A stretch of 64,000 nt of DNA, taken from assembly GCA_017465565.1 (NCBI GenBank), contig JAFTWA010000059.1, forward strand, positions 26,855 to 90,854. Direction: 5' to 3'. The position numbers were made by a program, and so were the translations under genes. The DNA comes from Tyzzerella sp. (lineage in GTDB: Bacteria; Bacillota; Clostridia; Lachnospirales; Lachnospiraceae). Numbering within the stretch: the stretch's first letter is position 1; every line of letters starts with the position of its first letter. The notes beneath the pieces were generated by a model. That model was given only the letters and a program-made list of their open reading frames with translations. It was not told the DNA's origin and did no database searches. Below are positions 1 through 64,000 of the stretch, one piece after another.

Positions 1-1290
1 CTGTTCCTGCAATTCTTCCATTGTGTCAATACTTGTTCCATTGATTCCTGTGATAATAGAGTTCACTGGAAGTCCTGCCGCATCTGCGCCACTTCCTTCA
101 ATAACCTCAGAAACCAAAACACCTGCTGACATATTCAGCGCCTGCATATAAGCATCACTTACTGTTTGCCCTATAATACCAAGGCCTCCACGTTCGCTTT
201 CTGCAACCTTTGTCTTCGTTTCACGATTCATGAGTTCATTTAAGATATCGATAACGTCCGAAATAGGAATCGCATAACCCATAGACTCTACAGTCTCACC
301 ATATAACTTCGCACTGTTGATTCCGATTACCTCACCATTTGCATTCAGAAGTGCGCCACCACTATTTCCTTCGTTAATTGCAGCATCCGTCTGAATGAGT
401 TCACCTGCGTAATCATCCAATGTACGTCCAAGTGCACTTACGATACCAGAGGTAACTGACTGACCGTATCCAAGTGCATTTCCAATTGCGATAGTTGTCT
501 CGCCTACGCGAAGCTTATCTGAATCACCCAATGTTGCAACTTTAATCGAATCAATCGTTGTCTTGTCAATATTGGCCAAAGGCACTGCAACGATTGCAAG
601 GTCCCTATCTGAATCTGTTCCCTTAATCTGCGCTTCAATATTTGCATCATCAATAAATGTAACCGTCAAAGTCTTGCTGCCTTCTACTACATGATAGTTG
701 GTTACGATTAAAAGTTCCGAATCATTTTGTCCGATAATAATACCAGAACCACGACTCTCACTTTCGTATTGTGTTGTGCCGTAAAAGAAGTTCTGTACTT
801 CCTGTACACTCATATTTGTAATAGATACAACCGATGGCATCACATTATCAACTACATCCGCGGTATTAGAAATCGTTGTTGTGCCAGAATTTGTAGAAAT
901 CTGTGTTGTACCCACCTCTTTTTTCGCATCCCCATATTCTATTCCAAAAAAGCTGCCTAAAATGGCATTGCTAGCCATAAATACACCGCTTGCAGTTAAA
1001 CCGAATATTGCTCCACAGGCAACTGCTGCGAGAAATTTTCTAAAACCACCTTTTTTCTTTTCTTTCTTCTTTGGTTCTTCCTGCTTTGGCGGCTCCTGAA
1101 TACTCTCATAATAATTTGTGTACTTGTAAGCGTAAGTGCTAGATTCTTCTTCGAACTGAGGCGCATTCTTCTCCTCTACTACTTCTACTTGAGGTTCTTC
1201 TTCAAATTGAGGCTCGTCGTTCTTCTGAGGCTCATCATTCTGCTGAGGTCCCCCATATCTATATGGTTCGTAATTATATTCATCATTCAT
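1..1290 (-). CDS. htrA: HtrA/DegP-type membrane-anchored serine protease (3' end outside window)
   Basis: Envelope quality-control protease of the trypsin fold with a PDZ domain. Reading leftward from the ATG at 1290 (AAAGGAG nine bases upstream), an acidic Glu/Gln/Pro-rich cytoplasmic tail of about 95 residues is followed by a basic stretch and one membrane segment, then the protease domain. The catalytic triad is visible as His in TNYHVV, Asp in SDRDLAI and Ser in NEGNSGGAL. After the protease domain a PDZ domain begins (SAGVLVSEV, then GLPVNSIITGINGT) and is cut by the window edge, so no stop codon is seen. The cytoplasmic-tail, membrane-anchor, protease, PDZ layout is that of Gram-positive HtrA/YyxA proteins. 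The family call is firm; which paralogue it is cannot be decided. Confidence 0.95.
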   Translation of the reverse strand, partial: MNDEYNYEPYRYGGPQQNDEPQKNDEPQFEEEPQVEVVEEKNAPQFEEESSTYAYKYTNYYESIQEPPKQEEPKKKEKKKGGFRKFLAAVACGAIFGLTASGVFMASNAILGSFFGIEYGDAKKEVGTTQISTNSGTTTISNTADVVDNVMPSVVSITNMSVQEVQNFFYGTTQYESESRGSGIIIGQNDSELLIVTNYHVVEGSKTLTVTFIDDANIEAQIKGTDSDRDLAIVAVPLANIDKTTIDSIKVATLGDSDKLRVGETTIAIGNALGYGQSVTSGIVSALGRTLDDYAGELIQTDAAINEGNSGGALLNANGEVIGINSAKLYGETVESMGYAIPISDVIDILNELMNRETKTKVAESERGGLGIIGQTVSDAYMQALNMSAGVLVSEVIEGSGADAAGLPVNSIITGINGTSIDTMEELQEQ

Positions 1291-1386
1291 ATGCTAACTC
1301 TCCTTTATCATCTTTTCTATGATGAGTCTATCAATCAATTGTGAAAAAAATGTGTTTGAATCGTAAAAAAAATTTGAATTGTAAAT

Positions 1387-1408
1387 GAGGATGCCAGCTG
1401 ACATCCCC
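1387..1408 (-). terminator. Hairpin after the cohesin-domain gene
   Basis: A 12-bp near-perfect hairpin (GGGGATGTCAGC / GCTGGCATCCTC) begins 8 bases past the stop codon of the gene ending at 1416. The T-run on the minus strand comes about 14 bases after the stem, so it is an imperfect intrinsic terminator, or an mRNA 3'-end stabiliser. Confidence 0.5.
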
Positions 1409-1415
1409 ATTATCA

Positions 1416-2708
1416 TTAATCATCTAAGTCAATAAAGTCCACCATGAAACTGCTGTCTAAATCGTCATAGAACGCTTCTTCATCATCATAAAATTCTCCT
1501 GAATCTTCAGCTGATTCTTTTGAAGCTTCCATTTGTGGTTTCGCTGTATTTTCCACTGGTGCTTCTTCTTTGCCAGCTCCTTCTTTGTCCTCTCCAAAGA
1601 AATCCTTGATGGATTCTTCTACAAAGAATTCTACTTCTACTTCTGGATCATCTTCTTCATCCAAATCTTCATCTTCTTCGTCAGCTACCAGAACTACGTC
1701 ATCTTCTGTTTCGTATTTTGCCTTTTTATTGTTCTCTTCTTCATCGTCCAAATCAATACCATATTCATCATAAAGCTCATCCAACTCTGCATTTCGGTTA
1801 TACAACTTCACACTGAGTACAATGATTAAGATTACGAAAATAAGCAATACAGCACCTGCACCGAAAACTACATATTCCGCTTTTTCTCCGAAAATTCCAA
1901 GAATCTTTTCTAAGCCTGAGCCTTCTTCCTCTGTTTCGGTTGGTGTAAATCTTTGGTATGTATTTTCTAACGTATCATAGCGGTATAATGATGTTTCCCC
2001 AGTACTGCTGGTTGCATACAGGATGTAAAGGTCCTCGTCCTCCGAATCCTGCCATGCTGTGAATTCTTGTTCGTTTACCGTAACCGTTGTCTCTACATAT
2101 CTCTCTGGAAGAATCACACTTGACACATCATCAATCAGTGTAATTGTTGTTGAATTTGAAATATTAATTTCTGCCCCAGCAGTTGTATCATCGGATGGTT
2201 CTGCATCTGGATTTTCTGCATCTGGCTCTGTTGTATCTGGATCTTCTACAGGGTCTGCTACCGTTGTGCCGTCAGCCTTTGTGATAACAACCTTAGAGGT
2301 CCCCAATTCCCATGTCACTGACTCACCACTGATAATATTGTGTTTTTCAATTTCAATCGTTGCTGTACCAGCCTTCAGTGCCTGGAATTTGAGGCTGAAA
2401 TTGAAACCTCCGCTAAATGAAGCCCAATTAATTGGATTCACATATTGCACTGTACCTTCTGCGGTTTCAGTTGCCATATCACCGCCCACAAACTTCAATA
2501 ACGTTGGGTCATAAGACAATGTGAGATCAACCTTTTCTACAGAACCTGGTGTCTTCATATTAATTTTGACATCTACCGTTTCCCCCACTTTCACAGTTGG
2601 GTCATTGAAACGGATTGTTCCTTCATCCGCATGGGATATCATCGAAAAACATGGTACTGCTAAACATATACATAACAGCATTGTTGCTACTTTTCTCATT
2701 AATTTCAT
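1416..2708 (-). CDS. Secreted/membrane-anchored protein with an N-terminal cohesin-like domain
   Basis: A 430-residue surface protein. Residues 1-27 are a signal peptide ending around SHADEG. Residues about 30-145 match the cohesin/CBM-like beta-sandwich: VGETVDVKINMKTPG, LTLSYDPTLLKFVGG and FSLKFQALKAGTATI are typical cohesin strands. An Asp/Glu/Pro-rich linker (150-180) leads to a second, unrecognised extracellular region, then one membrane segment near residues 275-300 and a very acidic cytoplasmic tail with repeated Glu/Asp runs. It is followed by a hairpin and lies in a likely operon with the small protein at 2734 and the LCP protein at 2952 (25-26 bp gaps). No dockerin partner is visible, so binding to one is only possible. 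A role in surface assembly is inferred from its neighbours. Confidence 0.8.
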   Translation of the reverse strand: MKLMRKVATMLLCICLAVPCFSMISHADEGTIRFNDPTVKVGETVDVKINMKTPGSVEKVDLTLSYDPTLLKFVGGDMATETAEGTVQYVNPINWASFSGGFNFSLKFQALKAGTATIEIEKHNIISGESVTWELGTSKVVITKADGTTVADPVEDPDTTEPDAENPDAEPSDDTTAGAEINISNSTTITLIDDVSSVILPERYVETTVTVNEQEFTAWQDSEDEDLYILYATSSTGETSLYRYDTLENTYQRFTPTETEEEGSGLEKILGIFGEKAEYVVFGAGAVLLIFVILIIVLSVKLYNRNAELDELYDEYGIDLDDEEENNKKAKYETEDDVVLVADEEDEDLDEEDDPEVEVEFFVEESIKDFFGEDKEGAGKEEAPVENTAKPQMEASKESAEDSGEFYDDEEAFYDDLDSSFMVDFIDLDD

Positions 2709-2733
2709 ATATACTTCCTCTTTCTTTCGTTTT

Positions 2734-2925
2734 TTATAATAGATTCTTGAACCACTCCATCTGCTGGATTGTATCGAAATGTGTCATCACATAACCAATC
2801 CCCAGCAAAATCAAGAGAATCAAAATCTCAATCACCAAAACAAGAATACGTTTCCTTCGAATTGCTCGTCTTCTCTGGGCTGCCTTTTCAGCCTTGACTT
2901 CCCTTAAACTTCTGCTCTTTGCCAT
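2734..2925 (-). CDS. Small single-span membrane protein, function unknown
   Basis: A 63-residue protein with a strongly basic N-terminus (about 30 residues rich in Arg and Lys) followed by one hydrophobic segment (ILVLVIEILILLILLGIGY) and a short polar tail. The basic end should stay in the cytoplasm. It lies between the LCP gene and the cohesin-domain gene with 25-26 bp on each side and is preceded by AAGGGGAGACG, so it is probably translated as part of that operon. I do not recognise a family. Confidence 0.7.
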   Translation of the reverse strand: MAKSRSLREVKAEKAAQRRRAIRRKRILVLVIEILILLILLGIGYVMTHFDTIQQMEWFKNLL

Positions 2926-2951
2926 AAGCGTCTCCCCTTTAAGATGGTAAC

Positions 2952-4532
2952 TTAGGATGTGGATGGTGTGTTACCGCCAGTTCCTGAAGGAGTGCTTGGT
3001 TCCGTTGGCGTCGTTGGAGTTGTCGGAGTTGTTGGAGTTGTCGGCGGATTTGTCTCCTCATTACCGCCTTGGTCTCCTTCACCAGTTCCTTCGCCGCCAT
3101 CGCCTTTGTTCACGTCATCTCCGCCACCTTGGCTTGTATCGTTTTCATCACCTTGGTTTGTGTCATCTCCGTCACCTTGGTTTGTATCGTTTTCATCACC
3201 TTGGTTTGTGTCATCTCCGCCACCTTGGTTTGTATCGTTTTCATCACCTTGGTTTTTATCGTCTCCATCACCTTGGTTTGTATCGTTTCCGCCACCTTGG
3301 CTTGTATTGTTTTCATCACCTTGGTTTGTGTCATCTCCGTCACCTTGGTTTGTATCGTCTCCATCACCTTGGTTTGTATCATTTTCAGTTGTTTCGTCTG
3401 TTCCACTGTCGGATGAACTGCTACTCTGTTTCTTAGTTGAAACCAAATAAGCGATTTCATCACTGATTTCAGCCACCTTGGAAGATGTTTGATAATCTAC
3501 TGTACCAAATAAGAATTCATGCAATTCTTGCACATTGCTTTCCAGAGTAACTGGATATACGCAGCTACCTCTTCCCGAGATGGTCGCCGTTTTCTGTTCA
3601 AATGGGAAACCTGAGTTTTCACCGAAAGAGTATTTTGCAAAATCTGCTGCATAAGATACAATTTCAGACATTGTGAAGTTTGTTGAAATCTGAGGCAATA
3701 TCGCATCGATAATCTCATTGATGGTTGCCAAATCAGATTTTAATATCTTTTCAACTACTTTCTGGATAACCAAACGTTGTCTTTCCGTTCTTGCATAGTC
3801 ATCACCTACGCCCTTACGGATACGGGCATAAGTAGTTGCTTGAACGCCGTCCAAAGTTTGGAGACCGCCTCCTGTCAGATGTTTCGCCCTCTGTCCAACT
3901 ACACCTGCAGTTTCATCAATATAATTGTTAACAGCTCTAGCTTCTGCATCTGTGACCTCTACTTCAATGCCACCAACCATGTCTACAATATCAACAACCG
4001 CACTAAAGTTAACCGTTACATATCTCTGAATGTTTAAATCCAGGTTCATATTCAACATGTTAATTGCCTGTTTTGCACCACCGCGCGCATACGCCGAATT
4101 ACATTTCTGGATGCTGCCATTTGTCATATCAAGCAAAGTATCTCTATATACAGAAACCATCTTTACTTCTTTTGTTGCATTGTTCAAACTCACAATAATA
4201 ATGGTATCGGTGTTCAAATCCGCATTTACATTATCCGAACGCGAGTCACTACCAAACAGAACAAAGTTTGTGTATCCCACACCCACTTCTTCCGGGAGTT
4301 CATTAATGATGATTTCTTCTTCTTCAAAATCTTCTTTTTCTATTTTATTAAACTTCGACATTACGAAAATAACAACAGCAATAATTAATACAAGTAAAAT
4401 GATTCCCGCAATCAAAGCTGCTTTTTTCGGTTTACTTAGTCCTTTAAACCAGTTCACCATCTTTTTTCCAATTGCTTTAAAATTAATCCCTTTTCTTGTT
4501 CTCTTCTTTCTTCTCCCTCTTCTATGTTTCAT
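2952..4532 (-). CDS. LytR-CpsA-Psr (LCP) family glycopolymer transferase with repetitive C-terminal tail
   Basis: LCP enzymes move polyprenyl-linked glycopolymers such as wall polysaccharide onto peptidoglycan at the outer face of the membrane. The 526-residue protein has a basic N-terminus, one membrane segment (about residues 38-60), then the LCP domain (about 85-300). Visible LCP motifs are VLFGSDSRSDN, NTDTIIIVSLN, VSVYRDTLLD and DDYARTERQRLVI, with the Asp and Arg residues that bind the lipid pyrophosphate. After a short linker come twelve 8-residue repeats of the type DDTNQGDG/NDTSQGGG, then a Thr/Pro-rich end (TTPTTPTTP). The tail is low-complexity and probably a wall-spanning spacer. 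It may act on the polysaccharide made by the large operon at 18.5-39 kb, but that link is inference. Confidence 0.93.
   Translation of the reverse strand: MKHRRGRRKKRTRKGINFKAIGKKMVNWFKGLSKPKKAALIAGIILLVLIIAVVIFVMSKFNKIEKEDFEEEEIIINELPEEVGVGYTNFVLFGSDSRSDNVNADLNTDTIIIVSLNNATKEVKMVSVYRDTLLDMTNGSIQKCNSAYARGGAKQAINMLNMNLDLNIQRYVTVNFSAVVDIVDMVGGIEVEVTDAEARAVNNYIDETAGVVGQRAKHLTGGGLQTLDGVQATTYARIRKGVGDDYARTERQRLVIQKVVEKILKSDLATINEIIDAILPQISTNFTMSEIVSYAADFAKYSFGENSGFPFEQKTATISGRGSCVYPVTLESNVQELHEFLFGTVDYQTSSKVAEISDEIAYLVSTKKQSSSSSDSGTDETTENDTNQGDGDDTNQGDGDDTNQGDENNTSQGGGNDTNQGDGDDKNQGDENDTNQGGGDDTNQGDENDTNQGDGDDTNQGDENDTSQGGGDDVNKGDGGEGTGEGDQGGNEETNPPTTPTTPTTPTTPTEPSTPSGTGGNTPSTS
3096..3383 (-). repeat. 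Tandem 24-bp coding repeat, 12 units
   Basis: Twelve in-frame 24-bp units encode eight-residue repeats alternating between DDTNQGDG-, NDTNQGDE- and NDTSQGGG-like forms inside the LCP gene. Units are highly similar at DNA level (core ACCTTGGTTTGT on the plus strand), so unit number may vary between strains by slippage or recombination. The unbroken units also create long meaningless open frames on the other strand. Confidence 0.9.
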
Positions 4533-4643
4533 TTTTATCCCCCTTGTATATTTACCAAGAAATAATAGTTTCTATTTGTATCATCTTAATTTATTTTTGT
4601 AACAATCTACATTATTATACACGAATATTTACTTGAACGCAAG

Positions 4644-4681
4644 AAAAGGGAATGACATCATTCAAAAATCATTCCCTTTTT
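4644..4681. terminator. Bidirectional intrinsic terminator
   Basis: Perfect 12-bp stem AAAAGGGAATGA / TCATTCCCTTTT with a 13-base loop, flanked by A and T runs. It lies 30 bp past the stop of the XRE gene on the minus strand and upstream of the LCP gene, separating the two units. Confidence 0.85.
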
Positions 4682-4710
4682 CACAAACTTTTCACGATTC
4701 TATTAATTTC

Positions 4711-4947
4711 TTATAAGTAACTCTTCTTCTTTTTTGGTGGATATGGAGTTTTTTCATCTGTCAATTCTAGCAAATAATCGATACTCGTTTTATGAAATTT
4801 TGCCAGTTCTATCAAAACACGAACCGGCATTTCCACTTCTCCACGCTCATAATTGCTATAAACTCGCTGACTACAACACAAGTATTTCGCCATCTGCATC
4901 TGGGTCATATCCTTGTCTTCCCGAAGACCTCTTATCCTCTCGTACAT
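4711..4947 (-). CDS. XRE-family helix-turn-helix regulator
   Basis: A 78-residue DNA-binding protein made almost entirely of one Cro/C1-type HTH: IRGLREDKDMTQMQMAKYL, then CSQRVYSNYERGEVEMP and LIELAKFHKTSIDYLLELTD. The last ten residues are basic (PPKKKKSYL). The frame is open further upstream, but the ATG at 4947 follows a near-ideal site (GAGAGGTGAT, 5 bases away), so this start is preferred over 5058. It stands alone between two terminated units; its target is unknown. Confidence 0.88.
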   Translation of the reverse strand: MYERIRGLREDKDMTQMQMAKYLCCSQRVYSNYERGEVEMPVRVLIELAKFHKTSIDYLLELTDEKTPYPPKKKKSYL

Positions 4948-5154
4948 GTTTATCACCTCTCTTATTTTATGATATAACAGTGTACCTTTTTTCCAAGTTC
5001 GTAGCGAGTTTTTCGCTAAATTTTTATGATTTTCGCGACTATTCATGTATATTATCATGTTCTAATCTTCCTGCCACAACACCATGATGTATTTCTATTT
5101 TCTTGCCACCATTATACATTCCGAAAAAACATTTTACTTTGAAGTTTCATCCAA

Positions 5155-8100
5155 CTAGCTTGCTTTATTTTTCCATATCTCGTTCCATTTTCTTGTGAAT
5201 ACCCCTTTATGATAAGGATTTGACTCCCACAATTGTCCATAAACTCTATAATACAAAGTTTTGCTTCCAAGAAGTTCCATGTTCTTCGGTTCACAAATGA
5301 GTTTTTGAAACGCTATGCTATCTTGTTCTGTCGCAAATTTTCCAAATTCATTCAGATATTTTTTCTTTATTTCAATATCTGTTTGTTCTTTAAAAATGTA
5401 TTCAAAAAACCGTTTGTGTTGAGAAACTTTAAAAATCGGAACAACATGCTTCTCAGACAATTTTGATATATCTGCCTCTTGTTGTAACCTTTCTAAAAAC
5501 TCCCAATGATTTGACATGATGTCAAACATTCGGTCGATTCTTATATAAACATAAACGTAGTCAGAAAATGGAATCCTTTTGTCAATTATCATATCTTGTT
5601 TTCTCAAAGAATCTGCAACAATATAATCTTTATAATATTTCCTTTTATGCAACTCTTGACATAAATGTTCGGATAGTCCAATAGTTACATGATATTTATC
5701 TAACCTTGCAAGATAGATATCTGTTAATTCATCTATATCTCTCACAACTTCTGTGTATTTCACACTATCTTCATAATCACTTTTAATTAATTCTTCTACT
5801 TCTGGAATGAAACATCCGATGTGTTTTGTAAGCTGAATTGCTTTTTCTCCATTATTCACTTCGCACTCTTCTTCTATGACAGAATATAGGTGGCTACGCT
5901 GTTCATTTGATAAAATTTTCATGTCCACTCGATTAAATTCAAAATCTTCAACAAATTTTGTTCTTACATCTTCGTCAACAACACATATTTCACGTTCTTT
6001 ATTCAACAAATTGTCAAACACCGTAAGAACATCTTCTGCCGTATTCACTTTACGATAAATTAACGCTAATACTTCCGTGAGATTTTCCGAGGTGATTTTC
6101 AACGGATTAATCAAAACAACCCCTTCTGAAATATCAGAAGACATATCAAACTCTTTTTCCGTAACCAATGGATATTCACCAAAGAACAATTGACGATATT
6201 CTTCTTTTTGCATTTCCAAGGCAAAATAAGTTCGAAATGCAACTAAAATATTCGGGTACCTATCATTTAATTTTTTACAAGCGCCTAAAATTTCTTCAAA
6301 GTTTCCTATATAAGGATTTAACATTTTTAATTTATTATTATTAACCAGATATAAAATAGCGGTATAAAAAAGTTTCTGTTCCAACAATGTCATTACAATT
6401 TCTTCACTGATGTACCTTTCGAATCCCATATTATCAATAGCCTTCATATAATCCTTTGAAAAATCCGTAGGTTTAAATAAATTTAAATAATCTGCTATTC
6501 TATCTTGAGAAACTTCTGATTCACCTACCACTTCAAAGAACCCATCGTTACAAATCATGTTATTCTGCATAAAACATAATATTTCTTCACCAATATCAAC
6601 TGGTTCTATATTTTCTGCAAAAAACTGCATGATTTTCCAGCATATATTTTCTACCTGCGTAAAATCTGTTGGAGATATAGCATTTACTACTTTACACAAA
6701 TACTGTGCTTGCGATTCCTCCAGTTTTTTCAGATTTACAAGTTTTATCGCAGTAAGGGGACTTCGAATTTCTTCGATTTCTTCTTCCGAAATCTGCGGGG
6801 CGCCATCATTAACAAAAACATCTGTAAATTCAAGCAGATCAAACTTTACTCCTTTAATAATATTGATACGCTCTTGAATAATGTTTTCTTCAGTTTCAGA
6901 TAAAGAGATTATTCTTGTGATACATTTATTTATAAATTCCGTTCTTTTTTCTTTTAAAGTATTTATTCTGTCCCATATGCAAACCGCCTCTCCTAAGCCT
7001 TTTTCTATTCCAATCATCTTTTTTAGAAAGGCTTCAAACAGCTTATCCATCGAAACAACTGCTGCCTCTACAAATAAAATGTCATTCATCAAAACAACTG
7101 GCGGAAAGGTCTCTAGAGTTCCTAGTGTCTGCTTAATCGTTCTATTTTCGCCGTCATAGTATGCTCTTTCAACATTATAATCTAATTTTTCATAGCTCAT
7201 ATTTTGATTTGGAAACAGTAACCAGTCGCAGAGCGCTCTTTCTTCTGTCGTTTTTATATGGCTTCCTTTTGGATATGTATAGAAATACATTCTAAAATCA
7301 TCATTAAATATGCCATTAAAAACCATGTCACACAGATCCAACACAAACTTCTCTGAATAATTACCTTTACCCAAACATTCATTAAATGCCTGTATCAATT
7401 CATCTATATCTTCTTGTTGGTTTGCCTCATTGACAATCTTATAGCTTCTTTGCATAAACTCTGCAAATGCCTTTTCATCTTTAATCAACGCATAGTAATC
7501 TTTTGAAAATTGATTCTCCAAGTAAGATATTGCCGTACACGCCTCAAAATTAACAGCTGTATTTACTTTATATTCTTGATTCTTCAACGATACCATTATA
7601 GCAATGGCTTTATTTAACCGTTCCTTCAAATCACGCAGTGTTAGATTTGTCCCCTTTTTTATCCATTTAAACGATTCTGGCAACACATCTTCCACTTTTA
7701 TACCAATCAAATTTTGCAATGCAATTTTACTTGATGCATCACTTTTTATCAAACGTAACAAAATAGAATCATAATCATCAAAATGTATTGGCTTTAATGA
7801 GACAATAATATCAAATACTTTCGTATATACATAATCCACTTCCTTGTCATCCTCTAATTGCTTTAGTTCAGATTCTGGCTTAATGGAAATAACAAAGACA
7901 AATTTAGAACAATCTTCTACCAGTGAATCTTGAAACCGATAAATTTCTTTTAAAAATTCAATCATTACCTCTTTTTCATTAATACGATCCAAATCATCAA
8001 TAAAAACTAACTGTTTACCCTTTTTAGGTTTTATTTTCTCAATTATCATACTGTATGTATCAAATACATCGCTAATCTGTATTTCACTTTTGCCCAACAT

Positions 8101-8718
8101 TTTCCAATGAGAGAATGCAATACAAACATCCTTTACGCCCAAAAAGACAGCTATTCCCGCAATCAATACAAAAACAGGAGAGATCGCTTTGAAAAAAGCT
8201 ACTGCTATATCACACCATTTCGGCAAAAATTGCATGACTCCTGTACCTGAAACATTCGCCACTTTATAAAGCGTATATGACACACCAGCTATTATAAACC
8301 AGACAACAAACCATACTAAATTATTAACCGAAAATGATATATTGCCATAGTTTTTGCTTAAAATTTTATTTATATAACGTCCAAATTTTGATGCATGACC
8401 ATTTGCCAATTGATACAAAAAAGATTTTGTCAGATTAGAAACATTTTCATTTAACTCTTTTCCTGTTTGCGAACTTAAGCAATCCCACATATTTACTTTT
8501 ATAGGCTTCGGATTTTTATCATTTTGTATTTCATTACAAAGCAGATTCGTCATGCTTGTTTTTCCCGTACCATAATCAGCAATTACCCCTATCATATTAG
8601 CCCCTTTGTTTATTGCTGAGCGTATAATATCAACTTGTGATTGAAATCCTATTACATCTTCACCGCTATCAGATATTGGATTGTTCACAAAAACTATAGG
8701 TTTGTATTTATTATTCAA
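5155..8718 (-). CDS. Large KAP-type P-loop NTPase with two membrane segments
   Basis: KAP NTPases are STAND-like ATPases with membrane helices inserted in the P-loop domain; several are implicated in phage defence or membrane-linked signalling. With the TTG start at 8718 the protein has about 1,187 residues. Walker A is ADYGTGKTSM (about 47-56), two hydrophobic segments follow (about 134-153 and 174-197), and Walker B is LVFIDDLDRIN (about 237-247). The remaining 900 residues are helical, mostly without recognisable domains. The TTG is chosen because GGAGAGGAG sits 8 bases before it, while the upstream ATG at 8775 lies inside the leader hairpin. It is the only gene behind leader A (8762-8857). 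A defence role is inferred from family and context. Confidence 0.85.
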   Translation of the reverse strand: MNNKYKPIVFVNNPISDSGEDVIGFQSQVDIIRSAINKGANMIGVIADYGTGKTSMTNLLCNEIQNDKNPKPIKVNMWDCLSSQTGKELNENVSNLTKSFLYQLANGHASKFGRYINKILSKNYGNISFSVNNLVWFVVWFIIAGVSYTLYKVANVSGTGVMQFLPKWCDIAVAFFKAISPVFVLIAGIAVFLGVKDVCIAFSHWKMLGKSEIQISDVFDTYSMIIEKIKPKKGKQLVFIDDLDRINEKEVMIEFLKEIYRFQDSLVEDCSKFVFVISIKPESELKQLEDDKEVDYVYTKVFDIIVSLKPIHFDDYDSILLRLIKSDASSKIALQNLIGIKVEDVLPESFKWIKKGTNLTLRDLKERLNKAIAIMVSLKNQEYKVNTAVNFEACTAISYLENQFSKDYYALIKDEKAFAEFMQRSYKIVNEANQQEDIDELIQAFNECLGKGNYSEKFVLDLCDMVFNGIFNDDFRMYFYTYPKGSHIKTTEERALCDWLLFPNQNMSYEKLDYNVERAYYDGENRTIKQTLGTLETFPPVVLMNDILFVEAAVVSMDKLFEAFLKKMIGIEKGLGEAVCIWDRINTLKEKRTEFINKCITRIISLSETEENIIQERINIIKGVKFDLLEFTDVFVNDGAPQISEEEIEEIRSPLTAIKLVNLKKLEESQAQYLCKVVNAISPTDFTQVENICWKIMQFFAENIEPVDIGEEILCFMQNNMICNDGFFEVVGESEVSQDRIADYLNLFKPTDFSKDYMKAIDNMGFERYISEEIVMTLLEQKLFYTAILYLVNNNKLKMLNPYIGNFEEILGACKKLNDRYPNILVAFRTYFALEMQKEEYRQLFFGEYPLVTEKEFDMSSDISEGVVLINPLKITSENLTEVLALIYRKVNTAEDVLTVFDNLLNKEREICVVDEDVRTKFVEDFEFNRVDMKILSNEQRSHLYSVIEEECEVNNGEKAIQLTKHIGCFIPEVEELIKSDYEDSVKYTEVVRDIDELTDIYLARLDKYHVTIGLSEHLCQELHKRKYYKDYIVADSLRKQDMIIDKRIPFSDYVYVYIRIDRMFDIMSNHWEFLERLQQEADISKLSEKHVVPIFKVSQHKRFFEYIFKEQTDIEIKKKYLNEFGKFATEQDSIAFQKLICEPKNMELLGSKTLYYRVYGQLWESNPYHKGVFTRKWNEIWKNKAS

Positions 8719-8761
8719 TGCTATATCTCCTCTCCATTCTTTCAGATAATTTATCCCAAAC

Positions 8762-8857
8762 AAAAAGGCAGGCAAACAAAGGGCTTCCGCCCTTTGTTAC
8801 CTACCTATCGACCCATGTCTATTCTAACATATTATTACATTTTACGACAACCATTTC
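8762..8857 (-). promoter_or_regulatory. Leader A: promoter plus conserved hairpin/T-run upstream of the KAP gene
   Basis: Minus-strand promoter with -35 TTGTCG (8845-8850), an 18-nt spacer and -10 TAGAAT (8821-8826). Fifteen bases further, a hairpin (8767-8805) forms 17 pairs with one bulged T, around a GGAA loop, and is followed at once by five T residues (8762-8766). The start codon is about 43 bases beyond. Promoter, spacing and hairpin are shared with leaders B and C. A stem followed by Ts inside a 5' leader is the form of an intrinsic terminator, so attenuation is the simplest reading. Confidence 0.8.
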
Positions 8858-8881
8858 TATTTTTATTTTCTGTTCGATATT

Positions 8882-9973
8882 TTACTCAAACGTTGCCTTA
8901 TTCTTGTAGTTAATCGCAATATAACTCTTGCCTCGATTAATCACCAATTCCTGTCCATTCTCATCATAAAACTTCAAATACGATGCTTCATCCGCCTTTG
9001 ACCAGTGAATCTTTTGCACCGCTCCATTAGAAATGTAATATCCAACAGCACTTGATGAACCCTCCCAGTCTACACTCTTATGACCAACCTCATCTCTTGT
9101 ACTGATGCTGGTCTCTAATACGAACACATTGGTAAACGCAAGCTGTGTCCCAGTCACACCATCCATATGAGCACTTCCATTTATCTGTTTCAGATATGTG
9201 TCAGTCGCTGCGTCATAAGTCAAAGTTGCAGTAGCTGCACCAAAATTTATATGTACCTTACTACATTCGTCACCTTGCGGTTTCACTATTTCACCAACTT
9301 CATGGAAATCAAACGCCGTCCCCTGCTTCGATTCCAGTAAATCTGTTCGCATTCCATTTTTGCTTACTGCGTTTACGAAACTCGTTCCGTCAAAATAACC
9401 AGTATGCTCTAATGAATATCCCGCACTTCTTCTAGCAGAATCACGACCAAACAATCCACCCGTATTCACTAAACCATCGAAACGGTCCATCTTCAAGGAA
9501 TTCAAATAACTCGTTATAGTCTGGTCTTGTCCCCAGTGCACATAATATGCATCGAATCCTTTTGCGATTGCCGGATAATAATAACGACAGCTTCGTATTG
9601 CACAAATCTTCGGAATCTGTGTATAGTCTGCATACAAGGCCATTAATCGTGTTAAATTCCCCTCTACTGGAATCTCAAAAATTACATCTGCCTGTGCCAC
9701 ACCGTATTGCGGAAGTGCCTCTTCCACGTTATTAACCATTACCGCAACTGGACGCTTTCCAATGGCTTCTTTCGTCAAATCGTTTAAACCGGTTAGTAAG
9801 TTCTGTCTTGCCGTAAGGTCTTCCTCTGTTACTTGTGGTATACCAATGTCGAGCGAGGTATCCAGGTCCGTTGAGCCATTGGCGGAAGCACCTTTGTCTC
9901 CACAGCCAGCCAATAAACTCATTGTGATAAAAATCCCAAGTAAACAGCCTATCTTGCGCATTCTTTTGTACAT
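8882..9973 (-). CDS. DUF3048 (YerB-like) lipoprotein
   Basis: A 363-residue lipoprotein. The N-terminus has a lipobox (SLLAGCGDKG) with the Cys as expected lipid site. The body matches DUF3048: RPVAVMVNNVEEALPQYG, ADVIFEIPVEGNLTRLMALY and CAIRSCRYYYPAIAKGFDAY in the N-terminal part, then a C-terminal half ending in a basic, Asn-rich stretch. The ATG at 9973 is chosen because GAGGGGATTT lies just before it; the ATG at 9988 has no good site. It is exported and anchored to the outer leaflet. The biochemical role of the family is not known to me. It lies between two accessory units but lacks their leader, so it looks like a resident gene. Confidence 0.88.
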   Translation of the reverse strand: MYKRMRKIGCLLGIFITMSLLAGCGDKGASANGSTDLDTSLDIGIPQVTEEDLTARQNLLTGLNDLTKEAIGKRPVAVMVNNVEEALPQYGVAQADVIFEIPVEGNLTRLMALYADYTQIPKICAIRSCRYYYPAIAKGFDAYYVHWGQDQTITSYLNSLKMDRFDGLVNTGGLFGRDSARRSAGYSLEHTGYFDGTSFVNAVSKNGMRTDLLESKQGTAFDFHEVGEIVKPQGDECSKVHINFGAATATLTYDAATDTYLKQINGSAHMDGVTGTQLAFTNVFVLETSISTRDEVGHKSVDWEGSSSAVGYYISNGAVQKIHWSKADEASYLKFYDENGQELVINRGKSYIAINYKNKATFE

Positions 9974-10054
9974 TATAAATCCCCTCATTCCTTTATTTGG
10001 ATTACTTTAATTTATTGTACCACAAAACTTACATATAGTAGAATAGTTTTTACT

Positions 10055-11749
10055 CTACAATTCGTATATTTTTTTCAGACCCTCTCTACATATCATACAC
10101 TCGTCTTTATCGAGTTTGCATACTGGAACATCAATTTCAGCCAATGCAAATCGCTTAATACTAATTGGAAATTCTGCCCCATTTTGTTCATCACCATCTA
10201 AGAGATTCTTATTATAAAACAAAGCGAGAACAAAAAACTCCGAACATTTTTGCAAAGCTTTATCAGATGCTATTATTTCTTTTAAATATGTTGTAGTTGG
10301 CATTATATCGCATATCAATAAAATTTTTTCAAACTCATTAAATTCGTTCCACAATGACTTTTCTCTATTAATATGTTCATCTTTTTTATGAACAGATGGA
10401 TATAAATGATAACTCACTTTGTTTTCTATCCAGTAATCCAACAAACTACTTCCGATTATATTCCCTTCCATTCCATAACCTATTGCCACTTGAATATTAG
10501 GGAAATTCATTTTATGCATTCCCATTATGCATTCTTTAATTCTATTTAAAATGTCTATGTTTCCGAGAAAAGCCGGTATATTTATCCATCCTAAAGTTTT
10601 TCTACCGTCTTTCCAGTGGAAATGACCATCTTTATAATTATTATCTTTTTTCAAATGTTCAATTAAAAACCTATTATTTTCATTCACAACAATTTCCTTA
10701 GAGTATTTCGCAATAACTTTTTGTTCATTATCATCATCTACCTTAGGTAATTCCTCCACTTGTGACACAGGTTCCGTTTTTTGTTTTGTCTGTCTTACTT
10801 GCAATTTATGTAAATATTTTCTATCATTTACTTCGAGCCAATCTCCCGCTGTATATGCATAGTCATGCAAGTCCAACTCATTATCTTTGCATATTGCCAC
10901 CGAAAATCTATTTGTAAAAGCATCGCCGTTTTCATTTGTTAAAATCTTACCCAAACTACCAATTTCAATATATCTATATAATTCTCCACCATCACCCACT
11001 ATATCCAAATGACTTTCTGACGTATGATGATGTCCATAAATAAAGGTATTTATTTCTTTTAATCCCAAATTCTTTTTAACTACATCCGCATTTTTTAGTG
11101 TAGCCAATTCTCTGTTTCCGGTAACCGCAAAACTATGGTGAGTCGCTACAAATACAGATGCCTTCTTTCCTACCATAAACTTGTCTAACTCTCCATTTAA
11201 TTTTTTAATATCAATATATCCCACATGATGTTCATCCAAATGTCCTTCTTTTGCTAACGAATTCAATCCGACAATATATGTGTCAATTTCATCAATATAT
11301 ATATAATCGAGAAGTGCGTTACTTACCTCTAAATTTTTGTTATCTAAAATTTTTTTATAAAACTCCTTAAAGTTTCCCAATTTTATATCATACAAATTAG
11401 GGGCATCGTTTCCGGATATTCTATTATCATCGCAATAAGTTGTTAACTTCGCTCTATCTATATCATGATTCCCAGGAACTAATAAAATATTTTCTATTCC
11501 TATTTCTAATCTATTGCATAATCCCTTTAAAATCTCTTCAAAATCTTCATATTCCATCTTTCGAGCAGTATCGGCAATATCCCCTGTAACTACCAAATAT
11601 TTGAATTTTATTTTTTGATTCTTTTGTAATTCCAACAAAAAATTTTCCCACTTCTGATAATAATCATTTTCATCTCCTTTCCAAAATTGTGATTTTGTCT
11701 TATTATCAGTATAATGAATGTCTGAAACTAACAAAATTGCACTATTCAT
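10055..11749 (-). CDS. Calcineurin-like metallophosphoesterase fused to a PRTase-like domain
   Basis: Third gene of the module behind leader B, 564 residues. The N-terminal domain (1-270) has the full metallophosphoesterase set: DIHYTDN (10-16), GDIAD (56-60), GNHDID (93-98), ATHHSF (202-207) and GHHHTSE (239-245). These bind two metal ions, so a phosphoesterase or nuclease activity is expected. After a polar linker, residues about 380-545 look like a degenerate phosphoribosyltransferase fold (VAIGYGMEGNIIGSSL, then ILLICDIMPTTTYLKEI in place of the PRPP loop). The C-terminus carries Cys544, Cys551 and Cys554. The ATG at 11749 is preferred over 11779 because GGAGGGG lies 7 bases before it; it overlaps the upstream stop by 8 bases, implying coupled translation. 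The substrate is unknown. Confidence 0.82.
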   Translation of the reverse strand: MNSAILLVSDIHYTDNKTKSQFWKGDENDYYQKWENFLLELQKNQKIKFKYLVVTGDIADTARKMEYEDFEEILKGLCNRLEIGIENILLVPGNHDIDRAKLTTYCDDNRISGNDAPNLYDIKLGNFKEFYKKILDNKNLEVSNALLDYIYIDEIDTYIVGLNSLAKEGHLDEHHVGYIDIKKLNGELDKFMVGKKASVFVATHHSFAVTGNRELATLKNADVVKKNLGLKEINTFIYGHHHTSESHLDIVGDGGELYRYIEIGSLGKILTNENGDAFTNRFSVAICKDNELDLHDYAYTAGDWLEVNDRKYLHKLQVRQTKQKTEPVSQVEELPKVDDDNEQKVIAKYSKEIVVNENNRFLIEHLKKDNNYKDGHFHWKDGRKTLGWINIPAFLGNIDILNRIKECIMGMHKMNFPNIQVAIGYGMEGNIIGSSLLDYWIENKVSYHLYPSVHKKDEHINREKSLWNEFNEFEKILLICDIMPTTTYLKEIIASDKALQKCSEFFVLALFYNKNLLDGDEQNGAEFPISIKRFALAEIDVPVCKLDKDECMICREGLKKIYEL

Positions 11750-12818
11750 TACATTTCCCCTCCATTTCACATCCAGCACACAAATCCGTCTTAATTTTAT
11801 AATCTATTTTATTATTTGTTTTTGAAACAGTATATAATGAAGCCCTATTGTCAACTTCTCTATTTTGAACTGTTTTTATATCGACAACACAAGTTTCACC
11901 GCCAACTCTTCCACCACAATATTCTATTATTGTTCTAGCTCGTCCCACTTCTCCTCCCAAACATATTACATCTGATACAATAATATAATTCTTATCATCC
12001 GCTATGCTCTTTTCGAAATGTTTTCTGTGTACACTTCCTAAAGGTCCCAAATGATCGAGATAGACCATATCAACATTAAATAATTGCGCCAGTTGTGCAG
12101 CTATATAGCCACCATTCATAGTATGAAAAAACAAACTGATATCCTTATTTTGATTGCATTCCTGCTTAATAATATTTTTATCCATCATCTGCAAAGCCAA
12201 ATAATAAATACATAATCTAAAAAAACCTGCATTACTTTCTGCCATTTTCTTTATGTCTATATATTTAGACAAATATACCGGAACAGAGGTATGTTGCTCA
12301 TTTGTGTTATTCAATTCATCTGTACACTCTGATACTACTCTTCCAAATTCTTCTCGAAAAGCTTCTTCTGCCTCACAAATCAATTGATCGTACTGTGGAG
12401 TAGCTTTCCCTCTACCAATTCTGCCCGAAACTATACAATCAGTTTCTTCTAAAATCTGGAATTTATCTCCCCAATTCATTTTCTCCAAAATATTTTTTTG
12501 CACGTTCAATAAATAGACATTCTTTCCTTTTGCACAAAATTGTTTCTTTATAAAAGTAACAAATGCTACTAAATTATTTTCTGTTATTTCTTCAATCTTT
12601 TTAAAATCAATACATATACTTTTGTTTTCATAAGGATAACTGTATATGTGTTCAAAGATATCTGCATTAATTTTTCTGCAGTATATCCCCTGCTTTTGAC
12701 GTGATGTATTTTTTATGCGCTCATCTTCTATAAAGCCGTTTAAATATGTATGTAATGCACATTCAGCATGCATATTTAAATAATATCTATTTTCATCTTT
12801 CAGTATCGAATAGAGCAT
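11742..12818 (-). CDS. STAS-like / phosphoribosyltransferase-domain protein
   Basis: Middle gene of the three-gene module, 358 residues. Residues about 60-115 have a STAS-like pattern (ICIDFKKIEEITENN, KKQFCAKGKNVYLLNVQ). Residues about 190-325 form a type I phosphoribosyltransferase domain: SLFFHTMNGGYIAAQLA and the PRPP-loop-like YIIVSDVICLGGEVGRA (278-293). The end has Cys347, Cys350 and Cys356, a possible metal site. The ATG at 12818 follows AGGAGGAGG and starts one base after the stop of the upstream gene. PRTase folds in comparable contexts may make or sense a nucleotide; which one cannot be told. I do not recognise a named system with this set. Confidence 0.78.
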   Translation of the reverse strand: MLYSILKDENRYYLNMHAECALHTYLNGFIEDERIKNTSRQKQGIYCRKINADIFEHIYSYPYENKSICIDFKKIEEITENNLVAFVTFIKKQFCAKGKNVYLLNVQKNILEKMNWGDKFQILEETDCIVSGRIGRGKATPQYDQLICEAEEAFREEFGRVVSECTDELNNTNEQHTSVPVYLSKYIDIKKMAESNAGFFRLCIYYLALQMMDKNIIKQECNQNKDISLFFHTMNGGYIAAQLAQLFNVDMVYLDHLGPLGSVHRKHFEKSIADDKNYIIVSDVICLGGEVGRARTIIEYCGGRVGGETCVVDIKTVQNREVDNRASLYTVSKTNNKIDYKIKTDLCAGCEMEGKCNE

Positions 12819-12819
12819 T

Positions 12820-13854
12820 TTAATCCTCCTCCTTGTCCACTGCAATTTCAATTCTTACTCCCTGAAATCCTACACCAAATAACTTAATCGGAGAATATGA
12901 ATCTTCACTCTGCCGTTCTAATAGACAGCTTACACATGAAGAAATATCCTTTTTACCCTCATTTCTTTTACAATTCTTACAACTATTTTGAGAAAAAATC
13001 ACTTGAGTATTTCCATATTGAATTTTAAAAATCCCATTACATTTCACTACATTGGTCATCAACGTCCATAAATCTGCTCTTTTATCTTTCAAGTGCTTCT
13101 CATATGAATAATTCAACACGCTCATTATGACTAAATAATTATGAAATTTAGGCCCTAATTTTTGATATTTTTCTACCATATTTAACTTGCGTTTTTCTTT
13201 TATAAATGACCGTTCAAATCCCACACCCGAGTCTGCAATACTGATGTTTGTTCCATATTTGTCTGACGCAACATATGTAAAAGAATAAGAATTACTGTAT
13301 ATTATTGAATTTGTTTCAATCTCAGCTATTGAACTAATTGTTGCATCTATGATGTTAATCGGTAATTGATGCGTATCTTGCAATATTTTGCCATAGACCG
13401 CTTTACTTTTATCCACCAAGCAATCATAAATATAATCCCTTTTTTTCACAGGATTTTTAATTCTATCTACATCAGTATAATGTATGTTCGTATATGAAAT
13501 CTTGTGCAAATCCCGCAATTCTTTATAATTCCAACTTTCAATTATCTCTTTATCAATTTTGAAAATTTGCAATTTTTCTGATATGCTTTTAAATTGACTA
13601 CATATAATAAAATTCAACAAACTCGATTCAGAACCAATCAACAATTCTATTGGTTGTTTATACAACTTTCTAAGATAATCTCCAAAAGACAATATAACAG
13701 GTACCGCTGATGGTGTTATATATTGTGTTTTTCTCATATCTAGTATAGGAGGCGTCTCTCTATCCAAAGAATATATTTCAAAAGATTTCCTTAATATATT
13801 GTTATAGAAATAATATGTCGATATCTTCTCATCAAATATTATTATATTATCCAT
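12820..13854 (-). CDS. STAS-like / GHKL ATPase-domain protein with CxxC pairs
   Basis: First gene of the module behind leader B, 344 residues. The N-terminal 100 residues look STAS-like (TPPILDMRKTQYITPSAV, then YKQPIELLIGSES). Residues about 165-280 carry a histidine-kinase-type ATPase fold: an N-box-like SSIAEIETNSIIYS (174-187) and a G1 box IADSGVGFERS (206-216). No phosphoacceptor domain or membrane span is visible, so it is more like an anti-sigma/HATPase switch than a sensor kinase. CKNC (292-295) and CVSC (307-310) probably bind zinc. STAS with GHKL ATPase recalls the SpoIIAA/SpoIIAB partner switch, here in one chain. A sensing role for the module is inference. Confidence 0.75.
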   Translation of the reverse strand: MDNIIIFDEKISTYYFYNNILRKSFEIYSLDRETPPILDMRKTQYITPSAVPVILSFGDYLRKLYKQPIELLIGSESSLLNFIICSQFKSISEKLQIFKIDKEIIESWNYKELRDLHKISYTNIHYTDVDRIKNPVKKRDYIYDCLVDKSKAVYGKILQDTHQLPINIIDATISSIAEIETNSIIYSNSYSFTYVASDKYGTNISIADSGVGFERSFIKEKRKLNMVEKYQKLGPKFHNYLVIMSVLNYSYEKHLKDKRADLWTLMTNVVKCNGIFKIQYGNTQVIFSQNSCKNCKRNEGKKDISSCVSCLLERQSEDSYSPIKLFGVGFQGVRIEIAVDKEED

Positions 13855-13902
13855 ACCTATTTTATCCTTTCATCTTCAAAATTTCTTATTTTCTATTTAC
13901 GC

Positions 13903-13999
13903 AAAAAAGGCAAGCAAATAAAGGGCATACGCCCTCTACTCACCTACCTTTTGACCCAATAATATTCTATCATATTTCTACATTTTTCGACAACTATTT
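13903..13999 (-). promoter_or_regulatory. Leader B: promoter plus conserved hairpin/T-run upstream of the three-gene module
   Basis: Minus-strand -35 TTGTCG (13988-13993), 18-nt spacer, -10 TAGAAT (13964-13969). Fifteen bases later a hairpin (13909-13948) forms 18 consecutive pairs, counting G-T, with a four-base loop, and six Ts follow (13903-13908). The start codon at 13854 is about 48 bases beyond. Compared with leader A many stem positions differ but stay paired. Confidence 0.8.
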
Positions 14000-14017
14000 C
14001 TGTCACTTATTTTGATT

Positions 14018-14206
14018 TTACTTTCCAAATACCATCTGAAGATTTAACCAAACTTCAATACTTATCCCTAACATTATTGACAATTTTTGTTCCAGATCAT
14101 TAGATAAATTTGCCTGACCATTTACTAATTTACTTACTGTTTTAGGTGTTGTACCAAGTCTAATTTTCGGTAATATAATTTCATCGTATATTATAATTAA
14201 AGTCAT
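14018..14206 (-). pseudogene. Truncated HigA-like antitoxin remnant
   Basis: A 62-residue open frame whose last 45 residues resemble the C-terminal half of HigA/VapI-type XRE antitoxins (TTPKTVSKLVNGQANLS, LSIMLGISIEVWLNLQ). Helices 1 and 2 of the HTH are missing and the first residues do not resemble the family, so it is probably the end of a broken gene. It begins 3 bases after the stop of the 842-residue gene with only a weak AGG upstream. No HigB-like toxin is next to it. A short but functional regulator is the alternative. Confidence 0.55.
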
Positions 14207-14209
14207 TTA

Positions 14210-16738
14210 CTAACCTGTTATTATTGTACCTGCTGGACTTTCTTTAACATTAACAGATATTTTAGCGGTAACGCTAATTATTTTCCTTTTGTTGTAAAGG
14301 AATTCCTCTAACTCGTTTTCTGTAAACTCTATAGGCACTCCATTGATAATCGGATAATAGTAGGCATCTAACTCGTTATCATATTCCACTTTTTCCTCTG
14401 ATATGCTCGAAGAATTTACGGAAACATTTACATCAATTAAACTAACTTGAATAGCATTTTCTTTCAACAAAATCCCTTCTCTCACTGCATCAGTAAATAC
14501 CGTCTCACATTCTTCTTTAAACCTTTTAAATTCAGCTGCCAACTCATAATCTCTATTCGCTACTGCATACTGAGACCCCAATAATATTTTCAAACTGTTT
14601 GCATTCAAATAATTTATGAAATCTTTGTCGTCGATAAAGTCCCTAGTTCTGTTTTTCAATTCCACATCGTTACTTTTATACAAATAATTTGCAATACCTA
14701 CCAATAAACGTCCTACTATATATGAATAATAACCGCTTATACCTTCCTCTACGACTGTATTTGTATATACATTCAAATGTAGCAACGGGACATTTATAAT
14801 TTCATTTTTAGAATCATCGTCCGTTAAAATAACTGCGCACTCTTCTTTAATTAACTCAAAAACATTTTCTTCAATTTTTCTACATAACTCCCTTTCATTT
14901 ACTTTTTCTTCGTACTCGTGTTGTTCTTCTCTAGCAGTTTTAACATGTTTCTCTTTTATATTCTGCTTTATCGTTTTTTCTAGCCTTTCATACAACAAAC
15001 CTACTTCTGTATTAATCTTATTTTCATTTGCATCAGAAGCACAAATTAATCTGTATAGAGTTGTAAACGTCTCCTTTACTTTTCGTTCATTCTCTATTTG
15101 AACATATCTATATACATTTATATCATCAATATTGTTTTTTAATAATTGTGGCTTATAATATTTCTGGGATATGTATAGAACAGTAAATATATAGAAATCG
15201 TCTATTACATAATCAATAATAGCTTCTTTCACAACAAATTCTTCTGAAAAATATTCGTATTTATCTAACACTTCATGCATTCTCTGCAGCATTGTCAAAT
15301 CCAGCCACTCTGCATTCATTGATAATAATCTCAAAAAATGATCGTATGCAGCTTTCACTTTATGATCTAACATAATATCTTGGGCATTTTGTTTAATTTT
15401 CTCTGAAACATATTTTTCACTTTCTCTTTCAGCCAAGTAATAAGTATAGCAATGGAACATTAAATATAATAATGCATGATACCTGTTTTTCAATCTATAT
15501 GTATTTTTAATCCCTTGCAGGTAAAGTCCCTTTTTAAGTATATCTCCCATTCCATTTACCAATAAGCTATAACAGTAGACAAAATATATCTTACTCTTGT
15601 CCCACAAAAATTTCTCACATTTATCGCTTGGAATGTTATATTCAGAGAAAATAGCCCATGTACTAAGAGGTTGTTCCCATTGTCTCTGACTCAAAACATG
15701 ATTTCTATTCTTTTGCTCCGCTAAATAATATCCCATTCTTCCTGCAAACCGGCAAAGTTCTCCCACATCACTTTCTTTAGTTCCCAACCAAATTTCAATT
15801 CTTTGAACCATATCTATGAAATGCTCAAATCTAAATACCCTTTCCACTCTTTCTATACTTTGTTCGTAAATTGCTTCTAATATCTCGCTTGAAATATCAT
15901 TAAACAACCAAAATCCTTCTTTATACTGTTCTTCTGACGGTTGCTCGTTTAATATCATACTCCACAACAGGTTATATACTTCTTGTGTAAACTCAACACC
16001 TCGTACTTTCATAAGGTTTTTTTCAGAACCTAATAAACAATATGAAACCTTGTAGCATTGTTGTTGAATACACCCTAACCCACCATCTGTCTTGTGCATC
16101 CATAATTTATGCATACACTTTTTGAACACCTCAAGATATTTTTTATAAGTTGCTTTATCCTGTTCATTTATTTCCTTTAGCCAGTCAAGCACAAAATTCT
16201 GAAATATACTATTCTTGGTTTTACAATCGAAAGCACTCTCTAGTACATAATCTATATATGCCTCTATTTCATCATTCGCAATATTTTTCCCCTTAAAAAC
16301 CGAATAAATTTCTATGATAGAAATTGCAATTGTAATCAGAGTTGCAATAAACAAAAAAAATACTGTATTATATATCTCTAACACATGAAATAGCACACTT
16401 ATCACAGTTAAACCTAATGCCATCAAAATAATTACCTTTTGTTTCAATTTCCATGGTCTTATGTTTAAATAGTAATCACTTATCGATACACCCATATAAG
16501 AATCCGAAATATTTCCTGTAATCAGCGCAATAATCGACATCACTAATGTTCCTATAGTAGATTGCACTTGTAATAGAGTTAATGAAAAATCATTTATATC
16601 TTGAATTTCAATCTTGGCTTTGAAATTTATTACATACCAATCACAAAAAAGTCCCACTACCAAACACAATATAATACTTATAATCCCTATTAGTTCTGTG
16701 CGAACATATTTTTTTCGTATTTTATTCCATTTATCCAT
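14210..16738 (-). CDS. Large four-TM protein of unknown function, candidate defence effector
   Basis: An 842-residue protein with four hydrophobic segments near the N-terminus (about 16-37, 57-76, 101-120 and 124-147) and a long, mostly helical cytoplasmic part rich in Glu, Lys, Tyr and Leu. I see no Walker, nuclease, protease or NADase motif. The last 60 residues (from about VSLIDVNVSVNSS) look beta-rich. It is the first gene behind leader C and is followed by the HigA-like fragment. Membrane-anchored proteins with a large soluble part are common effectors in abortive defence, and its leader ties it to the other two accessory units, but the function is unknown. The ATG at 16738 follows TTGGAGAATTGAACG. 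Confidence 0.7.
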   Translation of the reverse strand: MDKWNKIRKKYVRTELIGIISIILCLVVGLFCDWYVINFKAKIEIQDINDFSLTLLQVQSTIGTLVMSIIALITGNISDSYMGVSISDYYLNIRPWKLKQKVIILMALGLTVISVLFHVLEIYNTVFFLFIATLITIAISIIEIYSVFKGKNIANDEIEAYIDYVLESAFDCKTKNSIFQNFVLDWLKEINEQDKATYKKYLEVFKKCMHKLWMHKTDGGLGCIQQQCYKVSYCLLGSEKNLMKVRGVEFTQEVYNLLWSMILNEQPSEEQYKEGFWLFNDISSEILEAIYEQSIERVERVFRFEHFIDMVQRIEIWLGTKESDVGELCRFAGRMGYYLAEQKNRNHVLSQRQWEQPLSTWAIFSEYNIPSDKCEKFLWDKSKIYFVYCYSLLVNGMGDILKKGLYLQGIKNTYRLKNRYHALLYLMFHCYTYYLAERESEKYVSEKIKQNAQDIMLDHKVKAAYDHFLRLLSMNAEWLDLTMLQRMHEVLDKYEYFSEEFVVKEAIIDYVIDDFYIFTVLYISQKYYKPQLLKNNIDDINVYRYVQIENERKVKETFTTLYRLICASDANENKINTEVGLLYERLEKTIKQNIKEKHVKTAREEQHEYEEKVNERELCRKIEENVFELIKEECAVILTDDDSKNEIINVPLLHLNVYTNTVVEEGISGYYSYIVGRLLVGIANYLYKSNDVELKNRTRDFIDDKDFINYLNANSLKILLGSQYAVANRDYELAAEFKRFKEECETVFTDAVREGILLKENAIQVSLIDVNVSVNSSSISEEKVEYDNELDAYYYPIINGVPIEFTENELEEFLYNKRKIISVTAKISVNVKESPAGTIITG

Positions 16739-16778
16739 CGTTCAATTCTCCAATATAAAAAGTAAAGGTAACAAATAC

Positions 16779-16874
16779 AAAAGGCAAGCAAATCAAGAAC
16801 ATCTGCCCTTTATTCGCCTACCTTTTTGCCCCATCTCTATTCTAACACACTTTTACCTTTTTCGACAGTAATTT
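16779..16874 (-). promoter_or_regulatory. Leader C: promoter plus conserved hairpin/T-run upstream of the 842-residue gene
   Basis: Minus-strand -35 CTGTCG (16863-16868), 18-nt spacer, -10 TAGAAT (16839-16844). Sixteen bases later a hairpin (16783-16822) forms 17 pairs and one A-G mismatch around a four-base loop, followed by four Ts (16779-16782). The start codon at 16738 is 40 bases beyond. It is the most diverged of the three copies, yet the fold and spacing hold. Confidence 0.78.
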
Positions 16875-16923
16875 CTAATATTCACTCCCCAAACTTTGCC
16901 CTAAAAAGAGAAATAAACAAAAT

Positions 16924-16962
16924 AATGCTCTCATTTTGATAGTCTACCAAAATGAGAGCATT
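16924..16962 (-). terminator. Intrinsic terminator after nagB
   Basis: Perfect 15-bp stem AATGCTCTCATTTTG / CAAAATGAGAGCATT with a 9-base loop, directly past the nagB stop; ATTTTGTTT follows on the minus strand. It insulates nagB from leader C. Confidence 0.85.
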
Positions 16963-16966
16963 CATA

Positions 16967-17698
16967 TTATTCTTCAATTTTTGAATATGCTTCTGCATCA
17001 CAGATAACTGTTACATCTGGATGGAACTGTAAAATTGAGCCTGGTACTTGTGGTGTTACAGGGCCTGTGAAAGCTTTCTTCACTGCATCTGCTTTATCAG
17101 CACCACTTGCAACTACAACAATCTTCTTAGCACTCATGATTGTTCCAATACCCATTGAGAAAGCCTGGCGTGGAACATCATCGATAGATGCGAAGAAACG
17201 TTTATTTGCTTCAATTGTACTTTCTTCTAAGTCTGAAAGATGTGTTGCCTTATCAAATGAATCTGAAGGTTCATTGAATCCAATGTGTCCATTGCGTCCA
17301 ATACCTAATAATTGTAAATCAACTCCGCCCAATTCTTTGATTAATGATTCATAGCGTACACATTCTGCTTCTGGGTCTTCTGCCATACCGTTTGGTACGT
17401 TAGTTCTTGCTTTATCAATATTAACATGGTCGAAAAGATTGTCATTCATGAAATAGTAATAGCTTTGGTCATTGTCTCTTGTAAGACCTTTGTATTCATC
17501 TAAGTTTACAGTTGAAATGTCAGAGAAATCGATATCTCCCGCTTCATATTTTTTAATTAATTCTTTGTACATACCAACTGGCGATGAACCTGTTGCCAAA
17601 CCTAACACGCTGTTTGGTTTTAATGTGATTTGTGCTGCAAGAATGTTTGCAGCTACTCTGCTCATTTCTTCATAAGATTCTGTTCTAATAAGTTTCAT
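16967..17698 (-). CDS. nagB: Glucosamine-6-phosphate deaminase
   Basis: Converts glucosamine-6-phosphate to fructose-6-phosphate and ammonia in the cytoplasm, in amino-sugar catabolism. The 243 residues match the family length and carry its motifs: LGLATGSSPVGMYKE, TVNLDEYKGL, the catalytic region LGIGRNGHIGFNEPSD (with the active-site His) and FASIDDVPRQAFSMGIGTI. The gene has its own terminator and a strong site upstream (AAAGGAGACAAAAGAA). The sequence just upstream holds the remains of glmM, a gene of the opposing amino-sugar pathway. Confidence 0.96.
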   Translation of the reverse strand: MKLIRTESYEEMSRVAANILAAQITLKPNSVLGLATGSSPVGMYKELIKKYEAGDIDFSDISTVNLDEYKGLTRDNDQSYYYFMNDNLFDHVNIDKARTNVPNGMAEDPEAECVRYESLIKELGGVDLQLLGIGRNGHIGFNEPSDSFDKATHLSDLEESTIEANKRFFASIDDVPRQAFSMGIGTIMSAKKIVVVASGADKADAVKKAFTGPVTPQVPGSILQFHPDVTVICDAEAYSKIEE

Positions 17699-17733
17699 TT
17701 CTTTTGTCTCCTTTACTTATATTTATCTTTAAA

Positions 17734-18064
17734 TTATTCGACGATTAATCCTTGCTCGCGAATAACTCCGATAACTCCATCCACGTATTTTACACAAAGC
17801 TCATCTGTTGCGGTCTCTACCATAACACGAATTACTGGCTCTGTTCCGCTTTCGTACCAAGATACGTCCGTCATCACCAAGTTCTTCTGTTACTTTTGCA
17901 ATCGCTGCTACAACTGCTGGATTCTCTCTTGCAGTTTTCTTATCTGCAACCCTTACATTCTTAAGAAGCTGTGGGAAAATCTTCACTTCTTCCGTAAGCT
18001 TTCCAAGTGTCTGTTTCGTTTCTAGTATAACTTCCATGCTGGAATGTCTTCCTCTACCTACCAA
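17734..18064 (-). pseudogene. glmM: C-terminal remnant of phosphoglucosamine mutase, frameshifted
   Basis: GlmM interconverts glucosamine-6-P and glucosamine-1-P. Only its C-terminal quarter is here. The first part reads TLGKLTEEVKIFPQLLKN, then ENPAVVAAIAKVTEELGDDG and RILVR, as at the end of intact GlmM. Near 17865 the frame shifts: the expected phosphate-binding SGTEP followed by VIRVMVETATDELCVKYVD continues in another frame to a stop at 17734-17736. The N-terminal three quarters are absent and an IS110-like fragment abuts the broken end. An intact glmM should exist elsewhere, since it is normally essential. Confidence 0.85.
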
Positions 18065-18073
18065 TCACGATAG

Positions 18074-18301
18074 ATGGATAATTGTTATTCACGCATGGGA
18101 AAATGTGTTTCAAAATATCTCAGATATGCTTTATATAACGCAACCAAGTACATTTGTCACCGAGGTGAATCTTTTGGTCTTTACATCTCAAAAAAAGTAG
18201 AAGGCAAGCATTATAATGTTGCTCTATATCATGTCACAAAAAAACGCGTGCGTTTGATTTACCAACTCGAAAAATTCGGACAAGTATACCTATTTTTCTA
18301 A
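18074..18301 (+). mobile_element. IS110-family transposase C-terminal fragment
   Basis: The 75 residues resemble the Transposase_20 end of IS110/IS116 transposases: MGKCVSKYLRYALYNATKY, followed by KKVEGKHYNVALYHVTKKR and a final LIYQLEK, where intact elements have the conserved Ser/Gly-rich motif and a GKxxxVAL segment. A stop codon (18071-18073) lies just before the ATG, and the rest of the transposase is missing. It is on the plus strand, against its neighbours, and touches the broken end of glmM, so it is probably a decayed insertion. Confidence 0.7.
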
Positions 18302-18529
18302 TCAAATATCTCCTCTTCTAGCGCACCTGATAGATGCCCTAATTTGTATGCAGTTTTTTGGAATCTAATTTCCCTCGAATGTATTTTTTAATTTCATCCA
18401 ATAAATAGTAATTTTAGACTTGACTTTTAACAGTACGTCTTACCATATTTTCATACTTTACCTTCTTATCACAGGTTTTGATAAGACCAAAATTGACTTA
18501 ATTCTATATCTTCGGCAAAAAGAGAATTT
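18302..18529. other. Noncoding gap after the polysaccharide operon
   Basis: About 230 bp of A+T-rich sequence between the gtrA-like gene and the IS110 fragment. A weak hairpin CTTATCA / TGATAAG at about 18466-18486 may end the operon. I see no gene here. Confidence 0.4.
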
Positions 18530-19036
18530 TCATCTGCTTTTAAAAGCCCAAAACTTATTCATAATGAAATTCAACGGCACACTTACTAGCAAGTTTATAA
18601 TTGGCGAAACCATCTTTGACCAATGCAATATTTCCACCCAAAACATTGAAAGTAAACTATTTAAAAATAATCCTGTAAATGCATAAGATATATAAGTTTT
18701 TATCAATGCTTGAAACCAATTTCGTTTTTTTTCTTCCTCTTTAAACACATATATATTGTTCCAATAAAACGACCATAAAACACTTAGTATAAATCCTATA
18801 ACCTGTGCAATCAAATAATCAATCTTAGGAAATATATTAACACTTTGAAATCCAAAAAGTGCTAATACATAAATCAGATATGAAATCAATGTGTTACTTA
18901 ATCCTATGACACCAAATTTTACAAATTCTATAAGAGCCTGCAATTTGTTCTCTGTAATAGATACTTTACAAATTCGTTCTAAGAACCACCTCAAAATTTT
19001 TTCTATTAGATAAAAAAATTTATTTATCATAACCAT
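18530..19036 (-). CDS. GtrA-like membrane protein
   Basis: GtrA family proteins are small four-helix membrane proteins thought to flip polyprenyl-phosphate-linked sugars or to help the partner glycosyltransferase. The 168 residues contain FVKFGVIGLSNTLISYLIY, a second and a third span, the signature SFYWNNIYVFKE and a last span ending in NFIMNKFWAFKS, all typical. The ATG at 19036 is preferred: GAGG lies 6 bases before it, while 19051 and 19048 have nothing. The start lies within the end of the glycosyltransferase gene (17-bp overlap). With that neighbour it forms a GtrA/GtrB-like pair and is the last gene of the polysaccharide operon. Confidence 0.88.
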   Translation of the reverse strand: MVMINKFFYLIEKILRWFLERICKVSITENKLQALIEFVKFGVIGLSNTLISYLIYVLALFGFQSVNIFPKIDYLIAQVIGFILSVLWSFYWNNIYVFKEEEKKRNWFQALIKTYISYAFTGLFLNSLLSMFWVEILHWSKMVSPIINLLVSVPLNFIMNKFWAFKSR

Positions 19037-19979
19037 TCGTTGCCTCATCAAAATTGATACGTTCTTCTTCTATAACAAGCGGACGCTTCATAACTCTTTG
19101 ATTTATACTTAAAATATACTCTCCGATAAATCCTAAAAAAAACAACTGAATCGCCCCAAGGAAAAACATACCAATCAATACTGGTGCCATTCCTGCCGTG
19201 AAAGTTTCCCACATCACTAATTTCATAATTAAATAAACGAGGCCAACTAACGCACTACCACCCGCAATAAACATTCCGAAAAATGTACATAATCTCAAAC
19301 CAATTTTCGTATATGAAGTAACACTCAACATTGCCGCATCATACAACCGCATAAAATTATTGCTAGTTTTTCCTGCTCTTCTTTGCGGCTGTTCGTAAGG
19401 GATTTCTTTTCTCCTATATCCTAGTTCAGCTACAATTCCACGTAAAAAAGGAGTCGGATCTTTCAACTCTCGCAATACATCTATGAAGCTCTTATCATAT
19501 AATCCAAATCCTGTAAAATGTTCAATCTGCTCTACATCCGAAAACTTCTTTATTAATTTGTAATACATAGTTCTCAAGCGATACATAATAGGATTTTCTT
19601 TACTACTAGTTTTAATACCAATTACAATTTTATACCCCTCTTCCCACTCCCTTATATATTTAGGAATCATTTCAACTGGATCCTGAAAATCAGCAACCAT
19701 TAAAATTGTACAAACTCCTGTAGTTTGAAGCATTCCGTAATAGGGAGAATTAAATTGCCCAAAATTTTTAGCATTGAAAATTGCTTTGATTTTTCTATTT
19801 TTATTGCAAATATCACGTAAATATTCCCGAGTTTTATCTTTTGAGTCGTTATCAATAAATATCAACTCATAATCATATTGTTGCAACTGTGTTGCAAACA
19901 GCTCTGAAATTGCTTCACTCATTGGAATTACATTAGCTTCTTCATTGTAACATGGAATCAGTATACTTATTTTCTTCAT
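19020..19979 (-). CDS. GtrB/DPM1-like polyprenyl-phosphate glycosyltransferase
   Basis: A family 2 glycosyltransferase that loads a sugar onto undecaprenyl phosphate. The 319 residues show the GT-A start ISILIPCYNEEANVIPM, the nucleotide-binding IFIDNDSKD, MVADFQDP in the DXD position, and RRAGKTSNN. Two C-terminal membrane spans (about 230-260 and 268-292) are as in GtrB. The ATG at 19979 forms a TAATG overlap with the preceding gene and follows AAGGAAGAG. It probably works with the GtrA-like protein to add a side-branch sugar outside the membrane. Confidence 0.9.
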   Translation of the reverse strand: MKKISILIPCYNEEANVIPMSEAISELFATQLQQYDYELIFIDNDSKDKTREYLRDICNKNRKIKAIFNAKNFGQFNSPYYGMLQTTGVCTILMVADFQDPVEMIPKYIREWEEGYKIVIGIKTSSKENPIMYRLRTMYYKLIKKFSDVEQIEHFTGFGLYDKSFIDVLRELKDPTPFLRGIVAELGYRRKEIPYEQPQRRAGKTSNNFMRLYDAAMLSVTSYTKIGLRLCTFFGMFIAGGSALVGLVYLIMKLVMWETFTAGMAPVLIGMFFLGAIQLFFLGFIGEYILSINQRVMKRPLVIEEERINFDEATNGYDK

Positions 19980-20896
19980 TATTCTCTTCCTTTGTACCAA
20001 TTTATCGTTTCTAAAATACCTTGTTCAAATGAATATTCTGGAATGAATCCCGTATCTTCTGTTAATGATTGGATATCTGCACACAAATGCATTACCTGTT
20101 TCTCTGCGTACGGAATTGCCCCAATTCCTAACTCTGCTGATTCATTTATTTCATTTCTCATTATTTTCACATACTCCAATAATTGTCGAGTTCCTCCGCT
20201 TCCTATACAATAGGTTTTTCCATGTTTCCCATACAATCCCATAAGATACATTGCCTTTGCTGCATCTTTAGAATATAAATAATCCCATTGTTGTTCACCC
20301 TTCGTTAAATTGGGAACTTCTCCATTAAGTAATTTTCTTATTGTGGACATAATCATAGTATTTTCACCATCATGTGGACCATAAACACTTAGTATTCTTG
20401 TCCATACATGTTCTATCTTCTTCTGTTCACACAGAATACGACTCATTTGTCCTGCACACAATTTCGCAATTCCATACCCATTTTCTGGAAAAACAGGAGT
20501 ATCTGGCGTCAATAATCCTTCTACTCTTCCATATTCAGCTTGCGAACCGGCCCCAATAAACTTTTTGCACCCTATTTGTGAAGCTGCCTCTACTGCATCT
20601 AAAGTATAACTAATATTATCCAACTGCCCCTTCATATTATTTCTTGAATTTCCAAAAGTACCATCCCAACCAAAATGGTAAAACACATCATAGGATTCCC
20701 CTAGAATTTGAGGTAGACTCTTTAAAGAATCCAAATCTAATTCAATACACTTTACTTTTGCATCCTCTGGAATATTTTTTTTTCGAACAGAACCTTTTCG
20801 ACATACAGCTGTAACTTCTATCCCCTCTTTTATTAACAGGTTAATCAAAGCAATTCCAATTGTTCCAGTAGGGCCTGTAATAACTACTCTTTTCAT
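19979..20896 (-). CDS. NAD-dependent epimerase/dehydratase (SDR), nucleotide-sugar modifying
   Basis: An extended SDR enzyme of 305 residues. The N-terminal TGPTGTIGIALINLL is the NAD(P)-binding glycine motif and VDAV..AASQIGCKKFIGAGS precedes the active-site YGRVEG region; a Tyr-x-x-x-Lys pair is seen as YGIAK (about 146-150). It sits after the transketolase pair and RfbFGH, so it probably reduces or epimerises the 4-keto product of the CDP-sugar pathway, the step done by abequose/tyvelose synthases or YerF-type reductases. The exact stereochemistry cannot be read from sequence. Confidence 0.85.
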   Translation of the reverse strand: MKRVVITGPTGTIGIALINLLIKEGIEVTAVCRKGSVRKKNIPEDAKVKCIELDLDSLKSLPQILGESYDVFYHFGWDGTFGNSRNNMKGQLDNISYTLDAVEAASQIGCKKFIGAGSQAEYGRVEGLLTPDTPVFPENGYGIAKLCAGQMSRILCEQKKIEHVWTRILSVYGPHDGENTMIMSTIRKLLNGEVPNLTKGEQQWDYLYSKDAAKAMYLMGLYGKHGKTYCIGSGGTRQLLEYVKIMRNEINESAELGIGAIPYAEKQVMHLCADIQSLTEDTGFIPEYSFEQGILETINWYKGRE

Positions 20897-20922
20897 TTAA
20901 TTCCTCCTTAGCCAAAACATAT

Positions 20923-21879
20923 TCAATTTGAACGCAACATATTTAACATGCTCTGTACCAAACCATTTGTATCAATTCCATTAAGTCTATATAAATAATT
21001 TGCATGAGCCATTGCTTCAAACTTATCATTTATTCCAAGAATCCTGAATTTAACACCGTTTCCTGTTTCTGCAATAACAGTAGCCACCATTGAACCCAAA
21101 CCTCCAATTATGTTATGATCTTGTGCAACAATAATATTGCCAGTCATACACGCAGAAACAATAGCATTTTCATCAATAGGTTTAATTGAATACATATCAA
21201 CAACTCGAATTTCTGCTCCAACTTGCTTTCTAATTATTTCAGCAGCCTCCAATGCATATTGTACAATTACGCCCGAACAAAGAAACGTTCCATCATTCCC
21301 TTCTCGCAAAACTGTCGAACTCCCGACTTCAAACTGACAATTCTCATCATAAATATCTTTAACAGGTTCCACACTACTACGTATATATATTGGACCGTTA
21401 TATTGTAATGTTGCATCTAACATTTTCTTGGCTTGTACTGCATCACTCGGCTCTAAAACAACCATTCCCGGTATAGCACACATTATTCCACAATCTTCTA
21501 ACGCCCAATGCGTTGCACCTGAAATTCCGCCTGAAACACCAGCATAAACTCCCATTAGTCGTACACTTAGATTTGCATATGCAACATCTGTCCTACATTG
21601 TTCACATGCTCTCATAGTAAGAAATGGAGCCATTGAAAATGTATATGGTATAAAGCCTTCATGTGCCAAACCTGCTGCAAAAGATATCATATTTTGTTCC
21701 GCTATGCCTGTATTAAAAGCACGTTCTGGATATGCTTTGCAAAAATCCGTATTACGACAAGTTCCTGAAAGATCGGCATTGACAACAACTACTTTTTCAT
21801 CACGCTTTCCCAGTTCAGTCATATATGCTCCCATTACATTGCGTAAATAGCTAACTGTCTCTTTTCCCTTATTTAACAC
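20923..21879 (-). CDS. Transketolase-like C-terminal subunit (pyrimidine-binding and C domains)
   Basis: The 318 residues carry the transketolase pyrimidine domain (FNTGIAEQNMISFAAGLA with the Glu that activates thiamine diphosphate, then GVSGGISGATHWALEDCGI) and the C-terminal domain (RVVDMYSIKPID). The start is GTG at 21879, with AAGGTGG upstream, and overlaps the end of the N-terminal subunit gene by 7 bases. Together the two chains make a complete split transketolase. Its place inside a CDP-deoxysugar cluster argues for two-carbon transfer to a nucleotide sugar, not for the pentose phosphate pathway. Confidence 0.9.
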   Translation of the reverse strand: MLNKGKETVSYLRNVMGAYMTELGKRDEKVVVVNADLSGTCRNTDFCKAYPERAFNTGIAEQNMISFAAGLAHEGFIPYTFSMAPFLTMRACEQCRTDVAYANLSVRLMGVYAGVSGGISGATHWALEDCGIMCAIPGMVVLEPSDAVQAKKMLDATLQYNGPIYIRSSVEPVKDIYDENCQFEVGSSTVLREGNDGTFLCSGVIVQYALEAAEIIRKQVGAEIRVVDMYSIKPIDENAIVSACMTGNIIVAQDHNIIGGLGSMVATVIAETGNGVKFRILGINDKFEAMAHANYLYRLNGIDTNGLVQSMLNMLRSN

Positions 21880-22724
21880 TTATTCCACCTTCTTTCAAAT
21901 GCTTTATCTAAATGAAAGATGCACTCTTCTAACTGTTCATCATTAATTTTCCCTGCATGCCATCTCATTTGATTTTCCATAAAAGAAACCCCTTTTCCTT
22001 TTACGGTGTGGCAAACAAACACAGTTGGTATCATAGAATCTGCTGGTGGAAGGCTATCGAAGTTTTGTTTAATCACAGTAATGTCATTACCATCAAATTC
22101 TTTTACATTCCAGCCAAATGTCCTATACTTTTCCGCAATATTCCCCAGTCCAGTTATTTCATCAAGAAAACCATCCGCCTCTAGTCCATTATAATCGACA
22201 ATCGCCACTAAATTTCCAAGTTGATAGCGTTTTGCATTTGCAACTGCTTCCCAAATAGAACCTTCTGATTGCTCTCCATCTCCCATAACTGTATATACAC
22301 GACTAGTTGTGTTTCCTTTTAATCTCAACGCCGCTGCCATCCCACAGGCAATTGGTAGTCCATGCCCCAAACTTCCCGTTGAAACTTCAACAAAAGGATT
22401 CACCAAATTACAAGAATGCATTGAAAAACGACCTTGGTCAGTTGCATATTCTTTAATAACATCTTCCGCTTTAAAACAACCTATTGCCGCTTGATTAAAA
22501 CTAGTAACCGCTGAAGCATGACCTTTTGACAAAACAAACCTATCACGTTTCTCATCCTTAGTATTCTCTGGATTATATTTCATCTGATATTGCCATAGTA
22601 CAGTCATAATATCAGTAATTGACAAATCACCACCTATATGAATAACCTCTTTATTACAAAGACTCAAAAGTTGTTTTCTAATATCTAATGCTGCCTTCTC
22701 CAATTCATAAACACTGTTTAGCAT
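21873..22724 (-). CDS. Transketolase-like N-terminal subunit (ThDP-binding)
   Basis: The 283 residues form the thiamine-diphosphate half of a split transketolase. Visible are VLSKGHASAV, VSTGSLGHGLPIACGMA and the GDG cofactor motif VMGDGEQSEGSIWEA followed by VAIVDYNGLEADG, which ends in the Asn that holds the metal. These are all the catalytic parts expected on this chain, so it looks active. There are two ATGs in a row; the second (22724) is 7 bases from GGAG and is preferred over 22727. It lies directly after rfbH. Confidence 0.9.
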   Translation of the reverse strand: MLNSVYELEKAALDIRKQLLSLCNKEVIHIGGDLSITDIMTVLWQYQMKYNPENTKDEKRDRFVLSKGHASAVTSFNQAAIGCFKAEDVIKEYATDQGRFSMHSCNLVNPFVEVSTGSLGHGLPIACGMAAALRLKGNTTSRVYTVMGDGEQSEGSIWEAVANAKRYQLGNLVAIVDYNGLEADGFLDEITGLGNIAEKYRTFGWNVKEFDGNDITVIKQNFDSLPPADSMIPTVFVCHTVKGKGVSFMENQMRWHAGKINDEQLEECIFHLDKAFERRWNKC

Positions 22725-22737
22725 CATATATCTCCTT

Positions 22738-24078
22738 TTACTGATTTAGAGCTTCTTTAATAATTCGTGCCATGTAATCAATTTTTTCATCTGTCATGCC
22801 TGGATATACACCCACCCAGAACGTATCATTCATAATACGGTCTGTATTAGCTAATTCTCCAACCACACGGTACCCCACACCTGTTTGTCTCATCTCATCA
22901 AAACATGGGTGTTTAATCAGGTTTCCCGCAAATAACATTCTTGTTTGAACACCGTGTTCTTCAATATACTGAACTACTTTATTTCTGTCTACACCTTCCT
23001 TGCATGTGATAAGAAATCCAAACCAACTTGGATCAGCATTTTCACAGGCTACTGGAAGAATTAATTTATCTTCCACTCCTGTAAGTGCTGATTTTAATCT
23101 TGCAAAATTGTGTTTTCTCTTCTCTACAAAAGTTGGAAATTTTTCTAATTGGGCACATCCAATAGCAGCTTGCATATCAGTTGCTTTTAAGTTATAACCG
23201 AAATGAGAATATACATATTTATGGTCATATCCTAATGGAAGTTCCCCATATTGTTTATCAAAACGGTGTTTACATAAATTATCTTGCCCTGACGCACATA
23301 CACAATCACGTCCCCAATCACGGAATGAACGAATACATTTATTGAGAAGCGCATTGTTAGTGTATACAGCACCACCTTCACCCATTGTCATATGATGTGG
23401 TGGATAAAAACTTGATGTACCTATATCTCCAATTGTTCCTGTAAACTTTTCTTCTCCATCGATTGTATATTTCGATCCTAAAGCATCACAGTTATCTTCT
23501 ACAAGCCACAAACCATGCTTGTCACAGAACTCTTTTACCGCTTTCAAATCAAATGGATTTCCCAATGTATGTGCAATCATAACTGCTTTTGTTTTTTCAC
23601 TGTAGGCAGCCTCTAACATTTCAACATCAATATTGTACTGTGGAATTGTAACATCTACAAATACTGGAACTGCACCGTATTGAATTGCTGGTGTTACAGT
23701 TGTTGGAAAGCCTGCTGCTACTGTAATAACTTCATCTCCACGTTTGATTCTTCTTTCACCTAATAATGGCGATGTCAATGCCATAAACGCATTTAAATTT
23801 GCAGATGAACCAGAGTTTACCAATGAGCAGTATTTTACTCCCAAATATTCTGCTAATTTTTTTTCAAATTGGTCGGTATAGCGCCCTGATGTAAGCCAAA
23901 ATTCCAGTGAACTATCTACGAGGTTCACCATTTCAGCACTATCATATACACGGGATGCATAAGAAATTCTGTCACCCTCTTTAAAATCCTTTTTAACATT
24001 ATGGTATGTGTCACAATATTCTTTTACTAATTCTAAAATTTCTTCTCTTGCCTGTTGCTCTGTTTTATTTTGAAACAT
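22738..24078 (-). CDS. rfbH: CDP-4-keto-6-deoxyglucose 3-dehydrase (E1)
   Basis: A PMP- and iron-sulphur-dependent enzyme of the DegT/DnrJ/EryC1 fold that removes the C3 hydroxyl in 3,6-dideoxyhexose synthesis. The usual PLP lysine is replaced by His: SFYPPHHMTMGEGG, with His229 at the lysine position, the hallmark that separates RfbH from aminotransferases. Four cysteines for the [2Fe-2S] cluster are present: Cys197 in EDNCDALGS and Cys259, Cys261 and Cys269 in the following loop. The 446 residues fit the family. It needs an E3-type reductase, which is not in this window. It overlaps rfbG by 14 bases. Confidence 0.95.
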   Translation of the reverse strand: MFQNKTEQQAREEILELVKEYCDTYHNVKKDFKEGDRISYASRVYDSAEMVNLVDSSLEFWLTSGRYTDQFEKKLAEYLGVKYCSLVNSGSSANLNAFMALTSPLLGERRIKRGDEVITVAAGFPTTVTPAIQYGAVPVFVDVTIPQYNIDVEMLEAAYSEKTKAVMIAHTLGNPFDLKAVKEFCDKHGLWLVEDNCDALGSKYTIDGEEKFTGTIGDIGTSSFYPPHHMTMGEGGAVYTNNALLNKCIRSFRDWGRDCVCASGQDNLCKHRFDKQYGELPLGYDHKYVYSHFGYNLKATDMQAAIGCAQLEKFPTFVEKRKHNFARLKSALTGVEDKLILPVACENADPSWFGFLITCKEGVDRNKVVQYIEEHGVQTRMLFAGNLIKHPCFDEMRQTGVGYRVVGELANTDRIMNDTFWVGVYPGMTDEKIDYMARIIKEALNQ

Positions 24079-25141
24079 AATTTGCTCCTTTATCTACGAA
24101 AAATTCTTTAATCTGTTTATCCATGCATGCTGGAATGTCTCCATCAGTATAATATACCTTAGACCATGCAACTGTTTTCTCAATTGCTTCTTCGACTCCC
24201 CATCTAGGTTTCCAGCCAAAGACACTCTTAATTTTCGAACAATCCAGTTTTAAAAAGTTCGCTTCATGTGGTCCTCCATCATACTGGTTAATCCATTTGA
24301 GATTCTCGCCCCATTTTTCACAGAATAAATCTACAAGTTTTCCTGTTGTTACGCAATCACAATCATCTGGACCAACATTATAGAATCCTGCATACTTCTT
24401 ATCTTCGTATTGTTCTTTTACAATTCTAAGATACATAGCCAACGGCTCTAAAACGTGCTGATAAGGTCTTGTGGAAAATGGATTTCGCACCACGATATCT
24501 TTCTTTGCACCAGCTGCTCTCACGCAGTCTGGAATAATTCTGTCGTTAGCAAAATCACCTCCACCAATCACGTTTCCAGCTCTTGCAGTTGACACCGCCA
24601 CTTCCATATTATTAAAGAAAGAATTGATATAACTGTGTGTCACAAGTTCTGAACATGATTTACTATTTGAATATGGGTCATATCCATCTAATGGTTCATT
24701 TTCACGATATCCCCACTCCCATTCATTGTTTTGATACACTTTGTCTGTCGTTACATTCAGAAACGATTTTACACATGGATTCAAACGAACGCATTCACAA
24801 ATATTTACCGTTCCCATCACATTCGTCTCATATGTATATACTGGATTTTTATAAGAATCTCTTACAATTGGTTGTGCTGCTAAATGAATTACAATTTCTG
24901 GCTGAACTTTTTCAAACACTTTCTTCATATGTTCTAAATCACGTACATCTCCAATGATAGAATTGATCCTTTCCTCTACGTCACAAAGAGTGTACAAATT
25001 GGGATTCGTTGGTGCTTCTAAAGAATATCCTGTTACTTGTGCCCCTGCATTAACTAAGATACGACATAACCAAGAACCTTTAAATCCTGTATGACCAGTT
25101 ACTAAAACCTTTTTATTTCTATAAAATGAATTGTCAAACAT
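24065..25141 (-). CDS. rfbG: CDP-glucose 4,6-dehydratase
   Basis: Converts CDP-glucose to CDP-4-keto-6-deoxyglucose. The 358-residue SDR enzyme has VLVTGHTGFKGSWLCRIL, LAAQPIVRDSYKNPVYTYE, NVTTDKVYQNNEW and the catalytic YDPYSNSKSCSE, then the family-specific GGGDFANDRIIPD and RPYQHVLEPL. It lies between rfbF and rfbH in pathway order and supplies the substrate of RfbH. Confidence 0.96.
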   Translation of the reverse strand: MFDNSFYRNKKVLVTGHTGFKGSWLCRILVNAGAQVTGYSLEAPTNPNLYTLCDVEERINSIIGDVRDLEHMKKVFEKVQPEIVIHLAAQPIVRDSYKNPVYTYETNVMGTVNICECVRLNPCVKSFLNVTTDKVYQNNEWEWGYRENEPLDGYDPYSNSKSCSELVTHSYINSFFNNMEVAVSTARAGNVIGGGDFANDRIIPDCVRAAGAKKDIVVRNPFSTRPYQHVLEPLAMYLRIVKEQYEDKKYAGFYNVGPDDCDCVTTGKLVDLFCEKWGENLKWINQYDGGPHEANFLKLDCSKIKSVFGWKPRWGVEEAIEKTVAWSKVYYTDGDIPACMDKQIKEFFVDKGANYVSK

Positions 25142-25163
25142 TATTTCTTTCCTCTTCCTTCGC

Positions 25164-25946
25164 CTAATCTTGCCATTTTTTCCAAGGTGCTGTACCCATC
25201 TTCAAATACTCATCAAGCATATCCATTTCTCGTTTTGTGTCCATACATTGCCAAAATCCCTTATGCATATAAGACATTAATTCTCCTTGTAAAGCAAGTT
25301 TTTCTAATGGTTCCCTCTCAAATACCGTTTTATCATCTATCAAATAATCAAAAATTTCTGGATTGAGCACCATGTATCCTGCATTAATTGGAGCGCCATC
25401 TGTGTGTTTCTTTTCTCTAAAGGACTTTACTGCATTATTACCACCTATATCTAACACACCTTTTTGCTGCTCTAACATTACTGCCGTCAAAGTTGCTACT
25501 TTTCCATGACTTTGATGATACTCTAAAAGGTCTCGTATATTTACATCGCAAACACCATCACCATAAGTCATCATAAATGGTTCATCTCCCACATATTTTT
25601 GAATACGCTTAATACGGCCTCCTGTCATTGTATGAAGTCCCGTATCCACAACAGTAACTTTCCATGGTTCACAATGGTTGTTATGAATTGTCATCTCATT
25701 ATCACCATGTGTAAAATCAAAGGTTATGTCACTATTATGTAAAAAATAATCTGCAAACCACTCTTTAATGACATGTTGTTTGTATCCAGCACAAATTATA
25801 AATTCGTTAAAACCATAATAAGAATACTCCTTCATAATATGCCACAGAATAGGCTTCCCACCAATTTCAATCATTGGTTTTGGTTTAAACTGTGATTCTT
25901 CAGAAATACGTGTTCCAAATCCGCCAGCTAATAGTACTACTTTCAT
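25164..25946 (-). CDS. rfbF: Glucose-1-phosphate cytidylyltransferase
   Basis: Makes CDP-glucose from CTP and glucose-1-phosphate, the first step of CDP-deoxysugar synthesis. The 260 residues begin MKVVLLAGGFGTRISEES and continue KPKPMIEIGGKPILWHIMK, both diagnostic, with FMMTYGDGVCDVNI as the metal-binding Asp region. The frame is open to 26039, but the ATG at 25946 follows a perfect AAGGAGGA, so it is the start. The neighbouring rfbG and rfbH support the CTP-specific call. Confidence 0.96.
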   Translation of the reverse strand: MKVVLLAGGFGTRISEESQFKPKPMIEIGGKPILWHIMKEYSYYGFNEFIICAGYKQHVIKEWFADYFLHNSDITFDFTHGDNEMTIHNNHCEPWKVTVVDTGLHTMTGGRIKRIQKYVGDEPFMMTYGDGVCDVNIRDLLEYHQSHGKVATLTAVMLEQQKGVLDIGGNNAVKSFREKKHTDGAPINAGYMVLNPEIFDYLIDDKTVFEREPLEKLALQGELMSYMHKGFWQCMDTKREMDMLDEYLKMGTAPWKKWQD

Positions 25947-25977
25947 TTTTATCCTCCTTGAAGTGCATTGCAGAAAC

Positions 25978-27456
25978 TTATTTTGCAAAATATTTAAAAA
26001 AGAAATTGTCTTCAATATCTCCTGAAAAATTGCTTTCATTTAACAAACTTACGCTATCTCGGTCTTCTGCATAGACCGTTTGACCATTAGTCTTTCGTGT
26101 GTAGGTCTCTGTAATTGTTCGATACATTTCTGCCAACGGTGTTGCCGCCCCTATTAGAAGTGCAAAAATAATGCCAACACACAAAACTCTCTTTCTCTGT
26201 TCCCATGTTTTTTTCAGTGCGTCAACAACCCATAAAGTTAATAAAAAGAGAGCAGGTATGGAAGCTCTCATGCAAAAATCATTAGAATATCCAACCCTAA
26301 TCAACGGAATAATACACAAACACACAAGATTGTAATAATAGATTTTATTTTTTTTATTAAATTGATATATCAGTTGAAAATAAATTCCAATATCCACTAA
26401 CAAAAACACAAACAATGTACTTAGATTATTTTGATAACCTTTCATTCCAACTTGACCTGCTGATGAATTTCCACACAAATATATAAAAGACATAATTCCT
26501 ATAATTCCACCACCAAGCACATTTTGCACAGTACAGGTATCTTTGATTAAACTAATTACATATTTTTTCCCTTTTTCTCTTAGTGTCATCGCTTCCTTAC
26601 ACTCATATTTTCTTTCTAAGCACCAGAAAACGACCAATAATAACAACCCAACAAAAGGTATTGTACTAGTTAGCATACAACAGGCTAATATAAAAACTAA
26701 ATTCCTATTATTTTTCTGAGAATATGCAAGTATTGTACACAGCCATGCTGGAATAGATTGATTGAATGTCCAATATAGTTGTGTGGTCATACTAGAATAT
26801 TGATATGCTCCTCCCCACCATTCCAAATGTGTGTTCCAGCTTCGCACTGTGTCCATTCCTATTTCTTTTATAAAGATTCCCAAAGCATCAAGCCCACTAA
26901 AAAAAATGAATACAAACAGTGGCCAAATCAAAACTTTTTTTTGATGCACACAAATAAAATAATAGACTAGAATAATACCCATGACTGCCCAGATTAATTG
27001 CGCAAAATATCCTGCACCAACACCAAATATTTTCCCAATAACTGCAGATGGAAGCCAAAATCCAATATAGTAAATCATTCCGCTTGCTTCCATTTTCCCT
27101 ATATTATCACCTATAATTTCATAATTAATAACTGGCCAATCATATTCTACTAAAATATTAAAAATAGTATTTCTCCACATATGATCCGGATTCTGAAACA
27201 CATACTTTCCTACACCTGAACTATAGCACCATAAAATTATAAATAAACATATAATTATTATCTTTAAAATGTTTTGTTTGCTCCACTCTGGCATCCATAA
27301 TTCTGGACTGTCTTTACATACTTTGTATAAGCAATACAGCACACACAATAACAATGGTATTGCAATTATTGACTTAATCCACGTTGATACAAAAATCAAA
27401 AAAGGCAACACAATATATACACTAGCAATTTGTGAGAATATTTTTGACTGTTTCAT
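25978..27456 (-). CDS. Polytopic membrane protein, possible GT-C-type enzyme
   Basis: A 492-residue integral membrane protein with about 11 to 12 hydrophobic spans. After the second or third span there is an extracytoplasmic loop with conserved-looking acidic and aromatic residues (QNPDHMWRN and EYDWPVINYE), a layout seen in lipid-linked-sugar GT-C glycosyltransferases. The ATG at 27456 is preferred over 27540 because AAGGAG lies upstream and the longer version would overlap the acyltransferase gene. It may transfer the side-chain sugar exported by the GtrA/GtrB-like pair. This is inference; the family is not firmly recognised. Confidence 0.65.
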   Translation of the reverse strand: MKQSKIFSQIASVYIVLPFLIFVSTWIKSIIAIPLLLCVLYCLYKVCKDSPELWMPEWSKQNILKIIIICLFIILWCYSSGVGKYVFQNPDHMWRNTIFNILVEYDWPVINYEIIGDNIGKMEASGMIYYIGFWLPSAVIGKIFGVGAGYFAQLIWAVMGIILVYYFICVHQKKVLIWPLFVFIFFSGLDALGIFIKEIGMDTVRSWNTHLEWWGGAYQYSSMTTQLYWTFNQSIPAWLCTILAYSQKNNRNLVFILACCMLTSTIPFVGLLLLVVFWCLERKYECKEAMTLREKGKKYVISLIKDTCTVQNVLGGGIIGIMSFIYLCGNSSAGQVGMKGYQNNLSTLFVFLLVDIGIYFQLIYQFNKKNKIYYYNLVCLCIIPLIRVGYSNDFCMRASIPALFLLTLWVVDALKKTWEQRKRVLCVGIIFALLIGAATPLAEMYRTITETYTRKTNGQTVYAEDRDSVSLLNESNFSGDIEDNFFFKYFAK

Positions 27457-27479
27457 ATTACACACTCTCCTTCTATTTA

Positions 27480-28499
27480 TTATGGCAACAGATATTTCCC
27501 AAAAGGTATTTTTCTTACAATCTTTGCTATTAAGACACATATTACAAAAATGATGAATGGAGAAACCAACCGATATATAATACCCGTAGTGTCCATATCA
27601 AAAAGTGCCACCATTATGTCTATTAGATAATAATGCATTAGATATACTGAAAATGTATATTTATCAAACGACGCAATCCATTGAACCATTTTATGTTTTT
27701 CTGTCCGTTTCACAATTTCTTTCAAAAAAACAAAAATGGCAACCGAATATAAAACACAAGGTAAATTATTATACCCTTTATAGGTACTTATAACACTTCC
27801 TGCATCTACAGAAAGTATGTATGTGCCAATTGCATGAATACATAAACCGCAAATCCCTGCTATATAAATTATAAATCGATTTTTCTGTAAATCGTACTCA
27901 GAAAGCAAGTATCCCACAATTGTATATAATAGATATTCGGAAACCACTTTAATCATTAATCCACCATTATAAGAAAAATTACATGTATTTGCCAGAAAAG
28001 GAAATAGACAATTCAAAACAAACCCGCCTACTGCTAAATAGGAAAATATCTCTTTCCGTTTTTCCTTAGGTACAGCTGAAAACAGCGGAATAACCATATA
28101 AATACTAAACAAGGGAATAAAGAACCAATATATTCCAATAATCTGAGTATTTAATATCATCTCTCCCACATTTACTAATGAGAGAGTTTCAAGCAAAATT
28201 CTCTTCCTCAAAATTTCATAAACCAGTCCAATAAGATTCCACACAACGAAAGGAATCAGTGTTTTTCTGATACGCTTTATAAAATACTCTTTTGTAGTAT
28301 ATCTTTCTCTATAATCCATTAAAGTTGCCCCAGAGAGCATAAAAAAAACTGGAACGGCAAAATACATTACACTTTCAATAATGTTAGCAATAATCCAATA
28401 AGGTTTTATGCTGAACTCCCAGAAGCACCCATTAATATGCAACATAATTACTGCTAAAGATGATACCACACCAAGCACTGAAATATAACAACGCCTCAT
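27480..28499 (-). CDS. Acyltransferase family 3 membrane protein (OafA/WcjD-like)
   Basis: A 339-residue protein with about ten membrane spans of the acyltransferase_3 family, which puts acetyl or other acyl groups on polysaccharides. The conserved His is seen in VIMLHINGCFW near the N-terminus, then the Arg-rich cytoplasmic loop FIKRIRKTLIPFVVWNL, and YTFSVYLMHYYLID near the end. The ATG at 28499 follows GGAGGAATTTGAC and is preferred over 28514. It probably O-acetylates a residue of the surface glycan made by the operon. Confidence 0.9.
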   Translation of the reverse strand: MRRCYISVLGVVSSLAVIMLHINGCFWEFSIKPYWIIANIIESVMYFAVPVFFMLSGATLMDYRERYTTKEYFIKRIRKTLIPFVVWNLIGLVYEILRKRILLETLSLVNVGEMILNTQIIGIYWFFIPLFSIYMVIPLFSAVPKEKRKEIFSYLAVGGFVLNCLFPFLANTCNFSYNGGLMIKVVSEYLLYTIVGYLLSEYDLQKNRFIIYIAGICGLCIHAIGTYILSVDAGSVISTYKGYNNLPCVLYSVAIFVFLKEIVKRTEKHKMVQWIASFDKYTFSVYLMHYYLIDIMVALFDMDTTGIIYRLVSPFIIFVICVLIAKIVRKIPFGKYLLP

Positions 28500-28548
28500 G
28501 TCAAATTCCTCCATTCCCCTGATGAATTCTTAAACAATACATCATAAA

Positions 28549-29997
28549 CTATCGAATACTAAAACGTCGAAGGATTTTTCGTAAAATATCCTGTACTATT
28601 TGAATTTTTGCCCAAAGACATGCGATTAAGAAAACTACAAAAAACATAATACACGTAATCACTAATTCCCAGAATACAGGTAAATCTATCATACATTTTA
28701 AAATAATTAATACCAAACCTGATATAATATTTACGATCGTTACTCTTAATATCTCGTCGATAACAAATATATTATACGAAAACTCTCGCTTTATAAAACA
28801 CATCTGTACCAATAAGACAGAGATTTCTGCAATTAACGTACCAAGCGCGGCCCCTGCTGCTCCCATGCCTGGTATGAAAATAGCATTCAAAATCAAATCT
28901 ACCACTGCACCCACTATTACAGAATACAGTACATATCTTTCTTTATTAAGCGGTGTCAAAAATTGTATTCCTGTTACATTTGACAAACCAACAAATATAA
29001 TAGTTGGTACAATTATTTGCATAGCTAAAGTTGCATCAACATAACCTTTGCCTGATAACAACAGAATACTTTCTTCTGCCATAACAACAAAGTAAAAAGT
29101 CAATGGTAAACTAATCATAAGAACAAATTCTACAGCTGTATGAATCATTTTTTTAAACTCGTCCAAACGATTATTATGAATAAAATACGATAATCTAGGC
29201 AACAATACCGTTCCTAAGGATGTTACTAACGAAGTAAGAATATTTTTCACTTTTACCGCAGCAGCATACAGACCAACTTCTGAGTCATTCTTCATGAATC
29301 CCAACATCACAGTATCTAAATTTGTGTACACTGTAATCGCAACTGACTGCGCAAAGAAAACCAATATAGGTTTTATGTGCTGTTTCAAATTATATTCTTT
29401 GTAAGTTTTCAAAAAAATGTGTTTTCTCAGATTTATGAAATTTAAAACATTTGACCCTGCCGCTGCAAAAACAGTTATAGCACCATACAAAATGTAATCT
29501 CCCTCTTTGTGCACTAAGGCAAACATTAAAAAAATAGATACTATTTTAAAGAAAATAGATCTTGTAGTAATATATTGATACTGTTCTAATGCTGAATATA
29601 ACCAATTTACGCCTAATACATTTAAAAACAAGGAAATACCATTAATAATCATTAGTTCTTCTTCCTGATGCAATCTCTCAACCCCAAACATCGCCAAGAA
29701 AAAGAAACTCAATGAAACAACTGTCATAAAAGCGTGTATGAAAATCAATTCTTGCGCCGTTTTAGACAATTTTTCTTTATCATCACGAACTGCGGCACAT
29801 GCTCTTATTCCGTAAGTAGGAATTCCAAGAGCAGCTATCATACTAAAATAACTAGCCACAGACGCAATAAATGAAATTTTCCCGTTTCCAGCTGCCCCTA
29901 AAATCCTCGAAACATATGGAAATGTGACCAGCGGAAACAGGAAATTAGACGCTGTAAGTATAAAATTCATAATCAAATTAAATTTAACAGATTTCAT
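28549..29997 (-). CDS. wzx: Polysaccharide repeat-unit flippase (Wzx-type, MOP superfamily)
   Basis: Moves the undecaprenyl-linked repeat unit across the membrane. The 482 residues form 12 to 14 spans. The start NFILTASNFLFPLVTFPYVS followed by RILGAAGNGKISFIASVASYF is typical of Wzx/RfbX proteins. Later AAVKVKNILTSLVTSLGTVL and LPRLSYFI match the second half. It overlaps the downstream end of the glycosyltransferase gene by 14 bases. With the Wzy-like protein at 31991 it shows that the glycan is built by the Wzx/Wzy route. Confidence 0.92.
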   Translation of the reverse strand: MKSVKFNLIMNFILTASNFLFPLVTFPYVSRILGAAGNGKISFIASVASYFSMIAALGIPTYGIRACAAVRDDKEKLSKTAQELIFIHAFMTVVSLSFFFLAMFGVERLHQEEELMIINGISLFLNVLGVNWLYSALEQYQYITTRSIFFKIVSIFLMFALVHKEGDYILYGAITVFAAAGSNVLNFINLRKHIFLKTYKEYNLKQHIKPILVFFAQSVAITVYTNLDTVMLGFMKNDSEVGLYAAAVKVKNILTSLVTSLGTVLLPRLSYFIHNNRLDEFKKMIHTAVEFVLMISLPLTFYFVVMAEESILLLSGKGYVDATLAMQIIVPTIIFVGLSNVTGIQFLTPLNKERYVLYSVIVGAVVDLILNAIFIPGMGAAGAALGTLIAEISVLLVQMCFIKREFSYNIFVIDEILRVTIVNIISGLVLIILKCMIDLPVFWELVITCIMFFVVFLIACLWAKIQIVQDILRKILRRFSIR

Positions 29998-30997
29998 TTT
30001 TCATATTTCTCTTTTGTCCGTTTTTTATAATCCAGCGATATCCTCGGAACTTAGTCAAACGCAACAATTTTAGCATACCACTTTCTTTATTTGAAAGTTG
30101 ATAAATCCACTCACTTGTCTTTTTTAATTTTTGATCAAACTGGATAAATTTTTCCTTGGCCACCTTGTCATCCGCAGAATAACTCATAAAAATAGCACTT
30201 TGATCTTTTACCATTTGTGCAATTCGTTTTCCCACAAAATAAACCTTGTCTTGATCCTCTTCATTAGCTTCATTTTTATACCTCTCTGCAAATTCAGACA
30301 AATGCATAATCACATCTATATGGTTTTGAATATGCTTTCTAAACCCTTGCATACTAACACTCTGCGTTGCCACTGCCAAGCGATACATATAAACATACAA
30401 CTCAAAATAAGCTACTGTTTTTACATATGGCACGGGATATAAAATATATTCCACATCTACATAAAAACAATGTTCATCCAAACGAATCTGATTATCCTTT
30501 AAAATGCTACTTTTAAAAACAACAGCATGCATAGCAGGTTGAGCAACTCGAACAAGTTCATCGAACGTTTTTTTACCTTCTAATTGCTCATATTTTTTTG
30601 CTGTTTTTTCTCCTGTTTGGTCATTCACTTCATAGTAGTTTGTCACTACATAATCCGCATCGCACTCTTTCAGTTTTTCCACCAATTTCTGAAAATCAGC
30701 AGTATTTACCCAATCATCGCCATCTACAACTTTGAAATACTTTCCTTTACATTCCTGGATTCCACGATTAATAGTAGAACCATGTCCACCATTTTCTTTA
30801 GAAATTACTCGAAAACTGTTTGGATACATTTCTTCGTATTTTTTTCCAATTGTAGCTGTTAAGTCCTTGGAACCGTCATCCACAATTAGAACTTCTATAT
30901 CCTCCATTATGCTCTCTGCTATAAATGATTGTAACGTCTGCTCTAAATATTTTTCCACATTGTAAGATGGTATAACAACAGATAATATCTTACTCAT
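29984..30997 (-). CDS. Family 2 glycosyltransferase
   Basis: A cytoplasmic GT-A enzyme of 337 residues: LSVVIPSYNVEKYLEQTL, VLIVDDGSKDLT and FKVVDGDDWVNT (the DXD metal site). ENGGHGSTINRGI is typical of capsule GT2s. No membrane span is visible. Residues after about 210 are helical and unlike the other GT2s in the operon, so it has its own acceptor. Donor and linkage cannot be read. Confidence 0.9.
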   Translation of the reverse strand: MSKILSVVIPSYNVEKYLEQTLQSFIAESIMEDIEVLIVDDGSKDLTATIGKKYEEMYPNSFRVISKENGGHGSTINRGIQECKGKYFKVVDGDDWVNTADFQKLVEKLKECDADYVVTNYYEVNDQTGEKTAKKYEQLEGKKTFDELVRVAQPAMHAVVFKSSILKDNQIRLDEHCFYVDVEYILYPVPYVKTVAYFELYVYMYRLAVATQSVSMQGFRKHIQNHIDVIMHLSEFAERYKNEANEEDQDKVYFVGKRIAQMVKDQSAIFMSYSADDKVAKEKFIQFDQKLKKTSEWIYQLSNKESGMLKLLRLTKFRGYRWIIKNGQKRNMKNEIC

Positions 30998-30999
30998 AA

Positions 31000-31983
31000 C
31001 TACCTCCTATAAAATAATTTTTTTAAGTTAGAGAGTATAGGAAATATCCAATACTGCTCCCATTTAATGATTTGTACAAATAATTTTTCTTTTTTGCTCA
31101 TATTATTAATAAAACTATTTTTTAAACAATCAGGAAAACGTTCCAGCACTGCATTTTTGTATTGATTACAGATTTTCTTATTACAATCTCTTAACGCACT
31201 TTCTCTAATTGGTAAAAACATTCCATTATAGAATGTCCAAAATTCTAATTCTTCTTCATAGTTGCTATAAACATTTGCTTCCCTGTAGTAATCCAAAATA
31301 TGATCGATAATTTCAATTCTATTGTTAAATGCTCTGTCCAACTTTGCGGCCGTCATAATTGAGCCACCACGAATCTCGTAATAATAATATGGTTTATCAA
31401 TATATCGAATCTTTTCAGCTAACAGATAAAGTTTGGGTATCGTTCCCAAATCTTCGTACAATTTTCCTTTTGGAAAAAGAACCTTTGATTTTTTCAAAAA
31501 ATTTGTACTAAAAACTTTATTGCACGCTGAGGGTGATGTCAGTAACAATTCAGGCGTGTTCTTTAACGAGACAATATCCTCTGGCAATTTTTCTCTGCAC
31601 ACAGTAACAATTCCATCCTGCAATCTGTAAAATGCAAATATTAAAATGTCCAGATTATCTGCAGAAATAAATCCCATGCAATCTGATATCAAATCTTTCT
31701 CAACATAGTCATCACTATCACAAAAATATACATACTCACCAGTTGCATGCTCTAACCCAACGTTTCTTGCATCACTCAAGCCACCATTTTCTTTATGAAT
31801 CACTTTGATTCTCTTGTCTTCTTTTGCATATTTATCACACATTTCTGCTGAACTATCAGTTGAACCATCATCTACTAAAATAATCTCAACGTTTTTATAT
31901 GTTTGATTACATATACTCTTTACACATCTATCCAAATACTTTTCTACATTAAATATAGGAATAACAACACTAATCTTTTGCAT
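31000..31983 (-). CDS. Family 2 glycosyltransferase
   Basis: A 327-residue GT-A enzyme: ISVVIPIFNVEKYLDRCVKS, ILVDDGSTDSSAEMCDKYA and VYFCDSDDYVEKD, with ENGGLSDARNVGLEHATG between them. It resembles EpsH/WcaA-type repeat-unit glycosyltransferases. Basic residues and a short hydrophobic stretch at the end suggest membrane association. It begins 7 bases after the Wzy-like gene stops. Confidence 0.9.
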   Translation of the reverse strand: MQKISVVIPIFNVEKYLDRCVKSICNQTYKNVEIILVDDGSTDSSAEMCDKYAKEDKRIKVIHKENGGLSDARNVGLEHATGEYVYFCDSDDYVEKDLISDCMGFISADNLDILIFAFYRLQDGIVTVCREKLPEDIVSLKNTPELLLTSPSACNKVFSTNFLKKSKVLFPKGKLYEDLGTIPKLYLLAEKIRYIDKPYYYYEIRGGSIMTAAKLDRAFNNRIEIIDHILDYYREANVYSNYEEELEFWTFYNGMFLPIRESALRDCNKKICNQYKNAVLERFPDCLKNSFINNMSKKEKLFVQIIKWEQYWIFPILSNLKKLFYRR

Positions 31984-31990
31984 CTCACAC

Positions 31991-33370
31991 CTAAATCTCT
32001 TTCTCTAAATTTGCTTTCGAAAGCAAGAAAATAAGATAACCTAAAATAAGCCAGAAACAATATGTGGTTAAAATATTTACATAAAAGATATGAGACAAGA
32101 ACATCGCAGAACCTGCTATCATCACTTCGATAGCAAGTAAATAACTACAAATATGCTTATCTTTATCATTTAAACATTTCCATCTACCGACAATAAATTT
32201 TAGTATACAAAATACTAGAATTAACAGAATAAGAATTCCAACAATTCCTTGAGAAACGGCGACATCCACAACCGTATTATGAAACGCATCATAAGCTCCT
32301 GAATCATTAGCTATTAAATACGTATTTGGAAGATACTCCTCTGCATAAGCAACAATATTTCTGTTTCCAACACCAACTATTGGTTCGTTCTTGATAAAAT
32401 CCAACGAACTTCTCCAGAGATCAAATCTCCTATTACTTATATCCCCTGTTAGTATATCATCTCGTCCCATTTCTATTTTAGGATCCTCTTGGGAATCCTG
32501 TTCTGTTTCATCAGTATCAATACTAGATGATAGATCAAAATCAATCGAGTTATACAAAGTAACAACTTTTGGGAAGCCCCCAAATGATATCACTACAACA
32601 ATCAAACCTATTACAGAATTCTTTATTATATTTTTCTTATTCACGTCTTCTAATGTTTTGCAAATAAGCAATACCACCGAGGCCATTACAATACACACTT
32701 GCGCGGTCCTTGACTGTCCAAAAATAATGAATAATATCTGTATCACATTGCTACATACCAAGCACACTTTCACCGTTAATTTGTTGTTCTGTTTCAGCAG
32801 CATATGACTCAAAAAAATACAAACCAATGTAAAAACAGAAGCATAATTAATTTCATTATAAATTCCGTATAATCGTCCCCATGGCGTAAGTCCTGTAAGA
32901 AAGAGTCTTCCGTCAATAGATTTTACAACAGTCGCATAATTAGCTAACATCGTTCCTAAACCAATAGCTGATACAACTGTAGATAGCACAATCATCGTAT
33001 AGAACACGATTTTCATTTCTTTATAAATATCAGAAACTTTGTTTTCTAAGTTAATTGTATATAACAAAAAGAACTGAAACCCCATCCATACAAGCATTTG
33101 AAACTGTTCCATGACACCATATCTGACAAATATCAAATTCGATATGATATAACTAATCATAAATGCAGTCAAAATAAGCACACTATGAAATTTTAAATAC
33201 TCTTTAATATGAACAATGCGATAGACACCAATAATCACACCGCATATTAAAAGTAAAATTAACGAAATTTTATTTCCTGCCGTATATACAAGCAAAGACA
33301 GGAACAAATGAACTAAATAAACTATTTTAAATAAAACATTAATATATGTCTCTTTAACACTCTTATGCAT
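31991..33370 (-). CDS. wzy: O-antigen ligase/Wzy-type polysaccharide polymerase
   Basis: A 459-residue membrane protein with about 11 spans and one large extracytoplasmic loop. The loop contains RRFDLWRSSLDFIKNEPIVG followed by VGNRNIV and DAFHNTVVDVAVSQGIVG, the pattern of the Wzy/WaaL (O-antigen_lig) family with its Arg and His residues. In this operon it should join repeat units outside the membrane. The loop also has an acidic stretch (SSIDTDETEQDSQEDP) just before it, whose role is unclear. Confidence 0.9.
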   Translation of the reverse strand: MHKSVKETYINVLFKIVYLVHLFLSLLVYTAGNKISLILLLICGVIIGVYRIVHIKEYLKFHSVLILTAFMISYIISNLIFVRYGVMEQFQMLVWMGFQFFLLYTINLENKVSDIYKEMKIVFYTMIVLSTVVSAIGLGTMLANYATVVKSIDGRLFLTGLTPWGRLYGIYNEINYASVFTLVCIFLSHMLLKQNNKLTVKVCLVCSNVIQILFIIFGQSRTAQVCIVMASVVLLICKTLEDVNKKNIIKNSVIGLIVVVISFGGFPKVVTLYNSIDFDLSSSIDTDETEQDSQEDPKIEMGRDDILTGDISNRRFDLWRSSLDFIKNEPIVGVGNRNIVAYAEEYLPNTYLIANDSGAYDAFHNTVVDVAVSQGIVGILILLILVFCILKFIVGRWKCLNDKDKHICSYLLAIEVMIAGSAMFLSHIFYVNILTTYCFWLILGYLIFLLSKANLEKEI

Positions 33371-33371
33371 C

Positions 33372-34496
33372 TCACGCCTCCCCTGTTTGTCTGCACCACA
33401 ACTTTTCTATCTTCGAACTCAATTCACTATTATCAAACTCTTTTATGTTGCTTTGCGCCTTCCTACCTTTGTTCTCTTGAACGCATAATATCTGTTCAAC
33501 CCATGTTTTTATTTCTAACGGCATAAAAACACAGTTTTCAGCAATTTTCGATTCACTTGTTATTTTATCGCTTAATATACATGGTAAGCCACACACCTGT
33601 GCCTCTAACGCACTAATTGGATATCCTTCAAAAAAAGACGGTAGCAGAAACAAATCTGCTGCCTGTAAATAATCATTTACATTTGAAATATCCTTCAAAA
33701 ACAATACATTTTCACATAATCCATAGTCTTTAACCATAGTTCTGATTTTTTGCTCTTTGTTTCCCTTTCCAATCAAAACTAACACTAAATTATGCTGTAC
33801 TTCTCGCGCTTTCTTGAAAACTTCTATCATAAATTCATTGTTTTTTTGATGTGTAAAATTCGCCACATGGATTAATACCTTCTTATTAGTCCAATCCATT
33901 TTTTCTCGCATTGTCTTTCTTATTCCCTCATCAAATACAAATTTTTTCAAATCCACAGAATTATGTACCACAAAGTAATTGGTACCTTTTAATATGTTTG
34001 GCGTACACATCCATTCTCCGGCTTTCTGCGAACAAGCAATAAAGGTTGTAGCACTTCCAGAAACTATTTTCTTTCCCACTGAATGAATCAACGTCATAAT
34101 ACAACGTTTATACTTGTTCTCCATATCAATACCTGAACTATGACTATGCACTACGCGATTTGCGACTTTACATCTCTTGGCAGCTAATAAACCAATACAG
34201 TGAATCGCTGTTGATATGTTAAAATATGTCACATCATATTTGTTTTTATCAATAATTCTTTTAATGCTTTTATATTGCTTAATAGGATGCTTTAATGTTG
34301 GAATCTCGTACAAATTAATATTATGCTTCTTCAATTTTTCATATAGTTCTAAATTCAACCGATTCGTTAAGAGATCTATTTCATACAACTCCTTCTGCAC
34401 AGACGAAACTAAATTTAAAATATATTTATCTACACCACCAGCATGTCCATCCCCGATATAACCAATCAACACCTTCTTTTTCAAACTCATATTCAC
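33372..34496 (-). CDS. Family 4 (GT-B) glycosyltransferase
   Basis: A 374-residue enzyme: GDGHAGGVDKYILNLVSSV near the start, HVANFTHQKNNEFMIEVF at the domain junction, VLIGKGNKEQKIR, and LLPSFFEGYPISALEAQVCG with the E-x7-E donor-binding motif. All are typical of GT4 enzymes using a nucleotide sugar. GTG at 34496 lies 6 bases from GGGAG; ATG at 34490 is an equal alternative. It is the only GT-B enzyme in the operon. Confidence 0.92.
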   Translation of the reverse strand: MNMSLKKKVLIGYIGDGHAGGVDKYILNLVSSVQKELYEIDLLTNRLNLELYEKLKKHNINLYEIPTLKHPIKQYKSIKRIIDKNKYDVTYFNISTAIHCIGLLAAKRCKVANRVVHSHSSGIDMENKYKRCIMTLIHSVGKKIVSGSATTFIACSQKAGEWMCTPNILKGTNYFVVHNSVDLKKFVFDEGIRKTMREKMDWTNKKVLIHVANFTHQKNNEFMIEVFKKAREVQHNLVLVLIGKGNKEQKIRTMVKDYGLCENVLFLKDISNVNDYLQAADLFLLPSFFEGYPISALEAQVCGLPCILSDKITSESKIAENCVFMPLEIKTWVEQILCVQENKGRKAQSNIKEFDNSELSSKIEKLWCRQTGEA

Positions 34497-34498
34497 AC

Positions 34499-35569
34499 CT
34501 ATCTCCCTTGCTTAGCTCTCGCAAACAACATTGGTAATTTATTCTTTATTACAAAAATAACTCTTCCTAACAAGAGACATAAAGCTGTCTGCTTGTTTTT
34601 TAATGCAAACGTCATTATTTTCAACAAATGGCTTTTGGGGGTTCCATATGGAATAATGCTATTAAACAACTTTTCTCTAAACACATTTTGCACCCATTTT
34701 TTGCGCTGACCATGATTCATCATAGCCCTCTCATCACAATTTCTTTGTAATGCCGAAAAAATATATCTGGCATAAAGAGTTGCCAATTTGCTTTTCAACT
34801 CCTCGCTGCAAGTCCCCCAATACAAATGTTGATTATAGAGCAACTCTATTCTTTTTCGGTGTAATTCATAATAATCTGGTACAAATTTACACGTCAGGCT
34901 ATTATCCATACGTTTATTATAATGATATGGAGTAATTGCTAAGATGTTCATCTTTGCAATATCCATGCAATATTTGATATTGAACAGTATATCTTCTATT
35001 AATGTAACTTTTTCATACCTCAAATTAATTTTCTTGAGGTAATCCAGCAAATAAAATTTGTTCCATGCATATCCATATAAAGTCTTCATTTCCAAGTCGA
35101 TAATTACCCTGCGGACATCTTCTTGATTTTTTAAATACATTTCTTCGTAATCCACTTTTTGAATATGATGCAAATTACCATTATGATCAAAATACTCTTC
35201 AATTAGACCAAACACAATAATCTCTGCTTTATTGCATTGAATTGAATTGTGAACACATTCAAACAAGTTCAAATCCACATAATCATCCGAGTCCATAAAC
35301 CAAATGTATTGACCACTTGCAACATCAAGGCCTGTATTTCGAGCTTCGCTCAACCCTTTATTGACTTCATGATGTATTACTTTTATTTTTTCATATTGTT
35401 GAGCGTAATTATCACACATTGTAGGACAATTGTCTGGTGAGCAATCGTCAACCAAGATGAGCTCAAAATCCTGAAATGACTGTTTCAACACGCTGTTAAT
35501 TGCCTGCTCCAAATGTTTCTCCACATTATATATAGGCATTACAACACTAATCAATGGTCTGCTATTCAT
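34499..35569 (-). CDS. Family 2 glycosyltransferase
   Basis: A 356-residue GT-A enzyme: ISVVMPIYNVEKHLEQAINS, LVDDCSPDNCPTMCDNYA and WFMDSDDYVDLN as metal-binding site. The C-terminal part ends in a hydrophobic, basic segment that may lie on the membrane. It overlaps by one base the end of the next upstream gene, which encodes a similar GT2; the two are paralogues of the same subfamily (shared SDDxx, SARN and FARA/FSKL-like ends). Confidence 0.9.
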   Translation of the reverse strand: MNSRPLISVVMPIYNVEKHLEQAINSVLKQSFQDFELILVDDCSPDNCPTMCDNYAQQYEKIKVIHHEVNKGLSEARNTGLDVASGQYIWFMDSDDYVDLNLFECVHNSIQCNKAEIIVFGLIEEYFDHNGNLHHIQKVDYEEMYLKNQEDVRRVIIDLEMKTLYGYAWNKFYLLDYLKKINLRYEKVTLIEDILFNIKYCMDIAKMNILAITPYHYNKRMDNSLTCKFVPDYYELHRKRIELLYNQHLYWGTCSEELKSKLATLYARYIFSALQRNCDERAMMNHGQRKKWVQNVFREKLFNSIIPYGTPKSHLLKIMTFALKNKQTALCLLLGRVIFVIKNKLPMLFARAKQGR

Positions 35570-36630
35570 TATCTTCCCGCCTTTAATTTTGAAAATAATT
35601 TTGTATTTCTAGTCTTTACAAATGAAATCGCCTGACATTCCAACAATGTCAATGTAACACTTTTCATTTTCATAGGAATTAATAAAATTTTCATATAAGA
35701 AGAACGTGGTTTTGCAATTTTCAAAGCCTCACCCACATATGGCTTATTCAACATTTCTTTTACCTGTTTTCTCTTCTCTCCATAACTTAGTTCACATTTT
35801 GGATTAGTTAAGTTTTCCACACAACCAATGAGACGTTCCACATATCTTCTTGCAACCATTTCCTGGCTACTTTCATTGTGTACATTCCACTCATTATAGA
35901 GATCTACCATCCAGCCATGTTCCTCTTCTCGTTTTTCGTACATATTTGGGCGATATGCTGCTGTTTCAGACTCTGCACGTTTTCTAATAAAATGGTAATA
36001 TTGTTTCGAAGTAACTGTTACCCTTTCAACATTACGTACAACACTTATATTAAACGGAAAATCATCCCATAATGTTTTTGGGAAACGCAAATTATTTTCC
36101 AAAATATAGCGAGAATCATATAATTTATTCCATGGTGTGTACAATAAGTTTTTATCAAATAATTTATATGCGTTTTGACGGAATGATTCTTTATCACCAT
36201 ATACAGCATCATTTTCAAGAAAATCATCCTGTCTGTATTCTGTATCACTGTAATAAGTATCAATATAAAATCCTGCTACCACAAGTTGTGCATTATCGCG
36301 TCTTGCCAAATTATACATATCTTCTAGCATTGTTGGTTCAGCCCAGTCGTCTGAATCCATAAAGTACATATATTCACCTTTCGCAATATCAATCGCCACA
36401 TTTCTTGCACTTGGTGCACCACCATTTTCTTTGTGAATAACATGAATTCGAGCATCTTTTTCTGCATATGCATCACAGATTTCTCCACTTTTGTCTGGAG
36501 TTCCATCATCTACAATGAGAAATTCCCATTCTTTTAATGTCTGTGCCTGAATACTTTCAATTGCCTTTCCAACATACTCTTCTACTTTGTAAACCGGCAT
36601 GATAACACTTACTTTAATATTTTCACCCAT
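35569..36630 (-). CDS. Family 2 glycosyltransferase
   Basis: A 353-residue GT-A enzyme: VSVIMPVYKVEEYVGKAIES, FLIVDDGTPDKSGEICDAYA, ENGGAPSARNVAIDIAKGEY and MYFMDSDDWAEPTMLEDMY. The DSDDW site and the following YTPWNKLYD match capsule repeat-unit enzymes. As the first GT after the UDP-Galf-forming enzyme, it is one of the candidates for a galactofuranosyl transferase, but nothing in its sequence proves this. Confidence 0.9.
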   Translation of the reverse strand: MGENIKVSVIMPVYKVEEYVGKAIESIQAQTLKEWEFLIVDDGTPDKSGEICDAYAEKDARIHVIHKENGGAPSARNVAIDIAKGEYMYFMDSDDWAEPTMLEDMYNLARRDNAQLVVAGFYIDTYYSDTEYRQDDFLENDAVYGDKESFRQNAYKLFDKNLLYTPWNKLYDSRYILENNLRFPKTLWDDFPFNISVVRNVERVTVTSKQYYHFIRKRAESETAAYRPNMYEKREEEHGWMVDLYNEWNVHNESSQEMVARRYVERLIGCVENLTNPKCELSYGEKRKQVKEMLNKPYVGEALKIAKPRSSYMKILLIPMKMKSVTLTLLECQAISFVKTRNTKLFSKLKAGR

Positions 36631-36641
36631 TATTTTTCTCC

Positions 36642-37745
36642 CTAATTTAACTCTTTTTCAATTAATCTGAATGCTGATTCAATCACTTTATCCATATCAT
36701 AGTATTTATACTCTGCTAAGCGACCACCAAAGATGACATTTCTTTCCTGTTCAGCGAGTTCTGAATATTTTTGATACAATTCTTGATTTCTAGTATCATT
36801 AATTGGATAATATGGTTCCATGCCTTCTTCCCAGTCAGCTGGATATTCTCTAGTAATAACTGTCTTCTCTTGAGTACCATACTCAAAGTGTTTATGTTCA
36901 ATCATACGTGTAAATGGTGTTTCGCGATCTGTATAGTTAACTACAGCTACACCCTGATGATTTTCTTCGTCTAATACTTCCGATTCAAATCTCAAGCTAC
37001 GATATTCTAATTTTCCATAGCAATAATCATAGAATGAATCTAGCGTACCTGTATAAAGTACTTTTTCACCTAATGCGTTATATTTTTCTTTATTTTCATT
37101 ATAATCAACATTAAGTTCTACATCACATCCATCAAACAATGCATTAATCAAAACATTATATCCTCCCATTGGGATACCCTGATAAAGATCATTAAAGTAA
37201 TTATTGTCATACGTATAACGTACTGGAAGTCGCTTTATAATAAATGCAGGAAGTTCTTTGCAATCTCTTCCCCATTGTTTCTCTGTGTATCCCTTTACAA
37301 GTTTTTTATAGATATCTTCACCAACCAAACTAATTGCTTGTTCTTCCAAGTTTTTAGGCTCACCTGTAATCTTTGCCTTTTGTTCTGCAATTCTTGCTTT
37401 TGCCTCCGCTGGAGTTCTAACATCACTCCACATCTTGCTAAAAGTATTCATATTAAATGGCATATTGTAAATCTCACCATGATAATTTGCAACTGGAGAG
37501 TTTGTATATCTATTAAATTCCACTAACGAATTCACAAAATCCCACACTTCTCGATTACTTGTATGAAAAATATGTGCTCCATATTTATGAACATTAATCC
37601 CTTCAATTTCTTCGCAATAAATATTTCCACCAAGATTCGGTCTTTTCTCTACAACAAGACATTTTTTCCCTTTTTTAGTCGCAGCATATGCAAATGTACC
37701 TGCAAACAAGCCACCACCCACAATAACATAATCATATTTCTTCAT
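36642..37745 (-). CDS. glf: UDP-galactopyranose mutase
   Basis: Flavoenzyme that makes UDP-galactofuranose from UDP-galactopyranose. The 367 residues begin with the FAD-binding DYVIVGGGLFAGTFAYAA and continue VVEKRPNLGGNIYCEE and VHKYGAHIFHTSNREVWDFV, all diagnostic. GYTEKQWGRDCKELPAFI and NYFNDLYQGIPMGGYNVLI are the substrate-binding segments; FGGRLAEYKYYDMD closes the FAD site. The glycan therefore very probably contains galactofuranose. Confidence 0.97.
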   Translation of the reverse strand: MKKYDYVIVGGGLFAGTFAYAATKKGKKCLVVEKRPNLGGNIYCEEIEGINVHKYGAHIFHTSNREVWDFVNSLVEFNRYTNSPVANYHGEIYNMPFNMNTFSKMWSDVRTPAEAKARIAEQKAKITGEPKNLEEQAISLVGEDIYKKLVKGYTEKQWGRDCKELPAFIIKRLPVRYTYDNNYFNDLYQGIPMGGYNVLINALFDGCDVELNVDYNENKEKYNALGEKVLYTGTLDSFYDYCYGKLEYRSLRFESEVLDEENHQGVAVVNYTDRETPFTRMIEHKHFEYGTQEKTVITREYPADWEEGMEPYYPINDTRNQELYQKYSELAEQERNVIFGGRLAEYKYYDMDKVIESAFRLIEKELN

Positions 37746-37764
37746 AGTCTATTCTCCTCATTTT

Positions 37765-39135
37765 TTATTTATTTCCAGCTGTTGTTTTATCATCATCAAT
37801 TCCCTCTGTAGACTCAGGAACAAAAATAATCTTTACAGTATAAAAGATTAGCTTAAAATCTAACAAAAGAGAACGTTGGTTAATGTATAACAAATCAAGT
37901 TTTAATTTATCTTCTGGTGTTGTATTGTATTTTCCAAAAACTTGTGCATATCCTGTAAGACCTGCTTTTACTTTTAATCGCATTGCAAATTCTGGAAATT
38001 CTTGCAAATATAACTTTTCAATTTCTGGTCTTTCAGGCCTTGGACCTACAATTGTCATGTCTCCCTTTAAAATATTAATCAATTGTGGAAGTTCATCAAT
38101 ACGTGTTGCACGAATAACTTTTCCAATTGGTGTGATTCGGTTATCATTCTGCGAAGCCAATCTAGCTCCATTCTTTTCCGCATTAACAATCATGCTACGG
38201 AATTTGTATATTTCAAATTCCTTATGTCCTTTTGTCAAACGTACCTGTTTATAAAAAACAGGACCTCCATCATATAATTTAATGCACAATGCTGTAATTA
38301 ATAGTACTGGTGAAAGAATAATTAACCCTAATCCTGAACACACAATATCAATTGCTCTTTTTACAAACGCATAATACCATTTTTCTGGTACTCGCTTTGT
38401 ACGAACGAATGGAGTATCAAAAGTATGCGAAATATCATATCCCATTGTAAGCAGTTCCTCAGCGCTTTGTGTAAGATAAATATCTTTTCCAATACTATCA
38501 CAATAAAATACAAGTTTCTTTTTCAATTCTTCACAAACTTCATACAAATAGACACTTTCACATTCTTGAACTTTATCTTTCAGTTCTTTGATATCGGTTT
38601 CATCAGAAAAACAGCCAATAATCTCATATCTAAATTTCTTTGCATTCATCTTTTTAACAAGGGAAGTATAAGTTTCATTACCATAAACAATCATAACTTT
38701 TCTTCTCTCATCATATCTTGCAAAAAGACGATTGTGAACAAAAATGATAAATACAACCGCTAACATCTGTAGTACAAATCCAAAGATAAACGTTCCAATT
38801 TTCAGTTTCTCAAAACCATGAAACCAAATCACTGATTCTATCACAAGGACTACATCTGCAAAAGCAAAAGATAATAGTTGAAAATATGCCAACTCCGTTA
38901 ATCGATAGATACCAATTTTCTGTGCTTGATACATTTTTGCAAAAATCCAATATGTGATACAGAATAAAATTCCTACCAGAAGAAGTGTCATATATCCAGT
39001 ATACTCGTCTTCCCAATATGGGCTAATATTGTAGTACCACAATGCTGATGCCGAAACAAACGCAATTACCAACGATAAAACTTTGTACGATTGTTTTACT
39101 ATGTTCTTTTTTAGTACATTATTTTCTCTTTTCAT
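37765..39135 (-). CDS. Undecaprenyl-phosphate sugar phosphotransferase (initiating enzyme, WbaP-like)
   Basis: Starts the repeat unit by moving sugar-1-phosphate onto undecaprenyl phosphate. The 456 residues have four to five N-terminal spans, a central CoA-binding-like domain (YGNETYTSLVKKM), one more span and the catalytic PF02397 domain: VKRAIDIVCSGLGLIILSP, VFYKQVRLTKGHKEFEIYKF, RSMIVNAEKNG, IDELPQLINILKGDMTIVGP followed by RPERPE. All key residues of the family are present. It is the promoter-proximal gene of the 19-gene operon. The sugar (galactose, glucose or other) cannot be told. Confidence 0.93.
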   Translation of the reverse strand: MKRENNVLKKNIVKQSYKVLSLVIAFVSASALWYYNISPYWEDEYTGYMTLLLVGILFCITYWIFAKMYQAQKIGIYRLTELAYFQLLSFAFADVVLVIESVIWFHGFEKLKIGTFIFGFVLQMLAVVFIIFVHNRLFARYDERRKVMIVYGNETYTSLVKKMNAKKFRYEIIGCFSDETDIKELKDKVQECESVYLYEVCEELKKKLVFYCDSIGKDIYLTQSAEELLTMGYDISHTFDTPFVRTKRVPEKWYYAFVKRAIDIVCSGLGLIILSPVLLITALCIKLYDGGPVFYKQVRLTKGHKEFEIYKFRSMIVNAEKNGARLASQNDNRITPIGKVIRATRIDELPQLINILKGDMTIVGPRPERPEIEKLYLQEFPEFAMRLKVKAGLTGYAQVFGKYNTTPEDKLKLDLLYINQRSLLLDFKLIFYTVKIIFVPESTEGIDDDKTTAGNK

Positions 39136-39194
39136 ATCATATCCTCATCAATTCTGTTGTCTTTAGTCTTTCTTGTACAGTCTATATCATTCTA

Positions 39195-39222
39195 ATTATA
39201 ATACTTTTCACGAAAATAGCAA
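39195..39222 (-). promoter_or_regulatory. Promoter of the polysaccharide operon
   Basis: On the minus strand TTGCTA (39217-39222), a 16-nt spacer and a perfect -10 TATAAT (39195-39200), 60 bases before the wbaP-like start codon, which has GAGG upstream. No other strong promoter was seen within the operon by eye. Confidence 0.65.
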
Positions 39223-39331
39223 GTCCTAACATCTCTATGATAGTTTAATAATTTCTTAATCACGATTTAATCCTGCTATTTCCAAAAGAAGAGAAACAAA
39301 TACGTTTGACCTTACAATCTCCCCTCACTCT

Positions 39332-39368
39332 AAAATAGTCAGTCGCTATTAACGACTGACTACTATTT
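39332..39368 (-). terminator. Intrinsic terminator after the first nucleotidyltransferase gene
   Basis: Stem AGTCAGTCG / CGACTGACT with a 7-base loop, flanked by AAAATAGT/ACTATTTT, immediately after the stop at 39369. A related hairpin follows the second nucleotidyltransferase copy (42687-42718), so it was duplicated with the gene. Confidence 0.8.
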
Positions 39369-40289
39369 TTACCCATATAACTTTTCTGGATATTCTCCCG
39401 CAACCACTAAGGCTTTCACAGATTCTACGACAAACTCTTTATCTTCCTTGTAAGTCACACCAAACCATTGGTCATGTGACTTAAGAACTCTTACATCTGC
39501 CTTTCCTCCATGAAGAAGGTTCCCCACAATCGTCGGAAGCAAATACTCTGCCTTTTCATAATTTCCAGTACTCTCTTCTAAAAATTCTACAAATCCTGTT
39601 TCCAGAATTTCAAAGAACTCTGGTTGTAATCCCCACATATTCATAGATACAAGAGAATTCACATCGACTGGTACTTCTCCCTCTTCTATTTGAATTGCAG
39701 CTCCAGATTCTGTCTTCACAATATTCTTAGTCTCCACAATATCTGTCAGCATATGATTTTCATCTGCCTTGCAGATTCCTCTTGTTACACTTCCGTTATC
39801 ACTCAGTGTATTTCCGAGAACAAAGCCCACCATACAAATTTGTGTCTTATCACTTTCTTTTGCTTCTTGCATTAGATGTTCATAAGCCACTTTGTAAGCT
39901 TCTTTTCCATAGTAGTCATCTGCGTTGATAACTAAAAATGGCTCATTTACTACATCCTTGCAGCAAAGAATCGCCTGCCCTGTTCCCCATGGTTTCTTTC
40001 TGTCTGCATACTTTTCTTGGAACTTTTTTGGAATATCTGAAATCTCCTGATATGCGTACGCCACTTCTACCACTTTTTCAATGCGGTTTCCGATAACCTC
40101 TTTGAAGTCCTTCTCAAGGTCTTTTCGAATAACGAATACCACCTTGTCAAACCCTGCTTCCATCGCATCATAGATAGAATAATCCATGATAATCTCACCA
40201 TTTGGTCCTACTGGTTCCAATTGTTTGATTCCACCGCCGAAACGACTTCCAATTCCAGCTGCCATGACTACTAATGTTGCTTTTGCCAT
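39369..40289 (-). CDS. Sugar-phosphate nucleotidyltransferase, copy 1
   Basis: A 306-residue nucleotidyltransferase fold enzyme: LVVMAAGIGSRFGGGIKQLE is the NTP-binding start and FLVINADDYYGKEAY the metal-binding DD. It differs from pyrophosphorylases such as RfbA or GalU in sequence after residue 100, so the sugar is unknown. Copy 2 at 42731 differs at only 18 of 306 residues, 14 of them in the last 115 residues. It has AAGGAGAAG upstream and its own terminator. Confidence 0.88.
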   Translation of the reverse strand: MAKATLVVMAAGIGSRFGGGIKQLEPVGPNGEIIMDYSIYDAMEAGFDKVVFVIRKDLEKDFKEVIGNRIEKVVEVAYAYQEISDIPKKFQEKYADRKKPWGTGQAILCCKDVVNEPFLVINADDYYGKEAYKVAYEHLMQEAKESDKTQICMVGFVLGNTLSDNGSVTRGICKADENHMLTDIVETKNIVKTESGAAIQIEEGEVPVDVNSLVSMNMWGLQPEFFEILETGFVEFLEESTGNYEKAEYLLPTIVGNLLHGGKADVRVLKSHDQWFGVTYKEDKEFVVESVKALVVAGEYPEKLYG

Positions 40290-40466
40290 GTCTATCTTCT
40301 CCTTATGTATTCTATTTATGAGTTCTTGCTACATCTCATATTATTATGATATCACATTTTAGCATTCCGAGATAGATTATATTTTATCCAAATTTTGGAA
40401 TAAACTAGTATGCAATTTTAGCGTTTGTACATCTCTCGTATTCTTTTTTCTTAAGCTTTAGATATC

Positions 40467-41963
40467 CTATATCTTTCTTCGATAAGCCCTCTCTTTAATT
40501 CTTCGAACAACAACAGAATCCTTGATACTCAACTTAATCGCCCGTACACTTTCTAAAATATCTGGCAGGTTTATCCACTGCGCCAACCTGCTATTGACAA
40601 TTGAAAACAGAAATACAAACACTCCAATATTTAAAACTATATCAAAAAGAGGATTGTTTGCAATCTGTTTACTTAATAAAACCGAAATAAAATCTTGTAT
40701 ATAACCTGTTACAACGTCTGAAACACAGAAAATTACAATATACAAAATTGCAATTGCAAGATTTTTAATTATGGTCCATCGAAGTTTCCTTGTCCACACC
40801 TTTTTCTCTTTCTGGTAATGGTCCTCATAAACTTCCGCATTTCCTGCAGAAGCTTCCTCGAGAATCACTCTGGAAGATGTATCCCAGCCCGCATGCTTTG
40901 CATCTCTAGGATATGGAATATACTCTGTTATTTCTTCCGTACGTGGAGTATATATTCCACTTTTTATCTCTCCCCAGTATTGCAAAATACGTTCTTTTAT
41001 ATCTGCATGCAGACTTTCTTTATCTTCAAAGCTTCTATAGTGAAGAGAAATATTCGTGATACTTTCTTCCACCGTATAGTTATAGCAGAGGTCAACCAGC
41101 ATCTCCGCGAATAACAGTTCGTCTTCTTGTAAAACTGTTCCAAAATGCTTAATCGCATTATCATTTTCATCATCCAGCGAGAAATAGTTATGCCAGTTAG
41201 AGCGATTGTTAATATGCTTTTTGGCTGCATATGCTCCTGCAAGTTCGAGTATTGTTTTCTTGTTCTCCAAATCCGTTTTTGTTAATACATTTGTATAGAT
41301 ACGGCAGAGTTCTTCCTCTCCAGAGAACCACTTCGACACATCGAAGTTTTTTAATTCCACCATAAATTTCCCATAATCAAATGCCTTTTCTTTCTTTGGT
41401 GGATTACCTGCAAGCTGCATTTTGCTTATCGATAAAATAAAAGAAACATATGTGCACAAATACTCTACAATCTCATTCTTCTTTTCTATTGTAGTCCCGA
41501 ATGAAATATCCTTACATTTCGCCCGTATAGAATCAGGGTCGCTAAACATAATTGCATCACGCATTATTTTCAACATTTCTTTATCATTGTGCTTAATCGG
41601 AAGTGCAGATGTAATAAAGGAATCTTCCCTTGCCTCTATATCATTCTGCTTTTCGACTGAACTAATATTTTTATTAAGCGACTGTAACATATACTGGGAA
41701 GGCGTACGTATTTCCCCCTCACTCGTCATATATCTGGATATTCTAATAACCCCTTTTTCAAACAATCTTAGAATATGATTATAGTTTTCTTTATCTTGAA
41801 TTGCTGAGAAGAATATTTTCGAATCTGCCAATTGATTCATCGAAACAGCCACATAATTTCCATTCTTTACAACCTCTTCAAAAAGACATTCTAATCCACG
41901 CGAAATCCCTGCGTTGGATGTCCGCACAGAATCTAATTCATGTAAATAAACAAGTTTTTTCAT
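40467..41963 (-). CDS. Unknown 498-residue protein with two C-terminal membrane segments
   Basis: I do not recognise this family. The N-terminus (KLVYLHELDSVRTSNAGIS, then GNYVAVSMNQLADSKIFF) looks like an alpha/beta domain and the middle is helical. Two hydrophobic segments (about residues 398-418 and 441-458) precede a basic, Arg/Lys-rich end of about 40 residues. It lies between a nucleotidyltransferase and a NUDIX gene, all three on the same strand, with 27 bp to the NUDIX gene. A link to nucleotide-sugar turnover or cell-envelope sensing is only suggested by neighbours. The start has AAGGTATATACGA before it. Confidence 0.65.
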   Translation of the reverse strand: MKKLVYLHELDSVRTSNAGISRGLECLFEEVVKNGNYVAVSMNQLADSKIFFSAIQDKENYNHILRLFEKGVIRISRYMTSEGEIRTPSQYMLQSLNKNISSVEKQNDIEAREDSFITSALPIKHNDKEMLKIMRDAIMFSDPDSIRAKCKDISFGTTIEKKNEIVEYLCTYVSFILSISKMQLAGNPPKKEKAFDYGKFMVELKNFDVSKWFSGEEELCRIYTNVLTKTDLENKKTILELAGAYAAKKHINNRSNWHNYFSLDDENDNAIKHFGTVLQEDELLFAEMLVDLCYNYTVEESITNISLHYRSFEDKESLHADIKERILQYWGEIKSGIYTPRTEEITEYIPYPRDAKHAGWDTSSRVILEEASAGNAEVYEDHYQKEKKVWTRKLRWTIIKNLAIAILYIVIFCVSDVVTGYIQDFISVLLSKQIANNPLFDIVLNIGVFVFLFSIVNSRLAQWINLPDILESVRAIKLSIKDSVVVRRIKERAYRRKI

Positions 41964-41990
41964 TCGTATATACCTTTCTATTATTTAGAC

Positions 41991-42665
41991 TTACTCATTA
42001 GCTTTTGCACATCTGCTTACGTACATTGCATACGCCGATAAACTATATCCATCATTGATTTTACCTTTTGTAATATAGTTTGTGAATTCTTCTGGCGTAA
42101 GTTCAATCGTTGAGCAAATGCCCTCATATCCCTGATATTCTTCATAAGAATCGATGGTGCACACATATACACTTACCTTATCACCACTCAATCCACTGTC
42201 AGCGACTACCGTTCCTAAAAAGACAACTTCTTTTGTCTCACACCCCAGCTCCTCCTGCAATTCTTTTCTACAGTTTTCTTCTGCAGAATATCCTTCACTT
42301 GCAAAGCCTCTTGGGAACGCATACTGATGTCCCCGAAGCGCATGCCGAAACTGTTCTAACAAAACAAAGTTCCCATTGTACATCGGAACGATAACTACTG
42401 CACCCGTATCAACCGCAGGCAGTAACCGTTCATACGCAAAATATTTTTTTCCATCATATGCAAGATCTACTACCATAATACGATATTTACTTTCATAATT
42501 CACACCGATGGTTTTTCCAGTCCTGTTTTCATAATCTGTGACCAGTTTTTCATCGGTAATAATTTCTAATTCCTTACTAGAAATAAAGTGCTGCGGACGT
42601 TCCGCCATCAACTTTTTATATTTTATCCATTCAATGTTTGTTTTATTTTGATTAGATATTCCCAT
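41991..42665 (-). CDS. NUDIX hydrolase
   Basis: A 224-residue enzyme that should cut a nucleoside-diphosphate-linked compound. The Nudix box is GFASEGYSAEENCRKELQEE followed by LGCE, with Lys-Glu where the signature has Arg-Glu and both metal-binding Glu of the EE pair present. The N-terminal part matches the ADP-ribose pyrophosphatase-like subclass (RIMVVDLAYDGKKYFAYE). The ATG at 42665 follows TGGAGGAAAGATTT and is preferred over 42680. Being flanked by two sugar nucleotidyltransferases, a nucleotide-sugar substrate is plausible. Confidence 0.88.
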   Translation of the reverse strand: MGISNQNKTNIEWIKYKKLMAERPQHFISSKELEIITDEKLVTDYENRTGKTIGVNYESKYRIMVVDLAYDGKKYFAYERLLPAVDTGAVVIVPMYNGNFVLLEQFRHALRGHQYAFPRGFASEGYSAEENCRKELQEELGCETKEVVFLGTVVADSGLSGDKVSVYVCTIDSYEEYQGYEGICSTIELTPEEFTNYITKGKINDGYSLSAYAMYVSRCAKANE

Positions 42666-42686
42666 AAATCTTTCCTCCATTAAAGG

Positions 42687-42718
42687 AATAGTCAGCCACC
42701 TATTGGCAACTGACTATT
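42687..42718 (-). terminator. Intrinsic terminator after the second nucleotidyltransferase gene
   Basis: Nine-bp stem AATAGTCAG / CTGACTATT with a 14-base loop, 12 bp past the stop at 42731. The stem core (TAGTCAG) is shared with the terminator at 39332-39368. Confidence 0.75.
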
Positions 42719-42730
42719 AAAACACTTTTA

Positions 42731-43651
42731 TTAATCAAATAATTTTTCTGGGTATTCTCCTGCAACCACTAAGGCTTTCACTGACTCTACTACAAATTCT
42801 TTATCTTCCCTGTAAGTCACTCCAAACCACTGGTCATGTGACTTAAGAACTCTTACATCTGCTTTTCTTTCATGTAGAAGCTCACCCACGATTGTCGGCA
42901 ACAGATACTCTGCCTTTTCATAATTCTCCGCATTTTCTTCTAAAAATTCTGCAAATCCAGTTTCCAGAATATCAAAGAACTCTGATTGCAATCCCCACAT
43001 ATTCATAGATACAAGAGAATTTACATCAACTGCCACCTCTCCCTCTTCTGTTTGAATTGCAGCCCCAGATTCTGTTTTCACAATATTCTTAGTCTCCACA
43101 ATATCTGTCAGCATATGGCTTTCATCTGCCTTGCAGATTCCTCTTGTTACGCTTCCGTTATCACTCAACGTATTTCCGAGAACAAATCCCACCATACAAA
43201 TCTGTGTCTTGTCACTTTCTTTTGCTTCTTGCATCAGATGTTCATAAGCCACTTTGTAAGCTTCTTTCCCGTAGTAGTCATCTGCGTTGATTACAAGGAA
43301 TGGCTCATTTACCACATCCTTGCAGCAAAGAATCGCCTGCCCGGTTCCCCATGGTTTCTTTCTATTTGCATACTTTTCTTGGAACTTCTCTGGAATATCT
43401 GAAATCTCCTGGTATGCATACGCTACTTCCACCACTTTCTCAATGCGGTTTCCGATAACCTCTTTGAAGTCTTTTTCAAGGTCCTTTCGAATGACAAATA
43501 CAACTTTATCAAACCCAGCTTCCATCGCATCATAGATAGAATAATCCATGATAATTTCACCATTTGGTCCTACTGGTTCCAATTGTTTGATTCCACCGCC
43601 GAAGCGACTTCCAATTCCAGCCGCCATGACTACTAATGCTGCTTTTGCCAT
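42731..43651 (-). CDS. Sugar-phosphate nucleotidyltransferase, copy 2
   Basis: The 306-residue paralogue of the gene at 39369 with the same NTP-binding and DD motifs. Only 18 residues differ and the first 190 residues have four changes, which points to recent duplication or gene conversion. Residues around 195-260 differ most (for example IEEGEVP/TEEGEVA and GNLLHGG/GELLHER), so specificity may have shifted there. It follows ATAAGGAGG and is in turn followed by a terminator. Confidence 0.88.
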   Translation of the reverse strand: MAKAALVVMAAGIGSRFGGGIKQLEPVGPNGEIIMDYSIYDAMEAGFDKVVFVIRKDLEKDFKEVIGNRIEKVVEVAYAYQEISDIPEKFQEKYANRKKPWGTGQAILCCKDVVNEPFLVINADDYYGKEAYKVAYEHLMQEAKESDKTQICMVGFVLGNTLSDNGSVTRGICKADESHMLTDIVETKNIVKTESGAAIQTEEGEVAVDVNSLVSMNMWGLQSEFFDILETGFAEFLEENAENYEKAEYLLPTIVGELLHERKADVRVLKSHDQWFGVTYREDKEFVVESVKALVVAGEYPEKLFD

Positions 43652-43692
43652 AACATTTTCCTCCTTATGTATCTCCCCAGATACTTTTCATG

Positions 43693-44292
43693 CTAATGCA
43701 CACTCATTGCAACTGGTTTATTTTTCTCCCAATATGCTTTAAATTCTTCTTTCGAATATGTGTGCACATTTCTAAAATACAATGTTTTGAATCTTTCCAA
43801 ATCAAAACGAATCAGTTCCTCTTTCGCTTTTCCCAAAAAGTGCTTTGCAATCGCTTCTCTCGAATCTGATTCCTGCACTGTATCTTTTGTCACTTGATTC
43901 GGCAAAGGATTTTTATCGATATTATAAACAAGTACAAAATCCATTTTCTTTCTTGTATATGCGATTGTCTTTTCTGTAATATCACAAAAAAGCAACAAAC
44001 TATCCCTAGCCTTATCCTTTACTTTACGTTTTTCGTTCTTCATCTTTCCATTTTTAAACTCAATGAATGCCAACCCATCCGCAAGTTGTGTTAATGCATC
44101 TACGGAATCAGACATATCCTCAGACAAACACAGCGCATTTGTATACTTTGTCTTAACAGAGTCGAAATCAACTGCTTCCTCTTCCGCCTCTGTCATATAT
44201 TTTATATTTTCTTTATCACTATCATCTATTGATAATTCTTTGAGACCCTTTTTGTTATCATTGAAAATTTCATAATCTTCAAGATTAATCAT
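43693..44292 (-). CDS. Unknown partner of the adjacent ATPase, possible PD-(D/E)xK-like nuclease
   Basis: A 199-residue acidic/basic protein. Residues about 55-82 read DSVDALTQLADGLAFIEFKN: an Asp, a short strand and then an E-x-K (Glu78, Lys80), the pattern of the PD-(D/E)xK nuclease core; MDFVLVYNIDKNP (117-129) could be a following strand. The first 55 residues are polar and the end is helical. It overlaps the ATPase gene by 8 bases (ATG at 44292, AGAGG 7 bases upstream), so the two are translated together. Nuclease activity is inference from this motif and the pairing. Confidence 0.55.
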   Translation of the reverse strand: MINLEDYEIFNDNKKGLKELSIDDSDKENIKYMTEAEEEAVDFDSVKTKYTNALCLSEDMSDSVDALTQLADGLAFIEFKNGKMKNEKRKVKDKARDSLLLFCDITEKTIAYTRKKMDFVLVYNIDKNPLPNQVTKDTVQESDSREAIAKHFLGKAKEELIRFDLERFKTLYFRNVHTYSKEEFKAYWEKNKPVAMSVH

Positions 44293-45547
44293 TCATGTAC
44301 CTCTCATTTTCTAGCCTTTGTAACGGTCTTGCCAGTTTTGCATAAATTGCCTCAATGTTATTTGTTACATCTACAATATCAGAACATTCCTCTACTTCTT
44401 CTGTCATGTAATACTTACACTTGTCGGCAATTTCGTGTTTCGCCGCATATACTTCAATTGCGTTCAAAAAATATGGGCTATGCGTATTTAGTAAGATGTG
44501 CATACCAAATTCTTTCTGTAACAAAACAATTAACTCTGCAAATACCAATTGCCATTCTGGATGTAAGTGTATTTCTGGTTCGTCAAGGATAATTGTTCCA
44601 TTCATTTCCAAAACACCATTTACCAATAATCTCTTTAAAATCACAAAAGTTTTCATACCCGTAGAGAGATTCTTAATATTCAATACCTCTGAACCATTTT
44701 TCTCTTGATATCCCCACCCCAGGCGATTTGTCCTTACAATATCACCAGCGCAAACTAAACTAATCATTTCATAAATTTTTTCAAATTTATTTATTGCTAC
44801 AATTTCTTCCACAATATTAATCTGTTTTTCTTTAAGATTCAGTTTATTTTTCAAATGCTGTCTGTGGTTAAGATAAGCATTAGGAACGGTGAAGCGGATT
44901 CTCGTAAGTTCATCTAAAACAAAGGGATCATCAATATACACAGTTTCTGTACGAAGAGCAATCTGATTATCAACATGCTTAACCCCTTCATTAGAAACAA
45001 AAACAGACATGATCTTATCTTTAATCTGCAAGCCAATTTCACCATGTTCTTTGGTATATATATTGCTGATTTGTCCGTTAAATTCGGCAGTTAGTCTTTT
45101 AAATAAAATACTTTTTAATATTTCATCATTTGAAACAAGCAAAAGTTCACACAGTTGTTCCAAATACATCCTAACTTTGTCATCATCAATATAATTTTTG
45201 CTATCATCATATTGTGTAATAATTGCAAGAACTTTTTTCTTTAGCCACTCCAAACTGGCATCGTTTTCGTACGAACAATCCACAACTTCCGTTGCTACCG
45301 CTTCCATATCTTCTATATTCCGCAATATCTCAATATCATGAGCCAAAATATTAATCATATTTTCCACACTAGAAATACGTTCTTTACGGATCTCGTGTTC
45401 AATATTGTAAAAACTATTAAACACCGAATACAAGACTTTCCCCACTGTACTTTTACCACTATTGTTCTCGCCAGCAATGACAGTAATTCCATTAAGTTCT
45501 ACTGTCGCGTTTCTGATTTTCCCAATATTTTTTAAAGACAGTTTCAT
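44285..45547 (-). CDS. AAA_15/RecF-type (ABC-like) ATPase
   Basis: A 420-residue SMC/RecF-like ATPase. Walker A is VIAGENNSGKSTVG (23-36), the ABC signature is NLSTGMK (about 293-299), Walker B is TIILDEPEIHLHPEW (about 318-332) and the switch His is in LLNTHSPYF (about 353-361). A helical insertion of about 240 residues lies between Walker A and the signature. There is no Toprim domain, so it is not a complete OLD nuclease. With the overlapping downstream gene it forms a two-gene unit like PARIS, AbiL or similar ATPase-effector defence pairs, but I do not match it to a named one. Confidence 0.88.
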   Translation of the reverse strand: MKLSLKNIGKIRNATVELNGITVIAGENNSGKSTVGKVLYSVFNSFYNIEHEIRKERISSVENMINILAHDIEILRNIEDMEAVATEVVDCSYENDASLEWLKKKVLAIITQYDDSKNYIDDDKVRMYLEQLCELLLVSNDEILKSILFKRLTAEFNGQISNIYTKEHGEIGLQIKDKIMSVFVSNEGVKHVDNQIALRTETVYIDDPFVLDELTRIRFTVPNAYLNHRQHLKNKLNLKEKQINIVEEIVAINKFEKIYEMISLVCAGDIVRTNRLGWGYQEKNGSEVLNIKNLSTGMKTFVILKRLLVNGVLEMNGTIILDEPEIHLHPEWQLVFAELIVLLQKEFGMHILLNTHSPYFLNAIEVYAAKHEIADKCKYYMTEEVEECSDIVDVTNNIEAIYAKLARPLQRLENERYMND

Positions 45548-45581
45548 GCGTCTCCCCCTTATAATATAAATTTGTTCTTCC

Positions 45582-47237
45582 TTATTTTGCCAATCGATTC
45601 AGTGCACTGAACACCGCCTTGATACCCGCTCTTGTGATATTCGAGCTTACGCCAACTCCGTATGTAACCTTTCCAGTCTTTTCATCACGCATACAGATGT
45701 AAGCAGCCGCTCTCGCTTTTGAGCCTTCACCAAGCGAATGTTGTGTGTAATCCACGATGCTTGCGTCAACACCTGTCGCCTCTTCGATGGCTGTCTTAAC
45801 CGCACTAAGTGGTCCGTTTCCAATCGCTGACACGTCAAATGTTTCTCCCTTGTACGCGAAACGGAGGTCCACTTTTGTATCACGATAGCCGTGGTCTTCT
45901 GCTTTTGCTTTCACGAATTGATATGGATATACTAATTCAAGATATTCTTGTTCGAACACTTCCATAATCGTGCTTGGTGCAACCTCACCTTGTTTTTCTG
46001 CGATTGCCTGAATCACATCTGCGAATTCTTTATGCATTGCTTTTGGAAGCTTGAATCCAAATTCGCTGTCCATAACGAAGGCTACGCCGCCCTTACCAGA
46101 CTGGCTGTTGATACGGACGATTGGCTCATATTCACGACCAACATCGGCTGGGTCGATTGGAAGATATGGTACTTCCCACCAGTCCTGATTGCGTTCCTTC
46201 ATCGCCTGCACACCTTTGTTGATCGCATCCTGATGCGAGCCAGAGAATGCAGTAAATACTAATTTGCCTGCATATGGATGGCGCATTGGCACTTCCATCT
46301 TACAGCATCTTTCGTATACTTCCTGAATTTCTACGATATTTGTAAGGTCTAATTCCGGGTCGATTCCCTGCGAGAACATGTTATAAGCAACTGTTAAGAT
46401 GTCGAGGTTACCTGTACGTTCTCCATTTCCGAAAAGTGTACCTTCCACACGGTCAGCTCCTGCAAGAAGCGCAAGCTCTGTTGCTGCAACGCCAGTACCT
46501 CTGTCGTTGTGTGGATGAATGCTTAAGATAATACTTTCTCTATTTTTGAAATGTTTATGCATCCATTCGATTTGGTCTGCGTAAACGTTTGGTGTTGTCA
46601 TTTCAACCGTCGCTGGAAGGTTAAAGATGATAGGATTTTCCTTTGTTGGTCCCCATGCATCCTGCACTGCTGTGCACACTTCAAGCGCATAGTCAAGCTC
46701 TGTTCCGGTAAAGCTTTCTGGAGAATATTCCAAGATAACTTCGCCCGGGAAGTCCTTCATACATTTCTTTACTAATTCTGTACCATCAATGGCAATCTGC
46801 TTGATTTCTTCTCTGTTTTTATGGAACACAACATCTCTTTGAAGAGTAGAAGTTGAGTTGTAAATGTGCACGATTGCCTTCTTTACACCTTCCAATGCTT
46901 CGAACGTTCTCTGAATCAGATGCTCGCGGCACTGTACAAGTACCTGAATACACACATCATCCGGAATAAGATTGCGTTCTACCAGCTCGCGCAGGAAATC
47001 GAATTCAATCTGGGATGCAGATGGAAAACCAACTTCAATTTCCTTGAATCCAAGCTTTACAAGAAGGTTAAACATCTCGATTTTTTCTTCCACAACCATT
47101 GGTTCAATAAGAGCCTGATTGCCATCACGCAAGTCTACGCTGCACCATACTGGTGCTTTTTGAATTTCTTTATTCGGCCATTCTCTTTCTGGATAGGCCA
47201 TTACTGGTACTCTTTTATATTTTTGATAATTCAGCAT
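45582..47237 (-). CDS. leuA: 2-isopropylmalate synthase
   Basis: First committed step of leucine synthesis: condenses acetyl-CoA with 2-ketoisovalerate. The 551 residues have the active-site start WCSVDLRDGNQAL, the metal-binding HPHNDRGTG and a C-terminal regulatory domain for leucine. The N-terminal YQKYKRVPVMAYPEREWPN is typical of the long LeuA form found in actinobacteria and many clostridia. The ATG at 47237 is chosen because AGGAG lies 10 bases away; GTG at 47246 is too close to it. It follows an HPr gene with no leader between, so no T-box or leucine attenuator is visible here. Confidence 0.96.
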   Translation of the reverse strand: MLNYQKYKRVPVMAYPEREWPNKEIQKAPVWCSVDLRDGNQALIEPMVVEEKIEMFNLLVKLGFKEIEVGFPSASQIEFDFLRELVERNLIPDDVCIQVLVQCREHLIQRTFEALEGVKKAIVHIYNSTSTLQRDVVFHKNREEIKQIAIDGTELVKKCMKDFPGEVILEYSPESFTGTELDYALEVCTAVQDAWGPTKENPIIFNLPATVEMTTPNVYADQIEWMHKHFKNRESIILSIHPHNDRGTGVAATELALLAGADRVEGTLFGNGERTGNLDILTVAYNMFSQGIDPELDLTNIVEIQEVYERCCKMEVPMRHPYAGKLVFTAFSGSHQDAINKGVQAMKERNQDWWEVPYLPIDPADVGREYEPIVRINSQSGKGGVAFVMDSEFGFKLPKAMHKEFADVIQAIAEKQGEVAPSTIMEVFEQEYLELVYPYQFVKAKAEDHGYRDTKVDLRFAYKGETFDVSAIGNGPLSAVKTAIEEATGVDASIVDYTQHSLGEGSKARAAAYICMRDEKTGKVTYGVGVSSNITRAGIKAVFSALNRLAK

Positions 47238-47242
47238 GTTTG

Positions 47243-47506
47243 TCACTCTCCTAATCCGTCTTCAATAATCTTTACCATAGTAGCCAACGCTTCTTCTTCA
47301 TCTTCGCCTTCGCATATCAGTTCAATTTCGTCTCCACGCTTGATGCAGGCACCAAGAACACTCAGCACACTTTTTGCATTTGCTATCGTGTTCTTGTGGC
47401 GAAATGTTACCTTGCTCTTAAATTCTACCGCAGTTTTGCAGAAAAGACCTGCTGGTCTTAAATGCAGCCCTGTGGTGTTCTTAATCATTATTTTCTGTGT
47501 CACCAT
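47243..47506 (-). CDS. HPr-family phosphocarrier protein
   Basis: An 87-residue HPr protein of the PTS fold. His15 in GLHLRPAGL is the phosphate-accepting residue and Ser46 in NAKSVLSVLGA is the regulatory site used by HPr kinase in Gram-positives. Both are intact, so it could act as PTS carrier and as co-regulator. It lies in a run with cdaR upstream (19 bp) and leuA downstream, away from the ptsI gene with which the main HPr gene is usual. Confidence 0.9.
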   Translation of the reverse strand: MVTQKIMIKNTTGLHLRPAGLFCKTAVEFKSKVTFRHKNTIANAKSVLSVLGACIKRGDEIELICEGEDEEEALATMVKIIEDGLGE

Positions 47507-47525
47507 ACATGTAGCCTCCTACATA

Positions 47526-48785
47526 TTAGTTTCCTGCCGCTTCTTTCTGGGACAATATAATCTGCACCTTCACATCACCAGTATATGCACATCCTTCTGG
47601 TATGCTTGTAATCGTTACAGGCACCTCAAAGGTTCCTTCCTCTTTAAATGCTGTGAGATCAATTGTCGCTGTAATCTTCTCTGCTGTCAGAGTCTGCAGT
47701 ACTTCGTTTGCTCCTTCAAATACTAGTTCCAATGCCTGAGTAGGTCCATATTCTATCTGAAGCTTATCAGACAATCCTTCTACTCTTACAGAACGAACTG
47801 GAAGGGAAATTGTTTTTGTTCCAACCTGCTCCAGAATAATTTTTACAAGAACATTGCTTGCATCCGAATCTGCCAAAATCACGCCTTCTGGCAAATATTT
47901 ACTGATATCAACTACAATATCCTCATTCTTTGTCATATCTGTTTTCTGCAGCTCTTCTGCTTTTATTTCCAGCTTCGTAACTGTAGTTAACACTTCTTGG
48001 CTTGCCGCAATTTCCACCTCTTTTGGCTCTACTTCAATGGAATCGAAGATGTATCCATCCCCCGGAACAATACCAGAGGTATCAAATCCCAGACTAACGG
48101 TCTTCGTCTTCCATACAGTAACAGTTACGTCCACCCCGTTTGCATCACAGTTACTTGACAGATTTGTCTTTTCAATTACGTTATCTGCCGCATCATAGTA
48201 AACGAGAGTCGTTTGTTTTGTCACATCACCAGACAGCTCAGAAACGTCTACTCTTGCAACTACTTTACTAATCTTTCCAACAACCGATTCTGGTCCGCTG
48301 ATATCCACTGATTTTGGCGATACAGACAGACCTGCAACTACATAACCATCACGCACGCTTCCAGTCGTGACTGGTGTGATTGGGAATGTCTTTTGCTGTG
48401 TCTCTTCCACCTTTACTTGGATATTCTGCGGATTAGCAGTCGCTTTCTCATATTTTCCTTCAAATCCATTGATTGTAATTCGAATCGGCACCGAAGTTCC
48501 CTGGAGTTCGCGCATATCGGCTGTCGCCACGATATTGCCGCTCTTGATTTCTTCCAGGACCTTACGTCTTGCCTCTACAGTAACCACAACCGTTTTCGTG
48601 TTGTCAGAAATCTGATAGCTCTTACCTTCATTGGTAATAACCTCTGGATTAACCACGCCTACTTCTGTATAAAATTTCTTTTGTTCAATTGGATCATCGA
48701 TATTTACAACAGCCCACCATAAGAAGATTGCGAAGAAGAGGGCCATGATTTTGAGGCCGAGATTATTTTTCAGTCTTTCCTTCAT
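47526..48785 (-). CDS. cdaR: CdaR/YbbR-domain protein, regulator of the diadenylate cyclase
   Basis: Membrane-anchored extracytoplasmic protein that modulates CdaA. A single N-terminal span (LGLKIMALFFAIFLWWAVV) is followed by about four YbbR repeats, seen as recurring patterns such as SVRDGYVVAGLSVSPKSVDI and GDGYIFDSIEVEPKEVEI. The 419-residue gene starts inside the end of cdaA (23-bp overlap). In many Firmicutes the order is cdaA-cdaR-glmM; here glmM does not follow and HPr-leuA stands in its place. Confidence 0.92.
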   Translation of the reverse strand: MKERLKNNLGLKIMALFFAIFLWWAVVNIDDPIEQKKFYTEVGVVNPEVITNEGKSYQISDNTKTVVVTVEARRKVLEEIKSGNIVATADMRELQGTSVPIRITINGFEGKYEKATANPQNIQVKVEETQQKTFPITPVTTGSVRDGYVVAGLSVSPKSVDISGPESVVGKISKVVARVDVSELSGDVTKQTTLVYYDAADNVIEKTNLSSNCDANGVDVTVTVWKTKTVSLGFDTSGIVPGDGYIFDSIEVEPKEVEIAASQEVLTTVTKLEIKAEELQKTDMTKNEDIVVDISKYLPEGVILADSDASNVLVKIILEQVGTKTISLPVRSVRVEGLSDKLQIEYGPTQALELVFEGANEVLQTLTAEKITATIDLTAFKEEGTFEVPVTITSIPEGCAYTGDVKVQIILSQKEAAGN

Positions 48786-49644
48786 CCTTACGCCATCCTT
48801 TCTTCAATGTGAACTTTTTCTCATTTTCTGCCTTATCCTGCAGCTGCAGCAATTTGCCGCGCAGCTGTTCCTGCGGAACTGCACGGGTAAGATGACCGCC
48901 GACTGCAAAAGAAACTCTTCCTGTCTCTTCTGATACACTGATTACCAGCGCGTCACTCACTTCGCTCATTCCAACTGCCGCACGGTGTCTTGTACCCAGG
49001 TCTTTACTAAGCTTCATATTATCTGATAATGGCAGATAGCATGTAGCTGCCACGATACGGTCACCGCGCACAATAACTGCACCGTCATGAAGTGGTGTGT
49101 TATGTTCAAATATATTAATAAGTACCTGACTTGATACGATACAATCCAGTGCAATTCCTGTGTGCTCGTACTCTGTCAGTTTGATGTCTCTCTCTACAAC
49201 AATCAATGCTCCTGTCTTAACTTTTCCCATTTCATAGCAGGCTGTTACAATCGCATCAATCGTTTTCATTTGGAATCTGCCATGTGTCTTGTTGGTATCA
49301 AATGGCATAAAAGCATTCCAAAAATCTCTCTGACCTAATTTTTCCAGTGCTCTTCGAAGTTCTGGCTGGAACACGACGATTGCTGCTGTTGCCAATACTC
49401 CGATAGAATTCTTCGCCAGCCATAAAATTGTATTCATTCTTAAAACAAAAGCAATCAGAATAAAGACAGCAAGCACAATAATGCCTCGAAGCAGCATCCA
49501 GGCTTTTGTATTCTTAATCCATTTGATGAGCTGGTAAAAGAGAAAAGCAAGAATAATAATTTCAAGCACATCTGTCACTTTCACATCTGGAAAATACCAG
49601 TCCCCAATAATTGGATTTAAAAGAGCACGAATATTCTGTCTCAT
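48763..49644 (-). CDS. cdaA: Diadenylate cyclase CdaA
   Basis: Makes cyclic di-AMP from two ATP. The 293-residue protein has three N-terminal spans and a DAC (DisA_N) domain: PLHDGAVIVRGDRIVAATCY contains the catalytic DGA and DLGTRHRAAVGMSEVSDAL the RHR motif, both complete. It is the first gene of the cdaA-cdaR-HPr-leuA run and follows GGAGGTGACAG. c-di-AMP controls osmotic balance and wall growth; the gene is usually essential. Confidence 0.96.
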   Translation of the reverse strand: MRQNIRALLNPIIGDWYFPDVKVTDVLEIIILAFLFYQLIKWIKNTKAWMLLRGIIVLAVFILIAFVLRMNTILWLAKNSIGVLATAAIVVFQPELRRALEKLGQRDFWNAFMPFDTNKTHGRFQMKTIDAIVTACYEMGKVKTGALIVVERDIKLTEYEHTGIALDCIVSSQVLINIFEHNTPLHDGAVIVRGDRIVAATCYLPLSDNMKLSKDLGTRHRAAVGMSEVSDALVISVSEETGRVSFAVGGHLTRAVPQEQLRGKLLQLQDKAENEKKFTLKKGWRKDEGKTEK

Positions 49645-49702
49645 TCTGTCACCTCCATTCTATCTGTTCTTTCTTTCGATTTATTTCTTCTAAATAAAAG
49701 AT

Positions 49703-50665
49703 CTAATCTTCTTCAATAATCTTTTGGGTTTCAGTCTCCTGACGTTCATGAATACGTTTTACCGTCTTCTCTGGAACTGCAACCGACATCTTAGGAACTG
49801 CCTTTACATAATAATAATATTCATCATCTTCAAACTGTAAGTATTCTGTCCTTGCATAATCCACAGCAAAGACGAAGAACTCTAATATCAATGCAAAGAT
49901 AACTGCAAATATGCTTCCAACAATCAACGCAACGTAATCTACCGGCACCTCCATAATTACATTTGCAAATGCCATTACAATCATATTGCTAAGTGCACCA
50001 GCCACGATTGCAATCTTCCATGCATGGTCAACTGCAAGCTGTCTCAGGTAATATACGATTAAAAGCACAAGCCCGAACGAAACAATTGCCGCCCACATTT
50101 TGCCATTCAGAAGTACCTGCTGTGCATATGCTGTGATTTGCTCCATCATTCCTGTCTCTGCAACAGTTCCAATGAGTGTCGCATAAGATTTTACGTAATC
50201 GACCATATAATAGAATAGTGTTCCCATAGAAATAGCCACGATACAAACCGGACCGCCTACTAATCCAAATATAATTGGAACTGCTACCGGCATGTTAAAC
50301 ATATATGCAATCAGAACAAGAAGTAAAATCAAGGATTTCCCCGGTGTGTAACGCAGGTAAAGTGCATACATTACGAGGAACAGTGCCGCCGATACGATTG
50401 CCATTCCAAACGATACTGTGAAAACATGGAGAAGTACCGCAAACATTGCAAATACTACGGTCATCGCTGTTGGCAGGAATGTACAAATCAGAGACAGTAC
50501 AATTGACATAAATGGATTTCCCAGTACCGATGAGAATCCGATGTTGTTGTTAATAAAGGTAAATGTCAATAATGCCAGCAAAAATCTCAGCACTCGATCA
50601 ATATATCTTGAGTATTTTGTATAAAGCATAGAAATATGCCCCTTCAATTCAAATAATTTGCCCAT
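49703..50665 (-). CDS. Polytopic membrane protein, function unknown
   Basis: A 320-residue integral membrane protein with about eight hydrophobic spans between residues 25 and 270 and a polar tail that contains YYYYVKAVPKMSV and ends in acidic residues. It overlaps the upstream gene (TAATG) and has GAGGAGGAAC before the ATG. I know similar conserved proteins in Lachnospiraceae only as hypothetical. Its place between recD2-comF and cdaA suggests an envelope role, nothing more. Confidence 0.7.
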   Translation of the reverse strand: MGKLFELKGHISMLYTKYSRYIDRVLRFLLALLTFTFINNNIGFSSVLGNPFMSIVLSLICTFLPTAMTVVFAMFAVLLHVFTVSFGMAIVSAALFLVMYALYLRYTPGKSLILLLVLIAYMFNMPVAVPIIFGLVGGPVCIVAISMGTLFYYMVDYVKSYATLIGTVAETGMMEQITAYAQQVLLNGKMWAAIVSFGLVLLIVYYLRQLAVDHAWKIAIVAGALSNMIVMAFANVIMEVPVDYVALIVGSIFAVIFALILEFFVFAVDYARTEYLQFEDDEYYYYVKAVPKMSVAVPEKTVKRIHERQETETQKIIEED

Positions 50666-51060
50666 TATTGTTCCTCCTCTCTGTACATATCTTCTAAAAT
50701 TTCAAGTCCTTTTTTGAATCGCTTCACGCGGTGATATGCACGTGCATGTTTCTTTTTGTAATGTTTTCTGGAAAGCACGATATATGTGATAAGCATTAAT
50801 CCGTAAGCGGCCACAAACGCAAGCACCAATGAGAGAATCAGTCCAAACGACATATCCTTCAGTAGTACCTGCAAACACGTAACAACGATTAGCGCTGCTA
50901 TAATTATGTATGCAACTGTCATCCATAGAATCGACCATATCATGTTGCTGTTCACATAATCTTTCTTAAAATATGAGCTTATCTTTAGTTCTTCCGCACC
51001 ATCTTTGCTCTCATACAGCGCAAGCTTCACCATATGCTTTACCCGTTTTTCATTTAACAT
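50665..51060 (-). CDS. Small membrane protein, function unknown
   Basis: A 131-residue protein with two hydrophobic segments (about residues 43-68 and 76-98), a lysine/histidine-rich stretch (LSRKHYKKKHARAYHRVKRF) after them and an acidic end. The ATG at 51060 follows GAGGTGACAC; GTG at 51069 has no site. It is coupled to the 320-residue membrane protein and probably forms a unit with it. Confidence 0.7.
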   Translation of the reverse strand: MLNEKRVKHMVKLALYESKDGAEELKISSYFKKDYVNSNMIWSILWMTVAYIIIAALIVVTCLQVLLKDMSFGLILSLVLAFVAAYGLMLITYIVLSRKHYKKKHARAYHRVKRFKKGLEILEDMYREEEQ

Positions 51061-51120
51061 AAGTGTCACCTCTAAACATATTTTCCCTAATATACATTAT
51101 TATTTGAGTATACCACATAA

Positions 51121-51864
51121 TTAGAAACCTTGTCCAATACTTATGGTTAAAAACCATATTTTCTCCGCCCCGTTTTGCCTCAATACTCTCGCTGCCGCAT
51201 CTATGGTATTCCCCGTGGTATAAATATCATCCACAATAAGCACATGGGGCACCTTTTTCCAGTGTTTTGTAATCTGAAATGCCTCCTTCAGATTCTTCTT
51301 TCTCTCTTTATCATTCAGTTCCTTCTGTGGCCTTGTATAGCGCACACGCTGCACCGCTTTTGCATTCACCGGAATTCCAGAAAGCCGTCCCAGATGGTGT
51401 GCTATGATTTCTGCCTGGTTGTAACCCCGGACTCGTTTTCGCTTCCAGTGAAGCGGCACTGGCACAATCACATCAATGTTCCAATTCTTTAGGTTCTTTC
51501 CATATAAACGCCAAAGCTCCTTGGCATAAAATTCTCCAAAGATGCGGCGATTGTGATACTTAAACTGATAGATGGACCATGTGACAGGTCCCTTGTGGAG
51601 CCATATGCTTTTTCCCTGTTCAAAAGCGGTCTCCCTTTTCTTACAGTCCTGGCAGTACTCCTGCTCCGCATATCTTACCGGCTTGCCACACTTTTTGCAG
51701 CGCGGTTCCTTGATATATGTAACTTTTTTAAGACAATCCTTACAGATGGGTGTCCTGCAAATTTTTCCACAAAAATAACATGTTTGAGGGTATAGTACCC
51801 TCAAACACTTGTCATACACTTTATATAATAGGTTCATCCGTTTACACCGGACTCTCTTTGGCAT
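51121..51864 (-). CDS. comF: ComF-family phosphoribosyltransferase-like protein
   Basis: ComF proteins are needed for DNA uptake in competent Gram-positives. The N-terminus has two zinc-ribbon-like groups (CYFCGKICRTPICKDC and CKKCGKPVRY ... YCQDC). The PRTase domain has VIVPVPLHWKRKRVRGYNQA and the PRPP loop VLIVDDIYTTGNTIDAAA. The 247 residues are the usual length. The start at 51864 lies 2 bases past the recD2 stop, with AGGAA only 2 bases before it; coupling to recD2 is likely. ATG at 51837 has no site. Confidence 0.93.
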   Translation of the reverse strand: MPKRVRCKRMNLLYKVYDKCLRVLYPQTCYFCGKICRTPICKDCLKKVTYIKEPRCKKCGKPVRYAEQEYCQDCKKRETAFEQGKSIWLHKGPVTWSIYQFKYHNRRIFGEFYAKELWRLYGKNLKNWNIDVIVPVPLHWKRKRVRGYNQAEIIAHHLGRLSGIPVNAKAVQRVRYTRPQKELNDKERKKNLKEAFQITKHWKKVPHVLIVDDIYTTGNTIDAAARVLRQNGAEKIWFLTISIGQGF

Positions 51865-51867
51865 TTC

Positions 51868-54084
51868 CTACATCATTTCCCGAATCCGCTCTGCAAGGCT
51901 TGTATAACGGTTCTGTTCATGTACATTCTGAATCATTTCCTGAAATGTAATATCGCTCCCCACAAGCGTCACACATTTCTTCGCCCTTGTCACCGCTGTG
52001 TAAATCAGGTTGCGGTGATAGAGCTGTCTTGGCCCCTGAAGCAGGGGAATAATTACCGCCGGATACTCGCTTCCCTGGGACTTGTGAACTGTAACGGCAT
52101 ATGCCAGTTCCAGTTCCTCCAGCAGCTGAAATGGATATTTTACTTTTTTCTTTTCTTCATACTCCACTTCGATAGTTTCGGTATAATGGTTGATTTCCGT
52201 AATTCTTCCAATGTCGCCGTTGAAAACCCCGACGCCTTTATCTACTACAAGGCCATACTTTGTCGCAATCTCCCACTCGAGCTGGTAATTATTTTTTATC
52301 TGCATGACCTTATCGCCCACGCGGAACAGCTTATCCCCATATTCTTTCTCTGCCTTCTTGGCATCTGGCGGATTCAAATACTGCTGCAGGATTGTATTCA
52401 GCCGCTCCACTCCGAGAAGTCCTTTTCGCATCGGAGTGAGCACCTGAATGTCCAGCATGTCCGCGTCTACGTATCTCGGGAGCTTCTTCTGAATCAGCGT
52501 CAGCACCACACTGATAATCGTATTCGCATCCTGTCTCTTTAGGAAAAAGAAATCTCTGCTCTTATTATCCAGAATCACTTCTTCTCCGCGGTTAATCTTA
52601 TGGGCATTGACTACAATGTCACTCTGCTCTGCCTGACGGAAAATCTTCGTAAGCGTAATCACCGGAAAGCATTCTGACTCAATCAAATCTTTCAAAACGC
52701 TCCCTGCCCCCACCGACGGCAGCTGGTCTTTATCCCCTACCAGAATGACTCTGGTTCCTACCATAACCGCTTTCAAAAGCACATGCATCAGCGGCAGGTC
52801 TACCATGGACATCTCATCAATGATAATCACATCTGCCTCCAGTGGATTTTCCTCGTTTCGCCCATACTGCATGCGGTTGTCGCTATTTTCCGGAATATAG
52901 GCAAGCTCCAGCATACGGTGAATGGTCTTGGCCTCATAGCCTGTCGCCTCTGTCATTCGCTTTGCCGCACGCCCCGTCGGTGCTGCCAGGTAAATATCCA
53001 TCCCCTCACTTTCAAAGAAATGAATCATCGCATTGATGGTTGTCGTTTTTCCAGTTCCAGGCCCGCCGGTCAGCACCATAAGACCGTTTCTCGCGGCTGT
53101 AATAACTGCTTTTCTCTGCATATCGTCTAACTGCAAATCTGCATTCTGCTCTATTTGGAACAAACGCTGGGCCACAGCCACCTCTGCCACGTCATATTTT
53201 ATATCCAGGTCGTGGAGCATTTTCGCCGTATTCAGTTCCATATAGTAGTACTGGGACGGATAAATATGTTTTTCTTCCTCCACATCCCGCATCACGATTT
53301 TCTTCTCGATTGCAAGGTCCATGAGATACTTCGAAACGTCTGCAAGATCCAGCTCCAGAAGCGCCTTAGTCCGATACAGTACTTCCCGCTCTGGCAGATA
53401 AATATGACCATCATTTGTCGCCTGCAACAGCACGTAGAATATACCGCTTCGAATGCGGTAATCCGAATCTGTATGTATGCCGATTCTTCTTGCAATTTCA
53501 TCTGCCGTTTTAAATCCAACACCAGGAACATGGTCTGCAATCTGGTACGGATTTTCTTCCATGACACGGTACACATTCTGGCCGTAATGTTCATAAATCT
53601 TTGCGGATAATGCCAGTGTAATACCGTACTTCTGCAGATAAATCATGGCCTTTCGCATGTCCTTCTTCTCTTCTACCTGGGATGCAATTTCCATTGCTTT
53701 CCGTTCACTGATCCCCTTTACTTCTGCGAGGCGCTCCGGCTCTTCTTCTATGATGCGGAACGTGTCGCCCTTGAATCTGCGCACGATGCGCCCTGCAAGT
53801 GTTGCCCCAAGGCCCTTGATTGCGCCTGAGCCAAGATACCGCTCAATAGAAATCAAATCCTCCGGCTCCTGCACTTCGTAAGAAGCAACCTGCAGCTGCA
53901 CCCCATAGGTCCCATGGGTGACATACTCGCCTGTCAGCTCCAACAATTCGCCCTCGCCAATATAAGGAAAACTACCAACGCAAGTCAATTCTCCATCATC
54001 ATTCACCAAATGAAATACCGTATAACCATTGTCTTCGTTCCGAAACACAATATGGTCTACATATCCTTTTACAATTTCTGCCAC
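51868..54084 (-). CDS. recD2: RecD2-type ATP-dependent DNA helicase
   Basis: Superfamily 1B 5'-3' helicase that works without RecBC in Gram-positives. The 738 residues begin with the N-terminal domain of RecD2 (GYVDHIVFRNEDNGYTVFHL), then HhH-like segments around residues 85-210, Walker A VLTGGPGTGKTTTINA, Walker B IIIDEMSMVDLPLM and the late motif AVTVHKSQGSEYPAV followed by TAVTRAKKCV. It precedes comF and its start follows AAGGAGGAAAACG. Confidence 0.96.
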   Translation of the reverse strand: MAEIVKGYVDHIVFRNEDNGYTVFHLVNDDGELTCVGSFPYIGEGELLELTGEYVTHGTYGVQLQVASYEVQEPEDLISIERYLGSGAIKGLGATLAGRIVRRFKGDTFRIIEEEPERLAEVKGISERKAMEIASQVEEKKDMRKAMIYLQKYGITLALSAKIYEHYGQNVYRVMEENPYQIADHVPGVGFKTADEIARRIGIHTDSDYRIRSGIFYVLLQATNDGHIYLPEREVLYRTKALLELDLADVSKYLMDLAIEKKIVMRDVEEEKHIYPSQYYYMELNTAKMLHDLDIKYDVAEVAVAQRLFQIEQNADLQLDDMQRKAVITAARNGLMVLTGGPGTGKTTTINAMIHFFESEGMDIYLAAPTGRAAKRMTEATGYEAKTIHRMLELAYIPENSDNRMQYGRNEENPLEADVIIIDEMSMVDLPLMHVLLKAVMVGTRVILVGDKDQLPSVGAGSVLKDLIESECFPVITLTKIFRQAEQSDIVVNAHKINRGEEVILDNKSRDFFFLKRQDANTIISVVLTLIQKKLPRYVDADMLDIQVLTPMRKGLLGVERLNTILQQYLNPPDAKKAEKEYGDKLFRVGDKVMQIKNNYQLEWEIATKYGLVVDKGVGVFNGDIGRITEINHYTETIEVEYEEKKKVKYPFQLLEELELAYAVTVHKSQGSEYPAVIIPLLQGPRQLYHRNLIYTAVTRAKKCVTLVGSDITFQEMIQNVHEQNRYTSLAERIREMM

Positions 54085-54107
54085 GTTTTCCTCCTTGTTT
54101 TCTTAAC

Positions 54108-54135
54108 AAAGTCCCATTCACGGGACTCTGCGTTT
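54108..54135 (-). terminator. Hairpin in the mreB-recD2 gap
   Basis: Short GC-rich stem AGTCCCGT / ATGGGACT with TTTG after it on the minus strand, just upstream of recD2. It looks like a weak second terminator or a leader hairpin. Confidence 0.4.
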
Positions 54136-54152
54136 TTTATATGTCCGAATAT

Positions 54153-54186
54153 AAAAGAGCCGCTTTGGTAATTAAAGCAGCTCTTT
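54153..54186 (-). terminator. Intrinsic terminator after mreB
   Basis: Stem AAAGAGCTGCTTT / AAAGCGGCTCTTT with an eight-base loop (one G-T pair), followed by TATATTC, about 12 bp past the mreB stop. Confidence 0.85.
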
Positions 54187-54197
54187 ACATCTCAATC

Positions 54198-55181
54198 TTA
54201 TTTTGAACCCATGAATTCTACAAACTGTCCAGTTCCAATCGCAACTACTTTCATTGGATCTTCTGCTGTCATTGTATTGATTCCTGTCTTCTCTTCAATT
54301 AATTCTTCCAGACCACGAAGTAATGCGCCGCCGCCTGTGAGCACGATTCCTCTATCAAGAATATCTGCTGACAATTCTGGTGGAGTTCTTTCCAGTACTT
54401 CGATAACAGCTTCCACAATCTGACCTGCTGGTTCTGCAAGTGCTTCTTCTGTTTCTGAAGAAGTTACTGTTACTGTCTTAGGAAGACCTGTTACCAGGTT
54501 ACGTCCACGTACTTCCATAATCTCATCTTCTACTAATGGATAGGTTGTACCAATTCGAATCTTGATATCTTCTGCTGTACGTTCACCGATGAGCAAGTTG
54601 TGTTTCTTACGCATATAACGAACGATTGCTTCATCAAAGTCATCACCTGCAACCTTGATAGAAGTATTTACAACAGTTCCTCCAAGTGAAATAACTGCGA
54701 TATCTGATGTACCACCACCGATATCTACAATCATATTTCCACATGGCTTTGCAATATCAATTCCAGCTCCGATCGCTGCCGCTACAGGCTCTTCAATCAA
54801 ATGTACGGAACGGGCGCCTGCTGCGTATCCAGCATCCTCTACTGCTTTCTTTTCAACCTCTGTTACACCGCTTGGTACACAGATGCTAATACGTGGTTTC
54901 TTGAAAATTCTTGTACCTACTGCTTTCTGTACAAAATATTTAATCATCTTTTCAGTTACTGTGTAATCTGAAATAACACCCTGTCTTAAAGGTCTTACTG
55001 CAATAATGTTACCAGGTGTTCTTCCGAGCATTAATCTCGCTTCTTCCCCAATCGCTTTGATCACATTCGTGTCTCTGTCAAATGCCACTACTGAAGGTTC
55101 TTTTAAAACAACACCTTTCCCTTTTACGTACACCAGAACACTGGCTGTTCCCAAATCGATTCCGATATCTGTTACTGCCAT
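54198..55181 (-). CDS. mreB: MreB/Mbl-type bacterial actin
   Basis: Actin-like ATPase that guides side-wall synthesis on the inner membrane face. The 327 residues show DIGIDLGTASVLVYVKGKG (phosphate 1), MIVDIGGGTSDIAVISLGG (phosphate 2) and GIVLTGGGALLRGLEELIEE (adenosine motif). The absence of mreC and mreD next to it fits a lone Mbl or MreBH copy as well as MreB; the paralogue cannot be settled. It has its own promoter and terminator. Confidence 0.94.
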   Translation of the reverse strand: MAVTDIGIDLGTASVLVYVKGKGVVLKEPSVVAFDRDTNVIKAIGEEARLMLGRTPGNIIAVRPLRQGVISDYTVTEKMIKYFVQKAVGTRIFKKPRISICVPSGVTEVEKKAVEDAGYAAGARSVHLIEEPVAAAIGAGIDIAKPCGNMIVDIGGGTSDIAVISLGGTVVNTSIKVAGDDFDEAIVRYMRKKHNLLIGERTAEDIKIRIGTTYPLVEDEIMEVRGRNLVTGLPKTVTVTSSETEEALAEPAGQIVEAVIEVLERTPPELSADILDRGIVLTGGGALLRGLEELIEEKTGINTMTAEDPMKVVAIGTGQFVEFMGSK

Positions 55182-55246
55182 TTAGTTTCTCCTTTCACTG
55201 CTCTTATCTATTATATCATCTTTCGTTTCATTCATATATCTACAAC

Positions 55247-55275
55247 ATTATAATTGAATTTCAAATAAATGGAAA
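55247..55275 (-). promoter_or_regulatory. Promoter of mreB
   Basis: On the minus strand TTTCCA (55270-55275), 17-nt spacer, perfect TATAAT (55247-55252), about 65 bases before the start codon, which has GAAAGGAGAAAC upstream. A second -10-like TATAAT-type motif (GATATAATAG) lies closer to the gene. Confidence 0.6.
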
Positions 55276-55329
55276 GACTTTTTTTGCGATTTTCAGCATT
55301 TCTTAAGGAATATTTACATTATTTATGCA

Positions 55330-58167
55330 TTATTTCTCACTTGCACGCATAAGTTCTCTCTTTATATAATGTCCCGTATACGATTTTGGATTCTCGGCAA
55401 CCTCCTCCGGCGTTCCCTTGGCAATAATCGTACCGCCCTTATCTCCGCCTTCCGGACCGATGTCTATAATGTAATCTGCAGTCTTAATCACATCCAGATT
55501 GTGCTCAATGACAATTACCGTATTGCCGTCTTCTGTCAGTCGCTGCAGGATATCCGTCAGCTTATGCACATCCGCAAAATGTAAGCCCGTTGTCGGCTCA
55601 TCCAGCACGTAAATGGTCTTTCCTGTGCTTCTTCTGCTAAGCTCTGTTGCAAGCTTAATCCGCTGTGCCTCTCCACCAGACAACTGCGTAGAAGGCTGTC
55701 CAAGACGGATATAAGAAAGTCCCACATCGTAAAGTGTCTCCATCTTTCTGCGGATGCTTGGAACATTCTCGAAAAACTTCGGCGCCTCCTCTACCGTCAT
55801 ATTCAGCACATCGTAAATGCTCTTTCCTTTATACTTCACTTCCAGGGTCTCACGATTGTAACGCTTACCGCCACACACTTCGCAAGGCACATAAACGTCC
55901 GGAAGGAAATGCATTTCTATTTTAAGAATTCCGTCGCCAGAGCATGCCTCACAGCGTCCGCCCTTCACATTGAAACTGAAACGTCCTTTTTTGTAGCCTC
56001 TTGCTTTTGCATCTGCTGTTGCAGCAAAAAGGTCACGAATCAAATCAAATACACCTGTATAGGTCGCTGGATTGGAGCGAGGCGTTCTTCCAATCGGCGA
56101 CTGGTCAATATTAATAATCTTATCTAACTGCTCAATCCCTTCGATTGCCTTATGCTTTCCTGGAATCGTTCTTGCACGGTTTAGTTTCTTTGCAAGCTGC
56201 TTATAAATAATTTCATTTACGAGCGAGCTTTTTCCCGAACCAGAAACGCCTGTTACACAGGTCATCACGCCAAGCGGAATCTCCACATCAATATTTTTCA
56301 GATTATTTTCCGCCGCACCTACAACTTTCAGCCATCCCTTTGGTTCTTTACGCGCAGCCGGCACTGGAATTGTCAGTTTTCGGCTGAGGTACGCTCCCGT
56401 GATAGAATCTGGATTTGCCATAATATCCTCCGCAGTTCCTTCCGCCACAATGAGACCCCCATGCTCTCCCGCACCTGGACCAATGTCTACGATATGGTCC
56501 GCTGCCAGCATCGTATCTTCGTCGTGCTCTACCACAATCAATGTATTTCCCAAATCCCGCAAATGCTTTAACGTTCCGAGCAGTTTATCGTTATCTCTCT
56601 GGTGAAGTCCGATACTCGGCTCATCCAAGATATAGGCAACGCCCACAAGTCCGGAACCAATCTGGGTTGCAAGACGGATTCTCTGTGCCTCGCCGCCTGA
56701 GAGACTTCCCGTTGCACGAGCCAAAGTCAGATAGTCAAGTCCTACATCCATCAAAAAACGGATACGGGTCTTGATTTCTTTCAAAATCTGCTCCCCTATC
56801 ATTTCCTGTGTCTTTGTAAGCTCTAATTCATCTAGAAATGCTGCTAACTGTTCAATGGAAAGTGCAGTTACTTCCGCAATATTCTTTCCGCCAACAGTTA
56901 CCGCCAAAGCACTTTTCTTCAGACGCTGGCCACCACATTCATGACATGGCGTAATGCGCATGAATGTTTCATACTCAGCCTTTGTAATCTCTGAAGAAGT
57001 CTCGCGGTATCGGCGCTCTACATTTCGGATCAAACCTTCGAAGGCTATGTCATAGAAGCCTTCTCCGCGCTGACCAACATAATGCACTTTTACCGTCTTC
57101 CCATTTGTCCCATTTATTAAAATATCCTTGATTTTCTCCGGGTAATCCTGGAACGGAGTGCTAAGGGAAAATTTATATTCTTCGCTGAGCGCATTTAAAA
57201 TCGCTCTTGTAAAACTCTTCTCATCTGTACATGACTGCCAGCCCATAACTACAATCGCGCCTTCGTCGATGCTGAGGCTCTGGTCTGGAATCATAAGGTC
57301 TATGTCAAATTCCATCTTGTAGCCAAGTCCAAAACAAACTGGGCAGGCACCAAACGGGTTGTTAAACGAGAAGCTTCTCGGTTCGATTTCTTCGATACTA
57401 ATTCCACAGTCCGGGCAAGAAAAGCTCTGACTGAACTGGATTGGTTCCCCGCCAATCACATCCACCGTCAGCAGACCTTCCGCAAGATTTAATACAGTCT
57501 CGATTGAATCTGTCATTCTCTTTTCGATTCCAGGACGCACTACCAGACGGTCCACAATAATCTCAATCGTATGCTTAATATTCTTATCCAATGTAATCTC
57601 TTCGGATAATTCATACAAATTTCCATCAATACGCGCACGCACATATCCACTCTTCTTTGCGCGTTCCAATAATTTCTCGTGTCGTCCCTTTTTCCCGCGC
57701 ACGACCGGTGCAAGAAGCTGTATCTTGGTTCCTTCTGGGAGTTCCATAATCTGGTCTACCATCTGGTCTACCGTCTGCTTCTTAATCTCCTTCCCACACT
57801 TTGGACAGTGCGGAATTCCAATACGCGCATAAAGAAGACGGAAATAATCATAAATCTCCGTTACCGTTCCAACCGTAGAGCGAGGGTTGCGGTTTGTCGT
57901 CTTCTGGTCAATGGAAATCGCTGGCGATAAGCCCTCGATGCTTTCCACATTTGGCTTTTCCATCTGCCCAAGGAATTGTCTCGCATAGGAAGACAAAGAT
58001 TCCATATATCTTCTCTGGCCTTCTGCGTAAATCGTATCAAACGCCAGGGAAGACTTTCCCGAACCGCTGAGTCCTGTTAATACCACAAGCTCATCTCTTG
58101 GAATATTGATATCTACATTTTTCAGATTGTGCTCATTGGCACCTCGTATTTTAATATATTGCTTCAT
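55330..58167 (-). CDS. uvrA: UvrABC excinuclease subunit A
   Basis: Damage-sensing ATPase of nucleotide excision repair. The 945 residues have two ABC modules: Walker [18 protein letters not shown] (about 31-47) and [16 protein letters not shown] in the second half, signatures [15 protein letters not shown] and [15 protein letters not shown], and zinc groups CPKCG, CHECG and CEACSG ... CEVCG. UvrB stops 3 bp before the start, and the AGGAGATAGAG inside its end serves as ribosome site. Confidence 0.97.
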
Positions 58168-58170
58168 CTT

Positions 58171-60156
58171 TTACTCTATCTCCTGATACTTCTGCTTAAG
58201 CTCTATCATCTTGTCACGCAGCTGTGCTGCCGCCTCGAAATTCAGTTCTGCCGCGGCTTTTCTCATTTGTTTTGAAATATCTTTTATTAACTTCTCCAGT
58301 TCTTCCTTGCTCATAGACTCTGGGTCCTTCTCCATGCGAAGCTCTTCCGCAGCCACCTTCTTCGAAATACTAATCAAATCGCGCACTGCTTTGCGTACGG
58401 TCTGTGGCGTAATACCATGTTCTTCATTGTACTGCATCTGAATAGCACGTCTACGCTCGGTCTCATCCATCGCACGCTTCATGGAATCCGTAATTGTGTC
58501 TGCGTACATGATAACATGTCCGTCTACGTTACGGGCTGCACGTCCAATCGTCTGAATCAAAGAAGTTTCTGAGCGAAGGAACCCTTCTTTATCCGCATCC
58601 AGAATCGCAATCAACGTAATCTCCGGAATATCAAGGCCTTCACGGAGCAGGTTAATACCAATCAGCACATCGAACACGTCCAGACGCATGTCACGGATAA
58701 TCTCCGTTCTTTCTAATGTATCAATGTCCGAATGCAGATATTTCACGCGGATTCCAAGCTCACGCATGTAATCTGTCAAATCCTCCGCCATACGCTTTGT
58801 AAGCGTTGTAATCAGAATCTTATTCTTCTTTGCAATCTCTTTATTGACTTCGCCAATCAGGTCGTCAATCTGTCCTTCAATCGGACGCACCTCTACCTCT
58901 GGGTCAAGAAGCCCGGTCGGACGGATAATCTGTTCCACGCGGAGAAGCTCGTTCTGCTCTTCATATTTTCCGGGTGTCGCAGATACAAAAAGCATCTGGT
59001 TTACCTTACTCTCAAACTCACCAAAGTTAAGCGGACGGTTATCCAGCGCCGAAGGGAGACGGAAACCATAATCCACCAACGTCGTCTTTCTCGAACGGTC
59101 ACCCGAATACATGGCTCCAATCTGCGGAACCGTCATATGCGATTCATCTATCATAATCAAGAAATCATCCGGGAAATAGTCTATCAGTGTATGCGGTGGT
59201 TGTCCAGGCTCTAGTCCCGTTAAATGTCTTGAATAATTCTCGATTCCAGAACAGAACCCCGTCTCTCGCATCATCTCCACGTCAAAGTTTGTACGCTCCG
59301 ATATACGCTGTGCTTCTAATAATTTATCCTCACTCTTGAAATAACGAACCTGTTCCACCAGTTCTTCTTCAATCGCCTGCGTTGCGCGTTTCATACTTTC
59401 TTCCGACACAACATAGTGTGAGGCAGGATAAATTGCTATATGATTCAGTGCACTTTTGATTTCTCCCGTGAGTACATCTATCTCTGTAATTCTGTCCACT
59501 TCATCGCCGAAGAATTCCACGCGGTAGGCTTTGTTTTCTGAATACGCGGGGAAAATCTCCAGCACATCCCCACGGACACGGAATGTACCGCGCTTAAAAT
59601 CCATCTCATTTCGGTCATACTGTATCTCTATTAACTTCTTAATCACCTCGTCACGATCCTTTATCATGCCAGGTCGAAGCGAGATAACCATCTCCTGATA
59701 ATCGATTGGAGAACCCAGTCCATAGATGCAGGATACACTGGCCACAATGATAACGTCGCGGCGCTCTGAAAGGGCTGCGGTTGCTGAGTGGCGAAGTTTG
59801 TCAATCTCGTCATTCATGGATGAGTCCTTCGCGATGTAGGTGTCAGAGGATGGGACGTAGGCTTCCGGTTGGTAGTAATCGTAGTAGGACACAAAATACT
59901 CCACCGCATTATCAGGGAACATCTCGCGGAATTCCCCGTACAGCTGAGCCGCTAATGTTTTGTTGTGTGCGATTACCAGCGTCGGTCTATTTAATTGTTC
60001 AATCACGTTAGCCATTGTAAAAGTTTTGCCGGAACCTGTAACCCCTAGTAAAGTCTGGCATTGATTGCCTTCGCGAAAGCCTTGAACTAGCTTTTCAATG
60101 GCTTGTGGTTGGTCTCCGGTTGGCTTATATTCTGATTTTAAAACGAATTTATTCAT
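58171..60156 (-). CDS. uvrB: UvrABC excinuclease subunit B
   Basis: Damage-verifying helicase-like protein. The 661 residues have Walker [18 protein letters not shown], the beta-hairpin [34 protein letters not shown] and the C-terminal UVR motif [18 protein letters not shown] which contacts UvrC. It begins the uvrB-uvrA operon; GGGAG lies 7 bases before the ATG. Directly upstream is the structured repeat at the border of an integrated element. No clostridial LexA box was found by eye. Confidence 0.97.
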
Positions 60157-60168
60157 AGCATTTCTCCC

Positions 60169-60290
60169 ATTTGTGACTTTAAAAAAGTTGTCTATTAGGC
60201 AATCATTCGTAATGAGATTCGTAATGAAAGCACTCTTTCGAGCATCCTAAAAAGCATTTTTCGAGTGAATTACGAATAAAAGTCACAAAT
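60169..60290. repeat. Nested inverted repeat between uvrB and the integrase genes
   Basis: Outer arms ATTTGTGACTTT (60169-60180) and AAAGTCACAAAT (60279-60290) are perfect 12-bp inverted repeats. Inside, ATTCGTAAT occurs twice in direct orientation (60205-60213, 60217-60225) and once inverted (60269-60277), and TTCGAG occurs near the centre. Such clustered repeats next to int genes are typical of recombinase arm or core sites, so this may contain the attachment site; a decayed MITE is another reading. Confidence 0.5.
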
Positions 60291-60395
60291 CCTAATTTCA
60301 AGGACTACTTATCACTAAATAGCATTAAGTAGTATAAATTAAATTGCTTCATCATTATAGCAAAGATTTTTTTAAATGTATATAGAACTAAATCA

Positions 60396-60436
60396 AAAAA
60401 AGTACAAATGTTCGATTTGCCAACATCTGTACTTTT
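60396..60436 (-). terminator. Intrinsic terminator after the second recombinase gene
   Basis: Stem AAAAGTACAGATGTT / AACATTTGTACTTTT (one mismatch) with an 8-base loop and a seven-T run on the minus strand, just past the recombinase stop at 60444. Confidence 0.85.
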
Positions 60437-60443
60437 ATTATGG

Positions 60444-61733
60444 TCACGCAGCTATCCAATATTCATCTGTGAGATTCTCCATTTCGAAAACATCTGTATA
60501 ATCGTAATACTCTTCCCTATTATATATAGGCATGACTTCTTCTATAAAAGGTTCAATAGCATACAGACAATCTTCTATGATTTCCTGCGTGTCACCATAA
60601 ACATCTGCCGTAATAATCTCCTTCGCATGTCCCATCAGATTTGAAATACCCTTTACATTAAAATCATTCTTCATGAGAAGTGTGCTATAAGTATTTCTCA
60701 GTTGATGAAAATGAATGTTTGGTAGGTTGTTTTCCGCCAAGATCTGTTTGTAATATTTAAAATGATAACTTTTGCTTCTCGGATTCCCGTAGGAAGAACA
60801 ACAGATATAATCCCAGTCCCGAAACTCGCGCTTTCTGCGTCTTCGATTCTTCTCATAGATTTTGCGTTGCTCTAAGATTGCTTCAAAGACAAAATCCGGT
60901 ATTGGCAACTCACGAACACTTGAATCTGTTTTGACAGGAATATCCTGCTTTGTCAGCATCTTTGGCGCGACATCTTCAGCCTTTGAATTTGGTTTCTTTC
61001 CCAACTGTCTTTTCACTCTCAATGTTCGATTGATATAGTCTACGTCACTGTATTTCAATCCATTGATTTCTCCACGTCTTAATCCCATCAATACCGCAAA
61101 CAGAATCTGCATATAAATAGGTGTATCTTTACTTGCTTCGATAAGGGTAAGTACCTGTGGAAGTGTCATAGTCTTTTGTGTATCTATCTTTCTGACACGA
61201 TACTCTGTCTTCTTCACACTCTTTGGCAAACTTACTCCTATAGCACAATTCACGGAAACAACGCTTTTGCTTTTGGCATAGTCTAATGCAGTCTTCATGA
61301 CCGTTTTGGCAATTCTTGCCACCGATTCATATTTATCTGTTATTTCCTTATATAAATTAGTAATATATCCTTGATTCAGCGTAGACATGTACATCTTGCC
61401 ATATTTCGGAATCACGTAATTATACACGACATTCTTATAGCCATCGTAGGAATCGGACGTGATTTCTACTCTCATAACATCTTCCAGCCAATATGTCAGA
61501 AAATCTGCAACTCGAATTTTATCATACACCACATAAGTTCTATCACGTAATTGCCCTACCACTTCATCACGCTCGGCATTTGCTTCGCGTTTCGTTTTAA
61601 AGCCTGCGTGTTGCTTTGTCATGGTTGTTTCATCTGCAAACGTCAGGACTACACGGAACCCATACCCTTTCTTTATAGTGGTAACTGCATATACTTTATA
61701 TTCCACATACTGCTTAAACTCCAACTTCTTCAT
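60444..61733 (-). CDS. Tyrosine recombinase/integrase (second of a pair)
   Basis: A 429-residue phage-type integrase. The N-terminal DNA-binding region (AP2-like, from KGYGFRVVLTFADETTM) and the SAM-like core-binding domain (RVADFLTYWLEDVM) precede the catalytic domain: Arg in LMGLRRGEINGLKYSD, HFHQLRNTYSTLLMK (His-x-x-Arg), LMGHAKEIITADVYGD (His and the Tyr nucleophile). The set is complete. The ATG at 61733 follows GGAACGGAGGG; the frame is open to 61775 without a site. It starts one base after the stop of the first recombinase. Confidence 0.93.
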   Translation of the reverse strand: MKKLEFKQYVEYKVYAVTTIKKGYGFRVVLTFADETTMTKQHAGFKTKREANAERDEVVGQLRDRTYVVYDKIRVADFLTYWLEDVMRVEITSDSYDGYKNVVYNYVIPKYGKMYMSTLNQGYITNLYKEITDKYESVARIAKTVMKTALDYAKSKSVVSVNCAIGVSLPKSVKKTEYRVRKIDTQKTMTLPQVLTLIEASKDTPIYMQILFAVLMGLRRGEINGLKYSDVDYINRTLRVKRQLGKKPNSKAEDVAPKMLTKQDIPVKTDSSVRELPIPDFVFEAILEQRKIYEKNRRRRKREFRDWDYICCSSYGNPRSKSYHFKYYKQILAENNLPNIHFHQLRNTYSTLLMKNDFNVKGISNLMGHAKEIITADVYGDTQEIIEDCLYAIEPFIEEVMPIYNREEYYDYTDVFEMENLTDEYWIAA

Positions 61734-61734
61734 G

Positions 61735-62919
61735 CTATCCCTCCGTTCCGGTTCTGGCTGGCACAAACGTATCATTCATAAATGCAATAATCTTGTCCTT
61801 TTCATCCATAACATCACAGTAATATTCGTATGTGGTATGTATCGAAGTATGTCCTAATAAGCCCGATATCTTCACTAACGGTACACCTCTTTCAATCAAT
61901 ATGGTAGCAAACATGTGACGCAATCCATGCACAGTAATCACAGCAAGACCATTGCGCTTGCAGAGTTTCGTCAACGCATTGTTAAAGGAACTCAGTCCAT
62001 GTGGCTTGCCGTTTTCTTGGCAACTAATATAATCATAATCCACGTACTCTGCGCCTAGACGTTCCTTATCCATTTGAACCTTTTTCTGTCGGTTCTCCAA
62101 CTCTTTCATAACTGCTTTTGGCACTTTCAATATGCGCATACTGTTCTCTGTCTTTGGATCACGTTCAACCAAATCGCTTCCTTCGATTCGAAACTCATTC
62201 TCTGCTATCTTTAGATCGCTGACAAGCTGACGGCTGATTCTAACTGTCTGTTTCTCAAAATCAAAATCCCCAAACTTCAGTCCAAGAATTTCTCCTTTTC
62301 TAAGTCCGCAAAACAGCCCTAACAGAATTTCCAAAAACCAAGGACTTTTGCAAGCCACCTGCAATAATATTTTAATTTTTTCCTTACTCAAAATGCGAAT
62401 CTTTGGTTTCTTTCTCCTGTATGGCTTCGTCTCAGGCACCGGATTGTATGTTATAAAGCCATCTGCAAGGGCATCTTTCATTGCCAATCCAACTAATTCC
62501 CTTGCTTTATTTCCTGCTGAAGCACAGATTTTAGAAACCGTCTGAAACAGCGCATCCAAGTATTCTACTGTTACATATCGCAACTTGATATCATTCTCCA
62601 TACTTGGCATAATCAATTCATACAATGTATATGAGCCAAGCATCCTGGTTGTGGTTTCGATTCTCTCTGAATAAATGTGTTCAAACCAATACTTCAGATA
62701 ATCCCCAAACATGGCTTCTGTGTTCTTCTTATAGGCTATTTGCAATTCTCTCTGCCTATCTTTAAAACGCTTCTCATACTGCCAGTAGCTTTCCTCTGCT
62801 TCTTCAGGTGTCTCGAATCCACCTTTTTTACTGTATTTCACAGTCATATCATCTAAGATTTCTTTATATCTGTGATACCACGAAGTATTCTCAAAAAAGA
62901 CCACTCTCTTTTCTGCCAT
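61735..62919 (-). CDS. Tyrosine recombinase/integrase (first of a pair)
   Basis: A 394-residue integrase with the same domain order as its neighbour: a core-binding domain from about KNTEAMFGDYLKYWFEHIYS, then the catalytic Arg in LFCGLRKGEILGLKFGD, His-x-x-Arg in VHGLRHMFATILIER and LLGHTSIHTTYEYYCDVM with the Tyr nucleophile. All catalytic residues are there. It is similar in length but not close in sequence to the second recombinase, so the pair is not a recent duplication. It follows the excisionase-like gene by 18 bp. Confidence 0.93.
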   Translation of the reverse strand: MAEKRVVFFENTSWYHRYKEILDDMTVKYSKKGGFETPEEAEESYWQYEKRFKDRQRELQIAYKKNTEAMFGDYLKYWFEHIYSERIETTTRMLGSYTLYELIMPSMENDIKLRYVTVEYLDALFQTVSKICASAGNKARELVGLAMKDALADGFITYNPVPETKPYRRKKPKIRILSKEKIKILLQVACKSPWFLEILLGLFCGLRKGEILGLKFGDFDFEKQTVRISRQLVSDLKIAENEFRIEGSDLVERDPKTENSMRILKVPKAVMKELENRQKKVQMDKERLGAEYVDYDYISCQENGKPHGLSSFNNALTKLCKRNGLAVITVHGLRHMFATILIERGVPLVKISGLLGHTSIHTTYEYYCDVMDEKDKIIAFMNDTFVPARTGTEG

Positions 62920-62937
62920 AGTACACCTCTTTCTGCA

Positions 62938-63135
62938 TTATTCCCCACTCAGCCATTTATCAAATGGGCGACATGGAATCTTATACATCTTTCCTATCTT
63001 AATTACGCGGAAAGGCTCCTGTTTTTGATAAACCTCATCCAGAAATTCATATACCTTGGTTCGCCCGATTCCAAGCAATTTCTGAATATCTTCCGCTTCA
63101 TATACTTTTTTCGATATCTCAAAAGTTTCTGTCAT
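62938..63135 (-). CDS. Excisionase-like helix-turn-helix protein
   Basis: A 65-residue MerR/Xis-type winged HTH: KKVYEAEDIQKLLGIGRTKV, then YEFLDEVYQKQEPFRVIKIG and CRPFDKWLSGE. Such proteins bend DNA for excision by tyrosine recombinases. The ATG at 63135 follows AGGGGAGGTGC; the frame open to 63183 has no site. Directly upstream of the two recombinases, it should control their direction. Confidence 0.88.
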   Translation of the reverse strand: MTETFEISKKVYEAEDIQKLLGIGRTKVYEFLDEVYQKQEPFRVIKIGKMYKIPCRPFDKWLSGE

Positions 63136-63252
63136 GACTGCACCTCCCCTTATCGTTTCTAAGACGCTAAAAGGACTGTACACTTATAAGATAGCGCACA
63201 GTCCTTTTAACGTCTAATGTGCGAATTTTGAAATCGCACACTTGACAATTAT

Positions 63253-63597
63253 TTATACTTCTATACTAATTCTTAACGCCTCATCGACCTTCTGCATCTG
63301 CCGGTGGTTTACTCTCCCTATGTAATCCCCCAGGCGTTTCTTATCTATGGTCCGAATCTGCTCCAATAGCACCATCGAACTCTTATCCAATCTTCGTATT
63401 CCTCGAATTCGCACATGTGTCGGTAGCTTCGATTTCCTTCTGCTTGTAATCGCTGCAACAATAACGGTTGGGCTATGATAATTCCCTTTATTATTCTGAA
63501 TCACAAGCACTGGACGACAACCGCCCTGCTCACTCCCAAAGACCGGATTGAGATTGGCGTGATAGATGTCACCACGCCTCACATCTTTTTTCTCCAT
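63253..63597 (-). CDS. MazF/PemK-family toxin, no visible antitoxin
   Basis: Ribosome-independent mRNA interferase fold. The 114 residues show VRRGDIYHANLNPVFGSEQG, GCRPVLVIQNNKGN, TVIVAAITSRRKSKLPTHV and SMVLLEQIRTIDKKRLGDYI, which include the Arg and Thr/Ser residues of the MazF active site. No MazE/AbrB-type antitoxin lies in the 400 bp upstream or before the excisionase gene. MazF-like genes next to element integrases are common; here it may have another partner or a control role in the element. AGGAGGGG lies 10 bases before the ATG. Confidence 0.9.
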   Translation of the reverse strand: MEKKDVRRGDIYHANLNPVFGSEQGGCRPVLVIQNNKGNYHSPTVIVAAITSRRKSKLPTHVRIRGIRRLDKSSMVLLEQIRTIDKKRLGDYIGRVNHRQMQKVDEALRISIEV

Positions 63598-64000
63598 ACT
63601 CCTGATTCCCCTCCTAAGTCTGTCTCATATGTAGCCAGCCTATTTGTCCTCGACACCCCGACTGATGTGCATACACGCACGGGAAGTCACCAAATGGCTG
63701 ACTGCGAATCAGCACCACGAGAATCGAACTCCTCCGGGGATCTCCCGAAGCTGCCCTCACCTTCATGACCGGACAGGAGTATCATTGTACCTGCTGTCTG
63801 TTATCGCCTTATCAGTAGCAACCTGATAGTTATAGCCGGATATTGCTCGCTCCCCAAAGATTACTTCGGCTCATGGCGTATCCGCTAACGTGGCTCACGC
63901 TCATCACGACAACAGCAGGAATGTATTTGGTGAATGGGTATTTATTTGTCAAGGTGCAAACCCATTCACCATCAGGCGATGTATCTGCCTGACAGAAAAA
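63598..64000. other. Noncoding, structured stretch at the right edge
   Basis: About 400 bp without a convincing gene and visibly richer in G+C than the rest of the window. It contains GGTGAATGGGT / ACCCATTCACC (63929-63939, 63960-63970), directly followed by TCAGGC / GCCTGA (63972-63992), and a direct repeat of GAGCC around 63870-63895 on the minus strand. A short minus-strand frame at 63620-63770 ends before mazF without known similarity. It could be a leader, an origin-type region or a structured RNA; the window ends inside it. Confidence 0.4.

Follow-up and report, generated by a model that had tools for sequence, protein, structure and literature searches.

A repeated promoter and leader-hairpin cassette precedes many defence operons in Lachnospiraceae

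The timing of expression of the many different bacterial defence systems is poorly understood, and the defence regulators met in our literature search are, in the portions of the sources consulted, encoded with or near defence operons. With CapK/CapS, BrxR (WYL) and RptR, immune operons of diverse types come under a single kind of control, as is also proposed below for the present element; yet these are, in the available text, protein regulators encoded upstream of or co-localised with the defence operons, whereas the element is a cis sequence distributed chromosome-wide. Plasmids of the pLS20 family have upstream regulatory sequences (EGeRS1 and EGeRS2) that recur, mark out a group of operons and have predicted secondary structure; according to the excerpts available, these differ from the element in their length (420-750 bp for EGeRS1), in preceding plasmid establishment genes, and in that no constitutive sigma-A promoter was found in EGeRS1-B.

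In the AlpA and lambda Q systems (alpB and late promoters), as described in the source passages at hand, site-like repeats lie between -35 and -10, an intrinsic terminator precedes the first gene and more than one operon is targeted. The element shares these properties, but it has a very short leader, has no candidate antiterminator so far and belongs to a different phylum. LoaP leaders (dfn, mln), in the part of the literature covered, are likewise Gram-positive 5' leaders with structured RNA and an intrinsic terminator before operons, while the element lacks their UNCG hairpin, has a single long hairpin and precedes other targets. The Spo0A regulon of Bacillus and Clostridioides is recognized through a box with the core TGTCGAA, contacted at G2, C4 and G5 (PMC3485338, partial text). 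The same core, within one mismatch, occurs in many copies of the element, and it precedes most spo0A and spoIIGA genes in the genomes concerned, although the targets of the element are mostly defence operons and are preceded by a putative leader terminator.

The window, i.e., the whole stretch of 64,000 nt of Tyzzerella sp. DNA that was analyzed, contains three copies of an element of approximately 100 nt, all on the minus strand and each within 1-3 bases of where the sequence-only reading had placed it. The features discussed here are as follows.

8760..8859, minus strand: element E1, promoter, leader hairpin and U-run before the KAP NTPase gene (repeat families D4/D5, alignment, matches to models R1-R3, SW test)
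8821..8850, minus strand: E1 promoter, TTGTCG, 18 nt, TAGAAT, with TG before the -10 and TGTCGTA as a one-mismatch 0A box
8766..8806, minus strand: E1 leader hairpin, then U-run, terminator-like by folding (-31.6 kcal/mol, z -5.9)
13901..14001, minus strand: element E2, before a three-ORF module (repeat families, alignment, R3 model, SW test)
13964..13993, minus strand: E2 promoter, TTGTCG, 18 nt, TAGAAT, with 0A boxes TGTCGAA and TGTAGAA spaced 10 bp, a pair also recovered by the tandem pattern
13907..13950, minus strand: E2 leader hairpin and U-run, by folding; 20 pairs in the terminator scan
16776..16876, minus strand: element E3, before the gene of an 842-aa protein; CTGTCG, 18 nt, TAGAAT, 0A box TGTCGAA, hairpin, U-run
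16924..16962, minus strand: further terminator-like hairpin, nagB's own, lying between that gene and E3 (terminator scan)
5155..8718, minus strand: gene behind E1, KAP-family P-loop NTPase of 1187 aa (Pfam KAP_NTPase 5e-10; PADLOC PifA 3e-7)
10055..13854, minus strand: three overlapping ORFs behind E2, of 344 aa (12820-13854), 369 aa (11742-12851) and 574 aa (10055-11779)
14210..16738, minus strand: gene behind E3, 842-aa protein without a recognized family

Each element comprises an extended -10 promoter, then a long hairpin with a U-run within ~15 nt, and then the gene, while AGAAAT precedes the -35 in all three; the promoter hexamers and spacing, as well as the hairpin and T-run, are thus present in every copy, as the sequence-only reading had described. 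The hairpins of E2 and E3 fold at -31.1 and -25.3 kcal/mol (z -6.2 and -5.3), and for none of the three elements did any of 200 shuffles fold as well. Pairwise local alignment of E1-E3 returned scores of 58.5, 49.0 and 52.5, compared to a mean of 9.4 and a maximum of 23 among 6000 scores of dinucleotide-shuffled pairs. Among the 46 window ORFs of at least 150 aa, the upstream element was detected for exactly the three genes for which it had been claimed and was absent from the other 43; DUF3048, said to lack it, gave the next-best upstream score (15), and nagB, likewise said to lack it, fell outside the best eight. A consensus scan of positions 8600-17100 returned 45 promoter-like sites against 46 in shuffles, i.e., no promoter excess, and included the E1 and E2 promoters while missing that of E3; the case for the elements is therefore made from repetition, folding and conservation, and not from consensus matching. 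A stable hairpin with an immediate U-run lies between promoter and gene, the arrangement expected of an attenuator, and of the three hairpins only that of E2 scored as terminator-like in the terminator scan of the same region, those of E1 and E3 being missed.

The start of the KAP gene deserves comment, as the 1206-aa ORF of the mechanical list opens at a TTG inside the hairpin, while a TTG with RBS support 41 nt past E1 yields the 1187-aa protein. Within the E2 module, the 574-aa product is a calcineurin-like phosphoesterase (Pfam Metallophos 2e-10; PADLOC 'Effector' 5.6e-10), and the 344-aa and 369-aa proteins matched no Pfam or PADLOC family. For the E3-led protein, Pfam (to 0.1) gave no family and the PDB (to E 1) no relative, PADLOC returning only Csm2 at 0.08. 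Searches of the PDB gave no informative match for the proteins behind E2 and E3, nor for a RADAR-side ATPase and a 1544-aa protein, and a plasmid search found no homologues of the E3 protein or of two members of the three-ORF E2 module.

Using covariance model R3, 34 copies (E<=1e-3) were identified in 11 of 20 chosen genomes; one of the 34 copies (G355) is without the leader motif and looks false. Nine copies, spread over six contigs, belong to the source genome, and Sporofaciens musculi strain WCA-9-b2 holds seven at E<=0.05, six of these at E<=1e-3. In a pattern search of an 84,980-species collection, ten of eleven matches carried titles of Clostridia, Lachnospiraceae, Dorea or Sporofaciens, and this search also gave four false matches (L080, L081, L085 and L086), three of them in Clostridia/Lachnospiraceae records. 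Matches of models R1 and R2 above E ~1e-3 were, by eye, mostly unrelated terminators before ordinary genes, and some of the weak ones, e.g., L033, L056 and L058, are real copies under R3. Scans of 299-397 genomes say little about the spread of the element because scoring in each genome stopped at the best 10-13 candidates; a copy before BREX (R2 E 7e-4) was missed by one such scan and found in another search. DNA searches of phage and plasmid collections yielded only chance-like matches of 26-27 nt, and three exact-pattern searches of IMG/VR returned 0, 3 and 0 matches, the three being one and the same in-gene match.

Across the copies the hairpin shows changes on both sides in 18 of 22 pairs, a value reached by none of 500 shuffles and compared to 8-10 pairs in slid versions, for an alignment that was itself fitted to the covariance model. 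Most of the lower stem (GGTAAGG/CTTGCC) is retained while the upper stem differs among copies, and conservation also extends to the initial transcribed GG(T)TnATCAA. The motif alignment dropped six of 47 rows, namely two duplicate L076 rows, L127, L131, L062 and one L126 row. An ordinary repeat or a gene duplication was rejected as the origin of the similarity, since the coding regions have no relationship to one another by Pfam, in agreement with the sequence-only reading, and a covarying structure belongs to the element itself.

Thirty-one of the 34 copies face a gene that starts 13-283 nt downstream. A same-strand ORF (>=55 aa, loose RBS) within 420 nt is likewise present for 31/34 copies, as against 7/34 when looking outward on the other strand and 294/680 for random points. 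By our own reading, twelve of the 34 copies head recognized defence operons, many head proteins of unknown function, and a few head genes that are not defence. The units behind copies include BREX, cas genes, Cap4-STAND, NACHT/PtuA/Schlafen, KAP, RT-associated, Kiwa, RADAR and dCTP deaminase units. PADLOC matches downstream comprise BrxP (4e-238), BrxC (1e-207), KwaA (2e-17), KwaB (4e-13), RdrB (4e-33), dCTP deaminase (1e-106), C3a193 helicase (7e-97), PDC-M49A (1e-34), RTas1808 (2e-59), PtuA (1e-35) and AbiO/Nhi (3e-12/4e-13). Cas6, Cas_CXXC_CXXC, DevR/Cas7 and Cas3, NACHT and a Schlafen helicase, KAP (in the window and elsewhere) and a Cap4 nuclease with AAA were also found downstream, and several copies lead large proteins without an informative family match. 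Among the genes without an obvious role in defence are one for a secreted protein (G006), a repeat ORF with a kinase gene lying beyond it, and an ECF-sigma-like ORF (C44, to which L129 and L130 are weakly related); L117 and L118 have no gene directly behind them.

At E<1e-30, PADLOC matched 8/33 element-led proteins compared to 3-7/61 proteins at weak-match loci (p 0.008 to 0.095) and 4-6/58 neighbouring genes (p 0.02 to 0.07), where the neighbour control retains 58 of 71 proteins after removal of 13 that are, or may be, element-led, and where single PADLOC models cross-match ordinary ATPases. Statistical enrichment for defence is therefore suggestive rather than decisive, and over neighbours it is modest because neighbouring genes match defence models too. 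The covariance-model search proposed in the sequence-only reading gave, in outline, the outcome foreseen: strong matches, both elsewhere in the source genome and in other genomes, lie far more often before operons with a known or plausible defence role than before metabolic genes. Its claim that one cassette serves defence-like genes as a regulon stands as regards placement before many defence operons and is tempered by the non-defence or unknown targets and the suggestive enrichment, so that it is partly supported, a regulon in the strict sense being a prediction from sequence.

Of 42 elements, 26 have TGTCGAA, with up to one mismatch, a short way before the -10 (shuffles: mean 6.1, maximum 12), mostly at a distance of 13/15, 23/25 or 35 nt, while 16 have no such box; this count omits five of 47 alignment rows and keeps one L126 row excluded from the motif alignment. 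Because training of the models took in the box region, model-found copies favour the box, and the sole count free of this bias comes from a box-blind pattern, with which four of seven hairpin-bearing copies have it. TGTCG also precedes 10/19 element -10 sites and 0/27 other extended -10 sites (p 2e-5). Perfect boxes lie upstream of four of six spo0A and all four spoIIGA ORFs examined in these genomes, where ~2% would be expected for each (300/4^7), and the spoIIGA of the source genome is preceded by a 10-bp tandem of boxes. Judged by their sequence, the TGTCGAA repeats overlapping the -35 are Spo0A boxes, an assignment new to this analysis. Genome-wide, the tandem box pattern showed no enrichment, and at <=2 mismatches the reversed control matched more in all three genomes. 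Spo0A_C (PF08769) was found in all nine element genomes tested, which is weak evidence because four of seven other genomes, four of these seven having been scanned for elements at low sensitivity, also have it. The literature searched, in the portions covered, held no report of defence genes as Spo0A targets.

We consider it probable (roughly 0.6) that the element is a compact promoter-attenuator cassette of chromosomally scattered anti-phage defence operons, combining Spo0A-gated initiation with leader-terminator read-through. Sigma-A RNA polymerase would engage the extended -10 (TRTGnTAnAAT) and the TTGTCG-like -35, while phosphorylated Spo0A, or another Spo0A_C regulator, would occupy the boxes over the -35 and spacer, which recur at an interval of one DNA turn in some copies, so that growth phase or stress would gate initiation. 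Repression or a silent poised state is slightly favoured as the sign of this effect, because the boxes reach into the core promoter. Transcripts would start near GG(T)TnATCAA, and the ~20-bp hairpin and U-run, ~45-55 nt from the start as estimated from spacing, would stop most transcription before the gene; expression of the operon would then require a second event, presumably read-through triggered by infection or by a specific factor.

Several other readings were weighed against this. Promoter-loaded antitermination of the Q/AlpA kind, in which a dedicated factor would bind the repeats between -35 and -10 and ride polymerase through the leader terminator, TGTCGAA being its loading site, is in our view unlikely. 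The alpB promoter has this same architecture in the available text of PMC7969949, and the conserved initial transcribed sequence could hold a pause, but the likeness extends to cis architecture only, with no candidate factor, AlpA comes from Pseudomonas, and TGTCGAA is a documented Spo0A box that also precedes most of the spo0A and all of the spoIIGA ORFs examined. A LoaP or NusG-paralogue acting through the leader RNA would equally exploit a leader hairpin and a NusA-dependent terminator, as LoaP does in a Gram-positive (PMC12691694, partial text). However, in LoaP targets a small hairpin of its own, with a UNCG tetraloop, precedes the terminator, while each of E1-E3 forms a single long hairpin (loops GGAA, GUAU and AGAU), E1 having just a 3-bp helix besides; the window elements were rejected as LoaP target leaders on hairpin type, leaving this reading most improbable.

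A small RNA gene producing an RNA of ~55 nt that acts in trans, its position at defence genes being incidental, would also consist of a promoter and an immediate terminator, and the kept lower stem agrees with it. Against this, free covariation in the upper stem leaves no shared target sequence in that part, and the downstream genes of 31 copies contrast with the seven found outward, which renders this account very unlikely. The element might instead be a generic promoter and terminator recruited with horizontally acquired islands, the defence bias reflecting island content and no dedicated regulation. The modest enrichment over neighbours is in line with such recruitment, as is the similar identity of copies between genomes (mean 0.49) and within them (0.55). 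Yet a promoter gains no insulation from a terminator that lies behind it, the source-genome copies are scattered over contigs, and hairpin covariation together with position-specific boxes argues for selection, making the island account distinctly unlikely.

Under the promoter-attenuator reading, much of the immune system of these gut bacteria may be under joint control, perhaps by way of the sporulation regulator Spo0A. More tentatively, and with some doubt on our part, some Lachnospiraceae would possess a chromosome-wide immune regulon in which BREX, CRISPR-Cas, RADAR, Kiwa, a Panoptes-like unit, STAND/NACHT, KAP and many uncharacterized systems stand behind one cassette and are switched together by Spo0A state and a leader-terminator read-through signal. 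If so, a single cis cassette before such different systems would represent coordinated control of the immune arsenal and tie it to the Spo0A developmental switch; the element would, furthermore, be a sequence tag for new defence systems, genes captured behind a copy being predictable as defence.

Rfam at gathering scores gave no match overlapping E1-E3 or in ten other element loci, and none of the weak e-value matches across 8400-17200 overlaps E1-E3. Elsewhere in the window, at 63715-63788, lies a pemK RNA, whose sequence differs from that of the element.

The three copies of the promoter-leader element in the window, designated E1, E2 and E3, align with one another far better than do shuffled controls, and the promoter hexamers, 18-nt spacing and hairpin with U-run ascribed to them by the sequence-only reading are all present as described. 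No copy precedes any of the other 43 of the 46 window ORFs of at least 150 aa, and DUF3048 and nagB were confirmed to lack it, nagB having a terminator-like hairpin of its own, situated before E3. A simple consensus scan returned no promoter excess (45 sites vs 46 in shuffles) and, of the three hairpins, called only that of E2 a terminator.

Genes behind element copies in the window's genome (L, locus handle)
8760-8859, minus strand: E1, before a KAP NTPase gene
13901-14001, minus strand: E2, before a three-ORF phosphoesterase module
16776-16876, minus strand: E3, before the gene of the 842-aa protein
L036: NACHT-pentapeptide protein, then PtuA-like ATPase and Schlafen-type helicase
L073: 788-aa protein, then BrxP and BrxC
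L038: cas operon (Cas6, Cas_CXXC_CXXC, Cas7-type and Cas3 genes), presumably type I-B
L066: 1484-aa Cap4-nuclease/AAA protein
L060 (G000:C30): 145-aa ORF, mostly YTGPGGG repeats, from element end +13, then a 146-aa ORF and a Ser/Thr kinase gene
L039: short ORF at a contig end, matching sigma-70 region 2 below threshold

The covariance-model search proposed by the same reading was performed. A model of the window copies (R1) retrieved further copies from the window's genome and from another genus, and successor models trained on six (R2) and 20 copies (R3) enlarged the collection. R3 was run on 20 genomes, picked because they carried the element, were suspected of it or were close relatives, and up to 150 candidates were scored in each. 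At E<=0.05 there were 45 matches. The stricter E<=1e-3 left 34, comprising 20 training and 14 held-out copies, which are spread over 11 of the 20 genomes; nine of them lie on six contigs of the window's genome. A DNA pattern built from the -10 and the hairpin start, from which the -35 region was excluded, was run on 84,980 species genomes and matched 11 loci, ten of them in records titled Clostridia, Lachnospiraceae, Dorea or Sporofaciens; seven of the 11 carry the hairpin, and two of these seven are apparently contigs already in the set (G270:C63 and G239:C43). At L088 and L084 (G270:C63 and G724:C72), near-identical weaker copies with a good hairpin and a poor -10 recur every ~1.2-1.35 kb just ahead of the KAP-gene copy; of the genes in this cluster, L064 (340 aa) was examined and hit the PDDEXK_2 family of transposase-type nucleases.

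The 22-pair helix of the leader is 89% paired across 20 copies, with both-side changes at 18 pairs, in an alignment that leans towards the model because it was fitted to it; none of 500 shuffles scored as high, and slid versions gave 8-10 such pairs. Sequence is largely kept in the lower stem (GGTAAGG / CTTGCC), and covariation is free in the upper one. Across 41 rows the consensus reads TRTGnTAnAATA and, after a short gap, GG(T)TnATCAAnGGTAAGG, the putative transcription start being placed by spacing. The window holds another leader RNA, unlike the element in sequence: a pemK RNA (Rfam RF02913, 55 bits; 63715-63788, minus strand) upstream of a 114-aa ORF at 63253-63597.

Genes behind element copies in other genomes
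L083: KwaA and KwaB
L082: 930-aa VWA protein
L087: DUF4062-TPR
L084: KAP
L119: ATPase, then RdrB
L116: dCTP deaminase
L121: DEAD helicase
L125: PDC-M49A as third ORF
L035: RTas1808-SLATT-HD-CE

Of the 34 copies, 31 are oriented towards an ORF (55 aa or longer, with a loose RBS) that lies within 420 nt, as compared to 7/34 outward on the other strand and 294/680 random points in the same loci. By our reading, recognised defence units follow 12 of the 34, two of the 12 being KAP NTPases, which we take to be defence-associated. The 14 held-out copies include four firm cases (RADAR, dCTP deaminase, helicase and PDC-M49A) and a weak one, mCpol; the 60-aa ORF at L115 matches only mCpol (Panoptes OptS) chains in the PDB, weakly (E 0.19 and 0.22). 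Family searches returned nothing above curated cut-off for element-led proteins of 1544, 1227, 919 and 2112 aa, nor any Pfam match for the 1343-aa part scanned of a 1997-aa ORF. In PADLOC, whose single models are noisy, 8 of 33 submitted element-led proteins (a set without the cas, Cap4, kinase and sigma-like units) match at E<1e-30, against 3 to 7 of 61 from weak generic-match loci (p 0.008 to 0.095) and 4 to 6 of 58 neighbouring genes outside element-led runs (p 0.02 to 0.07), these ranges reflecting per-family rather than per-protein counts; the neighbourhoods are themselves rich in defence-model matches. A better case is made by recognisable systems of several genes that begin behind the element, namely BrxP+BrxC, KwaA+KwaB, RdrB with its ATPase, and the cas operon. 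The finding is real and broader than could be seen from the window, and the original inference of one cassette for a set of defence-like genes is mostly right, the enrichment being suggestive (p up to 0.095).

Weaker R3 matches (E about 0.005) at L126 (G002:C14) and L128 (G004:C7) precede large ORFs followed, by eye, by FRG-, OLD-ATPase- or DUF262-like proteins, and are possibly further defence operons outside the count of 34. A weaker sub-class at L129 and L130 (both of the window's genus) and L033 precedes, by eye, ECF-sigma-like or secreted-protein ORFs, not defence genes.

The simplest reading makes the element an attenuator: transcription from its promoter would run into a terminator-like hairpin inside some 55 nt, and a collinear gene follows. 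The leading ideas for what might cause read-through are antitermination linked to infection and, alternatively, a Q/AlpA-like factor that loads at the promoter, for which PMC7969949 offers a comparison system. Antitermination by LoaP is unlikely, since the UNCG hairpin of the LoaP leader, as given in PMC12691694, is absent from the window elements. The nearest systems met in the literature are CapK/CapS, BrxR, RptR and EGeRS; titles and abstract openings of open-access literature, with subscription papers and preprints mostly outside, yielded no report of the element or of Spo0A control of defence systems.

Initiation may in turn be Spo0A-responsive, in either direction, as putative Spo0A boxes overlap the -35. 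A 10-bp spacing between boxes is common at Spo0A sites. Of 42 rows, 26 have TGTCGAA, with no more than one mismatch, in the 75 nt preceding the -10, where 200 shuffles average 6.1 and reach 12 at most. This count is partly selected, as the box region was part of the models; among the hairpin-bearing copies from the box-blind pattern, 4/7 have a box. The usual distances from box to -10 are 25 or 23, 15 or 13, and 35 nt, several copies having two or three boxes spaced one helical turn, and TGTCG stands ahead of 10/19 strict element -10 sites vs 0/27 of the remaining extended -10 sites of those loci. For B. subtilis and C. difficile, PMC3485338 documents the core and the bases contacted in it. 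Perfect boxes lie within 300 nt upstream of 4/6 spo0A and 4/4 spoIIGA ORFs, the spo0A distances being approximate at L134, L136 and L137 because an alternative TTG start extends these ORFs upstream; with one mismatch allowed, all ten have a box, where chance gives roughly a third. A 10-bp tandem precedes spoIIGA in the window's genome; genome-wide, the tandem pattern shows no enrichment over a reversed control. Spo0A_C was found in 9/9 element genomes tested and in 4/7 others, four of these seven having been scanned for elements at low sensitivity only. In two genomes (L148 in G726, L152 in G725), a ComM-like ORF (gene by eye) is preceded by tandem boxes resembling TGTCGAA, a hint that competence genes may share the regulator.

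Two other repeats were noted in the window: a 24-nt repeat in eleven overlapping registers (3050-3433) inside a 526-aa LytR-CpsA-Psr gene (2952-4532), and a 300-nt direct repeat whose copies (39362-39661 and 42724-43023) share 87% identity and lie 3.4 kb from each other within a long gene cluster on the minus strand.
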